64,000 nt of DNA from Cyclobacteriaceae bacterium (GTDB lineage: Bacteria > Bacteroidota > Bacteroidia > Cytophagales > Cyclobacteriaceae): contig JAHBTX010000004.1 of assembly GCA_019638395.1 (NCBI GenBank), positions 432,411 through 496,410 of the forward strand, written 5' to 3'. Below, piece after piece: positions 1-64,000 of this stretch. Positions within the stretch are counted from its first letter, which is position 1; every line of letters begins with the position of its first letter. The translations under genes were made by a program, and so were the position numbers. The notes under the pieces were generated by a model that saw only the letters and a program-made list of their open reading frames with translations, ran no database searches and was not told the DNA's origin.

Positions 1-2066
1 TGTGCCTGGAATCCTAATCGACCATTGAATGGAAAATTTTGATTGAGGCTATATTGACCGGTGGCAACAGCAACGGGTATGAAGTTAAAATCAAGTTGGT
101 ATGGATTGGTATCATTACCTACTTGTGCAAGGCTTGCCCGTAGCTTTCCATAGTTTAGAACTTTACTTTTCATTCCCAACGCATCGGTAACCACTACTGC
201 CAGGCTGGCGGAAGGATAAAAGTAAGATCGGTTATCGGCTGGTAGTGTTGAAGTCCAGTCATTTCTACCCGTAATGGATAACGTTGCCCACTCTTTATAA
301 CTAAGGGAAGCTTCGCCATAACCACCGAATAATACCTGCTCGGCAAATGCACGGGTTGGCACATTTGATAACGCATTTGATGGATTGAATAACTCCGGAA
401 TACTCAGGCTTTGTGAAAACAAGGTTTCAGCACTGAGCCCGCGTTTGTTGTAATTAAATCCACCTAATACTTTCAAATTAAGATTACTGCCAAAATCCTT
501 GAAGTAGGTAGCGATTAAATCAACATTCAATTGCTTACGATTGATTTTATCAATTGTAAAATCACCCGTGGCACGACTACGTGTACCCACCCTATTGGTG
601 ATCAATCTATTATCCTGATCAAAATCGTATCCGATACGAGCTGTAAAGTTTAATTCTTGTATAGGACTGTACGTAGTCTCAAAGTTTCCAAGAAAACGTT
701 CGTCATTACGTTCATTTTTATTTTCGTGTTGAATCCAGAAAGGATTATTGTCAAGCGCACCTGCAAAACCTAACTGGTTACCATTCTCATCTATCCAAGG
801 CTTAAAGTTTTTGAAATTGGTTGAACGGACAAAACCAACCAGGCCAAACACGTTCGGATCATTTGCTCCGGCTACTCCAGTACCTTGCGATTGGGTAGAA
901 ATGTATTGAATTCCAAAACGGCTCTTCAACTTGTCGGAATGTTTCATGCCTGCATTGAAACTGGTTGTCAGGCGATCGAGTTCGGCATTAGGTAAAATAC
1001 CCAGCTGGTTTAGCGAAGTAATACTCAATCGGTAATCGCCCTTATCATTACCATCGCTGAAGGCAATGTTATTGATTAACGTGCGATCCGTTCTGTAAAA
1101 ATCCTTGTAGTTATCTTTATAGACTTGTAGCGCTACACGATCGCCAGTTCCCAATTCGGTAACTTCTTGCCCAACTATACGAGGCCCCCAGTTAGCTGCT
1201 GTTGCCGTTGAATCGTATTTAAAGTTTGCACCACCAGCATATTCATTCTGATATTCAGGGATACGAAACAGATTATCAAATCGTACCGATGAGTTTACAG
1301 TAACCGTTGCACGGCCTTGTTTGCTCTTCCCCTTCTTAGTGGTTACCACAATTACACCTGCTGCTGCCCGCGAACCATATAAGGCAGTTGCTGCTGCACC
1401 CTTCAACACGTTGATAGATTCAACATCGTCCGGATTAATTACCGCTGATCCACCGGCAAAATCACGGTTACCGGTAATGCGTGATGTAGTATTATCCTGC
1501 GCATCATTAATCGGCATTCCATCTACCACCCAAAGCGGATTGTTTCTACCACTTAAAGATGAAACCCCGCGAACAATAATTTTAGTCGATCCACCGAGGT
1601 TACCTGAACTCTGAGTTATAGTTACACCCGTAACTTTTCCTTGCAATGCATTTAAAATGTTTGCTTCACGCGAAACAGTTAGGTCTTCAGATTTAATCCC
1701 TGAAATTCCATATCCTAACTCACGCGATTGCTTCTCAACACCCAGCGCGGTAACCACCACTTCGGAAAGCTGTGTTACATCAGCTCCAAGTACTGCATCA
1801 ATTGTACTCCTTTCGTTAATGGCAACTTCAAGAGATTGAAACCCGATAAACGAGAATACCAGTGTGCCAGTCGTTTCTGAAACACTCAATCGGTATTCGC
1901 CATTTGAATCGGTAACTGTTCCTACTGCTGTTCCCTTTAGCAATACGTTCACACCCGGAAGTGTACTTCCATCCTCAGCCGATGTTACTCTTCCGCTTAT
2001 TGTTCTTTCCTGTGCGTTGGCGAACAGAAAAGAACAACAAAAAATTAATAGTAGAATTTTTCGCAT
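1..2066 (-). CDS. SusC/RagA-type TonB-linked outer membrane receptor, C-terminus cut by window edge
   Basis: About 688 residues are visible, reading from an ATG at 2064-2066 off the left edge of the window with no stop. The N-terminus is a signal peptide (MRKILLLIFCCSFLFANAQ). It is followed by a carboxypeptidase-like CNA-B domain (about residues 20-100: ISGRVT, LPGVNVLLKGT, GTVTDSNGEY, FIGFQS) and a plug domain with the SusC landmarks VRGVSSLSGRN, PLWVVDGMP and ALYGSRAAAGVIVVTTKKG. After that comes beta-barrel sequence rich in aromatic and Asn residues. There is no STN domain. By family it is an energised outer-membrane importer that works with a SusD lipoprotein. The SusD gene would be expected downstream, outside the window, and the substrate cannot be told. 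The family call is very secure. Confidence 0.95.
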   Translation of the reverse strand, partial: MRKILLLIFCCSFLFANAQERTISGRVTSAEDGSTLPGVNVLLKGTAVGTVTDSNGEYRLSVSETTGTLVFSFIGFQSLEVAINERSTIDAVLGADVTQLSEVVVTALGVEKQSRELGYGISGIKSEDLTVSREANILNALQGKVTGVTITQSSGNLGGSTKIIVRGVSSLSGRNNPLWVVDGMPINDAQDNTTSRITGNRDFAGGSAVINPDDVESINVLKGAAATALYGSRAAAGVIVVTTKKGKSKQGRATVTVNSSVRFDNLFRIPEYQNEYAGGANFKYDSTATAANWGPRIVGQEVTELGTGDRVALQVYKDNYKDFYRTDRTLINNIAFSDGNDKGDYRLSITSLNQLGILPNAELDRLTTSFNAGMKHSDKLKSRFGIQYISTQSQGTGVAGANDPNVFGLVGFVRSTNFKNFKPWIDENGNQLGFAGALDNNPFWIQHENKNERNDERFLGNFETTYSPIQELNFTARIGYDFDQDNRLITNRVGTRSRATGDFTIDKINRKQLNVDLIATYFKDFGSNLNLKVLGGFNYNKRGLSAETLFSQSLSIPELFNPSNALSNVPTRAFAEQVLFGGYGEASLSYKEWATLSITGRNDWTSTLPADNRSYFYPSASLAVVVTDALGMKSKVLNYGKLRASLAQVGNDTNPYQLDFNFIPVAVATGQYSLNQNFPFNGRLGFQA

Positions 2067-2264
2067 AGATTATTTTTTTGTTTGTTAATGTGTATAGATC
2101 GGATGTGAAATTAGATACTTGAAGTATGCGAAAATCAGCAGCAGCATGTGCTAGGCTAATCTGTAAACAGACAAGTATCTGGCAGCTACCAACTGCAGTA
2201 ATTCATCAATAAATAATTTGAATGAAATCGTGCAATGCCAGGCAAAGCAATGCACTGAAACGTT

Positions 2265-2876
2265 TTACTTGCGTATTTGCAATGATTCTAAAATTATCTC
2301 GGCAGCGCGCTGGCTACCAACCTGAGATGGATGAAAATCATCGGGACCATAGTACGAAAAATCTTGCGTTGAATCGATGTACTCTTTCCACACCTCGCCT
2401 ACCGGACAAAGTATGGCATTAGTTTGAGATGCAGCCAGAGTATAGTTGGAGATCACTCCTGAAAAAGTATGATAATTGACTTTAGCTGGCCACACCATAA
2501 AAAAACCAAGCTTGGTATCATGTGCATCGCAAAGTGTTTTAATTCGTTCACCGTAATCGAGCAACATTGTTTTGCCATCGGCTTGCGATGATGGCCCCTG
2601 CTGTATTACTACATAATCAAAATTACCTGTGGATATTAAGTCTTGAAGTTGGCCATCGTTCCAATGATCTTCCAAAGCATAGTTTGGATATGCCAGCATT
2701 TCTACATGAATACGAAGATCATTTTTTGCAGCTACATTTTTTACCAGCTGTGGCAGGTTGTTGGTGTAGGTTAAACTATTTCCGACAAAAAGAATTCGCA
2801 CTTTACGTGTGTCACTATCCGGTTGCTGCGAACAAAGCGTACACGACAATAACAAGAACCACGCAAACCTTTTCAT
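2265..2876 (-). CDS. SGNH/GDSL-type hydrolase lipoprotein
   Basis: A protein of 203 aa with a lipoprotein signal (LLLSCTLC, lipidated Cys at 15). Block I of the SGNH fold is FVGNSLT, with Ser34 as the likely nucleophile. VIQQGPSSQ resembles the later conserved blocks. The C-terminal DDFHPS supplies the Asp179-x-x-His182 pair typical of block V. It is likely a periplasmic or outer-membrane-anchored esterase or acyl hydrolase, with unknown substrate. It starts 4 nt after the stop of the PD40 protein gene upstream, so the two are probably cotranscribed. Confidence 0.82.
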   Translation of the reverse strand: MKRFAWFLLLSCTLCSQQPDSDTRKVRILFVGNSLTYTNNLPQLVKNVAAKNDLRIHVEMLAYPNYALEDHWNDGQLQDLISTGNFDYVVIQQGPSSQADGKTMLLDYGERIKTLCDAHDTKLGFFMVWPAKVNYHTFSGVISNYTLAASQTNAILCPVGEVWKEYIDSTQDFSYYGPDDFHPSQVGSQRAAEIILESLQIRK

Positions 2877-2879
2877 TGC

Positions 2880-3836
2880 TTATTTCAGCAAACGCAACAC
2901 CTCTTTAAAATCAATCCAATAAATATTTCCTGTTCCATTTAGCGGTTGATTCTGTATCTCAGCTATTGATTTATAGTTGGGTGGTGCAGCAAACGATGTG
3001 GGTAACTCATGTCGTTCGCTGGTAAAAAACAAACTTTTTCCATCTGGTGATACGAATGGACAATAATCCAACTGCTTGGAATTTAATTGTTTCAGGTTTT
3101 GGGCTGGCTGCCATTTTCCTTGTGCATCTTTCAAACTTATATACAAATCACCACCACCACTTTCGTTCTTCCGACCATAGGAAGTAAACAAAATGTAATC
3201 TTCATCGGGCGACACAAATGCGTTGAACTCATAAAACTTTGAATTGACGGCCGTATCTAATGCTACAGGCTTTTGAAAAGCGTTCTGCTCAAATCTGGAT
3301 ACATAAATATCTTCACGACCCGGACCACCGGTATAAGTTGCAGTAAAATATAAGTTTCCATTCTTAGCTACCGATGGATAAAATTCATCTGAAGTTGTGT
3401 TGATCGTAGAACCCAGATTTTCGGGGTTACCCCAACCTGCACCCGACCGAGTAACTTTCCAAATATCAAAATCTTTAATGGAGTTTCCACTTAGTGGTCG
3501 ATTAGATGCGAAATACAAAGTGTTACCATCGGCACTAAACGCGGGTTCGAGATCGCTGAATTGTCCTGCAAAAGAAACAAGTTCAGGCTTTGTCCAACCT
3601 GTGGTGGTGCGTTTACTGAACACAATAGTTTGAAAGGTTGATTTAGGCGTGGAGATAGTGAAGTAAATTTCGTTTCCATCGGGCGACAGTGCAAAGTCGC
3701 GCTCATTTAAGTATGTAGAGATAAACCCAGGTTCCAACAACATTAGTTGTTTGGGTGGAGTCTCCAATGAAAATTTCTGCTGAGAAAAGGCCGCTGAAAA
3801 AACGAGCAGCATTGCAATACCAATTAACACTTTCAT
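2880..3836 (-). CDS. Secreted PD40/TolB-like beta-propeller protein
   Basis: A protein of 318 aa with a signal peptide ending near FSAAFSQ. It has repeated PD40 (WD40-like) strands of the form SPDGNEIYFT, SADGNTLYFASNRP, SPDEDYILFTSYGR and SPDGKSLFFTSER, and each blade also carries a DI/DLY(I/V)S element. These repeats are known from TolB and from many Bacteroidota OmpA-linked proteins, where they bind partners or ligands. No catalytic motif was seen. It is followed after 3 nt by the SGNH lipoprotein gene, so the two may act together in the envelope. Confidence 0.82.
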   Translation of the reverse strand: MKVLIGIAMLLVFSAAFSQQKFSLETPPKQLMLLEPGFISTYLNERDFALSPDGNEIYFTISTPKSTFQTIVFSKRTTTGWTKPELVSFAGQFSDLEPAFSADGNTLYFASNRPLSGNSIKDFDIWKVTRSGAGWGNPENLGSTINTTSDEFYPSVAKNGNLYFTATYTGGPGREDIYVSRFEQNAFQKPVALDTAVNSKFYEFNAFVSPDEDYILFTSYGRKNESGGGDLYISLKDAQGKWQPAQNLKQLNSKQLDYCPFVSPDGKSLFFTSERHELPTSFAAPPNYKSIAEIQNQPLNGTGNIYWIDFKEVLRLLK

Positions 3837-3953
3837 AAAATATTCAATTGCTGTAAACTAACTCAAACTATATAACAACTACTTTATGGCATCAACAAAA
3901 AGCTCACTTTCGTCATCCTACAGTTAGTTTTTTAAGTTATTCATCTAAAACAT

Positions 3954-4523
3954 TTAATACCGTTTTTGCCCGGTGTGAGATTTTCCGTAAGAGCGAAGCT
4001 CTGTCTTTCGAAAACACGTTAAACCGTGAAAGCAAAAATAATTTCTTTCTTTAACTAACAGATTATCCAACGCGGGCTGATATTGCAGCGCCAACTCTGT
4101 CATGTACACCTCAGTTTGTTCCAACATTTTGATAAATCGATACAGCTCCAAAAGTTTCTGATGAAGCGTAAAATCAACTACGTTACTGCTTGAATTAAGT
4201 GCATACTCGATAACCGCATAATTGTATTGAGGTTGAATAAAACGGTAGCCATAAAAATCACCTACCTCTTTTTTTACTAGTAAAGTATCCCAATGCGTTA
4301 CAACTTTCATCTGGTATTCAGCCATGGATGGAAACAAACTATCCAAGGCATGTAATTCCGCCCGCAGGCTATTGATAACTTTTGTTCGTTCAACCTTCTC
4401 TTTTGAGTGTTCATTCCAACTACCCAGCAAGAAAGCTATTGTAACTCCCGTAATTACAATCAGCAAATCAATCAACGGCTTGGTTGCCCGCATGGAAATA
4501 CATCTCCAGAAAAACCATTTCAT
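3954..4523 (-). CDS. Small membrane-anchored protein, function unknown
   Basis: The preferred start is the ATG at 4521-4523 (189 aa). An earlier ATG at 4595 adds 24 poorly hydrophobic residues, and a later one exists at 4493. One strong N-terminal membrane helix (PLIDLLIVITGVTIAFLLG) is followed by WNEH and a charged, helical soluble part with coiled-coil character. This resembles short Bacteroidota proteins with an N-terminal helix ending in (N/S)WNE, often labelled as DUF6090-like. That resemblance is weak. It lies divergently from the sensor kinase gene at 4710. Confidence 0.6.
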   Translation of the reverse strand: MKWFFWRCISMRATKPLIDLLIVITGVTIAFLLGSWNEHSKEKVERTKVINSLRAELHALDSLFPSMAEYQMKVVTHWDTLLVKKEVGDFYGYRFIQPQYNYAVIEYALNSSSNVVDFTLHQKLLELYRFIKMLEQTEVYMTELALQYQPALDNLLVKERNYFCFHGLTCFRKTELRSYGKSHTGQKRY

Positions 4524-4709
4524 CCTGCTTTCAGATTTATTTGGGCAATATCCTGTTAAGCTATTCCAACACCATTGTTTATCAACCAACACCATGTTTT
4601 TGTCAACATAAAATAATGGCCTGTCAACAAAAGACTTTTAAACGCGGGCTAGGTACCTTCAATTCAACTTGCTTTGAACTAAAATAGTGAGTTGCTTTAC
4701 AACATTCTG

Positions 4710-5756
4710 ATGAAAAGAGTTGGCCTACACATTTTATTCTGGACAGCCTATGCGTTGTTTAAAACCTATCTGAACGTTTCGGCAAGTTCGGATGCATTTT
4801 TTTCAGACCAACCTATTGATTGGCCCAATGTGTTGCTGAACGTCAGAATCCAAATACTTGTACTCGTGGTGAAGTTGCCTCTTGTCTATTTCACGTTCTT
4901 CCTATTTGATCAGTTCATCTTCAAAAGATGGAGCCTGATTACTACTGTTACGCTATCGGTGGTTGCATTTACAATCAGTTCCATCGCGTTAACCTTACTC
5001 TACAAACTTTACATCTTACCCATTGTATTGAATTATCAAGGCTCAATTGATATTTACAATATAAACAGCCTGATCTATTACTTTTTTACGCTGATCTTCG
5101 TGGTTGGTGTTGCCAGCTCTTTTCGCTTACTCAAGCGACAATATCAATCAAAGATTAAGGAAGCCGAACTTCAAAAAGAAAAAACTCAGGCCGAACTAAA
5201 ATACCTGAAGGGTCAAATCAACCCACATTTTCTTTTCAACACATTAAATAATATTTACTCGTTGGCAAGAAAGGGTTCTGACCAAACATCAGATGCAGTT
5301 TTAAAACTATCGAAGCTAATGCGGTTTATGTTGTATGAAGCCAGCAACGATACCATTCTGATCACTGATGAGTTAAAACTTATTCAGGATTATATTGCCT
5401 TGGAAAAACTCCGGTATGGCGAAAGGCTGCGTATTTCATACGAAGAAGTACTGGATAATCCACAACAAACCGTTGCTCCGCTTATGCTCATTCATTTTAT
5501 TGAGAATGCTTTTAAACACGGGGCCAGCGAATCGCGATTTGATTCTTTCATTCATATAAATGTTACCCTGACAAAAGGTTTGCTACAGGTTGTTGTAACT
5601 AATTCAAAAGCTGATACAGCCGGTAAACCGGGCAGCAAAATAGGACTTGAAAATATCAGGCGACAACTGGAGTTGGTTTATCCCAAGCATGAATTAACAT
5701 TTCAGGATGATCCGGATAAGTTTACAGTTTCACTAACCTTACCATTAGCTGTATGA
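4710..5756 (+). CDS. LytS/YehU-type sensor histidine kinase
   Basis: A protein of 348 aa starting at the ATG at 4710; an in-frame TTG 18 nt upstream is less likely. Four hydrophobic segments in the first ~140 residues form the membrane sensor. A short coiled coil leads to the His_kinase motif GQINPHFLFNTLNNIYSLA, with phospho-acceptor His173. The ATPase domain shows HFIENAFKHG (N box) and IGLENIRRQLELVY (G2 box). By family it autophosphorylates and passes the phosphate to the LytTR regulator. Its stop overlaps that gene's start by 4 nt (ATGA), indicating translational coupling. Confidence 0.93.
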   Translation: MKRVGLHILFWTAYALFKTYLNVSASSDAFFSDQPIDWPNVLLNVRIQILVLVVKLPLVYFTFFLFDQFIFKRWSLITTVTLSVVAFTISSIALTLLYKLYILPIVLNYQGSIDIYNINSLIYYFFTLIFVVGVASSFRLLKRQYQSKIKEAELQKEKTQAELKYLKGQINPHFLFNTLNNIYSLARKGSDQTSDAVLKLSKLMRFMLYEASNDTILITDELKLIQDYIALEKLRYGERLRISYEEVLDNPQQTVAPLMLIHFIENAFKHGASESRFDSFIHINVTLTKGLLQVVVTNSKADTAGKPGSKIGLENIRRQLELVYPKHELTFQDDPDKFTVSLTLPLAV

Positions 5757-6430
5757 TTCGCTGTCTTATCATAGAAGATGAACCATTGGCCGCTGATATT
5801 CTGCGCGATTACATTGCACAGGTTTCGTTTTTGAAATTACAGCATGTTTGTACCGATGCAGTAAGTGCGCTGGAATTTCTTCGCACACAACCTGTCGATC
5901 TTTTGTTTCTTGATATTCATCTGCCCGGATTAAAGGGACTTGAATTTCTGAGGACACTCAAAAATCCACCAGCAGTTATTCTAACTACTGCCTACCATGA
6001 ATATGCAGTGGAGAGTTATGAACTTAATGTAATCGACTACCTGCTGAAGCCTATTGAATTTAAACGTTTTGTGGAAGCCATTAACAAAGTGAAATTGCAA
6101 CAACATTCCGAAAACGAAACAATAACCATTTACAGCGAAAAGAAAACGGTAATCATTCCTGCCCAGGAAATCATTTACATTGAAAGCCAAAAAGAGTATA
6201 TCAAAATTCAGACAACGCAAGCCGCCCACATTTCCAAATATGCGCTCAGTAAAATTGAAGAGGAGTTAAATCCATCGCAGTTTATACGCGTTCATCGCTC
6301 GTTCATTATTTCATTATCAAAAATCAAAGCTTTCAATGATCACGAAGTAGAGCTTACCAGTAAAACCATTCCAATAGGAGGTAACTACCGCGACCAAGTT
6401 AGTACGCGGTTAAAAGGACTTTTCAAGTAA
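5753..6430 (+). CDS. LytTR-family response regulator
   Basis: A protein of 225 aa. The receiver domain (residues 1-115) has the acidic pair IIEDEP, the phospho-Asp in LLFLDIHLPG (Asp54), the conserved Thr in ILTTAYHEYA and the Lys in DYLLKPIEF. The C-terminal LytTR DNA-binding domain runs from about residue 125, with DIIYIESQKEYIKI-like, RVHRSFIISLSKIKAF and ELTSKTIPIGGNYR landmarks. It is the cognate regulator of the kinase it overlaps. Its targets cannot be inferred from position alone. Confidence 0.95.
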   Translation: MIRCLIIEDEPLAADILRDYIAQVSFLKLQHVCTDAVSALEFLRTQPVDLLFLDIHLPGLKGLEFLRTLKNPPAVILTTAYHEYAVESYELNVIDYLLKPIEFKRFVEAINKVKLQQHSENETITIYSEKKTVIIPAQEIIYIESQKEYIKIQTTQAAHISKYALSKIEEELNPSQFIRVHRSFIISLSKIKAFNDHEVELTSKTIPIGGNYRDQVSTRLKGLFK

Positions 6431-6453
6431 ATGAATTAAACACTTCGAAACTT

Positions 6454-7458
6454 TTAATTTGGATGAATTTGGTTTAGCTTAATTCGCTTGATTAGCACAT
6501 ATTCTAAACTATCAAGCGGTTTAACACGCTTGTTTGTGTAATCAACCCCAGATCTGATTTGCGAATTTGCTATGTAGTAATACCATTCATCTTCTCCAAT
6601 TTCTCCTGTTGTAGAACTATCCAAATTCTGGTTATCAATAATCTCATGGCTTACAATAGAATCTAATGTACTACTAAGGTGGAAGCGTCTAACAAGAGAG
6701 CTTTGATGTGCAATCAGACTATTCTTGTGGAAGGAAAGACCATCAATAGGTTGAGGAGTGATGGTAAATTCACCATCCAATACTTTAAAAGTTCTGGTAG
6801 CTACATCAATTCTGAGTAATCCCTCCGAACTTGATACAAAAAGTGTTTTGCTATCATCTGAAAAAGTAATCCCATTTAGAAAAGTGAACCCTATCGGGGA
6901 TAAGTATTCAACAATTTCTAATGCTCCATGCTTAAGGATGTAAATTCTATTGTTAATGGATTCTGTAATGTATATATCACCGCTTTTTGAAACAGTGAGA
7001 TCGTTGAAGCCTATATCTTCTATCACGTTTGAACTTGTCCTATAAACTCCTTTTAAATCCCCATTTGTTAAATCATAACAATAAAGTCTTGATTGCCAGC
7101 TATCGTCCGAAATTGGTGGATAAGTCGGAATTGGTTTCCCCTTGGTACTTATTGCCCAAAGCCTATTTCTTAACGAGTCGACATGTAACCCAAAAACACT
7201 CCATAATTCGTCCTTACCAGCTTCAACAAAATCGCAGTATCTTCCATGTTGATCTATAGAAATAATTTTCCTCTTGTACATGCTGCCAACGAATACCCGA
7301 TTACTCTTGGGATCATAGGCTGTACCTTCCGGAATTAAATCTTGTTCAGTTATTAAGGCAAGGGTATCTGAAACAGCTGATTTAATATTTTCATTTTTGA
7401 CAGGAGAACAACTCACAGAACCCAGGAGAAATAATATTAGAAATTTTCTGTGCGTCAT
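6454..7458 (-). CDS. SMP-30/gluconolactonase-like beta-propeller lipoprotein
   Basis: A protein of 334 aa with a lipoprotein signal (FLLGSVSC, lipidated Cys17). The body has propeller-like repeats: IPEGTAYDPKSNRVFVGSMY, the segment GFNDLTVSKSGDIYITES, and LNGITFSDDSKTLFVSSSEG. These resemble the metal-site strands of SMP-30/gluconolactonase-type proteins (E, N and D positions). It may be a periplasmic sugar-lactone hydrolase or only a binding propeller; the sequence does not decide. It is convergent with the response regulator gene, separated by 23 nt. Confidence 0.7.
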   Translation of the reverse strand: MTHRKFLILFLLGSVSCSPVKNENIKSAVSDTLALITEQDLIPEGTAYDPKSNRVFVGSMYKRKIISIDQHGRYCDFVEAGKDELWSVFGLHVDSLRNRLWAISTKGKPIPTYPPISDDSWQSRLYCYDLTNGDLKGVYRTSSNVIEDIGFNDLTVSKSGDIYITESINNRIYILKHGALEIVEYLSPIGFTFLNGITFSDDSKTLFVSSSEGLLRIDVATRTFKVLDGEFTITPQPIDGLSFHKNSLIAHQSSLVRRFHLSSTLDSIVSHEIIDNQNLDSSTTGEIGEDEWYYYIANSQIRSGVDYTNKRVKPLDSLEYVLIKRIKLNQIHPN

Positions 7459-7705
7459 GAGAATGTGATAGGTGCCAATTTTTCAAATTATTCAAATATG
7501 GCCATTCCAAAAAATCAGCTACTCGCACAATCAATAGAAAAGCCCTTATCGTCAACAGAACTTTACAAGTTGAATGATCATGAGTACTACTTTTCGGTCA
7601 AGAGTCTTTTCTGTACTGAATAGCGGAGTTTACCTTACATCGGATTCTGCGTAATAACCAACAAATACTTTAAGTAGTCGATTATGTGTGCAGTTTTTGA
7701 ATGGC

Positions 7706-10700
7706 TTATCGAATCAGTACTATCTTTCCACGTTCACTAATCCTGTTACCTGAACTACTTAGCTGTAAGTTAAAATAATAAATTCCGGGTGGAAGAAATC
7801 CCCCGGCTGCATCGGTTCCATTCCAGATCAATTCATTGGTGCCAACATGAAACTGTAAGAGATCAGACATCTCAAAACGATGCAGGCGCGAACCTTGCGC
7901 TGAAAAAATTTCTAATTCAAATGCTGTTGGCAATTCACCGGTTAACACAAACTGAAATGCAAACCTACCTTGCGATGGATTAGGATAAACACCCCTCCAC
8001 ACTAATGAAGGTGCACTTTCCACCTGAAACGCAACACGATACGGAGTACTACCCGCCATGTTTCCTTTTGCATCGGCACCCTGAACGGACAACTCATAGA
8101 AACCATCTGTTAAAGTGGGCCGGTATTCTATACGGAAAGGTGTAGTGGAGGTGGCCGGATGCCACTTTACTTGCGGACTGCTGAAAGCAATTCGGGTAAA
8201 ACTACAGGCGGGAGCATTGCAATTTTTACCTAACAATAAAGTAAAGCCCAGGGTATCCGTTTTTGGTAAAAAAGAATTTTCATCCAGCAACTCAATTAAA
8301 ATTTTGGGTGTGGACGAAACGAAATCATTATTGCGCAATTGTCGGCCATCAACAGTTACGCGCAATACAGGTGGAGTTTTATCATCATCCACTACTAAGT
8401 AATCTAACAATGAAAGAAAATTATTTTCGTAATAACATTCCGGAAGTACTTTATTATTGACAGTTACATTGATAGTGTTGTTACCTGCTTTTCCACTAGT
8501 AGTTGATGTTACATCAAATGATGTTGTTGTACTGGGCAAAGGGGGGTCTATAAAAAATGTCTGAGTTTCGCGGGTCTGTGTTTGGGTGTTTACTACCTCA
8601 AGCGTTACAGGAAGCATTCCGGTAAATGGTTTGTCGGAAATATTCCGGAATCCGAAAGTGGTATTCCAGGCTTCGCCTTCTTGCACCCGTTGCGATGCTG
8701 CTTCACCTGTATAAGTTAATAATCCTTCAGCGGGTGATTCGTACATCACAAACCAATGCTTCCACCAGGCAGGGGTAAGGTTTGTTTCATCGGTAGTGGT
8801 AAACACAATGCGCAGGTAAGGATATTCTGTTGCTGAGATGCCTGATAAGTCATATTCTATTGGCAATGCCTCGCCAAGTAAAACTTCGGTACCGGCTTGG
8901 GTAACGCCATAAACCGAGAACGAAAATTCATCGCCTGCATTGGTTAAGGTTGCTTGGTGTTTAAACTGGTACCAACGTAATGCCGGGCCAATGCGGCCTG
9001 ATTTCATTGTGCCGGTTGCAACCCTGCCCGTTATGCTGGCGCTTACCACCAATGTTTGGTCTGTTACAGGCTCAATTTGCGATCGGATAACCTTTGCTGT
9101 TCCGGCTGGGGAACCTTTCTTACCGAAAATTACAACCGGTTCGCCCGGTATGTGCGCATTCAAATCGGCTATACTTACCCCCAGTTGTGTTAATGCTGTT
9201 TTGGCTTCAATGGGCATTAGTGATAGTGAAAAATTTTTGAGTCCAAACATCACAACCGAATCACTTGCCCCAACTGCGTTTACGAATGCAACAATGTCAT
9301 CACCGGCACCTGTAAGGTATTCATGAGGCAAAAAACTGTTGATAATTTGTGGTTCCCGCCCACATGTACGCGGATCTTGAAAACTAAACGGTAAGGCCGC
9401 ATACGGAACAGCCGTTGTTTTTGAAAAGGCTACAAGATTAAACGTGTTATCTCTACACGGCTGGCCTTGCGTGGCAAGGTTATACTCAGCACCATTTATT
9501 TTAAATGATGCTTCGGTATATGCCGATGGATTATCCTTACCAAAAGTAACCACTGCCACCTGTGTTTTGGTTTCTTCAAATGTAAATGGAATACTGCCGG
9601 ATGGAGCAATCAGGTTTGTAAAGGTGTTTGTAGTGATTTGTCCCGGTTTAATTTGTGCCCATCCGGCTTCGCTACCTGCAATAAATGAAAAGCTGCTGCT
9701 TACCCACTCATTACTCTCATCTGCTTTTGGAGTTTTAAAGCGTGTACGCCAATAATACGCTATCGAATCGGTTGCCGGTAACGCAAGCTCAGTTTCGGCT
9801 ATTACTCCGGCTGTTACCGTTCGGTTAATTTTAAACGCACTATTAAACGTATTTACTGAATCAATCTCCACTTCGTATTCCCTCACATCCGAACGCAGGT
9901 TGGTGGACTGCCACACTAATTTTACTTGTTGCTTACTTACCACTGCAAATGGTTTGGGAAACAGATTAAGCGTAGTGCTGGTAGCTATAAAACTTTCCAG
10001 GGTGGCTTCGTTGTTAGATTCATTCAGTTCGTCAATCGAGTTATCCGGATCGAGGGTAACCGTAAACCTGTTTGGGCCACCACCTTGTACCAATCCAGGC
10101 AAATGAAAGTAAACAGTATCCTTATTTAAGGAAGGTGTAAACAATGAATCGTAACTTAACCGGGTTCCATCCGAAAGCGAACGGGTAACAGAAATTTTCA
10201 ATGGTACATTCAATGCCAGGCCTACGTTGTTACGTACAATTCTGATCGCAAATGAATCGGTGGCCACCGTAATGGGTTTTTCGTCAAACGAAACAAGCGC
10301 CAGGTCAGCTGGTTTTATTTCATAGTCGGGTTTGGTGAAGTAAAATAGTTTAACAGCCGGATCGCCCAACAACACCATTTGCTGTACTTGTGTGATGTTA
10401 GCCATAATGGCTGCTGCCGATTGCATGTACAAGCGAGCTACTTCTTTCTGAACATCGCCAATGCCTTTGCCGGTAAAATTACTATCGGTAAATCCTACCT
10501 GATAAAACAGGCTGGAATAGTATTGCAGCGAGAATGTAAAACCAAATGAACTGTGTGCAATAAAAGCACGCGCTCCTTTGTTGGTGGCATTCATCCAATC
10601 TTCACCAAAAGCCTGCGTATTCGAAAAAAAGTTACCGGCATTACAACCGTTAATGAGAAATACCGGATACTTACCAGGATTAGCATAACCTAAAGTTGGG

Positions 10701-12634
10701 TCAGTTGCAAAACCAATATCAATATCAATAGTGCTGGATGATGAGTGACCAAAAAATGTAACGAGGTTAACACCTGCATTAACCTGGTCTGAAATATTAA
10801 TCAACTCAACCGGATTCGGATCGCGCTTGGCGATTGTGGTAATAGCACCACCCCAGTGCGGTTGTTCGGCTGTTGATTTGAAACCATCCATGTATTCCCG
10901 AAAAATAATCAACTCGTTAGGTAAGATACCCCCGCTTAAGTGCAAACCTTTCTTTTGCCAGGTTTGGGCTGGTGCCGATTCGGTTTCTATAATTTTACTG
11001 AGGTAGGCAGCAACTTGAGCAGCTGTGGTTGCCGATAGCCTTCCGGTTGGTACTGCAGGCTCATGTGTAGTACCAGCTAACCCAACTGTAAACAACATAT
11101 CAGACGCGGGCGAACCCGCAGTTGGTACCAAATCTTTGGTAATGGAAGCGGGTGGATTAGTAATGCGATGAAAGCCGGAACTAACATCACGGCCTTTCCC
11201 TATCAAAAACAAATACTTTGGGGAACCTTCGCCCACCATGTAGCGCATAAACTCGTAGATGGCTCGGGGTGAAGTTTCACCATAGTTAAATTGATTGTAA
11301 AGCTGATCTACTGTTACAACCAACGTATCGTAACGACCACCTGCCTGGCTGGCGCGATAGCCAGCATACGCTTTTACAGGATTTCCAAAACCACCGGCTG
11401 CCTGCATTAAATCTTTATGCGATACCACTATATAGTTGTGTTGTGCGGGTGCAATGGACCGGAAGTTAACGCGCCTCAAGGTTGCTGAGCGCACCTGGTC
11501 AAAAACAAAAAGTTCACGCGCGGTTTGGGTTTGATCAACAACTGCTTTTAAGGTTGAACCAGTAAGTTGTGTACCAATGGTGATGGGATTTTGCGGATCG
11601 GTAACATCCCACACCCGTGTGGTTGCATTTGCGCCCGTCCACTCTACATACGATTTACCACTTGCATTTTGCGATAGCCTAAACGTACGCGCTACTGGAG
11701 TTGTAAGCTGAAAAGTTTGTGGAAATGTAATGCGCACATACGAAGCACTGAACTGAAAGCGATTGTTACCTTCGGGTGGCGCCACCAACCGAATCAATAT
11801 CCTGCCTTCCGCGTCAACATCGCTCCATGCAAGTGGATAAGTAAGTTTAGCGCTGGCAAATCCACTAAAGCTATAGGTATCCAGCAACCGTAACGAGCCT
11901 GCATTTGGGCCTGCGTAAATTTGTGCGGAGTGCGGAATCTGATCGCGGCCCACCAACAAAATTTCCAGTTGCGGAGTACCGGCAGCCGGAACAGGTTGCG
12001 TAATCAGATCAAGAATATAATCGATGTTTTGATTTTGCCTGATGGCCACACCCGTCCAGCCCTCGCCTTCATCAAAGTGTGTAAAGCGCAACACATCACT
12101 TAATAAATTACCGCCCGAGTATTGCTGGCTGTTAATAAGCAAGCGCGTTTGCAGATGATGGGTTTGAGCCGGTAGGGCCGATACATTTACCTCTGAAAAA
12201 CCTGCAGCTCTTTTGCCCGGTGTAACCATTAATGGCCAGGTAAGAAAGTAAGCGGTGGTATCGCTATAAAGGTTATAATAATTATGAGGTTGTAGTGTGG
12301 CTGGCTTATACAAGTCTTTGTCTAAGGTGCCATCGTTGGCTCGACCAAAAAACTCGATGTAATCCGTTGTGTTGAAAACGGCATCGTCTTGTCCGGCAAC
12401 TACAATTGCTTGCTCAACACCCCGGTGAAAAATCTGAAGCTGCCGCGGGTCTATAGCATTTACGGGCACCCCGGCATTTTGCAAATCGGCATGGGTAAGG
12501 CGGTAAACACCTTTGTCGGCAACAGGTATTCTGTAATACTGCTGGCCGGGCACAATCCACGTGTTGGCATATTGAGCAGCAACCAGAAAAGGTGCGACTA
12601 AAAGTGTAGAACAAAGCCAGATACCAATCCGCAC
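7706..12634 (-). CDS. PorU2-like C25 (gingipain-fold) peptidase with type IX secretion C-terminal domain
   Basis: A very large protein of 1642 aa with a GTG start and a signal peptide ending at VAAQ. After about 380 residues of beta-rich N-terminal region comes a peptidase C25 domain: LFLIGKGRD, VPTGRLSA, then the catalytic pair His630 in VTFFGHSSSS and Cys664 in FLINGCNAGNFF. Further on are CARDB-like and Ig-like segments. The end is a type IX sorting/FlgD-like domain (GVYPNPSQGRFAFQF, PPGIYYFNLQ). The arrangement matches proteins named PorU2, relatives of the type IX secretion sortase PorU. It is likely a cell-surface cysteine peptidase or sortase-like enzyme. It lies alone, divergent from the PadR gene. 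Confidence 0.85.
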   Translation of the reverse strand: MRIGIWLCSTLLVAPFLVAAQYANTWIVPGQQYYRIPVADKGVYRLTHADLQNAGVPVNAIDPRQLQIFHRGVEQAIVVAGQDDAVFNTTDYIEFFGRANDGTLDKDLYKPATLQPHNYYNLYSDTTAYFLTWPLMVTPGKRAAGFSEVNVSALPAQTHHLQTRLLINSQQYSGGNLLSDVLRFTHFDEGEGWTGVAIRQNQNIDYILDLITQPVPAAGTPQLEILLVGRDQIPHSAQIYAGPNAGSLRLLDTYSFSGFASAKLTYPLAWSDVDAEGRILIRLVAPPEGNNRFQFSASYVRITFPQTFQLTTPVARTFRLSQNASGKSYVEWTGANATTRVWDVTDPQNPITIGTQLTGSTLKAVVDQTQTARELFVFDQVRSATLRRVNFRSIAPAQHNYIVVSHKDLMQAAGGFGNPVKAYAGYRASQAGGRYDTLVVTVDQLYNQFNYGETSPRAIYEFMRYMVGEGSPKYLFLIGKGRDVSSGFHRITNPPASITKDLVPTAGSPASDMLFTVGLAGTTHEPAVPTGRLSATTAAQVAAYLSKIIETESAPAQTWQKKGLHLSGGILPNELIIFREYMDGFKSTAEQPHWGGAITTIAKRDPNPVELINISDQVNAGVNLVTFFGHSSSSTIDIDIGFATDPTLGYANPGKYPVFLINGCNAGNFFSNTQAFGEDWMNATNKGARAFIAHSSFGFTFSLQYYSSLFYQVGFTDSNFTGKGIGDVQKEVARLYMQSAAAIMANITQVQQMVLLGDPAVKLFYFTKPDYEIKPADLALVSFDEKPITVATDSFAIRIVRNNVGLALNVPLKISVTRSLSDGTRLSYDSLFTPSLNKDTVYFHLPGLVQGGGPNRFTVTLDPDNSIDELNESNNEATLESFIATSTTLNLFPKPFAVVSKQQVKLVWQSTNLRSDVREYEVEIDSVNTFNSAFKINRTVTAGVIAETELALPATDSIAYYWRTRFKTPKADESNEWVSSSFSFIAGSEAGWAQIKPGQITTNTFTNLIAPSGSIPFTFEETKTQVAVVTFGKDNPSAYTEASFKINGAEYNLATQGQPCRDNTFNLVAFSKTTAVPYAALPFSFQDPRTCGREPQIINSFLPHEYLTGAGDDIVAFVNAVGASDSVVMFGLKNFSLSLMPIEAKTALTQLGVSIADLNAHIPGEPVVIFGKKGSPAGTAKVIRSQIEPVTDQTLVVSASITGRVATGTMKSGRIGPALRWYQFKHQATLTNAGDEFSFSVYGVTQAGTEVLLGEALPIEYDLSGISATEYPYLRIVFTTTDETNLTPAWWKHWFVMYESPAEGLLTYTGEAASQRVQEGEAWNTTFGFRNISDKPFTGMLPVTLEVVNTQTQTRETQTFFIDPPLPSTTTSFDVTSTTSGKAGNNTINVTVNNKVLPECYYENNFLSLLDYLVVDDDKTPPVLRVTVDGRQLRNNDFVSSTPKILIELLDENSFLPKTDTLGFTLLLGKNCNAPACSFTRIAFSSPQVKWHPATSTTPFRIEYRPTLTDGFYELSVQGADAKGNMAGSTPYRVAFQVESAPSLVWRGVYPNPSQGRFAFQFVLTGELPTAFELEIFSAQGSRLHRFEMSDLLQFHVGTNELIWNGTDAAGGFLPPGIYYFNLQLSSSGNRISERGKIVLIR

Positions 12635-12884
12635 AGTAACCCTGAATTTAAAGCATTAAATACGATGGTAAAAATACGGGTAACTGGCCGCAAACCCCCT
12701 ACATGCCGGTTTGATTTTGTACGCTTTTACTTCTTACACTGTTCATTAGTGATCAGAAACCGAAAAATCAAAAGTATAAAAACTCGCATTTTGAGCTTAT
12801 TTAGAGCATTTTTGCGCGCTATTGAAGTTGGCTTAGTACTTGGTGATGCCCAGTACCGACTCCTAAAAGTTGGTAATTATGAAC

Positions 12885-13214
12885 ATGGAGAATACACAAG
12901 TGCAGATGAGAAAAGGCATACTCGAATACTGCATCCTGCATATTATTTCGCGGGGTGAAGTTTATGCCACCGATATGATTGATGAACTTACAGCCGCTAA
13001 AATGATTGTAGTGGAAGGAACACTTTACCCGCTGCTTACGCGATTAAAAAACGCAGGGTTGCTGGAGTATAAATGGGTTGAGTCCAAATCGGGCCCACCC
13101 CGCAAGTATTATAAATTGACCACCGAAGGCGAAAAGTTTTTACAAGGACTAACTGAAACCTGGGACGATCTGGTGCAGTCAACTAATCTTATAAAATCAA
13201 AATCGATCAGCTAA
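12885..13214 (+). CDS. PadR-family transcriptional regulator
   Basis: A protein of 109 aa from the ATG at 12885; ATG 12879 would add two residues. The winged-helix signature of PadR is clear: MRKGILEYCILHII, VVEGTLYPLLTRLKNAGLLEY, and GPPRKYYKLTTEGEKFL with the wing. PadR proteins are usually ligand-responsive repressors of the adjacent gene. The next gene, 22 nt downstream, is the PspC-domain membrane protein. This PadR-PspC pairing is common in Bacteroidota, so local autoregulation of the pair is likely. Confidence 0.93.
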   Translation: MENTQVQMRKGILEYCILHIISRGEVYATDMIDELTAAKMIVVEGTLYPLLTRLKNAGLLEYKWVESKSGPPRKYYKLTTEGEKFLQGLTETWDDLVQSTNLIKSKSIS

Positions 13215-13236
13215 CTTCACAACGGGCATTTTAATT

Positions 13237-15609
13237 ATGAAAAAGAATATCAGTATCAATATCAGCGGCATCATCTTCCACATAGAAGAAGACGGCTATG
13301 AAACCTTGCGCAAATATTTAGATTCGATTAAGCGCTACTTTGCTACGTTTGAAGACAGCAGTGAAATTCTGGCCGATATTGAAAGCCGGATAGCCGAAAT
13401 TTTTCTGGCCAAACTAAACGAAGGCAAACAGGTAATTACAGCAGAAGATGTAAGCAACCTGATGACCACCATGGGTAGCGTAAACGATTTTAAAGCTGCC
13501 GAAGAACAAGAGTTTGCCGGTGACTATACATCGTCTGCAAAAGAAACAACCTCCGAAAGTAAAACAGCCGCTCGTAAATTATTGCGCGATCAAAAGCGCA
13601 AAATTCTGGGCGGTGTATGCGCAGGCTTTGCCCACTATTTTAATATCGACCCGGTATGGCCACGTTTACTATTTGCACTGCTGGTATTAGGTAGTTACGG
13701 AAGCCTGTTACTTATTTATATCATATTATGGATTGTGTTGCCTGCTTCTGCTGAGTTGGAAGAAGAACCAACCGTTAAGAAAATGTTTCGCGATCCGGAA
13801 CATAAAGTTATAGGTGGTGTAGCCAGTGGTGTGGCGGCTTTCTTTGGTGCCGACCTGGCCATTATCCGGTTGTTGTTTGTCATCTTCGCCATTTTTGGAG
13901 TTGGGTTTCTTGCTTACATCATTCTGTGGATAGTATTACCCGAAGCAAAAACCATTACCGAAAAAATGCAAATGCAGGGCGAGCCGGTTACACTTTCCAA
14001 TATTGAATCGACTGTTAAAAAAGGTTTGAATGAAAAAGAACAAGGCGAAGAAAGTTTATTAGCCCGCATTGTATTGTTCCCCTTCCGGTTAATCGCCATG
14101 ATTATTGAAGGATTAACGAAAGTATTAGGGCCATTGTTTAAAGTTATTGTGGATGTGTTTCGCGTAGCCATTGGCATTGTGCTGAGTCTTACAGGCCTGG
14201 TAGGTATGCTTTCGTTACTGTTCGCAATTGGTGTAATCTTTGGCTTCTTTCATTTGAATGATTGGGCTTGGTGGAGTACACATGTGGGTGAAGTGGGTTT
14301 ACCATTAGAAGCATTCCGTAACACCTTCCCCATGTGGACCATTCTCTTTGCCTTTTTGGTGGCCTTTATTCCAGCCTTGTTTCTTAACCTGATCGGTAAC
14401 TCTATTATAGCCAAACGGATTACATTTAATCCGCTGGTAGGGTGGTCGCTGTTTGTCTTATTCTTTATCAGCATTGCAGCCGTTGGCATTAGCGTACCGC
14501 AAATGGTTTATGCCTTTAAAGAAGAAGGTGAGTTTAAAACAGAAAAGACATTTGCTACCAATGGAAGAATTTCAGTATTGCGTATAAATGAAGTAGGGAT
14601 GGATGATTACGACATGACTTCGCTGATAATAAAGGGTTATGAGGGCACAGATATAAAATTAGTTCAACGCATTGAGGCACGCGGAAATACCCGCAAGGTT
14701 GCAGCCGAAAATGCAAAAATGGTTGACTATAATGTGGTGCAGCAGGACAGCATTCTGCTGTTCGATTCAAACATGACATTCAAACCTCACGCAAAATTTA
14801 GGGCTCAGGAATTGAAAATGGAACTCTACATCCCCTACAATACCTTATTCGTAATAGAACAACCCATGTGGCGTATTATCGACAATTGGTATGGTGACTA
14901 TTCAGGCTATATCGATTCAAACTTTGATAAAACCTGGCGCATGACAACAACGGGTTTTAAATGCATTAACTGTGAGCATCCATCCGAAGAACAGAAAATC
15001 CGGTTGAGTGATCAATATGGGTTGGTTGATTTTGCCCGTGTGGATTTAACCGGAATTTTTGATGTAGAAATAGTAAGAGGTGAAGTTTATGCGGTGCAAT
15101 TAAATGGCCCCGAAAAAGAAAAAGCGCGCTATTCGGTATCTACTACAGGCGAAACACTCACCATCGACTATAGAACCAATCGTAAAATGTTTTGGGATAG
15201 GAATATTCTGGATGATGAAAAAGTAAAAATTAAAATAACCATGCCCTCGTTAAAACAACTTAAAGCAAAAGGAGCCGGCAAAATCAACTTCGAAGGCTTT
15301 TACGAAGAAGATGCAGAAATTGACCTTACCGGTGCTATGGTAGCAGAAGGGCAATTGGAAGCACGCAACCTTACGGTAGAACTTACCGGAGCCACGGTGT
15401 TGGAGCTTCGGGGTCGTGGCGATTTTCTGGAAGCCAATGCTACCGGTGCGTCATCGTTACGCGCGTTCAATTATGAAGTAGATGAAGCCGTAATTGCTGC
15501 ACGGGGCGTTTCTTCATCTAAAGTTAATGTTTCGCAAAAGCTACAAATTACGAAAGACATTACTAGCTCGGTTTCGCATAGGGGCGATGCGGAAGTTGTT
15601 GAGAAGTAG
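13237..15609 (+). CDS. PspC-domain membrane protein with DUF2807 (GIN-like) C-terminal domain
   Basis: A protein of 790 aa. After a helical start (residues 1-100) come two PspC-type units, DQKRKILGGVCAGFAHYF and DPEHKVIGGVASGVAAFFG, each followed by a membrane helix. Several more membrane segments run to about residue 420. The large extracytoplasmic part ends in beta-helix-like repeats of the DUF2807 head-GIN type (VDLTGIFDVEIVRG, LKAKGAGKINFEG, VELTGATVLELRGRGDF). By family it is an envelope-stress-type membrane protein. Cotranscription with the PadR gene upstream is likely. The precise function is unknown. Confidence 0.88.
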   Translation: MKKNISINISGIIFHIEEDGYETLRKYLDSIKRYFATFEDSSEILADIESRIAEIFLAKLNEGKQVITAEDVSNLMTTMGSVNDFKAAEEQEFAGDYTSSAKETTSESKTAARKLLRDQKRKILGGVCAGFAHYFNIDPVWPRLLFALLVLGSYGSLLLIYIILWIVLPASAELEEEPTVKKMFRDPEHKVIGGVASGVAAFFGADLAIIRLLFVIFAIFGVGFLAYIILWIVLPEAKTITEKMQMQGEPVTLSNIESTVKKGLNEKEQGEESLLARIVLFPFRLIAMIIEGLTKVLGPLFKVIVDVFRVAIGIVLSLTGLVGMLSLLFAIGVIFGFFHLNDWAWWSTHVGEVGLPLEAFRNTFPMWTILFAFLVAFIPALFLNLIGNSIIAKRITFNPLVGWSLFVLFFISIAAVGISVPQMVYAFKEEGEFKTEKTFATNGRISVLRINEVGMDDYDMTSLIIKGYEGTDIKLVQRIEARGNTRKVAAENAKMVDYNVVQQDSILLFDSNMTFKPHAKFRAQELKMELYIPYNTLFVIEQPMWRIIDNWYGDYSGYIDSNFDKTWRMTTTGFKCINCEHPSEEQKIRLSDQYGLVDFARVDLTGIFDVEIVRGEVYAVQLNGPEKEKARYSVSTTGETLTIDYRTNRKMFWDRNILDDEKVKIKITMPSLKQLKAKGAGKINFEGFYEEDAEIDLTGAMVAEGQLEARNLTVELTGATVLELRGRGDFLEANATGASSLRAFNYEVDEAVIAARGVSSSKVNVSQKLQITKDITSSVSHRGDAEVVEK

Positions 15610-15626
15610 GACTTCGTATAGGTGCC

Positions 15627-15662
15627 AATAACAATCAGCAAGGCCTATTGTTGATTGTTATT
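15627..15662. terminator. Bidirectional intrinsic terminator between convergent genes
   Basis: An 11-bp perfect inverted repeat (AATAACAATCA at 15627-15637 and its complement at 15652-15662) with a 14-nt loop lies between the PspC-domain gene (plus strand) and recQ (minus strand). The AT-rich arms give A/T tracts on either side, suitable for termination in both directions. Confidence 0.65.
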
Positions 15663-15737
15663 TACTCCTATTTCTGCAATCAAAAAATACCTCCGGGTTG
15701 TGATCGGATACTCTCTTCACGCAGCTTGTGCATACTA

Positions 15738-17642
15738 CTATCTTTTGTGCAATACCCATACGCCATCATAATATAAATCCTCGCTATCCACCATTTCACG
15801 GATTACTTCAATAAAAACTTCTTTTTCGGATGGATCAACAGCAAGTTCCAACTCATCAACAGTCATCGGTTTTTGGCCGAGCAGGTAATTAATTTGCTGT
15901 TCATAATCTTTAAACAATACAGAATTTTCTTTTTTTCTTTTGCCAATGCACACATCGCACCGGCCACAGGTTGCATCCGTTTTTTCATCAAAGTATTCCT
16001 GTATCACCTGCATGCGGCAGCGGTGCGCTTGAGTGGTGTAGGCAAGCATCGCCTGCATCTTATCAAGGTGCAACTTACGCCTTCGTTCAAACTCTTGAAT
16101 ATCTATTGGCAACTTTGCAGCATCTTGCCGGGCAGTAATAAAGGTGATTTTTGGACTATCGTTAACAGGTTCGTACAACAGCACCTTCAGGTTGTGGAGT
16201 TGTTCTAATTCTAACTTAACGGCTCCCACCGTAAGCCGCATCATTTGCGCTACCTGTGTTTCTGAAATAATGGTAAAATCAGAATACAATTCGCCACCGT
16301 ACAAGCGTAGCAAGGCTTTGATAAGCGAATCGAACCGTGCATGGGCCACCTGAAATTCATACAACTTTTTATTGTCAAACAAGAAATGCAAAACGGAGGG
16401 TCTGTAGAAACTTTCATTAAATTCGATCAAACCAAATTCTTCTAACTTTTTAAGAGCCGGGTAAACTTCTGTGGATTTAAGATTCAGTTTTTTGCAGAAA
16501 ACTTCTATGTCAAAGTCAAAACTTTCACCCTGGCTGCTACCCAGTGCTACCTGAAAAAAATTAGCTAAAGCCTGGTATGTGTTTTTGAGCGCGGCCATTG
16601 CCGGTTGTGCCTGCTCAGTTTTAAGTTTTAGTGAATCAAGATCGGTATCGTGATACAAAATGGCGGCATAACTTCTTTTACCATCGCGGCCTGCACGCCC
16701 CGCTTCCTGATAATAGGCTTCCAGGTTTTCGGGTAAATCCATGTGTATTACCACGCGTACATCGGCTTTGTCAATGCCCATGCCAAATGCGTTGGTGGCT
16801 ACCATCACGCGGCAGCGATTGGTAATCCATTCTTCCTGGCGTGTAGTACGTTCAGCATGTGTAAGTCCGGCATGATAGTACGTTGCACTCGTACCATTCT
16901 TTTTCAAAAATGTGGCTAACACCACGGTTGCTTTGCGCGATCGCACATAAACAATAGCCGGGCCTGCAACTTTGCGTAATACTTCCAGTAATTTCTTCTC
17001 TTTCAATTCCGACTTGCGGATAACAAACGAAAGATTATCGCGGGCAAAGCTTTTCTGAAAAACAGCCGGTTGTTTCAGTTGCAATTTATCAATAATATCC
17101 GCCTTTACTTGTGCGGTGGCCGAGGCGGTAAGTGCAATAAACGGAACTTCGGGATGTGCCGAACGCAATTCGGCAATCTTCAAATAGGGCGGCCGGAAAT
17201 CATAACCCCATTGCGAAATGCAATGCGCTTCGTCTATGGCTACCAGGTTTACATTCATTTTTTTTACCCGCTCTTTAAATAAATCTGTTTGTAAGCGCTC
17301 GGGCGAGAGGTATAAAAATTTTTGATTACCGTAAATGCAATTATCCAAGGTTATATCAATCTCGCGATGATGCATACCTGCATGCACGGCTACGGCAGCA
17401 ATGCCCCGTAGTTTTAGTTGCTTTACCTGGTCTTGCATTAAGGCAATGAGTGGTGTTATCACCAAACAGATACCTTCTTGCATTAATGCCGGTACCTGAA
17501 AGCAGATGGACTTACCGCCTCCGGTTGGCAGAATGGCTACGGTATCTTGCTTATTTATTACCGCATCAATGATTTGGTCTTGTGGCGGTCTGAAGTGTGT
17601 GTAACCCCAATAGTGTTTTAATATGTCGGTAGAGGCACGCAT
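15738..17642 (-). CDS. recQ: RecQ-family ATP-dependent DNA helicase
   Basis: A protein of 634 aa. The RecQ motif 0 region is HFRPPQDQIIDAVI and Walker A is ILPTGGGKS (residues 37-45). Motif II is DEAHCISQWGYDFRP with the RecQ-specific aromatic loop, and motif VI lies in YYQEAGRAGRDG. The RecQ-Ct zinc region has CRMQVIQEYF and CGRCDVC. No HRDC domain is obvious at the C-terminus. It is a 3'-5' helicase of recombination and repair. It starts 1 nt after the stop of the enoyl-CoA hydratase-family gene, so it is in the same transcription unit. Confidence 0.95.
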   Translation of the reverse strand: MRASTDILKHYWGYTHFRPPQDQIIDAVINKQDTVAILPTGGGKSICFQVPALMQEGICLVITPLIALMQDQVKQLKLRGIAAVAVHAGMHHREIDITLDNCIYGNQKFLYLSPERLQTDLFKERVKKMNVNLVAIDEAHCISQWGYDFRPPYLKIAELRSAHPEVPFIALTASATAQVKADIIDKLQLKQPAVFQKSFARDNLSFVIRKSELKEKKLLEVLRKVAGPAIVYVRSRKATVVLATFLKKNGTSATYYHAGLTHAERTTRQEEWITNRCRVMVATNAFGMGIDKADVRVVIHMDLPENLEAYYQEAGRAGRDGKRSYAAILYHDTDLDSLKLKTEQAQPAMAALKNTYQALANFFQVALGSSQGESFDFDIEVFCKKLNLKSTEVYPALKKLEEFGLIEFNESFYRPSVLHFLFDNKKLYEFQVAHARFDSLIKALLRLYGGELYSDFTIISETQVAQMMRLTVGAVKLELEQLHNLKVLLYEPVNDSPKITFITARQDAAKLPIDIQEFERRRKLHLDKMQAMLAYTTQAHRCRMQVIQEYFDEKTDATCGRCDVCIGKRKKENSVLFKDYEQQINYLLGQKPMTVDELELAVDPSEKEVFIEVIREMVDSEDLYYDGVWVLHKR

Positions 17643-17643
17643 G

Positions 17644-18417
17644 CTACCATTTTATTTCCTGCTTATTTAGAAATGAAGCAATACCTTTTTTACAATCATC
17701 GGTAGCACGGGCTTTGGCATTTTGATGGGCCGCAACGTTTAGTGCCTCATTCAACGCAACGTTTTGAACTTCGTGAAGCAAGTGCTTGGTTAGCTGCATG
17801 CTTTGCGTGGAGTTTTGTTTGATGAGTGTTTCTGCAAATTGGTTTACCCGATTTTCAAGTTCACTGGCCAGTACAACTTCGGTAATCATTCCGTAAGCCA
17901 GTGCGGCTTCTGCTTTAATAATTTCACCAGTAAGTAGTAGGTGCCGCGCTTTTTGTTCTCCGATTTTTCGAATCAAAAATACTGATACTAAAGCCGGAAT
18001 AAACCCAATGCGAACTTCGGTATAGCCAAACTTTGCTTCGGGTGCTGAAAAAGTAAAATCACAGATGGTGGCAAGCCCACAACCACCGGCCAATGCATGG
18101 CCTTGTACTTGCGCGATCACTACTTTTTTTAACGTGTAAATTTTCAGAAACAACTCTTTGAGATGATGGGAGTCGGCCAGGTTTTCTTCAAACGAAAAGT
18201 GTTGGAGTTGTTGCAGATACCCCAGATCGGCCCCTGCACAAAACGATTCACCATTGGCTTTTAATACAATAACCTTAACGTGATTATCTTGTTCGGCAGC
18301 TGTGAAAGCATACTTCAGTTCGGTTACTAACTCCGGACTGAGTGCATTTCTTTTTTCACCACGATTAAGTGTGATGTAGGCAATCTGATTGGTAACAGTA
18401 TAAAGTACGAAATTCAT
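17644..18417 (-). CDS. Enoyl-CoA hydratase/isomerase family protein
   Basis: A protein of 257 aa with the crotonase fold. The CoA-binding landmark is FCAGADLGYL (oxyanion hole 1), and HALAGGCGLATICDF carries the second oxyanion glycine. FGYTEVRIGFIPA provides the Glu of the hydratase/isomerase signature. The substrate (enoyl-CoA in fatty-acid or amino-acid breakdown) cannot be specified. It lies 1 nt before recQ and 1 nt after the comEC-like gene, giving a tightly packed minus-strand run. Confidence 0.92.
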   Translation of the reverse strand: MNFVLYTVTNQIAYITLNRGEKRNALSPELVTELKYAFTAAEQDNHVKVIVLKANGESFCAGADLGYLQQLQHFSFEENLADSHHLKELFLKIYTLKKVVIAQVQGHALAGGCGLATICDFTFSAPEAKFGYTEVRIGFIPALVSVFLIRKIGEQKARHLLLTGEIIKAEAALAYGMITEVVLASELENRVNQFAETLIKQNSTQSMQLTKHLLHEVQNVALNEALNVAAHQNAKARATDDCKKGIASFLNKQEIKW

Positions 18418-18418
18418 A

Positions 18419-20491
18419 TTAAAGATTTTTTAGAACGAAAGCACCATCATCACTTACGGCATGCACTTGCCACGGTTTGTTTTGTTGGGCTAACTTCCAA
18501 CGGGCAATATACTGGCTGCTGTTGGTACCATCTAATATTATTTTAGATGTGACTGCCAACTTACTGGTATCGCGTACTGAAAGTGCCTGATGGCTAACGA
18601 TTAAATAATCTACGGCTACCGGTGGAGGTTGCCCGCGTTTATCCAACACGGCAATGGTATGATTATACCATTGAAAGAACGAGTAGCCTGAATGACTTTT
18701 TTCGAAGGGGACCTCGTACAACGTTTTTTTTACTCCTTGCTGAAGTCGGTTGGGAAGGATATGGAATCGGGTTCGCTCAGCGTCTTGCAGCAATACACTG
18801 TCCGCACGATAATAACTCTTTCCGTTGCTAATCCATTCCATAGCGGTATGATTTGAAATACTGTAAACAACAAACTGTTTCGTATTGAGATTTTGCTGCA
18901 TATGTTGAATTTGAGAAAAGATAAGCGCCACGCATAGTATGGTGGTTAACCAGATTAGTTGTTTTCTTCGGTACTGCAACATGAAGATGATTGAAAGTAT
19001 AATACCGATAATAAGCCAGCACTGAAATGTGGTTACGTAAATACCACTTATAATGCTAAACGGTAATTTCTCAGTTGTCATAACCGTCCAGTTCAATAAC
19101 TCAATTAACCCTTGCAGCAACCAACTGATTGCATGGGCCACTGGTGGCAACCAACTTGTGGCTAAAATTAAAATACCACCCGTTAACACAGCGGTGGATA
19201 GTGGAATAACAAGTAAGTTTGAAACCAAAAAATAAACCGGAAACTGATGGAAGTATAACATGCCCAAAGCAAACGTTGCCACCTGGGCCGCCAATGAGAT
19301 ACACGTTATTTTCCAAACCCAGTTGCCAAGTCGGTTATTAACTATCCAAAGATTATATAGGGGGCGTTGCAGGTAAACAATGCCCAATACCGCCAGGTAG
19401 GAGAGTTGAAAACCAACTGACATGATCAGGTACGGATTGTACAATAATAACACGAAGGCCGAAGTAGCCAGCGTATTGTAAATATTTGTTCGCCAGCCTA
19501 ATGGTCTGGCCAATGCTACAAACGAGAACATGGTAACGGCACGTAAAACAGAAGGGGAAAGACCGGTTACAAATGCAAAAGACCAAAGCAAGAAAATACT
19601 TAGGCATGCAATAAGCCACGGGCTCCACCGGTACTTTTTCAGTGGCTTAAATAGAAATAGAATGATTACATAAATAATTCCGACATGCATTCCGGAAACA
19701 GCCAACACGTGCATGGCTCCACTGGCTGCGTATGCACTCAATAGTTCACTATCAATGCCTTCCGTTACGCCAAGAATCAAAGCCATAGCCACGGCTTGAT
19801 TCGGATCACCTTTAATAGTAGATTCAATAATGTCTCTTGCCCAATCGCGTACGCGGTGCGAGTAATAAATAAATCCTTTGCGGGAAGGATGCGAAATAAA
19901 TTGTATCTGATTAGCTTTTACAAATTGCTGATGATAAACGTTTTTAAAACTCAGAAAGCGTTTATAGTCGAACTCGTTTGGATTGGCCGGAGGTTTCAAC
20001 TTTTGCGGTTCGCCTTGTACCAATAATCGATCGCCATACAACCACGGAATTTTATCGATTGTTTTTTTTGATAGATACAATACTACTTTACCATTAGCGG
20101 GCTGCCAGGCATCTGTTTTAACCCGCACCACTTCCACATAAAGTTTCCACGAGTTTGTTTTTGATTCAGTGGCACTGCGCACCACACACTCATAAGCGGT
20201 TATGCCATCAATATGAATCAGGTTATCGGGCTGGTTGCTAAATGTATTTTGCTGGAGGTGAGCAAATCCAAAAATGATTAACGTAATAAGCGAAGTAAAT
20301 CCGAAAACGGTTTTTAGTTTTTTATTCTTGCGACTTGCCCACCAAAACACCAAAGCTAATGCGGCAAAACAAAGTAGCAGTATGGAAACTGTTTTTGTAT
20401 TCAGTAGGTTGGGTTGATAAATAGCGAGCAGAATGCCAGCCACCAGGCACAAAGTAATACGCACCATCGCATACGGAACCCACTTTTGCAT
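18419..20491 (-). CDS. comEC: ComEC/Rec2-family DNA uptake channel
   Basis: A protein of 690 aa. N-terminal membrane helices are followed by a DUF4131/OB-like periplasmic domain (residues ~60-180, with NPNEFDYKRFL). The competence-domain core shows ALILGVTEGIDSELL, SGAMHVLAVSGMHVG and GLSPSVLRA, with many membrane helices up to about residue 510. The C-terminal part (VDYLIVSHQALSV) looks like a shortened metallo-beta-lactamase-like domain without a full HxHxDH motif, as usual in Bacteroidota ComEC. By family it is the inner-membrane channel for transforming single-stranded DNA. Confidence 0.92.
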   Translation of the reverse strand: MQKWVPYAMVRITLCLVAGILLAIYQPNLLNTKTVSILLLCFAALALVFWWASRKNKKLKTVFGFTSLITLIIFGFAHLQQNTFSNQPDNLIHIDGITAYECVVRSATESKTNSWKLYVEVVRVKTDAWQPANGKVVLYLSKKTIDKIPWLYGDRLLVQGEPQKLKPPANPNEFDYKRFLSFKNVYHQQFVKANQIQFISHPSRKGFIYYSHRVRDWARDIIESTIKGDPNQAVAMALILGVTEGIDSELLSAYAASGAMHVLAVSGMHVGIIYVIILFLFKPLKKYRWSPWLIACLSIFLLWSFAFVTGLSPSVLRAVTMFSFVALARPLGWRTNIYNTLATSAFVLLLYNPYLIMSVGFQLSYLAVLGIVYLQRPLYNLWIVNNRLGNWVWKITCISLAAQVATFALGMLYFHQFPVYFLVSNLLVIPLSTAVLTGGILILATSWLPPVAHAISWLLQGLIELLNWTVMTTEKLPFSIISGIYVTTFQCWLIIGIILSIIFMLQYRRKQLIWLTTILCVALIFSQIQHMQQNLNTKQFVVYSISNHTAMEWISNGKSYYRADSVLLQDAERTRFHILPNRLQQGVKKTLYEVPFEKSHSGYSFFQWYNHTIAVLDKRGQPPPVAVDYLIVSHQALSVRDTSKLAVTSKIILDGTNSSQYIARWKLAQQNKPWQVHAVSDDGAFVLKNL

Positions 20492-20534
20492 AAAGTGAAG
20501 GTAACAAAATGCGATGTTGAAAGCGAATCAATAT

Positions 20535-20579
20535 AAACCTTCCAGGTCTTTATAGTGTATTTAAAGACCTGGAAGGTTT
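20535..20579. terminator. Long perfect palindrome, terminator or REP-like element
   Basis: An 18-bp perfect inverted repeat (20535-20552 and 20562-20579, beginning AAACCTTCCAGGTC) with a 9-nt loop sits between the DUF1330 gene and the comEC-like gene, both on the minus strand. It can end transcription of the phoH/DUF1330 unit. Palindromes of the AAACCTTCCAGGT type also occur as dispersed repeats in Bacteroidota, so it may equally be a REP-like copy. Confidence 0.65.
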
Positions 20580-20587
20580 GAAATAGA

Positions 20588-20881
20588 TCAGGGTAGATAA
20601 CCTTCTACCAATAACATTTTGGTATGTGCCGTTCGTTGCCGCAGTGCCTTGGCAGGGGCATACTCATCGGAGGCCCACCAGGCCTTGGCTAATTCAACGG
20701 AGGGAAATTCCAACACCACAATCCGTTCCGGGTTCCATTCACCTTCTAAGTATTCTGTTTTTCCACCACGCACAATAAACTTACCCTGAAAATTTTTTAA
20801 TGAATCCGGAGTTAGTTTTTTGTAGTCTTCATATTCCGCAGCATTATGAATTGAAACTTCGGCAATGATGTAAGCTGGCAT
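20588..20881 (-). CDS. DUF1330 domain protein
   Basis: A protein of 97 aa. It is a typical small DUF1330 ferredoxin-like-fold protein: AYIIAEVSIHNAAEYEDYKK at the start, GKFIVRGGKTEYLEGEW in the middle, and ERIVVLEFPSVELAKAWW near the end. The biochemical role of the family is unknown. It lies 8 nt downstream of phoH and is probably cotranscribed with it. Confidence 0.88.
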   Translation of the reverse strand: MPAYIIAEVSIHNAAEYEDYKKLTPDSLKNFQGKFIVRGGKTEYLEGEWNPERIVVLEFPSVELAKAWWASDEYAPAKALRQRTAHTKMLLVEGYLP

Positions 20882-20889
20882 TTGTAGGT

Positions 20890-21843
20890 TTAGTTAGTAG
20901 GTGGTGTTACTTTTCCGTAGGCTTCGATAATATCCCGTACTAATTTATGGCGTACTACATCACGTTCGTTTAATTCAACAACCCCAATTCCTTTTACCTG
21001 ATTTAAAATGCGCACTGCTTCTTTTAAGCCCGAGCGTTGATTGGATGGCAAATCAACTTGCGAGGTATCGCCCGTTACAATCATTTTTGAATCGGGGCCC
21101 ATTCGGGTAAGAAACATTTTCATTTGCATGGGCGTGGTGTTCTGGGCTTCATCCAACAGGATAAAGGCATTGTTGAGGGTGCGGCCACGCATGTAAGCAA
21201 GAGGTGCAATCTCAATAATCTCACGTTCCATGTAATACTTTAGCTTTTCAAATGGCACCATATCGTTTAGCGCATCGTAAATAGGGCGCAGGTACGGATC
21301 AATTTTTTCTTTTAAATCGCCTGGAAGAAACCCCAGGTTTTCACCGGCTTCCACCGCTGGTCGCGTGATGATTATTTTCTTTACCTGTTTGTTCTTTAAC
21401 GCCTTTACTGCCATTGCTACCGAAACAAAAGTTTTACCCGTTCCGGCAGGGCCAAGGGCAAATACCAGATCGTAATCTTTTATAGCTTTTACCAACCGCT
21501 GTTGATTTACGGTTTTAGCTTTTATGGGCGAGCCCTTGGTTCCGTATAATATAATACCATCGGGCGAATCTTCGGCAACAAACTCTTGCCGCTCCTGGGC
21601 AATATAGCCGCGCACATTCTCTTCGGTTATACGCCCAAATTGGTGAAAGTGATCGACAAGGGAGTTAAGCACATCCGTTATCTGAATCAGATCGGGGGCT
21701 TCGCCTCGCACTAATATTTCGTTGCCGCGCGAAATGATTTTAGTTTTTGGGAAGGCTGCTGCCAGTTCGCTTATGTTTTTGTTTTCAACTCCCAGAAAGT
21801 CGGTGAGCGAAACGTCTTCCAGTGTAATGGTTTTTTCTATCAA
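20890..21843 (-). CDS. phoH: PhoH-like ATPase (RNA-associated NTPase)
   Basis: A protein of 317 aa from a TTG at 21841-21843. A TTG at 21927 would add 28 residues, but it would leave no intergenic space before the divergent neighbour. The inner start gives the usual family beginning (EKTITLEDVSLTDFLGVENK). A KH-like N-terminal part is followed by the PhoH ATPase: Walker A FALGPAGTGKTF, FLPGDLKEKIDPYLRPIYDAL, Walker B AFILLDEAQNTTPMQMKMFLTRMG, and the GDTSQVDLP sensor. By family it is a PhoH/PhoL NTPase linked to RNA metabolism. The window between 21843 and 21927 must carry promoters in both directions. Confidence 0.9.
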   Translation of the reverse strand: MIEKTITLEDVSLTDFLGVENKNISELAAAFPKTKIISRGNEILVRGEAPDLIQITDVLNSLVDHFHQFGRITEENVRGYIAQERQEFVAEDSPDGIILYGTKGSPIKAKTVNQQRLVKAIKDYDLVFALGPAGTGKTFVSVAMAVKALKNKQVKKIIITRPAVEAGENLGFLPGDLKEKIDPYLRPIYDALNDMVPFEKLKYYMEREIIEIAPLAYMRGRTLNNAFILLDEAQNTTPMQMKMFLTRMGPDSKMIVTGDTSQVDLPSNQRSGLKEAVRILNQVKGIGVVELNERDVVRHKLVRDIIEAYGKVTPPTN

Positions 21844-21926
21844 TGAAGTAAAGTGGTTGAAATCAACTAATTTTGTTTTGTAAAAGTATAAAAATCCACT
21901 CCAAGCCAAAACGCTAACTACCTGCA

Positions 21927-22697
21927 ATGGCGATTATTACTCTTCTTACCGACAGCGGGGACAGCGATCATTATGCTGGTGCCATTAAGGCAAGAATTGT
22001 AAGTATTAATGCGAGTGTTACTATTGTAGATATAAGTCACAAAATTATGCCATGCGATATTGCACATGGCGCGTATGTGCTAAAATCCGTTTTCCGCGAT
22101 TTTCCGAAAGGTACCGTTCATTTGGTGGGGGTTGATTCGGCCGGTAACCGCGATGATCAATACATTGCCCTGCAGTTGGAAGATCATTTTTTTGTGGGTG
22201 TGGATAATGGATTCTTTGGGTTGATCAGTGATCAGCCCCATCAGCAAGTTGTTCAATTGATAAAAGTGGATGAAACTACATTTCCTGAAAAAGATATTCT
22301 GGCACCCGTGGCAGCTAAGCTCGCTGCTGGTGAAGCCATAACCGTTTTGGGTAAACCTATTGAAACATTCCGTAAAATGCTTAACCGGCAGGTGAAGGCA
22401 ACCCGAAAAATTATAGCAGGTCATGTTATTCGGGTAGATAACTATGGTAACCTGATTACCAACATCAATAAGACCGACTTTAGCATACTCACCAAAGGGC
22501 GTAATTTTACCATTCAATTTGGTGGTGAAAAATTCAGACGCATACACACCAATTATTACCAAACCGAGCAAGGCGATTGCTTTTTGATTTTCAACAGCCT
22601 GGATCTTCTGGAGATAGGAATTTATAAAGGCAATGCCAGCGAGTTGCTGGGCCTGCAATATGATAGTCCGGTTAATATTACTTTTGATGAAGGTTAG
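21927..22697 (+). CDS. S-adenosylmethionine hydroxide adenosyltransferase (SAM hydrolase) family protein
   Basis: A protein of 256 aa. Family motifs of the chlorinase/fluorinase/SAM hydroxide adenosyltransferase fold are visible. The N-terminal TLLTDSGDSDHYAGAIKARI carries the Asp residues that contact the substrate. DISHKIMPCDIAHGAYVL, HLVGVDSAGN and GVDNGFFGLI follow, and the C-terminal barrel has VDNYGNLITNI. The family splits SAM to adenosine and methionine using water. It is divergent from phoH. Confidence 0.9.
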   Translation: MAIITLLTDSGDSDHYAGAIKARIVSINASVTIVDISHKIMPCDIAHGAYVLKSVFRDFPKGTVHLVGVDSAGNRDDQYIALQLEDHFFVGVDNGFFGLISDQPHQQVVQLIKVDETTFPEKDILAPVAAKLAAGEAITVLGKPIETFRKMLNRQVKATRKIIAGHVIRVDNYGNLITNINKTDFSILTKGRNFTIQFGGEKFRRIHTNYYQTEQGDCFLIFNSLDLLEIGIYKGNASELLGLQYDSPVNITFDEG

Positions 22698-22802
22698 TTC
22701 TGAGTCATTAGTACAGAGTCCTGAGTAATTAGTCCTTAGTATGACTAGCTACTATTGACTAAGGACTAACTACTATGTACTAACTACTAAAGACTTAAGA
22801 CT
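22698..22802. repeat. TAGT/ACTA-rich intergenic repeat with internal hairpin
   Basis: The whole gap between two plus-strand genes is made of short units such as AGTCCT, TTAGT, ACTAA and GTACTAAC. It contains a perfect 12-bp inverted repeat (TTAGTCCTTAGT at 22729-22740, complement at 22758-22769). A 15-mer, TTAGTACAGAGTCCT at 22708-22722, recurs exactly at 41123-41137. It is a copy of a dispersed repeat family that is also seen near 60630. Confidence 0.75.
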
Positions 22803-23096
22803 ATGATAATCCGAATAGTACGCATGCATTTTACAGAGGCTGGGGTGGAAGAGTTTCTGGAAATCTTTGAAGCCAATAAAATAGCCATTCGCAATTTTCA
22901 GGGATGCACGCACCTGCAATTGCTGAAAGATGCCAATGATGTAAACTGTTACGCAACCCTCAGTCATTGGCAGAATGCGCAAAGCCTGGAGAACTATCGA
23001 AAATCGGAGTTATTTGGTAAGGTTTGGGGGCGGGTGAAAACACTTTTTTCAGAGCGTACTCAAGCATTTTCGTTAGAGAAATTTATTGAGTTGTGA
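22803..23096 (+). CDS. ABM-domain protein (putative quinol monooxygenase-like)
   Basis: A protein of 97 aa, a dimeric alpha/beta-barrel (ABM) type. Its landmarks are MIIRIVRMHFTEAGVEEFLE, a central CTHLQLLKDAND and LSHWQNAQSLENYRKSELF. Members include small cofactor-free monooxygenases and heme-degrading enzymes, but the sequence alone does not define an activity. It is the last gene before the tRNA. Confidence 0.82.
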   Translation: MIIRIVRMHFTEAGVEEFLEIFEANKIAIRNFQGCTHLQLLKDANDVNCYATLSHWQNAQSLENYRKSELFGKVWGRVKTLFSERTQAFSLEKFIEL

Positions 23097-23171
23097 TTTT
23101 GGCGAAAACCAAGTTTTGCACATCTTTGCACCCCTGTTTAGAGGTTTTGCCAGTACTAAACAGTTTTTAAT

Positions 23172-23253
23172 GCCTGAGTGGCGGAACTGGTAGACGCGCA
23201 CGACTCAAAATCGTGTGTCCTCGGACGTGCCGGTTCGATTCCGGCCTTAGGTA
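23172..23253 (+). tRNA. tRNA-Leu (anticodon CAA)
   Basis: An 82-nt cloverleaf. The acceptor GCCTGAG pairs with CTTAGGT (G-U pairs at the ends), with discriminator A. The D-arm region is GGCGGAACTGGTAGACGC, typical of Leu. The anticodon stem CACGA/TCGTG has loop CTCAAAA (anticodon CAA), followed by a class II variable arm and T-arm CCGG-TTCGATT-CCGG. CCA is not encoded. Its 3' end borders the mobile element and is the likely attachment site. Confidence 0.95.
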
Positions 23254-23280
23254 CTATCTGATAATCAATCAGTTACAACA

Positions 23281-23312
23281 AAAAAACCTCAGAATTTTCT
23301 CTGAGGTTTTTT
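23281..23312. terminator. Intrinsic terminator after tRNA-Leu
   Basis: A 13-bp inverted repeat, AAAAAACCTCAGA / TCTGAGGTTTTTT, with a 6-nt loop and a T tract lies 28 nt after the tRNA end. It is a classic Rho-independent terminator, and the matching A tract allows it to act on both strands. Confidence 0.9.
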
Positions 23313-23324
23313 TGGTTTTAGTTT

Positions 23325-23348
23325 ACTTGCACCGCGACTTGCACCGCG
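23325..23348. repeat. Tandem 12-mer next to the tRNA junction
   Basis: Two exact head-to-tail copies of ACTTGCACCGCG (23325-23336 and 23337-23348) lie just past the tRNA terminator. Direct repeats at this position could be recombinase or excisionase arm-type sites of the integrated element, but nothing else supports that role. Confidence 0.5.
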
Positions 23349-23420
23349 AAAAAATACAGTTTGTAAAATGATTCAGTGAAGTGAAATTATCATCACAGAT
23401 GATGGCAATCAAACAGTTTG

Positions 23421-23753
23421 CTATTGCATTAGGTCTGAGAGTAATTCACGATGCGTCTTGCGCTTGCCTTCCTTAATCCATTGCAGTAATTCTTGCTCAT
23501 CAAAATAAAGACGCTTTCCTCTTTTGGCATGTGGTATCAAACGCTTGTTGACCAGGTTGTAAATAGTCTTCTTCTTAAGGCCGGTAATTTGAACTGCTAA
23601 AGCAATTGAATTGTCTTTTGCCTGTTTGCTCGCAAACAAACTTACCGCTTGACATATGTGATGAGTTTTTATTTCTGTCAATAGCAACTCAATTCTATTC
23701 AATTGATCGCCTAACAGTTCAAATGGATTCGCTATTCTTTCGCTTCCAGCCAC
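23421..23753 (-). CDS. Excisionase-like helix-turn-helix protein
   Basis: A protein of 110 aa with a GTG start. The N-terminal half is helical, with possible coiled-coil character. The C-terminal half is a MerR/excisionase-type (HTH_17) domain: AVQITGLKKKTIYNLVNKRL, then IPHAKRGKRLYFDEQELLQWI, ending in a basic tail. Proteins of this kind sit at the ends of Bacteroidota ICEs and help direct excision. Its place 170 nt from the tRNA fits that role. Confidence 0.8.
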   Translation of the reverse strand: MAGSERIANPFELLGDQLNRIELLLTEIKTHHICQAVSLFASKQAKDNSIALAVQITGLKKKTIYNLVNKRLIPHAKRGKRLYFDEQELLQWIKEGKRKTHRELLSDLMQ

Positions 23754-24000
23754 AGTTCTGAATATTTTTATTGATCGTATCCGCTATTAAACGATTACTA
23801 AATCCATGAGGTGAATCCAAAAACGGAATTGATTTGAAATGAATCAAATTAAACTGAAATGGATTGGTTTGCTTCAGATCAATACATTTATTGAAATCGT
23901 TTGCCGTTCAGATTTATCTATTGAAATGATCTAAACATTACACGAAATGAAAATAATCACAGTCAATTCAGTATATTGTATCTGAACGGAACAAAAATGA

Positions 24001-24552
24001 ATGCACGCAAACTTTAATAATGATCACTTTATTGAATTGGCAAAAAAGTGGCCCAGTGAAGTTCCGCGATTTTTGTATAAGAATTTTTACCATAAGCTTG
24101 TGCATCTTGCCCAACAACGCACCAACAACCGGCAAGCCTCTGAAGATATTGTTCAAGATATTTTTATAGATGTCTGGCGCAAGCTGGATCATTTAGTTTC
24201 TAAGGAAGGGTTTCTCATTGCACCCTACCTATTAATGATGGTCAAAAACAAATCAATAACATATTTCTGGAAGTCTACCTTGATACAACCGCTCACAGCG
24301 GATTCTTTTGACATTTTTTTTGGTGCCTATCTTTCAGCAGAAGATGAAATGTTGCAAGAAGAACTCAAACAACAACTTCGCACCTGGGTGGATCGCTTAC
24401 CAACCCGCGAAAGGGATACACTCAAACTAAAGTACTTTGATGGACTGGCCAATGAGATTATTGCGGATAGACTTAGTATTTCCAAAAAGAGTGTAGAGAG
24501 ACGTGTAACTACTGGTATACGGATGTTGCAACGTATGGTCCGGAAGGGATAA
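24001..24552 (+). CDS. ECF-type RNA polymerase sigma factor
   Basis: A protein of 183 aa. Sigma region 2 includes ASEDIVQDIFIDVWRKLD and the following PYLLMMVKNKSITYF. Region 4 includes LPTRERDTLKLKYFDGLANEIIADRL and SISKKSVERRVTTG, with its HTH. It is a FecI-like extracytoplasmic-function sigma factor. A FecR-type anti-sigma gene follows, but no TonB receptor gene does, which is unusual. The next gene is RteC-like, so it may control genes of the element. Confidence 0.9.
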   Translation: MHANFNNDHFIELAKKWPSEVPRFLYKNFYHKLVHLAQQRTNNRQASEDIVQDIFIDVWRKLDHLVSKEGFLIAPYLLMMVKNKSITYFWKSTLIQPLTADSFDIFFGAYLSAEDEMLQEELKQQLRTWVDRLPTRERDTLKLKYFDGLANEIIADRLSISKKSVERRVTTGIRMLQRMVRKG

Positions 24553-24621
24553 AAAAATTAAAAAATATTAGGGTGATATAGCACTCGTTAAGAATAGTAG
24601 CCAGACACAAACCAATACCCA

Positions 24622-25212
24622 ATGGAAAAACATCAGACTTTGATGCACCGCGTATTGTCAGGGCTTGCCACGCAGCAGGAAGCAAGCGATTTGAAGGAGT
24701 GGTTGTCTGCCAATCCTGCTCATGCACGCACATTTGAGGAGCTATCTTTACTCTATCAACCAGCAGAGTTGCCAAACAATGAAGAGTCTGAGAGAGGTTG
24801 GATACGCCTGAAGAGTAACATAAACGCATTGATCAGAAGAGCTCAAATATGGCACCGGATCCGGGTAGTGAGTGTTTCGCTGCTATTGTTCAGCATCGTA
24901 TATTTTCTTGAGATACTTCCGGGATTACAAATTAATCCAATGACCAATACAACGGATCAATTGGTGAGTTCCATTACGTTTCAACAAACGCGGTTGCCTG
25001 ACATGCTCAACGAAATTCAAACTCAATATGATCTGCAAATTGAATTTACAGTAACGCAGATGCAACCCTGTAGCTTCACCGGATCGTTCCGCAAAGGAAC
25101 ACCTGTGCGCGATGTATTGATGACCATAGCCAAAGCCAGTGGAACCAATGTCATCTTCAAAGGACCATCATCGGTGCATTTCACTGGTATGTGTGGTGGC
25201 AAGACCATATAA
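24622..25212 (+). CDS. Short FecR-type anti-sigma factor lacking the FecR domain
   Basis: A protein of 196 aa. Residues 1-78 form a cytoplasmic anti-sigma region (MHRVLSGLATQQEASDLKEWL), followed by one membrane helix (about 80-100, VVSVSLLLFSIVYFLEIL). It then goes directly to a DUF4974/STN-like domain (FQQTRLPDMLNEIQTQYDLQIEF, CSFTGSFRKGTPVRDVLMTIA, ending near GMCGG). Ordinary FecR proteins of ~320 aa have a ~100-aa FecR domain between helix and DUF4974, and here it is missing. It lies 69 nt after the sigma gene and presumably binds that sigma factor. Confidence 0.8.
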   Translation: MEKHQTLMHRVLSGLATQQEASDLKEWLSANPAHARTFEELSLLYQPAELPNNEESERGWIRLKSNINALIRRAQIWHRIRVVSVSLLLFSIVYFLEILPGLQINPMTNTTDQLVSSITFQQTRLPDMLNEIQTQYDLQIEFTVTQMQPCSFTGSFRKGTPVRDVLMTIAKASGTNVIFKGPSSVHFTGMCGGKTI

Positions 25213-25263
25213 CAAAGACAACTTCGGTGTAGACATTCATGGAATCAAGGTAATGTTGTACCC

Positions 25264-26436
25264 ATGCAGAGTAAAATGAAATATGAACTTCAGAATTATG
25301 AAGATCTGCTTCGCAATATCTCCGCAACAACCACCCCGTCATCGGGTAAACTCAAGCGTGAGAATTTCCTGGCGACCATCAAAGAGGAAATCACGCGTAT
25401 CAAACAAACATTCATAAACGAAGTATTTGGATTCAAGGATGAGCGACATCTGGAACGATACATTCAATATCACCAACAGGCATTAATTCAATTGCTGGAT
25501 GAAACCTTAAAAGAACAAACAGCTTCTAAGGCGCCACTTCGCGAACTCTGGGAAGCAGGGTATCGCGGATTGGATGACTTACTCGGGTTTGTGGAAAAAC
25601 ATTTCAGCAAATATTTTGACCAGGATGCTAAAGCACCTGTTGCCTACGTGGCCATCGTTCGCAACGATGTACGCAGCAATCTAGCGGAAGTAGAACAATG
25701 GTTAACGGAGCGCGGCTGTGATCAACGTCTTGTAGAATCAATCTTATTTGCACCACGCAAACTCGCATTGAACGCAGGCGGAAAAGATGTTTCCTACCGT
25801 AAGGTCATGTTTGCCAAAGAGGTCCAAAAAGAATTAATAAGTCTGAAAAGCAGGCTTGATGAACAAGTAGACCTGAATGAAGAATTACGGAACCTGTTGT
25901 ATTACCTGAACTATAATTCAATTAAATCATTCGCCTATCACACCAGCTACATTGATACCTTACTGAGTTCATCGGAAACACGCAGTGAAATGATTGAACG
26001 CCTTTCCTTTATTTTAAAGAAGATCAACCAAACGCAAGTCAAACCTGCAATTGCCTATAACATTCAGGCGCCCGCTTTGAAAACCCAACTTACCGGATAC
26101 ATCGTAGAAGAGATTGATCACCTCCAGCGAATTCAACAACTCGGACAGCTACCGGATAAGGCCTCAGATGTTTGGGCTAATTTTAAAATTCAAGTCAGTC
26201 TTTCCGTTGCCCAGATTGCCTGCCTGGTCAGATTGTTGGTGGAGATGCGCATCATCACTAACAATAACGTATCAGAGTTACTTCGATTCATTGCTAAAAT
26301 TTGTATTTCAAAAAAAGTGGAAGTGATTTCCTACGATAGCCTTCGTTCCAAGTATTACAATGTGGAACAGGGTACAACAGATGCCGTGAAAGCAATCTTG
26401 GCAAAATTGATCAAAACTCAACACCATACACCTTAG
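25264..26436 (+). CDS. RteC-like protein (ICE excision/transfer regulator)
   Basis: A protein of 390 aa, all helical, with matches to the RteC pattern: YIQYHQQALIQLLDETLK, LLYYLNYNSIKSFAYHTSYI, and a C-terminal winged-helix-like part (SVAQIACLVRLLVEMRII, VSELLRFIAKIC, YDSLRSKYYN). In CTnDOT, RteC activates excision genes after induction by RteA/RteB. Its position near the attachment end suits a switch for element excision. The family assignment is by remembered pattern, without an alignment. Confidence 0.7.
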   Translation: MQSKMKYELQNYEDLLRNISATTTPSSGKLKRENFLATIKEEITRIKQTFINEVFGFKDERHLERYIQYHQQALIQLLDETLKEQTASKAPLRELWEAGYRGLDDLLGFVEKHFSKYFDQDAKAPVAYVAIVRNDVRSNLAEVEQWLTERGCDQRLVESILFAPRKLALNAGGKDVSYRKVMFAKEVQKELISLKSRLDEQVDLNEELRNLLYYLNYNSIKSFAYHTSYIDTLLSSSETRSEMIERLSFILKKINQTQVKPAIAYNIQAPALKTQLTGYIVEEIDHLQRIQQLGQLPDKASDVWANFKIQVSLSVAQIACLVRLLVEMRIITNNNVSELLRFIAKICISKKVEVISYDSLRSKYYNVEQGTTDAVKAILAKLIKTQHHTP

Positions 26437-26514
26437 TCAGTTGCTTTCAGAATGAGAATTGCTTTCCAGGCTGCACGCTTTTTTAATCTCGTTTTGCCTT
26501 TGGAACTAAGCCAC

Positions 26515-26814
26515 TCACCCAGAATGAATATCCTTCGGTCGTTTTTCACTTATCCACCTAAAATCACTTTGCAGTTGCAAACGCATCTTTTTATTTAAAC
26601 CACAAAAACGTTGCAGCAAACTGAAGTACCGCTTTTCGACTTCTAATACTTGTTCAGCCAGTAATTCCAGTTCAGCCAGTTTCTCTAGGTAATGAGAATC
26701 GTTAATGTGCCGGTACGTAGACATATCATTAGCCAGCCTCCGGTGATGGAGTAAAGAATCAATCGCACATTCAAGGGACTTAACCGTGCATTGGAGTGAT
26801 TCACCCTTGGTCAT
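26515..26814 (-). CDS. Hypothetical coiled-coil protein
   Basis: A protein of 99 aa from the ATG at 26812-26814; a GTG at 26856 would add 14 residues. It is strongly helical and charged, with leucine heptads (YLEKLAELELLAEQVLEVEK). It has no enzymatic motif and is not recognised. It lies convergently with the RteC-like gene. It could be a small accessory or DNA-binding protein of the element, but nothing shows this. Confidence 0.5.
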   Translation of the reverse strand: MTKGESLQCTVKSLECAIDSLLHHRRLANDMSTYRHINDSHYLEKLAELELLAEQVLEVEKRYFSLLQRFCGLNKKMRLQLQSDFRWISEKRPKDIHSG

Positions 26815-26916
26815 GTTGTGAGATAAAGAGGAGCCGGAACTTGTAAACCTAAACACGTATGAAGAGTGCGTTCACTATCCTCAAGAATCCGGTCTCCTCA
26901 ATGTTAGAATTGATCA

Positions 26917-27375
26917 TCAGGGACGTAACTTCAAATCAAGCGGTATCGAAAAGGGATAACGTTCCGGTACGCATGAGCTTACGTTGCAGGTCATGTAGGT
27001 TATGTGACCCTCAACGTCCACTTTTGTTTTTTTTGTTTGCAAGGTGATCAGAAACTCCACTTTGCCCTTGTACCACGTGATCTCCATCTCATAGAGTTTA
27101 TCAAAATAAGTCTGCGCATTGCCTTTCTCCTGAATTGACATTATCTGAAAATCCGCTGATGGCGAAAACACAAACTCGGTAGGTTGAGGTCCGCCTTCTT
27201 CTAAATGCTGCGAGTATAAATGCCAACCAGGACGAACATCAGCGTCCATCAATAGACGAATTTCATGGTCAGAAACCCGTTCTGATTTTATCGACCACAT
27301 CACATTAGACGAGCTTTGTCCAACCACATTTATTGTCACGAATAGGAATGTACCCAGCAGCGCAGGAAAGTTCAT
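26917..27375 (-). CDS. Secreted DsbD N-terminal-domain protein
   Basis: A protein of 152 aa from the ATG at 27373-27375, which gives a clean signal peptide (FPALLGTFLFVTINVVGQ). The long upstream extension of the frame is not credible. The mature part matches the DsbD alpha immunoglobulin-like domain: GWHLYSQHLEEGGPQPTEF, then VEGHITYMTCNVSSCVPERY with the characteristic Cys pair. In full-length DsbD this domain hands electrons to periplasmic partners. Here it stands alone without the membrane and thioredoxin parts. The upstream region overlaps the leader of the divergent ATPase gene. Confidence 0.75.
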   Translation of the reverse strand: MNFPALLGTFLFVTINVVGQSSSNVMWSIKSERVSDHEIRLLMDADVRPGWHLYSQHLEEGGPQPTEFVFSPSADFQIMSIQEKGNAQTYFDKLYEMEITWYKGKVEFLITLQTKKTKVDVEGHITYMTCNVSSCVPERYPFSIPLDLKLRP

Positions 27376-27539
27376 AGATTTTATCGGTTGATGCTGCTTA
27401 GTCGCGCTTCTTAGAAAAAACTCAATGTCCAACCGACTTTTTTTTATAGCCGATATGTAAATAATCCAATTTAAATGAAATGACTTGACATAAAGCTCCA
27501 TACTAAATGTATTATCTTCAAGTATAAACAAGGAAGCAA

Positions 27540-29453
27540 ATGTCAAATACAGGATTGGTGATTTCAGCACTAAACGGGTTTTCGGGGATCTCACTACGAA
27601 ACGGTAGTCCTCTCATTTTTCGTCCGGGAATCAATTTAATGGTGGGCCGTAATGGCTGTGGTAAATCAAACTTGATGCAACTGATTCATCTGGCAACCAC
27701 GGGAAGGGGAGAGGTGAAAGATCTGGTTGAAGTGCAATTACTGGTAAAGCAAATTGAAAAGTGCATGGCCCCCACGCACCAAAGTATTGAAGAATGTTTT
27801 GGTGAATTGTCAATAGCAGAATTTACTTACAAAGGGACAGCCAGTAGTGTCTCCGTGGGACTCAAAAATGTTCCGGATCGGAATGTGGTTCGCAACCTGA
27901 TGGCTAACCCTATCGGTTTCAGGAGTAGTCTTTCCACAAACATCAACTTATTGGAGCCAGCGAAGGTGCAATTTGTCACAGCCGGGATAAGTGGCCATAA
28001 ACTGGAACTAACCTCCTATGTGCTCAATAATAGTTTCATTAACCGTGAGATGAACAATAAATATCACGCGGCCCTCACCGGACCCGCAGAAGTTGTATCC
28101 ACATTTATTAGAGCACGATTGATAGAGTTTTTTACCTCAGATGAATTCAATGCTGAGCTCCAGAGATTTCGCAACGCTATCAATGATCGTTTTTCTAAAT
28201 TTCTGAACACTACGCGCAAAGAAATTAAAATTGAATTTTCTGTGCAGGATTCAGGACGTGTCGCGGTTGTGTTGATGGACAACGGCAACCATATCGAAAC
28301 AAAGGACCTCAGTACCGGGGAATTGTTGTTGTTGGATTTGATATTTTCGCTTCGCCAGGTGTCGGAAGAAAACTCAGACATACTGTGTCTGGATGAACCT
28401 GACATTCACATGCACGAGGATATGATTCAGGTTCTCGTTGATGAGCTACACGAATTATCCAAAACCGTACCCGAATGTGTGATGATTATAGCCAGTCATT
28501 CCACTGCCTTCATTGAACGGTTGGCCAAACTGGGTGCAGATACAGTAAATATCATTTCATTCGATAAAGATCGAGGCGTTAGTAATTCAGTAAAAGACCT
28601 GGAACTGATTAATGCACTTCAACGCAACGGGGTGAGTTTTTCTCCGTTGATGCTGACCCGCAGACTCAATATTTTTATTGAAAATAGGTTTAAGCCAAAC
28701 GATGATAATAAAGATTTACTGTTGCAATTCTTTGATCAAGATCAGCAACCCAACATCATTCCAATTGGCTTTAGCGGTAACGTGGCTGATAGCGATACCT
28801 TCGCGTCAATTTTTGAATCTTTGCTGAACGTGTCAGACATTCCTTCTGTTGGAATTCAGGACGGTGATCGTTGGTTCAAAAATTATTTAGTGGGCTATCT
28901 ATCTGGTAAACTGTCTCTCGATGAATTCGTGCAGACTCTTTTGGCTCAACAAGGAGGTTACATTCATGATGCTGAAAACTCAAAGTCACTCTACTTTAAT
29001 TTTTGGGAAATTGAAAACCTGCGCTTCATGCCGGAAATGCTTTCATGCTGGACGCAAGGCGGAGTTGCACTGACCGCTGCACGTTACCGTGGATTGTTGG
29101 AAGAAAATATTACTGCCATCCATACCGCATACGTCCGAACATTCGCTAAATCCATTACATCACTCCGGATACCGGACGGAAAGAAAAATATGAAGGTCAT
29201 CAGAGAATTCTTGAATGACAAAACAACCGCCATGCATCAACTCATGCTGGATGATAGCACCATCGACAAAAGAATGGATGACTTGATCAGTCATCTGCTG
29301 GAGCCTAATCTTCAACACTGGCTGCCCGGAAAAGAAATTATGCAGATACTCAAAGGAAGCTCATACCAGTTTAATTTGGACGGCATGGATTGCCGGAAGA
29401 CAACACTTGCAAAAAGTGTCACACAAATACCGGGGCTTTCCAAATATGTTTAG
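27540..29453 (+). CDS. SMC/OLD-like AAA ATPase with DUF4435/TOPRIM-like C-terminus
   Basis: A protein of 637 aa. Walker A is GRNGCGKS (36-43). The ABC signature-like DLSTGELLLLDLIFSL lies near 255-270. Walker B is CLDEPDIHMHED (about 282-293), and the switch His is in IIASHSTAFIERL. The second half begins IFIENRFKPNDD and continues VGIQDGDRW and FWEIENLRFMPE. The acidic positions E, D-x-D and IEN recall the TOPRIM-like DUF4435/OLD nuclease fold. Such ATPase-nuclease proteins act in phage defence. It is convergent with the 347-aa unknown gene, with 46 nt between stops. Confidence 0.75.
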   Translation: MSNTGLVISALNGFSGISLRNGSPLIFRPGINLMVGRNGCGKSNLMQLIHLATTGRGEVKDLVEVQLLVKQIEKCMAPTHQSIEECFGELSIAEFTYKGTASSVSVGLKNVPDRNVVRNLMANPIGFRSSLSTNINLLEPAKVQFVTAGISGHKLELTSYVLNNSFINREMNNKYHAALTGPAEVVSTFIRARLIEFFTSDEFNAELQRFRNAINDRFSKFLNTTRKEIKIEFSVQDSGRVAVVLMDNGNHIETKDLSTGELLLLDLIFSLRQVSEENSDILCLDEPDIHMHEDMIQVLVDELHELSKTVPECVMIIASHSTAFIERLAKLGADTVNIISFDKDRGVSNSVKDLELINALQRNGVSFSPLMLTRRLNIFIENRFKPNDDNKDLLLQFFDQDQQPNIIPIGFSGNVADSDTFASIFESLLNVSDIPSVGIQDGDRWFKNYLVGYLSGKLSLDEFVQTLLAQQGGYIHDAENSKSLYFNFWEIENLRFMPEMLSCWTQGGVALTAARYRGLLEENITAIHTAYVRTFAKSITSLRIPDGKKNMKVIREFLNDKTTAMHQLMLDDSTIDKRMDDLISHLLEPNLQHWLPGKEIMQILKGSSYQFNLDGMDCRKTTLAKSVTQIPGLSKYV

Positions 29454-29499
29454 GATGAAACTGAGTTGATCAATGGACGTAATTTAAAGGCTGAATCGC

Positions 29500-30543
29500 C
29501 TACTGTGATCCAAAACTTAACCAAGCCGAGTCACGCGCCCAACGACTTGCCAGTCTATCCATCCCGATTTGTACCAGTGTCAACCCCATTCCAATTAAAG
29601 GTCCTGGTACCAATGACATCGGAATGGATGCGTACGTCATCACTTGACCGAAGACTTTCAGTTTTCCTTGTGCGCTTGACTTAAACCTGAATCTGGCTAA
29701 TTCTTTTCGGAGCTTTTGTTCTTCTGCCAGGTCAAGTTTGGTCAAGCGCGTCATCCAATCTTTGAATATCTTCCGAAATTCATTTACCTGAGGATCATTT
29801 TTTAACTTCATCAATTCAATTAAAGAAGCGGGCATCGGAAAATGAATTTTACCAGTCGCAAGTTCATCTACAATAATTTGATATACACGTGATGTTCGAT
29901 CCAACTGATCTGCATGGTTAACCTCCTGCACATCATTTTGCTCTATCCTGAAATGTCCCACATCTGATGGTGATGATAACTTTTCCAGTTCAACGGCACG
30001 TAGTTCATTGACCCTAGTGAAAATCAGCAACTCAAGTTCCGGGTTCCACGGTGTTTCATTACCCGTAACCTTCTGGTTGAATCGCATAGACTTGATCATT
30101 GCAAATTGTTCAAGCGTTAAAATTCCTTTTTTTGCAAGTTCCATGGCAATGATCTCATCGTACTGTTCAATAAAATCTTTTTCAAGCATCCAAAGATCAT
30201 CCAGAAGTCGCGCAGTTGACCATCGTTTTGTTCGTTCCGGATCAATAGGATTTGTAAATGTGATGAGACCAAGTGCCTGAAGGGGAGCAAGCCTCATCAT
30301 CGCAGGTTCTTGTGCCAATGCGGGATGTCCATCTTCTTCGTCCTGGATAATTTTATTTGTCGGGTAGAGCAGGAGCAATTGCATCACTTGTTCTCTCAAC
30401 ACTTGATCCGCCCCAATTTTATGTGTGATGGTTTCGTGAAAGGCATACCGGTTTTCAAAATTGAAGGTAATTACCTTTTCGTGAACGGCCTGACAAATCA
30501 ACGCACTTCTAAACGGGTCAAGTAAAATAAGATTTTCATTCAT
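29500..30543 (-). CDS. Unknown 347-aa protein beside defence genes
   Basis: I do not recognise this protein. It begins MNENLILLDPFRSALIC and is mostly helical and charged. Near the C-terminus lies a Gly/Pro/Met-rich hydrophobic stretch (QVMTYASIPMSLVPGPLIGMGL) that could be one or two membrane-inserting helices. No catalytic motif is visible. It is divergent from the protease-nuclease gene and convergent with the ATPase gene, so it sits in the middle of a probable conflict module. The hydrophobic tail after a soluble domain would fit a membrane-acting effector, but this is speculation. Confidence 0.65.
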   Translation of the reverse strand: MNENLILLDPFRSALICQAVHEKVITFNFENRYAFHETITHKIGADQVLREQVMQLLLLYPTNKIIQDEEDGHPALAQEPAMMRLAPLQALGLITFTNPIDPERTKRWSTARLLDDLWMLEKDFIEQYDEIIAMELAKKGILTLEQFAMIKSMRFNQKVTGNETPWNPELELLIFTRVNELRAVELEKLSSPSDVGHFRIEQNDVQEVNHADQLDRTSRVYQIIVDELATGKIHFPMPASLIELMKLKNDPQVNEFRKIFKDWMTRLTKLDLAEEQKLRKELARFRFKSSAQGKLKVFGQVMTYASIPMSLVPGPLIGMGLTLVQIGMDRLASRWARDSAWLSFGSQ

Positions 30544-30856
30544 TAGTATATAAGGAGTAGGGTTGCGGTAAACAAGATAAGATTCCCAAATCTATCGCAC
30601 AACCCAAAAACCCATAACATGGATTATCTCATTTCTTTCGCAGCATTTATTTTTAAATTCTTTTTAAATGTGTGTCTTCACCAGACGGGAAGTTGAAGCG
30701 TAGGTTTCTGATACCCCTTAACACAAAATAAATATTCCATTTTTCAAGTTGCGAAATCAGCAATTCTCTTATCTTGTTTTCATAAACCAATTCATACTCC
30801 TGACGCAGGAGCATAAATGTGGTTTGCCTTCATTTTCCCCATCAACCCCACTACGT
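30544..30856. promoter_or_regulatory. Divergent control region between the 347-aa gene and the protease-nuclease gene
   Basis: These 313 bases have no credible gene. They are AT-rich in the middle and must hold promoters for both outward genes. A frame starting from TTG at 30749 runs through the right part into the protease gene. I reject it as the start because an ATG with a sensible basic N-terminus occurs at 30857. No clear operator palindrome was found. Confidence 0.4.
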
Positions 30857-33061
30857 ATGGATAAAAAGTCAAGACGTCAGGACCTCCGTGAACTTCGTCT
30901 TCAGTTAGAAAGCAAAGCTGCTGATCGCTGGAACAAACGGCAGGAATTCAGGAAAGACCCAACAGCCTACCTGCAAAAAAATGTTCTCGAACGAATGAAG
31001 ATGGAACAACGATATGCCAACTACAATCAGCGCGAACTCAAAATGGCTCCCGTCGTGTTAACAACATCGTTGGAGTCCGCCCGAACGTTTGAACGTAAAA
31101 TCGGAGATACCTTAGATCTCAGTCGAAGGCCAACCTCAGCAGCTGCTTATAAGTTTGGCAGACCGGTCGGAAGAATTTTTCAAGTTCCTGATCCCGGTGT
31201 GGAGATTGACGCCTTCGGAACCGGATTTTTAATCGCTCCCAATCTGCTACTGACCAATCAACACGTTTTCCCTTCAGTTCAGCATGCTTCCGGTTGCGCA
31301 GTCAACTTCGGTTATGAATATGATGAGTTCAATAAACTTCAGATGGGGACAAAGTTTATACTTTCGCCTGATAAATTTTTTCTTTGTTGTGAACCCCTTG
31401 ACTTTGCTATTGTTTATGTGGAATCCATGGATGATCGCAATAGCACCAACTTATCTGACCTCGGGTTTATTCCGCTCATCGCAACTGCCGGAAAAGTAGT
31501 GCTAAACGATCCCTTAAACATCGTACAATATCCACTCGGTAAGTTCAAGCAATACTCCACCATTAACAACCTGGTCAAGGATATCCTCGAAGCAGAGGGG
31601 TTCATCCAATACACCACCGATACACTGGAATCTTCCTCCGGTTCCCCCGCAGCCAACAAACATTGGGAAGTGGCCGCAGTACATCATAGCGGTATCGCCA
31701 TGACCGTGGACGGAAAAGTTTGGAGTAAATTCAATAGACCGTGGGATCTCTCCATGTCAGATGAAGATAAAATCTACATCGCTAATGAAGGAGTCAGCAT
31801 CAGCCGCATTGTGCAATACCTGGAACAAGTGCAACTAAATTCTCCCGCAGAGCAAGCCCTGTTGAACACAGTGCTCACCAACAGCGTGGATAAAGTACTT
31901 GAAAATTCCCCGGTGATATCAGTCACCGAATCTGGCACAGCTAAAATCCCAACTTCGTTATCACCCATTCCCTTACCTGAATCCGCTATGAACAACTCCA
32001 AAAGCCAAAACGTTTTCAATTTCTACAATACCGCACACGTACAGATTATTACCTCAACAGATTCCAACGCGGCTAGTATTCACGCATCGGTAACTCCGCA
32101 GCCAACCCAACCAAAAGGTTCGGCCGCGCAGGAAAAAAAGCTTCGGTTTGATGAAGTGTATAGCAACCGCAGGTCAAAAGGATATAAGCCCAACTTCCTC
32201 GGTATAAAAATTCCAACTCCGGAAGTTGCAAACAGTCGCCTGAAAGAAATCTATTGTAAACCAGAAGGCGTACCATTGATTCTGAAGTATTACCATTTTT
32301 CACTCGTGATGAATGCAACCTTCAGACTCCAGATGTGGAGTGCTGTCAATGTGGACTATGACCCCGCGCTTAAAACATCGCGCGATCGGAAAGAATTTGG
32401 AAATGAAGCCAACTCATGGCGCCTTGACCCGCGCATCCCGGAAGAAATACAAATCACAGACAGTGAATTCTACAAACCCGCCACACAGGTGGATCGCGGC
32501 CACATGGTACGCAGAGATGATAGCTGTTACGGGCAGACTGAACTGGAAATAGAATATGCCAATTCAGATACCTTTCATTGGACAAACTGTACACCACAAC
32601 ACGAAGGCTTCAATCAATCCAGACAATATGGAGTTTGGGGGATGTTGGAAAACGCCATTAAAGAAGGACTCTCCTCAGAGGATACCAAAGCATCCATTTT
32701 TGTCGGACCCGTGTTGATCGCGGATGAAGATCGTATTTATAAAGATATTTATTACCCGGTAAAATTCTGGAAAGTGGTGGCCGCACTTGATGATAAAGGT
32801 GAATTGCGGGCTTACGGGTTTATGCTTGATCAGACTAAGATTGTAGATAGACGGGGACTGGAAGCCAAGTTTGATTTCACCAAGTTCAAAGCACAACAAA
32901 TGTCGCTAGCCAGGATTGAGAAAGAAGCACAGATCGTTTTTCCCAAAGTACTCAAGGACGCAGATGTGCTGACGCGCAACGGTCGCGGTGAAGAGGTGAT
33001 TGAACTGGAGAGCAAAGACAACGTAGTCATCAACGTGAAGAAAAGTAAAAAAGAATCTTGA
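30857..33061 (+). CDS. Trypsin-like protease fused to DNA/RNA non-specific endonuclease
   Basis: A protein of 734 aa from the ATG at 30857. It has a basic helical leader (1-90), then a trypsin-fold protease: GTGFLIAPNLLLTNQHVF (His136), EPLDFAIVYV (Asp182) and TLESSSGSPAAN (Ser263). After a low-complexity linker (about 350-430) comes a NUC/EndoG-type beta-beta-alpha-metal nuclease: VDRGHMVRRDD (His549), HWTNCTPQHEGFNQSRQYG (metal Asn577, Asn586) and a following WGMLE. No signal peptide is seen, so it is probably cytoplasmic. The order suggests a zymogen-like effector in which the protease part could sense or release the nuclease. The next gene begins within 15 nt. Confidence 0.88.
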   Translation: MDKKSRRQDLRELRLQLESKAADRWNKRQEFRKDPTAYLQKNVLERMKMEQRYANYNQRELKMAPVVLTTSLESARTFERKIGDTLDLSRRPTSAAAYKFGRPVGRIFQVPDPGVEIDAFGTGFLIAPNLLLTNQHVFPSVQHASGCAVNFGYEYDEFNKLQMGTKFILSPDKFFLCCEPLDFAIVYVESMDDRNSTNLSDLGFIPLIATAGKVVLNDPLNIVQYPLGKFKQYSTINNLVKDILEAEGFIQYTTDTLESSSGSPAANKHWEVAAVHHSGIAMTVDGKVWSKFNRPWDLSMSDEDKIYIANEGVSISRIVQYLEQVQLNSPAEQALLNTVLTNSVDKVLENSPVISVTESGTAKIPTSLSPIPLPESAMNNSKSQNVFNFYNTAHVQIITSTDSNAASIHASVTPQPTQPKGSAAQEKKLRFDEVYSNRRSKGYKPNFLGIKIPTPEVANSRLKEIYCKPEGVPLILKYYHFSLVMNATFRLQMWSAVNVDYDPALKTSRDRKEFGNEANSWRLDPRIPEEIQITDSEFYKPATQVDRGHMVRRDDSCYGQTELEIEYANSDTFHWTNCTPQHEGFNQSRQYGVWGMLENAIKEGLSSEDTKASIFVGPVLIADEDRIYKDIYYPVKFWKVVAALDDKGELRAYGFMLDQTKIVDRRGLEAKFDFTKFKAQQMSLARIEKEAQIVFPKVLKDADVLTRNGRGEEVIELESKDNVVINVKKSKKES

Positions 33062-33075
33062 AAGCTACACTTACC

Positions 33076-34176
33076 ATGAGACGTAACATAGTAATTTTCT
33101 TTTTAGGATTAAGTTTGAGTTGTCACGGCCAGCAATCAGATAAGTCGTTTGGCATTCAAAACTATTCACAGATTAAGGCCCTGGATTCTGTTCATCAGAA
33201 TATGATGGCATACCTCCCTTCATACTCGCGAAAATTTTACGAGTTTCACATCCCCTCGGTTATTAATGGTGCCAACATTGACCCCAGCCCCGTGTCTGGC
33301 TTCAACGCAAACTTTACAGAAAGCAAACTCACGGCTAAAGTAGGATTCCCCATGTTAAAGAAAAAAATTAATGATCTGGTGAATACGTTTTACCTGAGCG
33401 TGAGCGCTAAAGCAGCAAATGGCGTAGCAACCGTTTGGAAAACCACAGGCACACCTGCCGAGATTACCTATGCCGGTGGCTATACCAGAATTGTGGATCA
33501 CCGGTATTACACACTCACAACTTCTGGTGATAAGACCACGGAAGTGGTGCAATGGATCACGCTAAGCGGCTCATGGGCTACCAATAACTATAACCTCTTT
33601 GATGCCGCTGCACCTTTTGACAACATCAAATCAACAATCACCACCAATAGTTACAACGTGTTTGTTTCGTTCAATCGGTACTTTCATTCTGAAATTATGC
33701 CTTTCAAATTAATGAACGTCATCGTGTCGGTGGGCGGAGGATATGCCCGTACCAATAACTATAGTTCTTTGAAAAAGCGTAATTATGAATTTGGCACCAC
33801 CATACCCGGCCCCGGTGGTTTGTACAAATCGGTGAATGAAACCGTAGCCGGTGCCATTGGTGATTTTAGAAACTATGAAGGGCTAACTTACTACGTGGAA
33901 GTTTTCAAAGCCATTGTCAAAAGTGATTATTGGGGATCTATCTACTGGGGCGGTCGGCTGACACATTATGGCGTGGGTAACAAAGAGTATATCATCAATG
34001 GTGTCACCGGTCCCTATTTCAGTTTAAAAGCGGGAGACAAAGATCAGCGCAAGGATGCCTTGAGTTTTTCGGTGACCGCACAGTATCTCCAACTCAATGC
34101 GTTTGGTGAAAAAGATTATCTGGATGATAACTTTTCTATTGTGGTTCAGACCGCGGTGCCTATTCGGATTAATTAG
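33076..34176 (+). CDS. Secreted beta-barrel-like protein, partner of the protease-nuclease
   Basis: A protein of 366 aa from the ATG at 33076; a TTG at 33058 overlapping the upstream stop is possible. The signal peptide (NIVIFFLGLSLSCHGQ) also resembles a lipobox around its Cys. The mature part alternates polar and aromatic residues in beta strands (YYTLTTSGDKTTEVVQWITLSG, SIYWGGRLTHYGVGN) and ends with a strand terminating in RIN. This suggests an outer-membrane barrel or barrel-like protein. It is not recognised further. The spacing to the protease-nuclease gene implies one operon, yet one product looks cytoplasmic and the other exported. Confidence 0.65.
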   Translation: MRRNIVIFFLGLSLSCHGQQSDKSFGIQNYSQIKALDSVHQNMMAYLPSYSRKFYEFHIPSVINGANIDPSPVSGFNANFTESKLTAKVGFPMLKKKINDLVNTFYLSVSAKAANGVATVWKTTGTPAEITYAGGYTRIVDHRYYTLTTSGDKTTEVVQWITLSGSWATNNYNLFDAAAPFDNIKSTITTNSYNVFVSFNRYFHSEIMPFKLMNVIVSVGGGYARTNNYSSLKKRNYEFGTTIPGPGGLYKSVNETVAGAIGDFRNYEGLTYYVEVFKAIVKSDYWGSIYWGGRLTHYGVGNKEYIINGVTGPYFSLKAGDKDQRKDALSFSVTAQYLQLNAFGEKDYLDDNFSIVVQTAVPIRIN

Positions 34177-34295
34177 AACTGAAGAAGTACGCGTGAGTTT
34201 TTCAGAATGTGTCCCGGGTCTGTGCCCTCTTATTTTTTAAGGTGTTGGCCATTCCTTGATGATGGCAACAACAGCGTTCCGGTAAATGTAAAATT

Positions 34296-34928
34296 ATGAT
34301 TGTAGATACCATGAATGCGCTTGAGATCCGGAAGGCATACCTGAAAGACCTTGAGCAGCTTCGCCCTATCATTCAAAGACGAATTCAGTATTTGACCAGA
34401 TCGTTTCTTAAAAGTGGAAAGCAATTTTTTCAGAAGCCAAGCCTTTATACTATAAATCAGAATCACTATATAATCAACTATATCCTTAACAAGTCTGTTG
34501 GCGCATTCTCCGTTCATTGGCACTACATAACCAATTCCAAACAACCTTATTTTCTGGCCAGCATGTCCACTCATAACCAGGAGCATTACTACATTAAGGT
34601 TGATGCTCATGCTATACTGCGGTATATCAAGCGGACACCAGATTATTTACCTACTGACAAAGAGGCGTTTGCCAAAGAAGCTATAAACATTACCAGTGAG
34701 TTAGCTTTCCCGGTTCCGGTCGAAGCCAACTATATTAGCCCCGAAGGTCTATGGCCGCTGGAGCATCAGGAGATTGTCAATGGATTCCTACATGTTAAGA
34801 CTTTCATTCATAAAAGTATGCTCAACAACCGACAGCGGGAAATCTACAAACGGGGACTGTTGGGTATTTCACCGGATGCAATACCACTCTATTTGCAGAG
34901 TCTGGAAGAATTTGGGGTGGTTCGCTGA
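34296..34928 (+). CDS. Hypothetical protein, 210 aa
   Basis: Not recognised. It is a mixed alpha/beta soluble protein with a conspicuous central segment (HNQEHYYIKVDAHAILRYIKR) that places His, Lys, Asp, His and Arg close together. A basic C-terminal helical region follows (NNRQREIYKRGLL). An ATG at 34311 would shorten it by five residues. It lies 119 nt after the barrel-like protein gene on the same strand and may belong to that unit. It could be an RNA- or DNA-acting enzyme, but no known motif is present. Confidence 0.6.
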   Translation: MIVDTMNALEIRKAYLKDLEQLRPIIQRRIQYLTRSFLKSGKQFFQKPSLYTINQNHYIINYILNKSVGAFSVHWHYITNSKQPYFLASMSTHNQEHYYIKVDAHAILRYIKRTPDYLPTDKEAFAKEAINITSELAFPVPVEANYISPEGLWPLEHQEIVNGFLHVKTFIHKSMLNNRQREIYKRGLLGISPDAIPLYLQSLEEFGVVR

Positions 34929-35195
34929 ATCACATTACCAATCACCAACGGGGATTACATATGACTTCAATCGAAAAGGGAGAGTTATATCGAATCATAA
35001 ATGAGATATAAATGTGTTTTCTGAATTGCTGACCTTTATTAATCCGTGATAAAAGAAGTTTATTCAACTTAGTTGTTAGAAAAATCTCCCTAACCTTCTA
35101 AGCTGCTTTTATTTAATGTTATTATTTCCTCCTCGGGTAGGGAACAAATAAACTCTCGAAATTGTGATTCATGATATTCATGATTTGAGTTGTAT

Positions 35196-35480
35196 TTACT
35201 TCTCATCTATCAATTCCTCAAATTTTGCTAATAATGCAAATAAATCAGTTTTTTCTTTTAACGAGCAAATTGAATTGTTAATCGACTCTTTAATCAATAT
35301 TATTAATTCGTGAATAGCGGTCGGGAAACTGGTTAGGCTTTCAATCTGTGCCTGCTGCACAGGGTTTGGACTTCCAATACTCAATGTCTCAATCAAATTC
35401 ATCAATTTGATTTTTACTGATTCATGAGGGCATTCCTCATTACGAAGAAGAAATAAGATTTCTTGCAGAAGTATTTCCAT
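35196..35480 (-). CDS. Small helical protein at the end of the AIPR operon
   Basis: A protein of 94 aa from the ATG at 35478-35480; a GTG at 35507 would add 9 residues. It is all-helical and Leu/Ile/Glu-rich (EILLQEILFLLRNEECPHESV, LIILIKESINNSICSLKEK) with no known motif. It lies 66 nt downstream of the AIPR gene on the same strand, so it is the last gene of a four-gene unit. It could be an antitoxin-like or assembly subunit, judged by size and place only. Confidence 0.6.
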   Translation of the reverse strand: MEILLQEILFLLRNEECPHESVKIKLMNLIETLSIGSPNPVQQAQIESLTSFPTAIHELIILIKESINNSICSLKEKTDLFALLAKFEELIDEK

Positions 35481-35546
35481 AAAATAGTTATTTAATTGGT
35501 ATGCCACTCAATACGAAACCCGATCAATGGCTGTTGAATTAAGCTA

Positions 35547-37220
35547 TCATTTTATTGAAGACTTTAGGTCTCGACATTTTGTATAGTTTCTCAACACATA
35601 AACAATCATTGAATCAGGATACTCGTCTTCGATTTTTTCGTGCAAGGCCTGTATGTACTTTTCAGCAAGTCCGGGCAAGTCATTTTTATAAAATTGATCA
35701 AACCCAGTATTTGTATCGGCCAGAATCTCCCTCGGCATTTTACAAAAGATGATATGACTCACAAATGAATTTCCGTAACGATATATGCTTTTTTCTCTTC
35801 CCTCAGCACTAAGAGACAGTTCATTCATCTTATTGGAAACATAACGATAGATCTTAACTGCTTTCATTATCTTTTGCGCAGATATGTTTGGATTGAATAA
35901 ATCTGTGTAAGGTGGTTTTGTGACATCTTCCCACAGTCTACCTGATTCCTTTTTGACTAATGTAGAGTAGTCAACATTTTCCCAGAGTGAAGCTAAACTA
36001 AACGCAACCTCTTCCAACAGATAATTATTATCGTCTGAAAGCACTTTCTCATCGGTTCTTTTGTAATGGTAGTCGATGTTTTCCAATTTCAGCTCCAATT
36101 TTATGCGAGCTTGTTCTCCATCAAGTGAAACAAAGTCCTTTTTTTCGACCTTGTTTTGAGTGTTTGTGGCAATAGTGATTCGTTGACCGAAGCCGGCTGG
36201 GCTATCCTCAAGAGAAATAAACTTCACAAGTACCTTAATTTTACCAAGTTCATTTGGGTTTGTTGCCGATAGTGAACCTATTGAACCTAAAGTCTGTGCT
36301 CCATTTACAACCGAAATTCCGTTGCAAGTAAACGCGCCAATTGTTTTATCGCTTCCACCAATAGGTTTCTTTTTTATGCTATTGCAAAGGATTGTGATTC
36401 CATTATTGAAGTACGTAAAATTATCAGGTTCGGTCTTTATGGTCTTAACGATTTCATCATTCACTGATGACATCCCTAGAAAATTTCTGATGTTCTCGGT
36501 AAAGAGTTTACGTCCGTATTTTTCCCAGAGTATTCCTAGATCCGTGCCGTTAATTTGTCCATAGTAAGATTTGAGTGGTTCTTCAATGTGTCCCCAATTG
36601 GATATTAAAATGTCTTCGTTTATTGGGGCAAAGCCAACCCCTGTTTCCAGTCCCTTATAGGCCTTGTCAATATTAAAATCGTTGAAGAATAGGATTTCTT
36701 CTGTGTCGTTGTGTTCAATCACTAAATCATTAATGGATGCCTTATTGTGCGATGACAACGCTTTTCCAGTGTAGGCAATAATGATTTGAATTTTTACAGA
36801 GGCATCATATAGAGCTTCAATTATTTCTTCCTGTTTAGATTTAACTTTCTCGTTGAAACGTGAAAAATCTGCATCAATTAATTTTTTTACTCCTTTTGTA
36901 AATTTTTCAACATCACCATTATCAATCCCTCCCGCACCATTTTCAATAAATTTGGACTGAACAAGCCAGAGGTTCCTTGATTGCCTATCAAGGAAAATCG
37001 CATCGATTCCGTTGTCTTCAAACCCATCCGTTACCGCAATCGCTGCATCTAAAATACTTGTGCCCGCAACAATTGTTAAGCTATAGGCTGCCAGCGCCCT
37101 CGAAAGAAAGTTCTTCTGCTTGTCATCGTCAGAAACTTTTACCAAATCGGAGAGATCAATCTTGTCCTTGAATGTCTTATCAAGGTAGGATTTAATTCGG
37201 TTTACAATTATTTTACTCAT
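35547..37220 (-). CDS. AIPR-family (abortive infection phage resistance) protein
   Basis: A protein of 557 aa. The N-terminal Mrr-like part has GFEDNGIDAIFLDR and LWLVQSKF (Asp73, Gln88, Lys90), a D...QxK version of the PD-(D/E)XK active site. The central AIPR block is clear: KLFTENIRNFLG, FTYFNNGITILCNS, SVVNGAQTLGSIG and ITIATNTQNKVEKKDFVS. AIPR proteins are linked to phage abortive infection and often accompany restriction systems. It is third in a minus-strand operon after the DUF6602-like and YejK-like genes. Confidence 0.88.
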   Translation of the reverse strand: MSKIIVNRIKSYLDKTFKDKIDLSDLVKVSDDDKQKNFLSRALAAYSLTIVAGTSILDAAIAVTDGFEDNGIDAIFLDRQSRNLWLVQSKFIENGAGGIDNGDVEKFTKGVKKLIDADFSRFNEKVKSKQEEIIEALYDASVKIQIIIAYTGKALSSHNKASINDLVIEHNDTEEILFFNDFNIDKAYKGLETGVGFAPINEDILISNWGHIEEPLKSYYGQINGTDLGILWEKYGRKLFTENIRNFLGMSSVNDEIVKTIKTEPDNFTYFNNGITILCNSIKKKPIGGSDKTIGAFTCNGISVVNGAQTLGSIGSLSATNPNELGKIKVLVKFISLEDSPAGFGQRITIATNTQNKVEKKDFVSLDGEQARIKLELKLENIDYHYKRTDEKVLSDDNNYLLEEVAFSLASLWENVDYSTLVKKESGRLWEDVTKPPYTDLFNPNISAQKIMKAVKIYRYVSNKMNELSLSAEGREKSIYRYGNSFVSHIIFCKMPREILADTNTGFDQFYKNDLPGLAEKYIQALHEKIEDEYPDSMIVYVLRNYTKCRDLKSSIK

Positions 37221-37285
37221 TTTTTGGTGGCCTTGCGTTGTATCTTAAACGAATACTTTTAGTGATTTTTTTAAATATAAAGTTG

Positions 37286-38335
37286 TTAAGTTTGTTTTAC
37301 AATCACCATTTTTCGAATCTGTCCTTTGTTGATTTGAGGTTCAAGCTCTTTTATCGTTTGTTTACTCGGGCCTTCAATAATCTCAAGTGAATCAAGTTCT
37401 GATGTACTTCCAACGATCGTCATCGTATATGCAAGTGGGATAGAAATCCGTTGTAGTTCCAATCTACTCTCTATAAGTGATATGTCTTTGGTAAACGACA
37501 AGGGATACCGTTCATTGACTATTTTTTTCTCGAACTTCGCCTTTAGTTCTCCTTCAAAATACTGGTCTGAAAATTCTTTTGGAGAAATTAGTCCCTTTGT
37601 ATCCTCACGATACAATACGTTAAGCGCTTTTATTAGACCGAGTCTATCATGGACATCGTCGACATTTGCTTCGATGAAAACTTTAGTGTCCTCATAGAAA
37701 TTCTTCGCTTTAAGTCTATCGTTTTTGTCTGTAGTGAGTCCTAAAAAAGTCCCATAGAAGTATTCCGTCAAATCCTTTTTTTGCAATGAGAATTGATCAT
37801 CATACATAAACGGAATAAAGCTATTTCCTCCCTCAACGAAAAAACCAATCTTGTAGAAGTCTTTTGCTGGAGAAAGAAAGACGTCCTTAATAAGTGTAAG
37901 TTCATTATTGTTTACATTGAACACCTCTTGCAGTTCTGCCTTTATTATAAAAAGGAAAAATCTATTTGTTGAGGTTACCCCATTCCCAATAAGGCAATAT
38001 CCTCCTGGAATCTTTGTTCTAAAGTGAGCGTCTGCTAACGAGTTAGCCAATGAAATTGAAGATGATATAAACTGTTTGTCAGTTTGCTTTTTGATTGTTT
38101 TCAAGAGGTGATAAATGCTATCCTCTGATTTATCCTCATAGTCTAACTGAAACGTTTTTGTTGTATTTTTTAATGCTCCAAGTATTCTGTCGACCAAAAT
38201 ATCCTTTTCAGCTTTTTTAAATCGCAGGAGTGCAGAATTAGTTTTGGCAATTGCGTCTTTTTCTTCGGTTTTTGCATGAATCTCGTGGGCAATTATGCGG
38301 TCGATGCTTGCAATTTTAAAAGTCGAAAAATTCAT
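37286..38335 (-). CDS. YejK/NdpA-like nucleoid-associated family protein
   Basis: A protein of 349 aa. The start (FKIASIDRIIAHEIHAK) and the later part (SISLANSLADAHFRTKIPGG, then CLIGNGVTSTNRFFLFIIKAEL) follow the pattern of the 37-kDa nucleoid-associated family (PF04245). That family is typified by E. coli YejK, a DNA-bound protein of unclear role. The middle shows KIGFFVEGGNSFIPFMYDD. Its start overlaps the stop of the DUF6602-like gene by 4 nt (ATGA), so the two are translationally coupled. In this setting it may recognise or coat DNA for the linked nuclease-like proteins. The family call is moderate. Confidence 0.65.
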   Translation of the reverse strand: MNFSTFKIASIDRIIAHEIHAKTEEKDAIAKTNSALLRFKKAEKDILVDRILGALKNTTKTFQLDYEDKSEDSIYHLLKTIKKQTDKQFISSSISLANSLADAHFRTKIPGGYCLIGNGVTSTNRFFLFIIKAELQEVFNVNNNELTLIKDVFLSPAKDFYKIGFFVEGGNSFIPFMYDDQFSLQKKDLTEYFYGTFLGLTTDKNDRLKAKNFYEDTKVFIEANVDDVHDRLGLIKALNVLYREDTKGLISPKEFSDQYFEGELKAKFEKKIVNERYPLSFTKDISLIESRLELQRISIPLAYTMTIVGSTSELDSLEIIEGPSKQTIKELEPQINKGQIRKMVIVKQT

Positions 38336-39207
38336 ATTTTATGGAAGTTTGAAATGGAGAAATCGAAGATGTTTTTTGTGTACTCGCGTAGATCGGGTGG
38401 AGAGACAACTACATTGTTTAGGTGCTCAAGTATTAGCATATACTGGTATGTAAGTACATTGTTTTCTCCCTGTAAGTCCATTAGGACCCATATATTGGGC
38501 TTGTCTTCAAATTCTGGATAAAGATTAATTGTTATTTTGTTATTGGTAAAATCGTTTTCATTGACATTCACAATGATACCAGCGTCTAAAAGCACAATAA
38601 AGTTTGGCAGGTTTCTGTTATCTGATGTCGATAAAAACCTATTAAGGTCGTCAAAGGATGCTGCCGAAGAATTAACAAAGAACAGAAATGATAATATTGG
38701 ATTTCTGTATGGTAAATTAGTTACTGGCTCCTCAACATGAAATCCAGATGTTGAAGTTTCGATAAAATTTCTGGCAATCCTTTCTCTTTTAAGTTCTGCT
38801 TTACTACGCTCTATGTTTTGAGAAAAGTTTTTTATTATGTTTTTGTCGTAAAATGATTTTTTAACTTCTCCGAAACAATAAACGGTTTCATAAAATACTA
38901 TTTCCGATTTGTCGGCAAGGTTAAAGAGAACGGGATTTTTTGAGTTTTCACAAATGATTATATCAAACTGCGGGCTTACTTTTAAGGAGCTATCTACAAT
39001 ATGCCCGTCACACACGTGATACTTCGGAAACAGTTTTTCTTTGTAGAAATTTTTTACAGACAATTCAATCTCATCGCCGGCGGCTCTTAAATTTTTCAGG
39101 TCAGTTCTGATACTGTCCGACAATCTGTAAGCCATCTTAATTTTTTCCAAGTCATGTTGGAAATATTTATGAAGTGGTATTTTTTTAAAGGGTGTAATCT
39201 CGTCCAT
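38332..39207 (-). CDS. DUF6602-like protein with PD-(D/E)XK nuclease signature
   Basis: A protein of 291 aa. Residues 45-120 match the DUF6602 pattern: GDEIELSVKNFYKEKLFPKYHVCDGHI (split here as GDEIELSVKNFY and PKYHVCDGHIVD), SPQFDIIICEN (Asp82), then YCFGEVKKS (Glu114, Lys116). E...D...ExK is the active-site order of the restriction-endonuclease fold. It is the first gene of the four-gene operon and overlaps the YejK-like gene. It is likely a nuclease effector or sensor. The family assignment is by pattern memory. Confidence 0.7.
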   Translation of the reverse strand: MDEITPFKKIPLHKYFQHDLEKIKMAYRLSDSIRTDLKNLRAAGDEIELSVKNFYKEKLFPKYHVCDGHIVDSSLKVSPQFDIIICENSKNPVLFNLADKSEIVFYETVYCFGEVKKSFYDKNIIKNFSQNIERSKAELKRERIARNFIETSTSGFHVEEPVTNLPYRNPILSFLFFVNSSAASFDDLNRFLSTSDNRNLPNFIVLLDAGIIVNVNENDFTNNKITINLYPEFEDKPNIWVLMDLQGENNVLTYQYMLILEHLNNVVVSPPDLREYTKNIFDFSISNFHKI

Positions 39208-39408
39208 CTATAGTTTTGCGCCCTTGCATTTAAAGAAACAATCTAATCTGAGTCCTCGAGGTTAAATCTAACATTTCCCACCATTTCAGGAAGTGAAAAC
39301 GCAAGTCAAAATTTTATTTGGTGCGGACGGACTATGGATATAATGTTCAGTGGAAGGCTTGAGCTCCCTGCACCACACGTTGATGGCATTAATAATAGAG
39401 CAGAACAC

Positions 39409-39660
39409 TCAATGAATCGGAATCTCCGGTATGCAATCCAAATACGGTTCCAACTGTGAGATATTTTTAAACACCCGTAATCCTTCAATCCGATTGGCAG
39501 GTTGTGAATACCTGATCTCCACAAAAAAGTTGTGACAGCTATAGAGATTGAAGGCCATTCCTTCAACAACCCTCGAAATCAGAAATACCCCATGTTCCCA
39601 AACGTAGGCGTACTGGTGCGATTCTGGCAATGCATTGAATTGATATATACCTCGGGCCAT
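39409..39660 (-). CDS. Small conserved-looking hypothetical protein
   Basis: A protein of 83 aa starting MARGIYQFNALPESHQYAYV. It is a compact alpha/beta protein with FLISRVVEGMAFNLYSC and FVEIRY strands, a style seen in small uncharacterised Bacteroidota mobile-element proteins. Its ATG lies 2 nt after the stop of a 58-aa membrane peptide gene, which supports translation of both. The function is unknown. Confidence 0.6.
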   Translation of the reverse strand: MARGIYQFNALPESHQYAYVWEHGVFLISRVVEGMAFNLYSCHNFFVEIRYSQPANRIEGLRVFKNISQLEPYLDCIPEIPIH

Positions 39661-39662
39661 AG

Positions 39663-39839
39663 TTATGAGTTTTGTGGTCTTTTATCAGCGGGTGGATTCA
39701 CCAACTCAAGCCATTCTTGCTTTTCAACCGTACGCCCTACCACATAGCCCACTGAGAACCCGGCACTGATGCAGGCAATGATGACACACACCATAAGCCA
39801 GAATCTTCGTTTTGCCTGAACGGCCGATGTCGTTTTCAT
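39663..39839 (-). CDS. 58-aa single-pass membrane peptide
   Basis: The ATG is at 39837-39839 and the stop at 39663-39665. The sequence opens with a basic tail (MKTTSAVQAKRRFW), then one membrane helix (LMVCVIIACISAGFSVGYVV), then a polar tail ending NPPADKRPQNS. It is encoded immediately before the 83-aa protein with a 2-nt gap, so they form a two-gene unit. No family is recognised. Confidence 0.6.
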   Translation of the reverse strand: MKTTSAVQAKRRFWLMVCVIIACISAGFSVGYVVGRTVEKQEWLELVNPPADKRPQNS

Positions 39840-39928
39840 TATGAATCTGGGAATTTGAAGTTCACAAAAGGAAGATCGCCAAATTAGGTCAATATCCCAA
39901 CGGGTGCGATGAATAGGTATTTTATCAT

Positions 39929-39988
39929 CTCATATTATGAGGTAATTATTTTACAATGCGATGAAAAATTTTCATATTTGTCGCATTA
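39929..39988. promoter_or_regulatory. Palindromic operator candidates before the Fic gene
   Basis: Just upstream of the Fic start are a 13-nt palindrome, CTCATATTATGAG (39929-39941), and a nested inverted repeat: AATGCGA at 39955-39961 with TCGCATT at 39981-39987, and TGAAAA/TTTTCA inside it. The Fic protein has a C-terminal HTH-like region, so autoregulation is possible. Confidence 0.45.
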
Positions 39989-39998
39989 ATTGCGGTTA

Positions 39999-41120
39999 AT
40001 GAGTCATTATATCCATTTACGGTCCAACTGGCCAGATTTTCATTGGAATGCAGAAAGTCTTCTGGAGCCACTTGCTGCCTTGCGCAGCAAGCAGGGCCGT
40101 CTATTGGGTAGCCTGGAAAACCTTGGTTTCAAACTAAAAGCGGAGGCTAACCTCCAAACCCTTACCGTTGATGTTGTCAAATCAAGTGAAATAGAAGGTG
40201 AGCAACTTCCTGAAGACCAGGTGCGATCATCCATTGCCCGCAGGTTGGGATTGGATGTGGCGGGCGTGACGGTCACCGACAGAAATGTGGAGGGTATAGT
40301 GGAAATGATGCTGGATGCCACCCAACACTATAATATAGAGCTTACCCAAGACCGGCTTTATAGCTGGCACTCCGCCTTGTTTCCAACCGGCCGGAGTGGG
40401 ATGCGAAAAATAGTCACGGGTATGTGGCGTGATGATGCGGAAGGTCCCATGCAGGTGGTCTCTGGTCCCATGGGCAAAGAGCGCGTACATTTTGAAGCTC
40501 CCGCGGCTTTTCGGCTGGAAGAAGAAATGGAAAAATTTATAGTCTGGTTTAACAACCCCGGCACCATAGATCCGGTGTTGAAGGCAGCGGTTGCGCATCT
40601 ATGGTTTGTTACCATTCACCCCTTTGATGATGGGAACGGACGAATAGCCCGGGCCTTGACGGACCTTCAGTTAGCACGGGCTGACGGCAGCAAGCAACGT
40701 TTCTATAGTATGTCTGCGCAGATCCGAAAAGAACGGAACCAGTATTACGAGGTGCTTGAAAAAACACAACGGGAAACGCTTGATATCACTGTGTGGCTGC
40801 TTTGGTTTATTGCCTGCCTGGATCGGGCCCTGGATGCCTCTTCGGAATTACTATATGGGATCAAAAGAAAGGTTGTATTCTGGCAGGCCCATCAACAAAC
40901 TGACTTTAATGAGCGGCAACGAAAAATGTTAGGGTTGTTGCTGGATGAAACGCTGGTTGGAAAGTTGAACAACTCTAAATGGGCAAAAATGACTAAGGTA
41001 TCCAATGATACGGCCTGGCGTGACATACAAGATCTGCTAGGTAAAAATGTATTAGTGAGAGCAGCCGGAGGCGGACGAAGTACGAGCTATGAAATCCGGT
41101 ATCCGGATGTTGGTCGTTAG
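39999..41120 (+). CDS. Fic-family protein (DUF4172 type, class II inhibited)
   Basis: A protein of 373 aa from the ATG at 39999; a TTG 9 nt upstream is unlikely. The N-terminal DUF4172-like part (YIHLRSNWPDFHWN) is followed by the inhibitory helix motif SSEIEG (about residues 62-67), matching [S/T]xxxE[G/N]. The Fic core is HPFDDGNGRIAR (catalytic His207). The C-terminal part (WAKMTKVSNDTAWRDIQDLL) is winged-helix-like. Fic enzymes usually transfer AMP from ATP to a protein hydroxyl, and class II members are held off by the internal Glu. The target is unknown. Confidence 0.93.
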   Translation: MSHYIHLRSNWPDFHWNAESLLEPLAALRSKQGRLLGSLENLGFKLKAEANLQTLTVDVVKSSEIEGEQLPEDQVRSSIARRLGLDVAGVTVTDRNVEGIVEMMLDATQHYNIELTQDRLYSWHSALFPTGRSGMRKIVTGMWRDDAEGPMQVVSGPMGKERVHFEAPAAFRLEEEMEKFIVWFNNPGTIDPVLKAAVAHLWFVTIHPFDDGNGRIARALTDLQLARADGSKQRFYSMSAQIRKERNQYYEVLEKTQRETLDITVWLLWFIACLDRALDASSELLYGIKRKVVFWQAHQQTDFNERQRKMLGLLLDETLVGKLNNSKWAKMTKVSNDTAWRDIQDLLGKNVLVRAAGGGRSTSYEIRYPDVGR

Positions 41121-41190
41121 TTTTAGTACAGAGTCCTAGTACGTAGTCTTTAGTAGGTAGTCTTTAGTACATCGTATATAGTCGTTGTTT
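41121..41190. repeat. TAGT/AGTC-type intergenic repeat, second copy
   Basis: The region is built from units such as TTAGTACAGAGTCCT, TAGTCTTTAGT (present twice in near form) and TAGTAGGTAGT. The 15-mer at 41123-41137 is identical to 22708-22722 in the chromosome. TAGTCTTTAGT also matches, in reverse complement, the block near 60660. Confidence 0.7.
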
Positions 41191-41281
41191 AGTGCGTGAT
41201 TCATACCACGGTTGAGCAATAGGGCCAGGACAAATTTGTATTCTAAAAGACGGACGATTAATTTTCTATTGCCAATACTTT

Positions 41282-41300
41282 TATCTCATAAAACGAGATA
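41282..41300. promoter_or_regulatory. Operator candidate of the type I RM locus
   Basis: TATCTC and GAGATA arms (6 bp, 7-nt spacer) lie 44 nt upstream of the small XRE gene that heads the restriction-modification operon. An inverted repeat at this distance from an HTH gene is a plausible autoregulatory site. Confidence 0.4.
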
Positions 41301-41343
41301 CGCAACAATTTAAAATTTATCTTAGCCGACTCATTCAAACGGC

Positions 41344-41535
41344 ATGAACCGAATTAAAGAAGTGTTGGAAGAAAAAGGAGTAAAGCAGACTTGGTTGGCT
41401 GAACAACTTGGAAAGAGTTACAACATGGTCAACGGCTATGTGCAAAACAGACAACAGCCAAGACTTGAAGTACTTTTTGAAATTGCCGAGATATTAGGAG
41501 TTAAACCAAAGGACTTATTAAAAGATAGAAAATGA
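41344..41535 (+). CDS. Small XRE-family HTH regulator of the RM operon
   Basis: A protein of 63 aa, a complete Cro/C1-type HTH and little else: [35 protein letters not shown] and [12 protein letters not shown]. Its stop overlaps the hsdM start by 4 nt (ATGA). Proteins of this size act as controllers of restriction-modification loci, delaying or limiting expression. Here it probably controls the whole prr-like operon. Confidence 0.9.
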
Positions 41536-43667
41536 CTAGCACAGCGCAGAGAGCAGAATTACAAGCAAAAATTTGGAAAATAGCCAACGATGTTCGTGGC
41601 TCAGTGGATGGATGGGACTTTAAACAGTTTGTGTTAGGAGCACTTTTCTATCGCTTTATTAGTGAAAACTTCACCAATTATATTGAAGGTGGTGATGAAA
41701 GCATTGACTATTCAAAATTATCAGATGATGTAATAACATCTGAAATAAAAGATGATGCCATTAAAACCAAAGGGTATTTTATTTATCCTAGTCAGCTTTT
41801 TGTCAAAGTCGCTGAAAAAGCCAATACCAACCCAAATCTTAACACGGACTTAAAGGCCATTTTTGACGCTATTGAAAGTTCTGCAAATGGTTATCCATCC
41901 GAACCAGATATAAAAGGATTGTTTGCCGACTTTGACACAACAAGTACACGACTTGGTAATACTGTTGAAAGCAAAAACGCTCGCTTAGCTGCCGTTTTGA
42001 AAGGTGTTGAAGAACTGAATTTTGGAAATTTTGAAGACAATCAGATTGACCTTTTTGGTGATGCCTATGAATTTCTCATATCCAATTATGCAGCTAATGC
42101 AGGAAAATCGGGAGGCGAGTTTTTTACGCCACAGCACGTATCAAAACTTATAGCACAATTGGCAATGCACAAGCAAGACAAAGTGAATAAGATATATGAC
42201 CCTGCTGCTGGTTCTGGCTCCTTACTATTACAGGCCAAGAAGCATTTTGACAATCATATTATTGAAGAGGGTTTTTTTGGACAAGAGGTGAACCACACTA
42301 CTTATAACCTTGCTCGTATGAACATGTTTTTGCACAACATAAATTACGACAAGTTTAATATTGCCCTTGGCGATACGCTTCGTAATCCACACTATGGCGA
42401 TGAAAAACCATTCGATGCCATTGTTTCTAATCCTCCCTACTCTATAAAATGGATTGGTGACGATGACCCAACGCTAATTAATGATGACCGCTTTGCACCT
42501 GCTGGCGTGTTGGCTCCTAAATCAAAAGCAGATTTTGCCTTTGTACTTCATGCACTAAGTTATCTTTCAAGTAAAGGAAGGGCAGCTATTGTTTGTTTCC
42601 CTGGCATTTTTTACCGTGGTGGTGCAGAACAGAAAATCAGAAAGTATTTGGTGGATAACAACTTTGTTGAATCCGTAATTTCTTTAGCTCCTAACCTATT
42701 TTACGGTACATCAATTTCTGTAACCATTCTTGTGCTTTCAAAACACAAAATAGAAAACAGAACGCAGTTTATTGATGCTAGTGGAGAAGATTTCTTCAAA
42801 AAAGAAACGAACAACAATGTGCTTAATGATAATCACATTACAAAAATTATGGAAATCTTCGACTCTAAAGAGGACAAAGAACATATTTCTAAATCAATAG
42901 ACAATTCAAAAATTGCAGGAAACGATTACAACCTATCTGTGAGTTCATATGTAGAAGCAAAAGACAATCGAGAGAAAGTTGATATAATTTCCCTAAATCA
43001 GAAGATTTGGGAATCAGTAGATAAAATAAATGGTCTGCAAACAAATATTGATGCATTAATCAATAAAATTTCAGATTCAGGCTCAATCACCAAAATGCTA
43101 GAAGGTGTGCCGGTAGAATGGGAAAATTTGGATAAAGTAACTAGCGTTTTGCGAGGTAGAAGATTAACAAGAGAATTACTATCTAACTCCGAACAATATC
43201 CTGTGTTTCATGGTGGATTAGAGCCATTGGGATATTATTCTTCCTTTAATCGACCAGCTAATTCAGTAATGATAATAAATGTTGGAGCCTCCGCTGGAAC
43301 TGTTGGTTACAGTTCTGTAGATTTTTGGTCATCTGATGGTTGTTATAGTATTGAGCATTCGGATAAGTTAAACAGTAAGTTTCTGTATTATTTTCTACTT
43401 GGCGAACAGCACTTTCTGAAATCAAGAGTAAGAAAAGCTGGCATACCAACATTGGATGCATTTGTAATTGAGAAAATTAAAATACCAATTCCCTATCCTG
43501 ATGATAAAGGAAAATCTCTTGAATTTCAAAAAGAATTAGTTCAGAATTTAGACACCTTTTCAGAGCTTACAGCAGAGCTCACAGAAGAGCTTACAGCTCG
43601 TGAAAAGCAATATGAATATTATCGAAATTTATTATTAACCTTTCCTAAAAATGGTATAGAATCATAA
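41532..43667 (+). CDS. hsdM: Type I RM HsdM methyltransferase fused to a single-TRD HsdS half
   Basis: A protein of 711 aa. It opens with an HsdM N-terminal helical domain ([21 protein letters not shown]). The methylase carries the SAM site [13 protein letters not shown] and catalytic motif NPPYS (N6-adenine), with [14 protein letters not shown] ahead of them. From about residue 500 the sequence becomes HsdS-like: [19 protein letters not shown], one target-recognition domain, and a C-terminal coiled-coil spacer ([20 protein letters not shown]). Normal HsdS proteins are separate and carry two TRDs. A single TRD would need dimer pairing to read a split, probably symmetric, site. Confidence 0.9.
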
Positions 43668-43668
43668 G

Positions 43669-44802
43669 ATGGGACAGTCGTTGATACAAATAGCTCAGAA
43701 CTTAAGAGCGGCAACACATATAAGACAAGCTGTTGCGGAAAGAACGCTTGATGTGAAAGTGCAATTAATTTATGCTTTTAATGGTACAGGTAAAACACGA
43801 TTGTCCAGAGCATTTAAAAATTTGATTGCACAAAGAGAAATTGTAGCTGATGAACAAGTACCAACTGAGGAATTTGAGAAGATTCTTTATTACAATGCAT
43901 TTACAGAAGACCTATTCTATTGGGTTAATGATGAATTAAAACTAAAAATTCAAAACAACCTATTCACAGACTGGATTCTAAAAGATGAGGGCCAAGACCA
44001 AAATATTGCATCTAACTTCCAGCGATATACTAATGATAAATTAACCCCCAATTTTGATGAGAATTTTACAGAAATACAGTTTTCGTTTGAGCGTGGAAAT
44101 GATGAACAACCAGAAAATGTAAAAATTTCAAAAGGAGAAGAAAGCTGCTTTATTTGGAGTGTTTTCTACACATTATTGTCTCAAGTTATCGATGTTTTAA
44201 ATGTTGCTGAAATAGCTGAACGAAGCACAAATAAATTTAATGAGTTAGAATGGGTATTCATTGATGACCCTGTAAGTTCATTAGATGAAAACCACTTGAT
44301 TGAGCTTGCTGTAGATATTGCAAAAATGATAAAAAGAAGTCGCTCGAATTTAAAATTCGTAATTACTACTCATAATCCTCTTTTTTATAATGTACTTCAT
44401 AATGAGCTAAGAGATGAGCGGTACAAGAAACATCTGTTAAAAATATTAGAAGACGGAACATTTGAATTAGTTAATCAGCCACATGATTCACCCTTCTCAT
44501 ATCATCTTTTCCTAAAATCAGAAATTAAAAGAGCAATTGATTCTGGTCAATTGAGTAAATACCACTTCAATTTTCTCAGAAACATTTTAGAAAAAACATC
44601 AACATTTCTAGGGCATCAAAATTGGGGAGACCTTTTGCCAGAAAGAACACCAGGAGAGCGTGATGCTTATTGGTCACGAATTATCAATCTTTCAAGTCAT
44701 TCAAAAAATGCGAACGAAGAGGTATTTGATATAACGGAAAATGATAAACGTGTTTTAGGATATTTAATGGATAATACTAAAATTTTTGAGTTTTTCAAGT
44801 AG
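43669..44802 (+). CDS. prrC: PrrC-type anticodon nuclease
   Basis: A protein of 377 aa; the E. coli enzyme is ~396. The N-terminal ABC-type ATPase has [19 protein letters not shown] (Lys42), [33 protein letters not shown] and [20 protein letters not shown], then [12 protein letters not shown]. These stretches follow the PrrC sequence as I remember it. The C-terminal nuclease has Arg304-x3-Glu308 (RNILEK) and His344 (LSSHSKN), matching the order and spacing of the E. coli Arg320/Glu324/His356 triad. PrrC cuts tRNA-Lys in the anticodon loop when phage inhibits the linked restriction enzyme. It is encoded between the M-S and R genes, as in prrABCD. Confidence 0.88.
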
Positions 44803-44813
44803 TAATACATCAA

Positions 44814-47800
44814 ATGGCCTCATATAAAACCATAGCAGAATCAAATAACTTCATCGTACTTGATAAATTCACCAAGTACTTTGAAATAAACAATACACCT
44901 GCCGTTTATCAGACAGAGGCGGCACTGGAAAGGGAATTTATTCAAGACCTAGTTAATCAAGGTTATGAAAATCCGAAAACCTTGAATACGCTTGAGGCGA
45001 TGTTCGCAAATGCAAGAGTGCAAATTCAGTCGCTTAATAATATGGAATTTTCGGATGGCGAATGGTCTCGTTTTGTGGAAGAATATTTGGATAAGCCAAG
45101 CGATAATCTGGTTGAAAAAACAAAGAAGATACAAGATGGTTCCTCCGCTTACGATTTTGTTTTTGATGATGGTCATATTCAAAACATCTACTTGGTTGAC
45201 AAAAAGAATATTGCCCGAAATAAAGTACAAGTAATTTCTCAATTTGAACAGAAAGGCTCTCATGCCAATCGTTACGATGTAACCATTCTGGTTAATGGAT
45301 TGCCTTTGGTTCAGGTTGAGTTAAAAAAACGTGGTGTGGCTATTCGTGAAGCGTTTAACCAGGTTCACAGATACTCGAAGGAAAGTTTTAATAGCAAAAA
45401 TTCACTTTTCAAATACATTCAAATTTTCGTCATTTCAAACGGTACAGACAGCCGATATTTTGCAAACACAGTAGAGCGAAACAAAAACAGTTTTGACTTT
45501 ACCATGAATTGGGCTAACGCGGACAATACGCTAATCAAAGACCTCAAAGATTTCACAAGCACCTTTTTTCAGAGAAAGACACTTTTAGAAGTTTTATTAA
45601 AGTATTCCGTTTTTGATACAAGCGATACACTACTTGTAATGAGACCGTATCAAATTGCGGCAACAGAAAGAATGTTGTGGAAGATTGAAAGTTCGTACCT
45701 CGGGAAAAAATGGTCTGACACCGAAGGTGGCGGCTATATTTGGCACACCACAGGCTCAGGCAAAACCCTCACTAGTTTTAAAGCAGCAAGATTAGCAACG
45801 CATCTCGATTTTATAGATAAGGTATTTTTTGTGGTGGATCGGAAAGATCTAGACTTTCAAACCATGAAGGAATATCAAAGATTCTCGCCTGATAGTGTGA
45901 ATGGTTCTGAGAGTACTGCAGGTTTAAAAAGGAATATTGAAAAAGATGACAATAAGATTATTGTAACTACAATTCAGAAGCTAAATAACCTCATGAAAAG
46001 TGAGGGTGATTTGCCCATTTACCAAAAGCAAGTCGTTTTCATTTTTGATGAAGCACACCGTTCTCAGTTTGGTGAAGCTCAAAAGAACTTGAATAAGAAG
46101 TTTAAAAAGTTCTATCAATTCGGTTTTACAGGAACACCAATCTTCATTCAAAATGCTTTAGGGTCTGAAACAACAGCAAGTGTTTTTGGACGTGAACTGC
46201 ACTCTTATGTAATTACGGATGCGATTCGTGATGAAAAAGTTCTGAAATTCAAGGTTGACTATAATGATGTTAGACCGCAGTTTAAGAACATAGAAAGCGA
46301 ACAAGACGAGCAAAAGTTAAGTGCAGCAGAAAACAGAAAAGCTTTGCTGCACCCAGCTCGGATCAGTGAAATATCTCAATATATTTTACAGAATTTCAGA
46401 ATAAAAACTCACAGAAACCAAGGTAGCAACAAAGGTTTTAACGCCATGTTTGCAGTTAGTAGCGTAGATGCTGCTAAATGTTATTATGAAGAATTAAACA
46501 ACTTGCAAAAAGAGAGTAAAAAGCCATTAAAGATTGCTACTATTTTTTCTTTTGCGGCAAACGAAGAGCAGAATGCCATAGGTGAAATTGTTGACGAGAC
46601 TTTTGAGCCCTCTGCAATGGATAGTACTGCCAAAGAGTTTTTAACCAAAGCAATCAATGACTATAACGCTATGTTTAAAACCAGTTATAGCGTTGACAGC
46701 AATGAGTTTCAGAATTATTACCGTGACCTCGCCAAACGTGTAAAGAGTAAAGAGATTGATTTAATAATTGTAGTTGGGATGTTCCTCACTGGCTTTGATG
46801 CGCCTACACTCAATACACTTTTTGTTGACAAGAATTTACGTTACCACGGTTTAGTGCAGGCCTTTTCACGTACCAATCGTATTTATGATGCAACAAAGAC
46901 TTTTGGTAACATTGTAACATTCCGAGATTTAGAACAAGCAACTATTGATGCAATTACGCTTTTTGGCGATAAGAATACCAAGAACGTTGTTCTTGAAAAG
47001 AGCTACAAAGAATATCTGGAAGGTTTTACAGATATTGTTACAGGTGAAGCACGCAGGGGTTATGTAGAAGTGGTAAAAGAGTTAAATGAGAAATTCCCCA
47101 ATCCGGACGAAATCATAAAAGAGAAGGACAAAAAGGAATTTGCAAAACTATTTGGAGAGTATTTGAGAGTAGAAAATATCCTCCAAAATTACGATGAATT
47201 TAACCACCTCAAAGCACTTCATGGGATTGACATAAATAATCCAGAAGCAGTTGAAGAATTTAAGAAAGCTCATTTTGTAACAGATGAGGACATTGCTGCC
47301 ATGCAGCAAATCGAATTGCTCAAAGAAAGAACAGTTCAGGATTACCGATCAACCTACAATGATATACGTGACTGGTTACGACGAGAGAAAAGCGGTAAAG
47401 AGTCAGAAGAATCTACAATCGACTGGGACGATGTTGTGTTTGAAGTTGACTTATTAAAATCGCAAGAAATCAACCTTGACTACATTCTTGAATTAATTTT
47501 TGAGCATAATAAGAAAACCAAAGACAAAGACACTTTAATTACTGAAATACGCAGGGTTATTCGTGCAAGTGTTGGAAACAGAGCAAAAGAGAGTTTGGTT
47601 GTTGCTTTCATTAATGAGACAGAACTTGACACGCTTCAAGATAAAGCGAATGTGATAGATTCATTTTTTGTGTTTGCTCAAAACAAACAAAAAGCGGAGG
47701 TACAAGAATTGATTACAGAAGAAAATTTAAATGAAGAGGCAACCAGGCGCTACATTACAGCTTCTTTAAAGCGTGAATATGCAAGTGAAAACGGAACAGA

Positions 47801-47924
47801 ACTCAATGCACTTTTACCGAAAATGAGTCCGTTAAATCCTCAGTACTTGACCAAGAAGCAAAGTGTTTTTCAAAAGTTAGTTTCGTTTGTAGAGAAGTTT
47901 AAGGGAGTTGGTGGCCAACTATAA
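44814..47924 (+). CDS. hsdR: Type I restriction endonuclease subunit R (HsdR)
   Basis: A protein of 1036 aa. The N-terminal PD-(D/E)XK nuclease has [10 protein letters not shown] (Asp155) and [10 protein letters not shown] (Glu169, Lys171). The motor has a Q-motif region, Walker [18 protein letters not shown] (about 311-327), DEAH in [13 protein letters not shown], and FTGTPIF. Motif V-VI lies in [23 protein letters not shown] and [10 protein letters not shown]. The C-terminal helical domain contacts the methylase. It translocates DNA and cuts when complexes collide. It is the last gene of the operon, 11 nt after prrC. Confidence 0.95.
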
Positions 47925-48064
47925 ATGTGGACAACGCAGACGAATATCGCACACACATTGCCTGGCCGCACACTCTTCCCACATCCAAAGCCAGTCAATA
48001 AGTGTGTTCAGTTCAGCGTAAGTGGATAACGTAGTCAATAGAAAAGGCGCCCCATCGGAGCTGG

Positions 48065-48097
48065 CCCTGCAGCTACCAACAAAATGTTTCTGCAGGG
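48065..48097. repeat. Inverted repeat downstream of hsdR
   Basis: CCCTGCAG at 48065-48072 and CTGCAGGG at 48090-48097 frame a 17-nt loop in the 230-nt gap between hsdR and the MNT-HEPN gene. It could be a weak terminator or an operator of the next gene. The rest of the gap shows nothing else. Confidence 0.35.
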
Positions 48098-48154
48098 GTC
48101 AATGGCGTTTCATTATTATTAAATTTACAAGATCAACTTCATTTACTGCCCTTC

Positions 48155-49012
48155 ATGAAAACCTCGCTTGCGCATCTTCCGGAAAACAACCAACGCGAGA
48201 TTTTGCGTATTGTGGAGATCATCCGGGAGGTTGCAGACCCGGAGAAGATTATCCTGTTTGGAAGTTATGCCAAGGGCACATTTACGGAACATACCTATAC
48301 GGGACGGGATGGCATCCGCTATGAGTATGTAAGTGATTATGATTTACTGGTAGTCACCAAAGAAGCACAGGAAAAATCATACGAGTTAGAGGACAAAGTG
48401 GTAAACCGATCCCGCATGTACCGATCTGCCGTCAACATGGAGATCCACGACATTGCCTACATTAATGAGGGGCTTGAGCAGGGTGAATATTTCTTTGTTG
48501 ATATTATTAAGGATGGCATTACACTTCATGACACGGGCAAATTACATTTCGCATCACCAAGGGAACTTACTGCTGATGAAAGAAAAATTAAAGCACAACG
48601 CTACTTCGATAACTGGTTTCCACAAGCAGCAGAGTTTATTCATGGTACTGAAAATTTCCTCCAAAGAGAAAGCTTTGAACTAGGAGCATTTATGCTTCAT
48701 CAGGCAACCGAAAGCCTTTATTATTCAACATTATTAGTATTCACGGATTACAAGCCCAAAACCCACAACCTTGGCAAATTGCGAAAACAGTCAAAGCTGA
48801 TTTCCGAAGAACTATATCACGTCTTTCCTGCTGAAAGCAGCAAAAAAGAAAATCACCTTTTTGATCTTTTGAAACGTGGGTATGTTGATGCGCGATATCG
48901 TGATGATTATGTCATTACAAAAGAAGAACTAATCTTGCTTATTGATCGGGTGAAGGAAATGCAAATCATTGTAGAACGTCTTTGCAAAGAAAAAATTAAG
49001 TCTATTCAATGA
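48155..49012 (+). CDS. Single-chain MNT-HEPN protein (toxin-antitoxin-like fusion)
   Basis: A protein of 285 aa. The N-terminal minimal nucleotidyltransferase has IILFGSYAKGTF and SDYDLLVVTKEA, giving the GSx(n)DxD metal site. The C-terminal HEPN domain runs from about residue 145: AAEFIHGTENFLQ, FMLHQATESLYYSTLLVF, KTHNLGKL and GYVDARYRDDYVIT. In the separate HepT/MntA pairs, MntA AMPylates the HEPN ribonuclease to silence it, and here both parts are in one chain. It is convergent with the XRE gene, with a shared terminator. Confidence 0.87.
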   Translation: MKTSLAHLPENNQREILRIVEIIREVADPEKIILFGSYAKGTFTEHTYTGRDGIRYEYVSDYDLLVVTKEAQEKSYELEDKVVNRSRMYRSAVNMEIHDIAYINEGLEQGEYFFVDIIKDGITLHDTGKLHFASPRELTADERKIKAQRYFDNWFPQAAEFIHGTENFLQRESFELGAFMLHQATESLYYSTLLVFTDYKPKTHNLGKLRKQSKLISEELYHVFPAESSKKENHLFDLLKRGYVDARYRDDYVITKEELILLIDRVKEMQIIVERLCKEKIKSIQ

Positions 49013-49027
49013 TCTTCGCAGATCATT
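49008..49027. terminator. Compact hairpin between convergent MNT-HEPN and XRE genes
   Basis: AATGATCT and AGATCATT pair perfectly (8 bp) around a TCGC loop. The hairpin overlaps the MNT-HEPN stop codon. There is little T tract on the plus strand, so its strength is uncertain. Confidence 0.5.
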
Positions 49028-49030
49028 CGC

Positions 49031-49525
49031 TTATTCTATTTTTTCAATGCGCTGATACCGGTATCTACCCTTGATACTTGAAGGCATTCGCTTTAATAAA
49101 CCTTCGTCAACAAGTTTTTTCAACACAGCTGAAGTGGCGGAGCTTGGAATCGATACGTCAAGTTTCTGCTCACAGAGCATCACGATTTCTTCTACAGACC
49201 TGGGGCGGTTCAGAAACGAAGACGATGTAATGTCAAGCACATACTTTGTAGTGACACGCCTTCGTTTAACAGCGCTATCCAAATTTTTGCTAACCTTTAT
49301 TAAGTGATCTGCTTTTATTAATTCGTAAGGCTGACGCCCCAATGCTCTTGCAATGCTAGTAATCGTGGCAATACTGCACGAATGTTTTGCACCCTCCACT
49401 CTTCTAATTTGGTTTCGTTCTATGTTCGCATAATCAGCCAGTACCTGTTGGGACCAACCAAGTTTTCTCCGCAATTCACGCACCTTTTGCCCGACAGAGT
49501 ATTCAAAATCTAAATCACGTTCCAC
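49031..49525 (-). CDS. XRE-family regulator with extra C-terminal winged-helix-like domain
   Basis: A protein of 164 aa with a GTG start. The N-terminal Cro/C1 HTH is GQKVRELRRKLGWSQQVLADY, IERNQIRRVEGAKHS and ATITSIARALGRQPYELI. The C-terminal half (SVEEIVMLCEQKLDVSIPSS, ATSAVLKKLVDEGLLKRMP) looks like a second DNA-binding wing. It could control the convergent MNT-HEPN gene or the element cargo to its right. No ligand domain was recognised. Confidence 0.8.
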   Translation of the reverse strand: MERDLDFEYSVGQKVRELRRKLGWSQQVLADYANIERNQIRRVEGAKHSCSIATITSIARALGRQPYELIKADHLIKVSKNLDSAVKRRRVTTKYVLDITSSSFLNRPRSVEEIVMLCEQKLDVSIPSSATSAVLKKLVDEGLLKRMPSSIKGRYRYQRIEKIE

Positions 49526-49825
49526 TCTGCCAAAGTGGTTTTCCGAATTGGTAAATTAAGAATCAAATTTGTTGCTAAATTATCTATTGTGGGTATCTTT
49601 GTTTAAGAGAAACATCCCATTTACTGATGCGTGAGAAACAGAGGAAAATGGGATTATGGGGAATACTCTATATATAAGGTCATCAACCGCTTTGAGTGCG
49701 GGTGCTTTCTTATTGCTTTACCCGGGCATTTTCTCACGCCTCAGTAATGATGGTAAGGAAAGCCCCGCACTTGTTTTTTGCTGTTCACCCCTGAATGGTA
49801 GTCGGTATAACCTTCTGGCGTCATC
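49526..49825 (+). promoter_or_regulatory. Structured leader of the sigma/FecR/SusCD operon with interleaved inverted repeats
   Basis: No gene lies in these 300 bases. Arm a (49621-49638) pairs with a' (49730-49747), 18 nt with one mismatch, TTACTGATGCGTGAGAAA type. Arm b (49695-49712) pairs with b' (49754-49771), AGTGCGGG...GCTTTC with single bulges, and b' is followed by TTGTTTTTTG. The order a-b-a'-b' means the two helices interlock. The b/b' hairpin plus the T run looks like a terminator ahead of the ECF sigma gene at 49826. This is either an attenuator or pseudoknot leader, or a small palindromic element. Confidence 0.6.
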
Positions 49826-50377
49826 ATGAGTTCGTATGCTACCCATACGGATGAAGCCTTAATGGATGCCCTGCACAAGGATGATAGTAGTGCGTTTGAA
49901 GAAATCTATAACCGCTATGCCGCTGAACTTTACCGCCACGCCAGGCGTGTAGTGCACAACACAGAAGATTGTGAAGAGATGCTGCAGGATGCCTTTGAAT
50001 CCCTCTGGCGCAAACGGCATACCACACACATCACCGCACTCCGGGCTTATCTCTATAAAGTAATTGCATTCAAAGTCACAGACTACTTACGTAAAAAATC
50101 CATTCACCAACGCTTTGTAGATCACTTCCGGATTTTTGAAACGGTATATGATCGGGCAGACAATAGGGAAGAAGTTGAAAAAATCTTTGAGGCCGGATTG
50201 CGCCAGCTCCCGGATCGCCTCCAACAAGTACTGCGGCTGCGCCTCTCTGAAAATTTATCCAATGATGAAATCGCCTTGCGCCTCAAAGTGACCACCCGCA
50301 CCATCGAAACCTACATGCATCAGGTGTACCAGCATTTCCGGCAGACCTATCCGCACATGATGAAAGCCAAATCCTGA
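49826..50377 (+). CDS. ECF sigma factor (FecI-like) of the SusCD cargo operon
   Basis: A protein of 183 aa. Region 2 shows NRYAAELYRHARRVVHNTED, CEEMLQDAFESLWRKR and RAYLYKVIAFKVTDYLRKKS. Region 4 is LPDRLQQVLRLRLSENLSNDEI and RLKVTTRTIETYMHQVYQ. It is a Bacteroidota FecI-type sigma factor. It heads a run of sigma, FecR, STN-SusC, SusD and TlpA genes, so it probably responds to outer-membrane substrate signals through FecR. Confidence 0.93.
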   Translation: MSSYATHTDEALMDALHKDDSSAFEEIYNRYAAELYRHARRVVHNTEDCEEMLQDAFESLWRKRHTTHITALRAYLYKVIAFKVTDYLRKKSIHQRFVDHFRIFETVYDRADNREEVEKIFEAGLRQLPDRLQQVLRLRLSENLSNDEIALRLKVTTRTIETYMHQVYQHFRQTYPHMMKAKS

Positions 50378-50571
50378 TTGCGGTTGCATCGGCCAACAAA
50401 ACATTCTTCCGTTTAAGTTGCCTCAACGGCCAAAAAACGCATTATCCAATGCGGAGAAAAAAAATTTCAGTTTGATATAGAGTTTTTCAGGCATTGCCCG
50501 ACTAAACACCAACAACCCTCGGGTGAATTCTGTAAATTAGAACAACATTCAACAGCACCAACAGTAATACT

Positions 50572-51528
50572 ATGCAGGATAATAACTTTGATCGGCTTCT
50601 GCAACGCTACCTGCACAATGAACTTACGCCAGAAGAGAGCGCTAAGTTTTCGGCATGGCTTGAATTACTGGAAAAGGAGAATGACATAGATCTGGAATTA
50701 TCACCCCAGGCAAAAGAGCGTCTCTTCAAAACGATCACCAACAGACTCAACACCGCAGAGGATGTGGTGGCTCTTTACCCGCGCAAGTCTTCCATAGCAA
50801 CAATCTTCCGGCACACCTGGGTACAGGTAGCGGCATCCGTACTCTTACTCATCGGAGCAACTTATCTGGTTTCTTTCTACCTCAATCAGCAACAGGGTGG
50901 AGATGCATTCACACAAAATGAAAAGATGATTCTCAATGATGGCACCATCGTGTGGCTCACAGAACCCGGTGACTTGTTATATTATGAAAATGATACCGGC
51001 CGGTTTGCAACGTTTACAGGCCATGGACTTTTTGAAGTCGCCAAAGATGCAACAAAACCTTTCATCATCTCATGCGGTGCAATCAACGTGCGCGTGGTCG
51101 GAACAAGTTTTACGCTTCGCTCAGATACCACACAAATTGAATTGAATGTGTTCACGGGAAAAGTACACGTAGCCTCGGCAGCAGACCGGCAGGGAGTGGA
51201 CGTGCTACCCAATCAACGCATCGTGTACACAGGTACCGGTCTGGTGGAACAAAGTACCATCAGTGCGGAGCAAGTAGCAGCGGTGACCGGCAATGCAGAA
51301 TACAACCTGAGGTTTCAGAGTGCTTCCATGCAGAAAGTAATCACCGGTATTGAAAAGAAGTTCAACATTAAAATCACACTCACCAACAAGAACATAAATA
51401 AATGCCATGTCTCCGCGGACTTCACGGATCATTCCCTGGAAGACACCTTATCCATTCTCACTGACCTGCTCAATATTAATTACCAGCTGAGCCCCGGAAA
51501 AGTGGAGTTATCCGGAGAGGGGTGTTGA
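50572..51528 (+). CDS. FecR-type anti-sigma factor
   Basis: A protein of 318 aa with the full domain set. The cytoplasmic anti-sigma part (LLQRYLHNELTPEESAKFSAWL) is followed by a membrane helix (VQVAASVLLLIGATYLVSFYL). The FecR domain has ILNDGTIVWLTEPGDLLYY and FEVAKDATKPFIISCGAINVRVVGTSF. DUF4974 ends with LSGEGC (last six residues). It relays a signal from the STN domain of the next gene's receptor to the sigma factor. It shows what the shortened protein at 24622 lacks. Confidence 0.95.
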   Translation: MQDNNFDRLLQRYLHNELTPEESAKFSAWLELLEKENDIDLELSPQAKERLFKTITNRLNTAEDVVALYPRKSSIATIFRHTWVQVAASVLLLIGATYLVSFYLNQQQGGDAFTQNEKMILNDGTIVWLTEPGDLLYYENDTGRFATFTGHGLFEVAKDATKPFIISCGAINVRVVGTSFTLRSDTTQIELNVFTGKVHVASAADRQGVDVLPNQRIVYTGTGLVEQSTISAEQVAAVTGNAEYNLRFQSASMQKVITGIEKKFNIKITLTNKNINKCHVSADFTDHSLEDTLSILTDLLNINYQLSPGKVELSGEGC

Positions 51529-51601
51529 CCATCTAACCATGTTTCACCAAAACCCTCGGCAAATGAAATTCACAAACCAGTTTACAGGAAGTCCTTAAGG
51601 T

Positions 51602-51630
51602 AAAACAGGAGTGACGGTCACTCCTGTTTT
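51602..51630. terminator. Perfect palindromic hairpin before the STN-SusC gene
   Basis: AAAACAGGAGTGAC and its exact complement (14 bp) meet around a single central G. It is followed by TTTT within the arm and lies between fecR and the STN-SusC gene. It may separate low-level regulatory-gene transcription from the receptor operon, which would have its own promoter in 51631-51726. Confidence 0.65.
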
Positions 51631-51726
51631 GATCCCCTTTTCTAGGTTATCCGATCCCGGCAAGGATCGGCAACGGGGGTGCTTTGTTCTCATAATCCTA
51701 TCATAAAAACAAAACCAATTCAATGT

Positions 51727-54700
51727 ATGAAAAAATGTTCTACGAAACTGTGGAAGATCATGAAATTATGCGCAGCCCAAATGATCATCGCAACCGTGAT
51801 TTGCAGCATCGCTGTAGCACATGACAATTACGGTCAGGTACTGGATAAAAAAGTTACGCTTGCCTTTGAAAAGCTTTCATTGGAGCAGGCGCTTCATCGC
51901 TTACAGGATGTCAGCGCAGTTAAAATTTTCTTCAGCCTGGAAACACTGCCGCACCCACAACCACAAAACATAAACATCAGTGTAACAGATCAACCACTCG
52001 GTCAGATCCTGGATCAGTGGCTGTCACCCCATCAGATCAGGTATCGCGTGGATGAAGCCAATGCCAGCATCATCATTCTCAAACGCCCGCAAGGACGTAC
52101 GCGCCTGGATAGTACTTCGCGTGCCGGTCGTGAACGGATCGCCCCTTACGTGTCTGTCTCGGGAACCATCACCGCAGCCGCCAATGCAGAACCACTTGCC
52201 GGAGTAAATGTGCTGGTCAAAGGAACCACCAATGGAACAACCTCAGATGCCAAAGGGGAATATACCATCAACGTGGCCCCGGATGATCACCTCATCTTTT
52301 CATTCATCGGTTACCGTACAGTGGAGATTCCGGTAAACAATCAGACCATCCTTGACGTCTCCTTATCGGAAGACATTCAGAGTCTCAATGAAGTGGTCGT
52401 GTATTCATCCGGGTATGCAGAAGAGTCACCGGAACGCACCACCGGCTCTTACGCAACACTCGGCAAGGAACTTCTGGACCGTAACGTTGGCCCTGATTTG
52501 ACCAGCCGTCTCAATGGCCTTGCACCTAGCTTACTTGTAGATCAGCGCAGTGGCAATCAACAGTTTTTCAACATCCGCGGCCGCAGTACTATTCTCGCAA
52601 ATGATCAGCCCTTGATCGTGGTGGATAACTTTCCATATGCCGGAGACCTCAGCACCATCAACCCCAATGACATTGAGAACATCACCATCCTGCGGGATGC
52701 AGCCGCAGCATCAATCTGGGGTGTGCGTGCCGGCAATGGCGTCATCGTCATCACCACACGCAAAGGTGCCAACCGGCCATTACAGGTTAGTATGAACTCC
52801 AACATCACCATCGGAGAAAGACCTGATCTGTTTTATCAAAGCAAAATGAACAGCAGGGACTTCATTGACGTGGAGAAAATGTTGTTTGACAACAACTACT
52901 TTAACGGCACGCTCAATGACACGCGCATGCCTTCCGTAAGTCCGGCTGTTGAGATCATGTTGAAAGCACGCAATGGTGAATTGACCAATGAAGAAGCAAC
53001 CCGTCAGTTGGATCAACTTCGTCAACAGGATCTCAGAACTGATCTGACTAAATATTTTTATCAACCTGCCATCAACCAGCAATATGCATTGAACCTCAGT
53101 GGTGGCGGAGACAAACATACCTTCTATGTGGGCACCGGTTATGACCAGAACAGATCCAACCGCGTAGGTGTGGATTACACACGCCTGTCGCTGAATTCCC
53201 ATTACACGGTTAATCCCATTGATCGCCTTGAATTGCAAGCACGTGTAGTTTATACACAAACGCAGAATTCATTTAATAACGTGTTGTCTGAACTCACCAT
53301 GGGTGGTCGTAACATGTATCCATACGCCCGTCTGGCAGATGCAAACGGTTCACCGTTACCGATCATAAAAGACTATCGCTCTGATTTTGTAGCTACCGCT
53401 CCGGCAAAAGGTTTTTTGAACTGGGATTTCCTGCCCATTGAGGAACTGGCGCTGGAAGAAAACCAAAACAACCTTTCAAATCTTAGAGCCTCCGCGTCCG
53501 CCCGGTATCAGATCTTGGAAGGCCTTCACGCAGATGTATTCTATCAATATGAAACTCAGGCAACAAATGGAAGGCTGCATAAGCCGGTAGAAAGCTATTT
53601 CACGCGTAACCTGATCAACCAGTTCAGTATCTTCAACGGCACCAATGTTACGGGATATAACATCCCTGTCGGTGGTATTCTCACCTTCTCCAACCACCAG
53701 CTCACTTCTCAGAATGGACGCGTACAACTTTCGTTCAAGAGAGATAAAGACCAGCATCAATTTAATTCGTTTGGTGGAATCGAAATCCGGCAGATTGAAA
53801 CCGAAGGATTTTCCAATCGCTTCTATGGGTATGATCCAAACATCGGAAGTTCAACCCCGGTAAACTATGCCGCATCTTTTCAAACCTATCCGGCCGGTGG
53901 ACTTTCACCCATTTCCACCTTTAATAGTGTATCGGGTACCGTGGATAGATTTCGGTCTTACTTTATTAATACGGCATACACCTATGCGGGCAGATACTCA
54001 CTCACTGCCACGGGCCGGTTAGATCAATCCAATCTCTTCGGAGTAAGTACCAACCAGCGATCCACGCCGCTGTGGTCCGTTGGCTCGCGTTGGATCATCA
54101 ACAAAGAAAGTTTTTACACAAGCACGTTACTTCCGCTCTTAAGCCTGCGGATTAGCTACGGCTTTAACGGAAACATTGATCAACGTGTGACCGCGCTCAC
54201 AACCGCGCAATTCGCCACCGCAGGATTTTCACAGCGGCCCTCGGCCCGCCTGATTAATCCACCCAATCCGGAACTTCGCTGGGAAAAATCCCGCATTCTC
54301 AATATCGGTGCTGAATTTGGTTTTAAAGAAAATAAAATCAGTGGCAGCATTGAATACTACCATAAGCAGGGTATTGATCTAATGGGAGAGGGGCCACTGG
54401 ATCCAACCAAAGGATTCACCACCTTCAAGGGAAACATCGCAAGCACCCGTGGTCATGGAATGGATGTCGCCTTAAACACCACCAACATCAGCACCCACCA
54501 CATGCGTTGGACCACCCACTTATTATTCAGCTACGCCTTTGATAAAGTGACGCGTTATCAATTTAAACCTTCATCCATCAATGGTTATTTTCTGGACGCC
54601 AGCCTTTCAAGGGTTCCTGCAGATTATACGCCAACAGAAGGCCGGCCGCTTTTCGGAATTTACAGCTTACCGTGGGCCGGACTGGACCCGGCAACCGGTG

Positions 54701-55275
54701 ATCCCATGGGCTATCTCAATGGTGAGCCAAGCAAGAATTATACAGCCATTCAGTCAGCGGCAACTAAAGATAGTCTGATCTTTCACGGGCCAGCACTCGC
54801 ACCAGTCTTTGGTGCCTTCCGGAATACCATCACCTATAAACAATTGTCCTTGTCTTTTAACCTCACCTATCGGCTGGGTTATTTTTTCCGCAACAGATCC
54901 ATTTCTTACAATGGGCTGTTTTCATTTTATGATGGACATGGAGATTATGCCAAAAGATGGAAACAACCAGGCGATGAAAGGTTCACAAATGTTCCTTCCC
55001 TGACGTATCCGGCCAATAGCCAAAGAGACACTTTTTATGCACGTTCAGAAACACTGGTAGAACGGGGCGACAACATCCGTTTTCAGGATGTACAACTCAC
55101 CTATGATTTGGGTGCCGTGCAGTTGGGCAAGGTCTCCTTCAAACAATTTCAATTATACACGTACGTGAATAATATCGGGCTGCTGTGGACGGCCAATAAT
55201 TCAGGTATTGATCCGGAATTTCTATCGCTGCCACTCCCCAGGACCTATGCAATCGGACTAAGGCTACAGTTTTAA
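51727..55275 (+). CDS. STN-containing SusC/RagA TonB-linked receptor
   Basis: A protein of 1182 aa from the ATG at 51727; a GTG at 51679 is in frame but less likely. A signal region is followed by an STN (secretin/TonB N-terminal) domain: VTLAFEKLSLEQALHRLQDV and VTDQPLGQILDQWL. Next come a CNA-B carboxypeptidase-like domain (VSVSGTITAAANAEPLAGVNV), a plug (FNIRGRSTILANDQPLIVVD, SIWGVRAGNGVIVITTRKG) and a barrel ending AIGLRLQF. The STN domain makes it a signalling receptor that talks to FecR. It is paired with the SusD gene downstream. The ligand is not predictable. Confidence 0.96.
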   Translation: MKKCSTKLWKIMKLCAAQMIIATVICSIAVAHDNYGQVLDKKVTLAFEKLSLEQALHRLQDVSAVKIFFSLETLPHPQPQNINISVTDQPLGQILDQWLSPHQIRYRVDEANASIIILKRPQGRTRLDSTSRAGRERIAPYVSVSGTITAAANAEPLAGVNVLVKGTTNGTTSDAKGEYTINVAPDDHLIFSFIGYRTVEIPVNNQTILDVSLSEDIQSLNEVVVYSSGYAEESPERTTGSYATLGKELLDRNVGPDLTSRLNGLAPSLLVDQRSGNQQFFNIRGRSTILANDQPLIVVDNFPYAGDLSTINPNDIENITILRDAAAASIWGVRAGNGVIVITTRKGANRPLQVSMNSNITIGERPDLFYQSKMNSRDFIDVEKMLFDNNYFNGTLNDTRMPSVSPAVEIMLKARNGELTNEEATRQLDQLRQQDLRTDLTKYFYQPAINQQYALNLSGGGDKHTFYVGTGYDQNRSNRVGVDYTRLSLNSHYTVNPIDRLELQARVVYTQTQNSFNNVLSELTMGGRNMYPYARLADANGSPLPIIKDYRSDFVATAPAKGFLNWDFLPIEELALEENQNNLSNLRASASARYQILEGLHADVFYQYETQATNGRLHKPVESYFTRNLINQFSIFNGTNVTGYNIPVGGILTFSNHQLTSQNGRVQLSFKRDKDQHQFNSFGGIEIRQIETEGFSNRFYGYDPNIGSSTPVNYAASFQTYPAGGLSPISTFNSVSGTVDRFRSYFINTAYTYAGRYSLTATGRLDQSNLFGVSTNQRSTPLWSVGSRWIINKESFYTSTLLPLLSLRISYGFNGNIDQRVTALTTAQFATAGFSQRPSARLINPPNPELRWEKSRILNIGAEFGFKENKISGSIEYYHKQGIDLMGEGPLDPTKGFTTFKGNIASTRGHGMDVALNTTNISTHHMRWTTHLLFSYAFDKVTRYQFKPSSINGYFLDASLSRVPADYTPTEGRPLFGIYSLPWAGLDPATGDPMGYLNGEPSKNYTAIQSAATKDSLIFHGPALAPVFGAFRNTITYKQLSLSFNLTYRLGYFFRNRSISYNGLFSFYDGHGDYAKRWKQPGDERFTNVPSLTYPANSQRDTFYARSETLVERGDNIRFQDVQLTYDLGAVQLGKVSFKQFQLYTYVNNIGLLWTANNSGIDPEFLSLPLPRTYAIGLRLQF

Positions 55276-55299
55276 TTCAACATATTAATTGAGCGCATT

Positions 55300-56673
55300 A
55301 TGAAAAGAATATCCATCATCTCAATAATTACCGTAATCATGTGCACCACCGCATGCCATGAGGATTGGCTTGAGATCAAACGTGACCGCAGCCTGATCGT
55401 ACCCCAGACCTTGAAAGACATGCGGCTGCTGCTTCGCCATGAAACACTACTCTCCCGGGATTACATTTCCTTGCTTACCGTGTCAAGTGAGAATTTTTAT
55501 GTTCCCATTGAACTGTTTAATACAAGATCCCCGCTGGAAAGAAATGCCTACCTCTGGAAGGATGTTATCTATGAAGGACAAACCACCATCGGGGATTGGG
55601 ATAACTCCTATGCACAAGTCCTCATCGCCAATGTTGTCCTGGAAGGACTTGAAAAAATCTCACCTCAACCTGCGGAACGTTCAGAATGGAATGATGTCAA
55701 GGGGTCGGCATTGCATCTTCGGGCAAGGGCATTCTTCAACCTCGCACAAACTTTCGCCCCCGCATTTCAGGAAAGCACCGCTTCAATTGAACAGGGAATA
55801 CCACTGCTACTCTCCTCTGACCCAAATCAGCCTGTGATCAGAAGTACGGTGGCAGATACCTACCATCAGATTATCACGGACTTCGAACTGGCCAGCACGC
55901 TACTCCGGGATACCCCTGAGTTTATCCGCGATCCATCAAGGCCCGCAGCGCTGGGGTGGCTGGCAAGATGTTACTTAAGTATGCACAACTACGCAAAGGC
56001 TTTTCAATATGCAGATGCATACCTGACCATGCATGCGCAACTGCTTGACTTCAACACGCTCAATTCCAATGCGGATTTTCCGGTACCCATCTATAACCTC
56101 GAAGTAATCCATCACACTGAAATCAATCCGCTCTTTGGTCTGTTTGCCAGCAACTTTCATCGGGTGGCTGATACCTTTCGGAATAGCTATGATGACAACG
56201 ATTTGCGCAAGTCCGTTTTCTATAGGAACAGAAACACCGGTGCCTTCGGTACCTATGGATATAAAGGATCCTATACTGGTGGCCCCACACCATTCAGCGG
56301 TATTGCGACCAGTGAAATGTATTTGATCCGAAGTGAATGTGCCGCCCGATCCGGAAATGTGGACGGTGCCCTGTCGGATTTAAATACCCTGCTGGAACAT
56401 CGGTTTGTAACGGGAACCTTCGTTCCCTATACCACAGCCAACGCCAACCAGGCATTGCAACTCATACTCACAGAAAGGAATAAAGAATTATTTATGCGTG
56501 GATTGAGATGGTCAGATCTGCGCAGACTCAACACGGATCCTGCATTCCAAACAGTAGTCACCCGCACCATCGATGGCGTGGACTACACACTCCTGCCGGG
56601 GAGTACCAAATACGTATTACCTATCCCAGACTATATCATCGGGTTTTCAAATATCCAACAGAATCCACGCTAA
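55300..56673 (+). CDS. RagB/SusD-family nutrient-binding lipoprotein
   Basis: A protein of 457 aa with a lipoprotein signal (IITVIMCTTAC, Cys20 region) followed by HEDWLEIKRDRSLIVP. SusD TPR-like helices include ALHLRARAFFNLAQTFA, RPAALGWLARCYLSMHNY and SEMYLIRSECAARSGNVDGALSDLN. The C-terminal LILTERNKELFMRGLRWSDLRR (shared by most SusD proteins) is present. It caps the adjacent SusC receptor at the outer membrane. It lies 24 nt downstream of that receptor gene. Confidence 0.95.
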   Translation: MKRISIISIITVIMCTTACHEDWLEIKRDRSLIVPQTLKDMRLLLRHETLLSRDYISLLTVSSENFYVPIELFNTRSPLERNAYLWKDVIYEGQTTIGDWDNSYAQVLIANVVLEGLEKISPQPAERSEWNDVKGSALHLRARAFFNLAQTFAPAFQESTASIEQGIPLLLSSDPNQPVIRSTVADTYHQIITDFELASTLLRDTPEFIRDPSRPAALGWLARCYLSMHNYAKAFQYADAYLTMHAQLLDFNTLNSNADFPVPIYNLEVIHHTEINPLFGLFASNFHRVADTFRNSYDDNDLRKSVFYRNRNTGAFGTYGYKGSYTGGPTPFSGIATSEMYLIRSECAARSGNVDGALSDLNTLLEHRFVTGTFVPYTTANANQALQLILTERNKELFMRGLRWSDLRRLNTDPAFQTVVTRTIDGVDYTLLPGSTKYVLPIPDYIIGFSNIQQNPR

Positions 56674-56684
56674 CAGAAATTGCT

Positions 56685-58124
56685 ATGAAATACATCTTCA
56701 TCTTCGTCATTATATTCGCAGTGTTTGTTCCACTTTGGTCAGCTCCGGTAACAAACTCCAAAACAACCATTGTTGGCTACTTGCCAACGACTGATAGAAA
56801 CACCGGGGAAGTGCTGCTTCGTGTCTGGAACGGATTAAATGCCATTGAAAGGACAACTTCCTTTAAGACAACACTCAAGGACGGACGGTTCAGCTTTGAA
56901 GTTCACCTCTCCCGGCCACACGAAGTGTCCCTGCTGTTTCGGGATAATGATTTGATCCGGGGTTTGATTCTTATGCCCGGAGATAGTATCATCATGCATA
57001 TTCCCAACCAGAGAGACAACCGTTTGGATGATATCACCTTTTCCGGAATCGGGTTTAAAAAGTATCAGGTTCAGGCAATGCTGCTTCCACCCAAATATAA
57101 CGGCCCACCGGTATCCAGAACGCTCCAGTACTACATTGAATCGCGTGCTGAGAGTCGCAAGCACCGGCTTAAAGTCATGGAGCAATTTCGAGATGTTATG
57201 AATACAGAGGAATTCACTGCGATCAGGATACGCACATTGTCAACAATGTACCGGGAACTGATGATCTGTTTTCAGGCTGAACCCTTGACGGACTCGCTCG
57301 TCCGCAACCTGTACTTCAATGAATATCTGAAACGTTTCCCGTTAACGGAGGACCTGATGCGTACGGGCAACCTGTTGCAACACAGTACTTGGCAACTCGC
57401 CATTGAGGATGCAGCCGTAGTAGACTACTGTGTACGCAACAATAGAAACTACTCCAAGGCAATCTTTTACAACAAGGTTGATATGTATAATCTGCTGGCA
57501 AAGACATACGCGCAATCTCCGCAGTTAAGCGCAATCCTCGGTTCATTCATCATGCGGAAAGCGCAACATCGGGGCGTGGACAATGATCTCAATGAAATTT
57601 CAATGGACTTCCTCTCTCGTTTTCCACCGGATGATCCGTATGTCATTGAGGTCAAACAAATGGATAAAGCATTCACGCGCCTGATGTCAGGTCAACCCGC
57701 GTTTGAATTTTCCTTGCCGGATACAGCCGGAAACATACTTTCCTCAAAAGACCTGCTTGGCAAAGTGGTGATCATGGAGTTTTTGCTGAACGGCTGTACA
57801 GGTTGCAAACAAATGGTGCCGAAACTGGAAGCGATGGCGGAAGCATTCAAAGACTCGGACATCGCATTCGTATCGGTATCTGCTGATCGCACCCTTAAGC
57901 AGTTTAAAAGCAGCATCGGAAAATTTTCACCGCTGCGTTCGCGGCACGTTTTCACCGGTGGTGATGGGGTAGAACATCCCATAATTCATTTTTACAGTGT
58001 CACCGTGTTTCCAACCTTGCTCATCATAGGAAAAGACGGGTTAATTGTCGCAGCTCGTGCCCCAGACCCCCGGTATCCGGAACAGGTGGAGAAATTGTAT
58101 GCCTTGGTGCGTCAGGCGCTTTGA
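56685..58124 (+). CDS. TlpA-like thioredoxin-domain protein with N-terminal DUF4369-like region
   Basis: A protein of 479 aa from the ATG at 56685. Longer readings of the frame overlap susD and lack a signal, while this start gives the signal peptide IFVIIFAVFVPLWSA. The N-terminal part is beta-rich (DUF4369-like), the middle helical. The C-terminal thioredoxin fold has FEFSLPDTAGNILSSKDL, GKVVIMEFLLNGCTGCKQM (Cys371-Cys374) and a cis-Pro in TVFPTLLIIGKDG. It is likely a periplasmic thiol-disulfide protein. It is last in the receptor operon, 11 nt after susD. Confidence 0.88.
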   Translation: MKYIFIFVIIFAVFVPLWSAPVTNSKTTIVGYLPTTDRNTGEVLLRVWNGLNAIERTTSFKTTLKDGRFSFEVHLSRPHEVSLLFRDNDLIRGLILMPGDSIIMHIPNQRDNRLDDITFSGIGFKKYQVQAMLLPPKYNGPPVSRTLQYYIESRAESRKHRLKVMEQFRDVMNTEEFTAIRIRTLSTMYRELMICFQAEPLTDSLVRNLYFNEYLKRFPLTEDLMRTGNLLQHSTWQLAIEDAAVVDYCVRNNRNYSKAIFYNKVDMYNLLAKTYAQSPQLSAILGSFIMRKAQHRGVDNDLNEISMDFLSRFPPDDPYVIEVKQMDKAFTRLMSGQPAFEFSLPDTAGNILSSKDLLGKVVIMEFLLNGCTGCKQMVPKLEAMAEAFKDSDIAFVSVSADRTLKQFKSSIGKFSPLRSRHVFTGGDGVEHPIIHFYSVTVFPTLLIIGKDGLIVAARAPDPRYPEQVEKLYALVRQAL

Positions 58125-58132
58125 GGTGTTGA

Positions 58133-58164
58133 AGCGCGGGTAAGACAAGTTCCTTACCCGCGCT
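58133..58164. terminator. Bidirectional terminator after the TlpA-like gene
   Basis: AGCGCGGGTAAG (58133-58144) pairs perfectly with 58153-58164 (12 bp, 8-nt loop) between convergent genes. It is GC-rich and flanked by AAAC on the right. It is likely to end the receptor operon and the opposing MauE/DUF6520 unit. Confidence 0.75.
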
Positions 58165-58181
58165 CAAACAGGTCAGGTGAC

Positions 58182-58439
58182 TTACAGGCGCTCGCCATCT
58201 ACTTTAGTGCCAGTCGGGATCGTGTAATTCCCAGCTGAGTCCTTGGAATACTCGCGGGCACATACGTCTGAAGTAAGGATACAATCTGAAGGCGCAATTT
58301 CCATCGGGGGTCCAATAGGTTGGTCGGACTCATTCACATAAAACCAACGTACGTCATTCGTGGAGGCACGCATGGCAACTGCGCCTGCTACTGCAAACAC
58401 AACCGCTAATACAGAAAGAATCATTCTAACTTTTTTCAT
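58182..58439 (-). CDS. DUF6520-like secreted small protein
   Basis: A protein of 85 aa with a signal peptide (ILSVLAVVFAVAGAVA) and a short mature part with two Cys (SDCILTSDVCAREY) that could form a disulfide. Small peptides of this type are found beside MauE/DoxX membrane proteins in Bacteroidota, and the next upstream gene here is one. It may be a substrate or scaffold of that redox pair. The function is unknown. Confidence 0.7.
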   Translation of the reverse strand: MKKVRMILSVLAVVFAVAGAVAMRASTNDVRWFYVNESDQPIGPPMEIAPSDCILTSDVCAREYSKDSAGNYTIPTGTKVDGERL

Positions 58440-58571
58440 ACAATTTGTAATTTAATCTTGATCTACTCTTTTGTACAGGTTTTCAATCTTACACCCTGCC
58501 ATCTGTTGGCCTTCAGATGGAGTCGCTGGCAATAACACAAAGCCAGGACGATCTACATGTAAAGTATCAGT

Positions 58572-59048
58572 TCATCCAATCCCTTGCAGGTTAGATTTAG
58601 GTATAGGTATTTGCTTATCGCGGTGGAAGAAATAGATACTACTCAACCCCAACACCACAAAAGCAAGGTTGAAGTACGCATGTGTAATCCAATCCATTTT
58701 CTCCAGAATGCCACCACATGTGCAAGGTATGTAGGGTGCCAGGTTCAGCACATACAGAATATAAAGCGTAAACAGCGTCATAATTCCGGTCGCCATACAA
58801 AGCCCATAAAAACGATAGCGGTCCATCATCAACATCACCGAGACCCCAATCTCAATGGCGGGAATAGTCCACGCCAACCAAAACCCCCATCGTTTCTCAA
58901 ATCCAATACTCGTTAACAATGGGGAAACTCCAATCTGGTTGGCAAACGTTTCGTAGGTAATCATTTTACTCAACGCAGCATAACAGAAAACCAGAATAAA
59001 TGAAAAGCAACTTATTTCAATCAAGATGTTTCGCTTCTTCATGGCCAT
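58572..59048 (-). CDS. MauE/DoxX-type redox-associated membrane protein
   Basis: A protein of 158 aa with four membrane helices. Features are FCYAALSKMITYETFANQIG, WTIPAIEIGVSVMLMMDRYR and the Cys pair in PYIPCTCGGI just outside a helix. MauE-like proteins support disulfide formation in periplasmic partners. Together with the DUF6520 peptide and the TlpA-like protein it suggests a thiol-redox role for the cargo module. Confidence 0.85.
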   Translation of the reverse strand: MAMKKRNILIEISCFSFILVFCYAALSKMITYETFANQIGVSPLLTSIGFEKRWGFWLAWTIPAIEIGVSVMLMMDRYRFYGLCMATGIMTLFTLYILYVLNLAPYIPCTCGGILEKMDWITHAYFNLAFVVLGLSSIYFFHRDKQIPIPKSNLQGIG

Positions 59049-59197
59049 GCATTTGAATCACTACCATAAAAGTAAAGGCAATCAAAAAAATGGTTGATGA
59101 ACACATTTTATAATGTGTAATACCAAAGGGATTATTTTCGTGGGGCATAGTTTCAGAATGCAAATGAAAAATGTTCAAGGATCAACTGAACAAATTT

Positions 59198-59767
59198 TCA
59201 TCTCTTTTCTTTTCGCTTTATTCTGGCAAGGTTCTGTGGCGTGATGCCCAGATAGTTGGCAATTGACTGTTGTGTAACGTTTCGCTCAATTCCAGGAAAG
59301 TCCTGAAGGAATTTGTGGTACAGATTGGCACCATCCCCATGTTTCTGAAGCTTTAACTGATGTCCAAGTTTCAGATAGTGCAAGTTCATCACATGCCTGT
59401 AAATGATATTGGCCTCCGGAAAGCGGGTAAACAATTCTTCCAACGCTTCATAACTCAGGCACAACAAATCACTCGCTTTGAGTAACTGTAACGTTTCCAG
59501 CGTGGGGCGCTGATAAAAGAAACTTTCAAAGGCAATCATCAACTGACCCGGCTTCCAGAAATGTTCCGTGATCTTTCCTTCGCGCGTAAAGGAATATGAA
59601 ACGCCTAAGCCGTCCTGGAGGTAATAGACATGCGAAGCAACTTTGGGTACATCCAGTAAAACATGCCCGCTGGGAAAGGATACCTGCACAACTTTTTCGT
59701 TCAGGTAATGTTTCAGATCTTCACTCAGGGGATGAAAAGTTTCAAGGTAGGTAATCAGGTTCCGCAT
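59198..59767 (-). CDS. Crp/Fnr-family transcriptional regulator
   Basis: A protein of 189 aa. The cyclic-nucleotide-binding barrel is VVQVSFPSGHVLLDVPKVA, FYQRPTLETLQLLKASDLL and RHVMNLHYLKLGHQLKL. A C-terminal short HTH has RNVTQQSIANYLGITPQNLARIKRK (shown in two parts: NVTQQSIANYLGITPQ and NLARIKRK). The arginine and glutamate of a real cAMP site are not evident, as in many Bacteroidota members. It probably controls the MauE/DUF6520 genes 149 nt downstream. Confidence 0.9.
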   Translation of the reverse strand: MRNLITYLETFHPLSEDLKHYLNEKVVQVSFPSGHVLLDVPKVASHVYYLQDGLGVSYSFTREGKITEHFWKPGQLMIAFESFFYQRPTLETLQLLKASDLLCLSYEALEELFTRFPEANIIYRHVMNLHYLKLGHQLKLQKHGDGANLYHKFLQDFPGIERNVTQQSIANYLGITPQNLARIKRKEKR

Positions 59768-59943
59768 AAGAGTTACACGTGAGGCAATCCGGCAGGTAAC
59801 TTGTTACCGACATTCCAAAAATGGAAAGCAAATGCACGGACGCTCATCAACAGGTTTAAGGTTTAACTAGCCTAATTTCTTTTAGAACCTGTTAACACCC
59901 TCACTCAAATAATTAAACTTAATGCACGTGCAATCGTGATTGC

Positions 59944-60174
59944 TTACCAGTCATCGGCCAGATAGGCCAGGTCATGGTTCTCCAGGATCATCAGTACTTC
60001 ATGAAGTATCCGATAGCCGGATTGTGTCCGGAATGGAATCGTATGCAAAGGCTCTTCCAGTAAATCGGATAAACTTCTATACCCGTTAGCCGCACACATG
60101 GCTTTAAGCGTAACGCTCACATCCAGGTGGTCAATGGGTGTCTGTAATATGGTATCAGATTTTCTATCGCCCAT
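59944..60174 (-). CDS. Small RNA polymerase alpha-CTD-like protein
   Basis: A protein of 76 aa from the ATG at 60172-60174. The body, PIDHLDVSVTLKAMCAANGY then RSLSDLLEEPLHTIPFRTQS and GYRILHEVLMIL, copies the helix-hairpin-helix pattern of the C-terminal domain of the RNA polymerase alpha subunit. There, L-x-L-S-x-R...L...G...DLL binds UP elements and activators. The key Arg of alpha-CTD is replaced here (SVTL). It stands alone beside the mobilization genes and may modulate transcription of the element. Confidence 0.65.
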   Translation of the reverse strand: MGDRKSDTILQTPIDHLDVSVTLKAMCAANGYRSLSDLLEEPLHTIPFRTQSGYRILHEVLMILENHDLAYLADDW

Positions 60175-60676
60175 GCTTGGTTTATTTTTTTTTTTAAATA
60201 CGCACAGCAGGTGATTCGGGTTTGTCAAATGGCATTGTTCCACTTACATGCAGCTGAACACCCTCAATTTTTTTTATTGATCCTGAAATACTTAGCCGGG
60301 GTTCTACAACCCATGCAACTGTTACCACAAGCCTGCTCGCCCCACCTTTGACCTATATACAAATTTTAAAACTATGGTAGCCGGAAATGTCGCTAAAGAT
60401 GATCTCATTTCAGTTTGTCCGCCACAAACCCCGATTACCGGCAAACGGTTTTTCTCCACAACGTTGAAGTGGCCATCCATTAAGTTGAGGGCAGTCGATA
60501 CCGGTTTTTCGGTATCAGCAAGATGTACGAATGCTGCTGCATTCGTACACCAGACTGTGACAAAGTCACCACCCGAAAGCCTCGGAACTCGGCTTTCTCA
60601 GCTTGTACCTATACAAATCTGCAGCAGTCTAAATACTAAATACTAATGACTAAATACTAACGACTAAAGACTATCC
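60175..60676. other. Candidate oriT region with four consecutive hairpins
   Basis: This gene-free stretch lies upstream of mobC. Hairpins follow one another: GATACCG/CGGTATC (60497-60516), TGTACGAATGC/GCATTCGTACA (60524-60549, 11 bp, TGCT loop), GTGAC/GTCAC (60557-60569) and GAAAGCC/GGCTTTC (60575-60597). A repeat block of ACTAAATACTAA units (60627-60674) then runs to the mobC start. Such hairpin clusters next to relaxase genes are typical of transfer origins. No nic site was identified, and 60175-60480 shows nothing else. Confidence 0.5.
60627..60674. repeat. ACTAAATACTAA-type repeat, third copy
   Basis: Short units ACTAAATACTAA, TGACTAAATACTAA and CGACTAAAGACT stand directly before the mobC ATG. 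The reverse complement contains TAGTCTTTAGT, shared with 41143-41153, and belongs to the same repeat style as 22698-22802. Confidence 0.65.
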
Positions 60677-60677
60677 C

Positions 60678-61082
60678 ATGACGCGCAGAAAAGTTGATCC
60701 AGCCTTGAAAGTCACACACAAAGTGACCGTGCACCTGTCGCAATCCTACTTCGAAAAGTTGGAACGGTGGATGTCACACTCCAACTGCCGGTCTGTTTCT
60801 GAACTAGCCCGTAGTATTTTATATAAAGAACAAATCAACTGGTATCACAAGGATGCAACGCTGGAATCAACCGCCCTTGAACTGGCCATGATCCGCAGAG
60901 AACTAAATGCTATCGGCAAAAACATCAATCAGATCACCCATCACTTCCACATCGCAGATGCTGAAAATCAAAAAATGTTTCTCGCGCTCAAGGTGGCAGC
61001 GGAATACAAAAAAGTGGGAGACAAGGTGGAGAAGTTACTGAAGTTGGTTTCTGAAATCTCTAAAACATGGTTGCAAAAGTGA
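60678..61082 (+). CDS. mobC: MobC-like relaxosome accessory protein
   Basis: A protein of 134 aa. A ribbon-helix-helix-like N-terminus (HKVTVHLSQSYFEKLERWM, SVSELARSILYK) is followed by the MobC hallmark LNAIGKNINQITHHFH and a coiled helical tail. MobC proteins bind oriT and help the relaxase nick it. Its end overlaps the relaxase gene by 16 nt, the usual coupling of this pair. Confidence 0.88.
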   Translation: MTRRKVDPALKVTHKVTVHLSQSYFEKLERWMSHSNCRSVSELARSILYKEQINWYHKDATLESTALELAMIRRELNAIGKNINQITHHFHIADAENQKMFLALKVAAEYKKVGDKVEKLLKLVSEISKTWLQK

Positions 61083-62299
61083 ACAGCGGAAAAAACATTC
61101 GCGGGATTCTCAACTACAATGAGAACAAAGTCAAGGCCGGACTTGCCACGTGCATCCATGAAAATCTTTTTGGGCAACCCGTTGAAAATCTTTCTTTCAC
61201 CACAAAACTGAAAGGTTTTGAAAACCTGATCAACCTCAACCGGAGAGTAACAACCAACGCAGTCCACATTTCACTCAACTTTCATGCAAGTGAATCACTT
61301 GATCACCAAACGCTTTCAGACATCGCATCCACCTACATGGATAAAATCGGATTTGGTAATCAGCCTTATCTGGTGTATCAACACGTAGATGTCGCACATC
61401 CCCACATCCACATCGTCACCACCAATGTCCAACGCAACGGTAAACGCATTGACCTGTACAACATCGGTCGCAACCAGTCTGAAAAAGCGCGCAAAGAAAT
61501 AGAAGAAGATTTTAAGTTGGTCAAAGCCTCCGGCAGAATGCAAACAATGACGGACAAGCAAACCACAGCACCCAATAAAACAGTGTACGGAAAAGCGGAA
61601 ACCAAACGCAGTATATCCAATGCCGTAAAGTTTGTGGTGCGCACCTACAAGTACACCTCACTCCCGGAATTGAATGCCGTCCTGTCTCAATATAATGTAA
61701 TGGCAGACCGTGGAAGTGAGCACTCGCAGATGCGCGCAAAAAATGGATTGTTGTATCGGCTTCTGGACAAAGATGGAAACAAAGTCGGAGTGCCCATCAA
61801 GGCCAGCTCCATCTACGGCCAGCCTACGCTCAGGTTCCTGGAGAAACAATTCAAATTGAATGCAGCATTGCGTACTCCGCATAAAGACAGAATGAAGACC
61901 TGTATTGATGCGGCATTTACCGGTAAGAAGACACTTACCAGAGCTGCCTTTGAGTACGCCTTGCGCCAGCAGCGCATGCGCGTACTCTTTCGCAAAAATG
62001 AAGACGGGCGGATTTATGGAGTCACGTTTGTCGATAACCAAATGCGGGTGGTGTTTAATGGGAGTGATCTGGGTAAAGCATACAGCGCCAAGGCGCTGAT
62101 GGATCGACTCACTAACCTAGATGAAAGTTCCTTTCGCGGGGAGTCGGTTAATCCACCCACACCGGAGGGTCATGCATCAACTGGTTTGGAACAACTGGTA
62201 ACGGACCTTATTCAGGCTCAACCAACGGATGCTACATCACCAGATGCAGCCCTGAAAAAACGGAAAAAGAAACGCAGAGCAAAAAGACAATCACGATGA
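61067..62299 (+). CDS. mobA: MOBP-type relaxase/mobilization nuclease
   Basis: A protein of 410 aa. The N-terminal motif I region is GILNYNENKV (Tyr17 candidate nucleophile) and the metal site is QHVDVAHPHIHIVTTNV (His111, His113, His115). A helical C-terminus ends in a very basic tail (KKRKKKRRAKRQSR). It nicks oriT and pilots the strand into the recipient. It starts inside mobC and is followed by the coupling-protein gene. Confidence 0.92.
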   Translation: MVAKVNSGKNIRGILNYNENKVKAGLATCIHENLFGQPVENLSFTTKLKGFENLINLNRRVTTNAVHISLNFHASESLDHQTLSDIASTYMDKIGFGNQPYLVYQHVDVAHPHIHIVTTNVQRNGKRIDLYNIGRNQSEKARKEIEEDFKLVKASGRMQTMTDKQTTAPNKTVYGKAETKRSISNAVKFVVRTYKYTSLPELNAVLSQYNVMADRGSEHSQMRAKNGLLYRLLDKDGNKVGVPIKASSIYGQPTLRFLEKQFKLNAALRTPHKDRMKTCIDAAFTGKKTLTRAAFEYALRQQRMRVLFRKNEDGRIYGVTFVDNQMRVVFNGSDLGKAYSAKALMDRLTNLDESSFRGESVNPPTPEGHASTGLEQLVTDLIQAQPTDATSPDAALKKRKKKRRAKRQSR

Positions 62300-62328
62300 G
62301 TGCTCCACGAAATAAAATGTTCAAAACT

Positions 62329-62349
62329 CCCCTCTCCTTCGGAGAGGGG
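62329..62349. repeat. CCCCTCTCC hairpin, REP-like
   Basis: CCCCTCTCC and GGAGAGGGG flank TTC, followed by TTAGGGGTGAGG, just before the coupling-protein start. This motif is familiar as a dispersed intergenic palindrome in Bacteroidota genomes. Here it separates the relaxase and coupling-protein genes. Confidence 0.6.
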
Positions 62350-62363
62350 TTAGGGGTGAGGCT

Positions 62364-64000
62364 ATGAATACAGGAGAGAACGAACAAGCATTGCGTAAGA
62401 TCATTGACTTTATCCGGCTGATAAGTCTCGTGATCCTGCTTATCCATTTCTATATAGCCGGATATGCATACTACCATAGTGTTGGGCTAACCCATCGGGT
62501 CGCTGATCAGATTCTCGTATCGCTTGCACACACCGGGCTATTCACCAGTTCCCTGAAAGCAAAAACAATTGCGCTAGGTTTACTGGTGATCTCCCTTGTC
62601 GGAGCAAAAGGGAAAAAGGATGAGACGTTAACCTGGTGGAAACCCATACTCTGTATAATAGTAGGGGTTGGACTGTACTATGGTGCTCAACTGCTTTTTC
62701 TAATGAAACAGGATGCCCCCACACAGTTGGTAATTTACTATGGACTTTCGGCTATAGGCTATCTCCTGATCCTCACCGGCGGCACCTTGTTAACCCGTTT
62801 AATTAAGCTGCGGTTTCGCAAGGACATCTTCAATAAGCTCAATGAATCGTTTCCGCAGGAAGAAAGATTGCTGGAGAATGAATACTCCATCAACCTCCCG
62901 GCAGCCTATAACCTGCAAGGTAAAAGACGCAAAAGCTGGATCAATGTGATTAACCCCTTTCGTTCCTCGCTCGTCATCGGTACACCCGGTGCGGGTAAGT
63001 CTTACTTTGTCATCAGACACATCATCGCCCAACACATCCGCAAAGGCTTCGCCATGTTCATCTATGATTTTAAGTATGATGACCTCACCCGCATTGCCTA
63101 TAACATGTTGTTAAAAAATGCCAAGGTGTATCCGGTGTTGCCAAAATTTTATGTCATCAACTTTGAAGACCTCTCGCGGACACATCGGTGCAATCCGTTA
63201 GACCCTGCCACCATGGATGATATCACAGATGCCACTGAGTCTTCCAGAACCATCATGCTTGGACTCAACCGGGAATGGATCAAAAAGCAAGGGGACTTTT
63301 TCGTGGAATCACCCATCAACTTTGTTACTGGCATCATCTGGTTTCTGCGCAAGCATGAAGACGGCAAGTACTGCACATTGCCGCATGTGATTGAACTCAT
63401 GCAATTGGAATACCCACAGCTTTTTAAGCTACTGCGCACAGAACCGGAAATAGAAGTACTGATTAATCCGTTTGAGTCTGCTTTTAAGAATGAAGCCATG
63501 GAACAATTGGAAGGGCAGATCGCCAGTGCCAAGATCAGCATGGCTCGCCTCGCTTCACCACAATTATATTATGTGTTGTCAGGAAATGATTTTACGCTTG
63601 ACATCAACAACCCCAAAGAACCCAAGTTGGTGTGCATGGGTAACAATCCGCAGAAGCAACAGATCTATGGAGCCGTGTTGTCGCTTTACATTTCCAGGGT
63701 GATCAAACTGGTTAACAAAAAGCACCAGCAGAAATGCAGTTTGATCTTTGATGAATTCCCCACCATTTACTTCAATGGGATTGACGGGTTGATCGCCACG
63801 GCCCGCGCTAACAAAGTGGCCACCACGCTAGCCGTGCAGGATTATAGCCAGCTCAAAAAGGATTACGGAAAAGATCAGGCTGAGGTAATCATGAACATTG
63901 TGGGCAATGTGATCAGCGGCCAGGTAGTAGGGGATACCGCCAAACTTTTATCAGAGCGTTTTGGCAAGATTGTGCAGGAACGCGAAAGCATTTCCATCAA
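62364..64000 (+). CDS. traG: TraG/VirD4-type coupling protein, C-terminus cut by window edge
   Basis: About 545 residues are visible from the ATG at 62364, with no stop before the window ends. Four N-terminal membrane helices (within 1-155) are followed by the ATPase: Walker A VIGTPGAGKSYFV (about 206-218), FAMFIYDFKYDDLTR, and Walker B CSLIFDEFPTIYF with the following NKVATTLAVQDYSQL sensor. It is the type IV coupling protein that brings the relaxosome to the secretion channel. It may be a mobilization-only element if no full channel follows. Confidence 0.9.
   Translation, partial: MNTGENEQALRKIIDFIRLISLVILLIHFYIAGYAYYHSVGLTHRVADQILVSLAHTGLFTSSLKAKTIALGLLVISLVGAKGKKDETLTWWKPILCIIVGVGLYYGAQLLFLMKQDAPTQLVIYYGLSAIGYLLILTGGTLLTRLIKLRFRKDIFNKLNESFPQEERLLENEYSINLPAAYNLQGKRRKSWINVINPFRSSLVIGTPGAGKSYFVIRHIIAQHIRKGFAMFIYDFKYDDLTRIAYNMLLKNAKVYPVLPKFYVINFEDLSRTHRCNPLDPATMDDITDATESSRTIMLGLNREWIKKQGDFFVESPINFVTGIIWFLRKHEDGKYCTLPHVIELMQLEYPQLFKLLRTEPEIEVLINPFESAFKNEAMEQLEGQIASAKISMARLASPQLYYVLSGNDFTLDINNPKEPKLVCMGNNPQKQQIYGAVLSLYISRVIKLVNKKHQQKCSLIFDEFPTIYFNGIDGLIATARANKVATTLAVQDYSQLKKDYGKDQAEVIMNIVGNVISGQVVGDTAKLLSERFGKIVQERESISI

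Follow-up and report, generated by a model that had tools for sequence, protein, structure and literature searches.

A NucC-like nuclease gene coupled to an NA37 gene, next to an AIPR gene, in a defence-rich region of a Cyclobacteriaceae genome

Genes at the locus

The window, a stretch of 64,000 nucleotides from a Cyclobacteriaceae genome (contig JAHBTX010000004.1), carries four minus-strand open reading frames that are present as an earlier note on this DNA described them (Table 1). The first two, encoding a DUF6602 protein and an NA37 protein, overlap by 4 nucleotides, and gaps of 65 and 66 nucleotides precede the AIPR gene and the small ORF, the second gap being measured to the ATG start of that ORF. 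The DNA is AT-rich, as had been remarked: G+C content is 33-37% across the four genes compared with 41-46% in the 11 kb on their left side (24001-35000), and the restriction genes on the right (41001-48000) are equally AT-rich (32-38%). The neighbours include type I restriction-modification, PrrC-like and Fic genes, so that the setting is rich in genes of defence type. The four genes may share one transcript. Promoter-like sites are at chance level (19 against 16.8 expected, sd 3.7), and Rfam has no matches across 34000-41500.

Table 1. Features of the four-gene stretch, in window positions
Feature	Position	Strand	Details
DUF6602 / NucC-like PD-(D/E)xK nuclease, module gene 1	38332-39207	-	291 aa; PF20247 1.1e-17
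NA37 (YejK/NdpA-like) protein, module gene 2	37286-38335	-	349 aa; PF04245 2.6e-6
AIPR protein with N-terminal D...QxK stretch	35547-37220	-	557 aa; PF10592 7.3e-36
Small ORF	35196-35507	-	103 aa from GTG (35507); 94 aa from ATG (35480)
4-nt stop/start overlap ATGA of the DUF6602 and NA37 genes	38332-38335	-	same overlap in the Aquimarina pair
DUF6602 Asp82 codon	38962-38964	-	aligns with NucC Asp73
DUF6602 Glu114-Val115-Lys116 codons	38860-38868	-	align with NucC Glu104-x-Lys106
AIPR motif stretch	36951-37004	-	Asp73 37002-37004, Gln88 36957-36959, Lys90 36951-36953

The DUF6602 protein and its kinship to NucC

The DUF6602 protein matches the PADLOC models for the NucC effector (1.4e-12) and for PD_DExK (2.3e-18). 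Searched alone against the PDB, it matches NucC entry 6uxf at 1.1e-4 over residues 32-123, and a profile that includes its relative from an uncultured Aquimarina (locus L113) matches the same entry at 2e-9, over at most profile positions 21-154. All 14 PDB matches of the predicted structure at E <= 0.001 are NucC, over about 267 columns. The model has a mean pLDDT of 63.6 and was built from a four-row alignment; since two of the four sequences are NucC-like proteins associated with cyclases, the agreement with NucC is not independent. On the PADLOC, profile and model matches, the idea of a nuclease without kinship to known effectors was rejected.

The residues D82, E114 and K116 lie at the positions given in the earlier note. 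Among 43 aligned DUF6602 proteins, the equivalents of D82 and K116 are invariant and that of E114 is glutamate in 36; all three are kept in the Aquimarina protein, in register with the active-site stretch of NucC. Judged from its sequence, the protein is a NucC-like PD-(D/E)xK nuclease; it is related to a known "suicide" nuclease of bacteria and probably cuts DNA.

NucC is a model suicide nuclease activated by a cyclic trinucleotide, and its relatives are inactive until switched on. The residues of its cA3 pocket, which we take to be R53, Y81 and T226, correspond in the window protein to K, K and S in one alignment or V in another, and in the Aquimarina protein to K, K and either G or I. Related NucC-like genes adjoin cyclases at other loci: 11 DUF6602 relatives retain R, Y (once F) and T (once S), and nine of these have a cyclase-like neighbour. 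Some of the loci searched with the cyclase profile (L077-L079) had also contributed to building it. An R-to-K change is conservative and the T226 position shifts with the alignment, so these differences do no more than suggest that the pocket has been lost. In the genome that carries the window, neither the SMODS (CD-NTase) family nor the Cas10 palm domain has a match, although the SMODS search could overlook a weak cyclase: three of eight cyclase-like proteins scanned with Pfam (six neighbours and two viral) score below its cut-off.

The NA37 and AIPR proteins and the recurrence of the genes

The presence of a nucleoid-associated-type protein, as previously proposed, is borne out by a Pfam match above the gathering score (PF04245, 27.5 bits against a cut-off of 24.6, residues 15-282). 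The closest relative found, at 41% identity, is the NA37 protein of L113, which scores 45.8 bits. The NA37 structure model matches no PDB entry at E <= 0.001, and the 50 matches listed do not include the YejK entry 9be2; a profile search matches that entry weakly (6.1e-4). At 12 of the 20 NA37 loci in a species scan, a gene with a RelA/SpoT domain follows the NA37 gene, and a SLATT-type gene is sometimes near. Three of these 12 partners were scanned with Pfam and match the PADLOC candidate PDC-S33; a local profile derived from L007, L008 and L010 identified the remainder. Among the 20 loci, L126 and L132 are the same stretches as L012 and L013, L120 and L122 are near-identical, and L125 ends right after NA37, where a downstream partner would not be visible. 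A transcription unit with a YejK domain protects E. coli from phage according to an excerpt of a study using DefensePredictor, which does not specify the unit's member genes (PMC13092281), and another report states that NdpA2, an NdpA protein of an ICE, functions in gene regulation (PMC8565334).

The AIPR protein scores 124.8 bits with PF10592 (25 required) and matches the PADLOC models AbiU (3.9e-31) and MzaE (1.5e-12). D73, Q88 and K90, again where the earlier note placed them, are kept in all 10 aligned AIPR proteins, that is, the window protein and nine others. The two proteins of PD-(D/E)xK type that had been predicted at the locus are supported. The AIPR N-terminus also has a match to Mrr_cat_2 that lies below threshold (0.0045, 17.3 of 22 bits). 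According to one report, AIPR proteins bear a HEPN RNase at the N-terminus (PMC3506569); this may also hold for the window protein, which has the conserved D...QxK stretch there. A 5.6-kb plasmid of Klebsiella, annotated with six genes, carries a more distantly related AIPR gene (28.8% identity) without NA37 or DUF6602. On such comparisons, the AIPR gene of the window probably serves defence separately from the pair. Codon usage in the small ORF is coding-like (+0.098 per codon in its own frame, with the other five frames negative), but no Pfam family and no relative among the loci compared.

The earlier note had proposed that the four genes form one defence system, and had called for a search for co-occurrence of the four families. 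The set of four is absent from the other loci examined, an outcome that the note itself had named as refuting its proposal, and the DUF6602-NA37 pair at L113 is the only part of it that recurs. Of 43 places with a DUF6602 gene, one is the window and two (G098 and G221) were not fetched; the remaining 40, with flanks of about 6 kb or, where the contig ended sooner, less, have neither NA37 nor AIPR beside them. This count is the same whether ORFs cut by contig ends are included or omitted (L084, where the DUF6602 gene itself is cut, was omitted from the neighbour table and the alignment). AIPR is likewise found at none of the 20 NA37 loci, and neither NA37 nor DUF6602 occurs at the nine AIPR loci with wide flanks (L034-L042; profile E <= 1e-3). 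These nine, with the window, are among the AIPR matches of 19 genomes, the others having flanks of at most 1.5 kb. Wherever flanks were fetched in a 395-genome sample of the phylum, DUF6602, NA37 and AIPR relatives occur without each other. A two-row NA37 profile run against 395 genomes of the class matches only the window's own protein.

The Aquimarina locus is found on an 8-kb contig. Its DUF6602 gene lies directly upstream of NA37 with the identical 4-nucleotide overlap and with no AIPR gene, and the window and L113 proteins are sisters in both trees (support 0.999 for DUF6602 and 0.998 for NA37). The overlapping pair thus recurs in distant genomes (n=2, the window and L113). At L113, the pair alone occupies one unit of an integron-like array. 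Integron cassettes follow the attC R'/R'' rule, by which the start of a unit matches the reverse complement of its end; all five units of the array do so over 8-10 nucleotides, compared with 3-6 nucleotides for the 20 crossed pairings, which suggests that the pair is an integron-type cassette.

Viral scans with the window DUF6602 protein, the window AIPR protein, the two NA37 proteins and the two DUF6602 proteins found no relative, a scan with a cyclase-associated DUF6602 protein found six loci, and phage records held none for NA37 and none for DUF6602. Among plasmids, the L113 proteins matched 18 records with DUF6602 and the same four with NA37, and no annotated NA37 or AIPR gene is found in the three plasmid DUF6602 regions inspected. 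No named defence system matched the DUF6602-NA37 pair, and the window NA37 protein has no PADLOC match. In the literature searched, outside which lie most subscription papers and bioRxiv preprints, no DUF6602-NA37 module is described and DUF6602 is not mentioned; no paper joins AIPR with nucleoid-associated and defense, and none combines three of the terms NdpA, RelA SpoT, abortive infection and nucleoid-associated protein.

A possible nuclease module and its alternatives

The reading that we tentatively favour is that two neighbouring units lie here in a defence-rich region. The first (37286-39207) would be an overlapping two-gene module of abortive infection, in which a NucC-like DNase is under the control of its NA37 partner; the second would be the AIPR gene with the small ORF, as fetched AIPR relatives lack the first unit. 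Most likely, NA37 would bind the nuclease, DNA or both, and so hold the nuclease in check as a sensor or brake. Infection by a phage might disturb the DNA or nucleoid that NA37 watches and release the nuclease, which would then cut DNA and so kill the infected cell ahead of phage maturation. The observations behind the module are the recurrence of the pair at two loci, the kinship to NucC, the intact active site, the pocket changes, the lack of SMODS and Cas10 matches and the integron-type unit; that the NA37 partner controls the nuclease may be supposed from them.

It is also possible, though unlikely, that the pair resembles a toxin-antitoxin system, in which the nuclease is toxic by itself, NA37 is a neutralising antitoxin or an autorepressor, and phage defence is secondary or absent. 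An overlapping two-gene module inside an integron-type unit would suit such a role, and so would the coupling of NA37 relatives to RelA/SpoT-domain genes, because this fold occurs among toxins (toxSAS). However, since relatives of NucC are silent until activated, control by an antitoxin would be novel for them.

That all four proteins act jointly as one system was rejected on the absence of recurrence among the loci examined, and we consider it quite improbable. The shared strand, the short gaps and the similar G+C by codon position are consistent with it, as is the lack of a terminator-like site between the genes, although none occurs anywhere in 34900-40000, where 2.9 are expected. Against it stand the 40 DUF6602, 20 NA37 and nine AIPR loci described above, the Aquimarina pair, which fills its unit without AIPR, and the Klebsiella plasmid, where AIPR occurs without the others. 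What survives of the earlier interpretation is the two PD-(D/E)xK-type proteins and the nucleoid-associated-type protein, in a defence-rich setting, but not the single four-gene system.

Equally hard to credit is a nuclease that is still a cyclic-nucleotide effector, served by an undetected cyclase or an outside signal, with NA37 as a transcription regulator only. The NucC fold, the conservative change of R to K, the S under T226 in one alignment and the regulatory function of NdpA2 are in keeping with this explanation, but the Y81 equivalent is K in both the window and L113, the relatives that retain R, Y and T mostly adjoin cyclase-like genes, and no SMODS or Cas10 match is found in the genome. 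Finally, DUF6602 and NA37 have different neighbours in most loci and might be unrelated accessory genes adjoining by chance, which is highly improbable given that two distant genomes share the gene order and the overlap, that the sister groupings of the two proteins agree, and that the unit at L113 holds the pair alone.

A broader and more doubtful reading is that this NA37 subfamily is a plug-in sensor or brake of several unnamed immune modules, with a NucC-like DNase in the window and RelA/SpoT-domain enzymes (and SLATT-type membrane proteins) elsewhere; a CBASS-type suicide nuclease would here have escaped signalling by cyclic nucleotides and come under direct NA37 control. Were this true, NucC-like effectors could be rewired from a cyclic nucleotide to a protein partner, and the poorly understood NA37/YejK family would gain a definite immune function. 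It would also link the nuclease and RelA/SpoT-domain types of cassette, neither of which was found to have a name. At about 1.9 kb, the DUF6602-NA37 pair is a small and portable unit.

Among known systems, the AbiU/AIPR abortive-infection proteins and MzaE of the MZA system have the AIPR domain in common with the window protein, which falls far under the NCBIfam cut-off for MzaE (57.4 of 1050 bits), and membership in MZA was rejected on that score. NucC, the effector nuclease of type III CBASS and of some type III CRISPR systems, shares with the DUF6602 protein the PD-(D/E)xK core and the aligned D, E and K. However, the solved NucC chains have 241-256 residues and the window protein is 35-50 residues longer, the residues taken to form its cA3 pocket are altered, and it is paired with NA37 rather than with the components of type III CBASS: the operon has no CD-NTase cyclase, HORMA or TRIP13 gene, in a genome without a SMODS match, where a weak cyclase could be missed. 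The YejK/NdpA proteins share the Pfam NA37 match with the window protein, which belongs to an accessory subfamily (22-41% identity to aligned relatives) that adjoins a nuclease here and RelA/SpoT-domain enzymes elsewhere. The cassettes of NA37 with a RelA/SpoT-domain protein, some with a SLATT-type protein, have the same NA37 subfamily and the same close spacing or overlap as the window pair, but the partner is a RelA/SpoT-domain protein in those cassettes and a nuclease in the window.

Four minus-strand genes and their surroundings

The four open reading frames lie where an earlier note had placed them, all on the minus strand, and its 4-nt overlap between the DUF6602 and NA37 genes and remaining gaps of 65 and 66 nt were recovered. 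The DUF6602, NA37 (YejK/NdpA-like) and AIPR proteins have clear Pfam assignments. Family profile searches matched no family for the small ORF, and no relative of it was present among the fetched loci compared; its codon signal is coding-like, in its own frame only. The G+C content of the four genes is 33-37%, which is lower than the 41-46% across eleven kilobases on the left and resembles that of the restriction genes on the right.

The surrounding region is defence-rich and is possibly mobile. An AAA_15 ATPase is also found on the left of the four genes. Synteny with the same-family genome G049 runs to the shared tRNA-Leu at 23.2 kb and ends there, and that with the same-genus genome G146 ends earlier, near 20.5 kb. 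No direct repeats of at least 20 nt (seed 14) were detected in 22500-64000. A 372-aa ORF without a family comes after the trypsin/endonuclease protein.

Features of the window and of the related L113 contig (uncultured Aquimarina, 8 kb)
Feature	Position	Strand	Remarks
DUF6602 gene	38332-39207	minus	
NA37 gene	37286-38335	minus	
AIPR gene	35547-37220	minus	
Small ORF	35196-35480 from ATG, or to 35507 from GTG	minus	
Trypsin-like peptidase and DNA/RNA non-specific endonuclease domains, one protein	30749-33061		left of four genes
DUF4172-Fic protein, SoFic-like by PADLOC	39990-41120		right of four genes
Type I restriction system, HsdM/S and HsdR	41344-47924		right of four genes
PrrC-like gene	43669-44802		between HsdM/S and HsdR; PADLOC 2e-131; small HTH gene in front
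Nucleotidyltransferase and HEPN domains, one protein	48155-49012		adjoins restriction system
MobC-like and relaxase genes	60678-62299		
tRNA-Leu	23172-23254		shared with G049 (L149)
Integron-type array, five units	L113 1027-7958		unit start is reverse complement of own end

The DUF6602-NA37 pair and the AIPR gene

The argument for a two-gene module is built on two loci, the window and L113. Among 20 NA37 loci, L113 is the only one in which a DUF6602 gene immediately precedes NA37; the two genes overlap by 4 nt, as they do in the window. Of the NA37 relatives found, the one in L113 is the closest (39% identical by tblastn and 41% by alignment), and the L113 DUF6602 protein is 35% identical to that of the window along the chain. 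Because the window and L113 are sisters in both protein trees (0.999 for DUF6602, 0.998 for NA37), the pair looks co-inherited. No third locus with the pair was found in 395 genomes of the class or in three viral scans that used DUF6602 or NA37 of this clade.

On the L113 contig, related repeats separate the units of an array. In integron cassettes, a unit begins with the reverse complement of its own end. Each of the five L113 units follows this pattern over its first 8-10 nt from GTT on, including the unit that holds the gene pair (start GTTGTGGGTA, end TACCCACAAC), and crossed pairings of starts and ends (n=20) match over 3-6 nt only. By this rule, and as judged from sequence, the array shows the integron-cassette signature. 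Because the DUF6602-NA37 pair occupies one unit, AIPR and the small ORF are probably not needed to complete it.

The earlier note had proposed all four genes as a single, possibly new, phage-defence system, and this proposal was not borne out by co-occurrence: AIPR is present in none of 20 NA37 loci, and NA37 and DUF6602 are absent from all nine widely fetched AIPR loci. Four of the nine hold the AIPR relatives nearest to the window's in the phylum sample (35-47% identical, one being split in two ORFs), with neither gene in the fetched 10-16 kb; the other five are more distant and were fetched alike. Single-sequence comparison gave only chance-level DUF6602 matches, on L034 (E 0.99) and L039 (E 0.35). 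A 5.6-kb Klebsiella plasmid carries a more distant AIPR gene (28.8%) next to replication, mobilisation and RelE/NadS genes, and likewise has neither NA37 nor DUF6602. The D73...Q88-x-K90 stretch previously singled out in AIPR is kept in 10 of 10 aligned proteins. AbiU1/AIPR genes are described as often found with restriction-modification genes (PMC3506569). The four genes may nonetheless form a system in this one genome, and may all share a transcript. Gene neighbourhoods elsewhere point to AIPR as a unit separate from the DUF6602-NA37 pair.

NA37 partners and a proposed mechanism

The NA37 protein was matched in 5 of 395 genomes of the phylum, including the window's own, and in four plasmid-collection records. 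In the two of these records that are annotated, the NA37 gene and a RelA/SpoT-domain gene overlap by 4 nt, and in the Klebsiella one of the two a DUF4231 gene precedes NA37. The 20 NA37 loci come from a scan of species genomes that used a three-row NA37 alignment via two short peptide patterns. In 12 of these loci NA37 is followed directly by a RelA/SpoT-domain gene whose ORF, as drawn, touches or overlaps that of NA37, and Pfam confirmed three of the 12 partners. Three RelA/SpoT-domain partners scanned with PADLOC match candidate PDC-S33. Seven loci have neither a RelA/SpoT nor a DUF6602 partner, among them L125, which ends with its NA37 gene. The NA37-RelA/SpoT arrangement looks like a recurrent cassette resembling a nucleotide-signalling or toxin-type defence module.

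This gene order occurs in L115-L119, L121, L124 and L127-L131, and in L007, L008 and L010 (two annotated plasmids and one phylum genome). SLATT-type genes are near NA37 in L008 (DUF4231 by annotation), L116 (SLATT_4 at 3e-8, opposite strand) and L130 (below cut-off). In L011 and L012 (L126 covers this same L012 stretch), a 601-623 aa protein takes the place of an enzyme partner and NA37 is directly behind it; the L012 copy has TPR repeats.

We infer that the DUF6602-NA37 pair is most likely an abortive-infection device, and this applies equally to its role in defence, its trigger, the interaction of its proteins and the direction of control. The NA37 partner would detect when infection alters the DNA or nucleoid and would then, as brake or activator, release or switch on the NucC-like enzyme, which would cut DNA. 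A YejK-domain transcription unit was shown to protect E. coli from phage (PMC13092281).

Comparison with NucC and type III CBASS

The window DUF6602 protein matches PADLOC NucC models at 1.4e-12 and 3.5e-8, and the solved NucC 6uxf at 1.1e-4 in a single-sequence search. With a profile built from just this protein and its L113 relative, the matches to five NucC sequences ranged from 2e-9 to 4.6e-4, and D82, E114 and K116 aligned with the active-site stretch of NucC. A structure model (mean pLDDT 63.6, pTM 0.68) gave 14 PDB matches at E <= 0.001, all of them NucC chains (6.5e-12 to 1.4e-9). Because two of the four alignment rows used to build it are cyclase-associated NucC-like proteins, the model supports a kinship with NucC and does not independently prove it. 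An alignment of 43 DUF6602 proteins (window, L113, two further loci, L136 and L138, and 39 of 40 fetched phylum-sample genes) has the active-site aspartate and lysine in 43 of 43 each, and the glutamate in 36.

The genome that contains the window carries a further DUF6602 gene (435 aa; contig 12 51887-52189, L100 6025-7332), which falls on a different tree branch. DUF6602 genes adjoin type I restriction genes in five phylum-sample loci (L087, L104, L110, L111 and L112) and on an Acetobacter plasmid (L152). This neighbourhood is a second recurrent setting of the nuclease family.

We take the NucC cA3 pocket to be R53, Y81 and T226. Equivalents are kept in 11 of the 43 proteins (L073-L081, L136 and L138), with F replacing Y in L078 and S replacing T in L079; each of the remaining 32 differs at one or more of these positions. 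By a cyclase profile partly built from three of the loci concerned, a cyclase-like neighbour accompanies seven of nine genome-sample pocket keepers versus 0 of 30 other aligned genes. A scan of six of these neighbours plus the two viral ones gave a Pfam SMODS match in all eight, with five scoring above the cut-off. The gene order in L077 is cyclase (9.9e-140), HORMA (4.1e-67), TRIP13 (3.7e-130) and DUF6602.

The genome of the window gave no SMODS or Cas10 palm match in searches whose controls were positive (SMODS in 3 of 14 genomes, Cas10 palm in 5 of 14) and which a weak cyclase could escape. It has one RelA/SpoT-domain gene (751-aa frame). In contrast to NucC, the window and L113 proteins both have K at the R53 and Y81 positions. 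Because the T226 equivalent depends on the alignment (S or V in the window, G or I in L113), only Y to K is a clear-cut change. Some DUF6602-family genes are effectors of type III CBASS. For the window nuclease, the lack of SMODS and Cas10 matches means that no source of its usual activator was detected, and the residue changes make the presumed cA3 pocket look altered.
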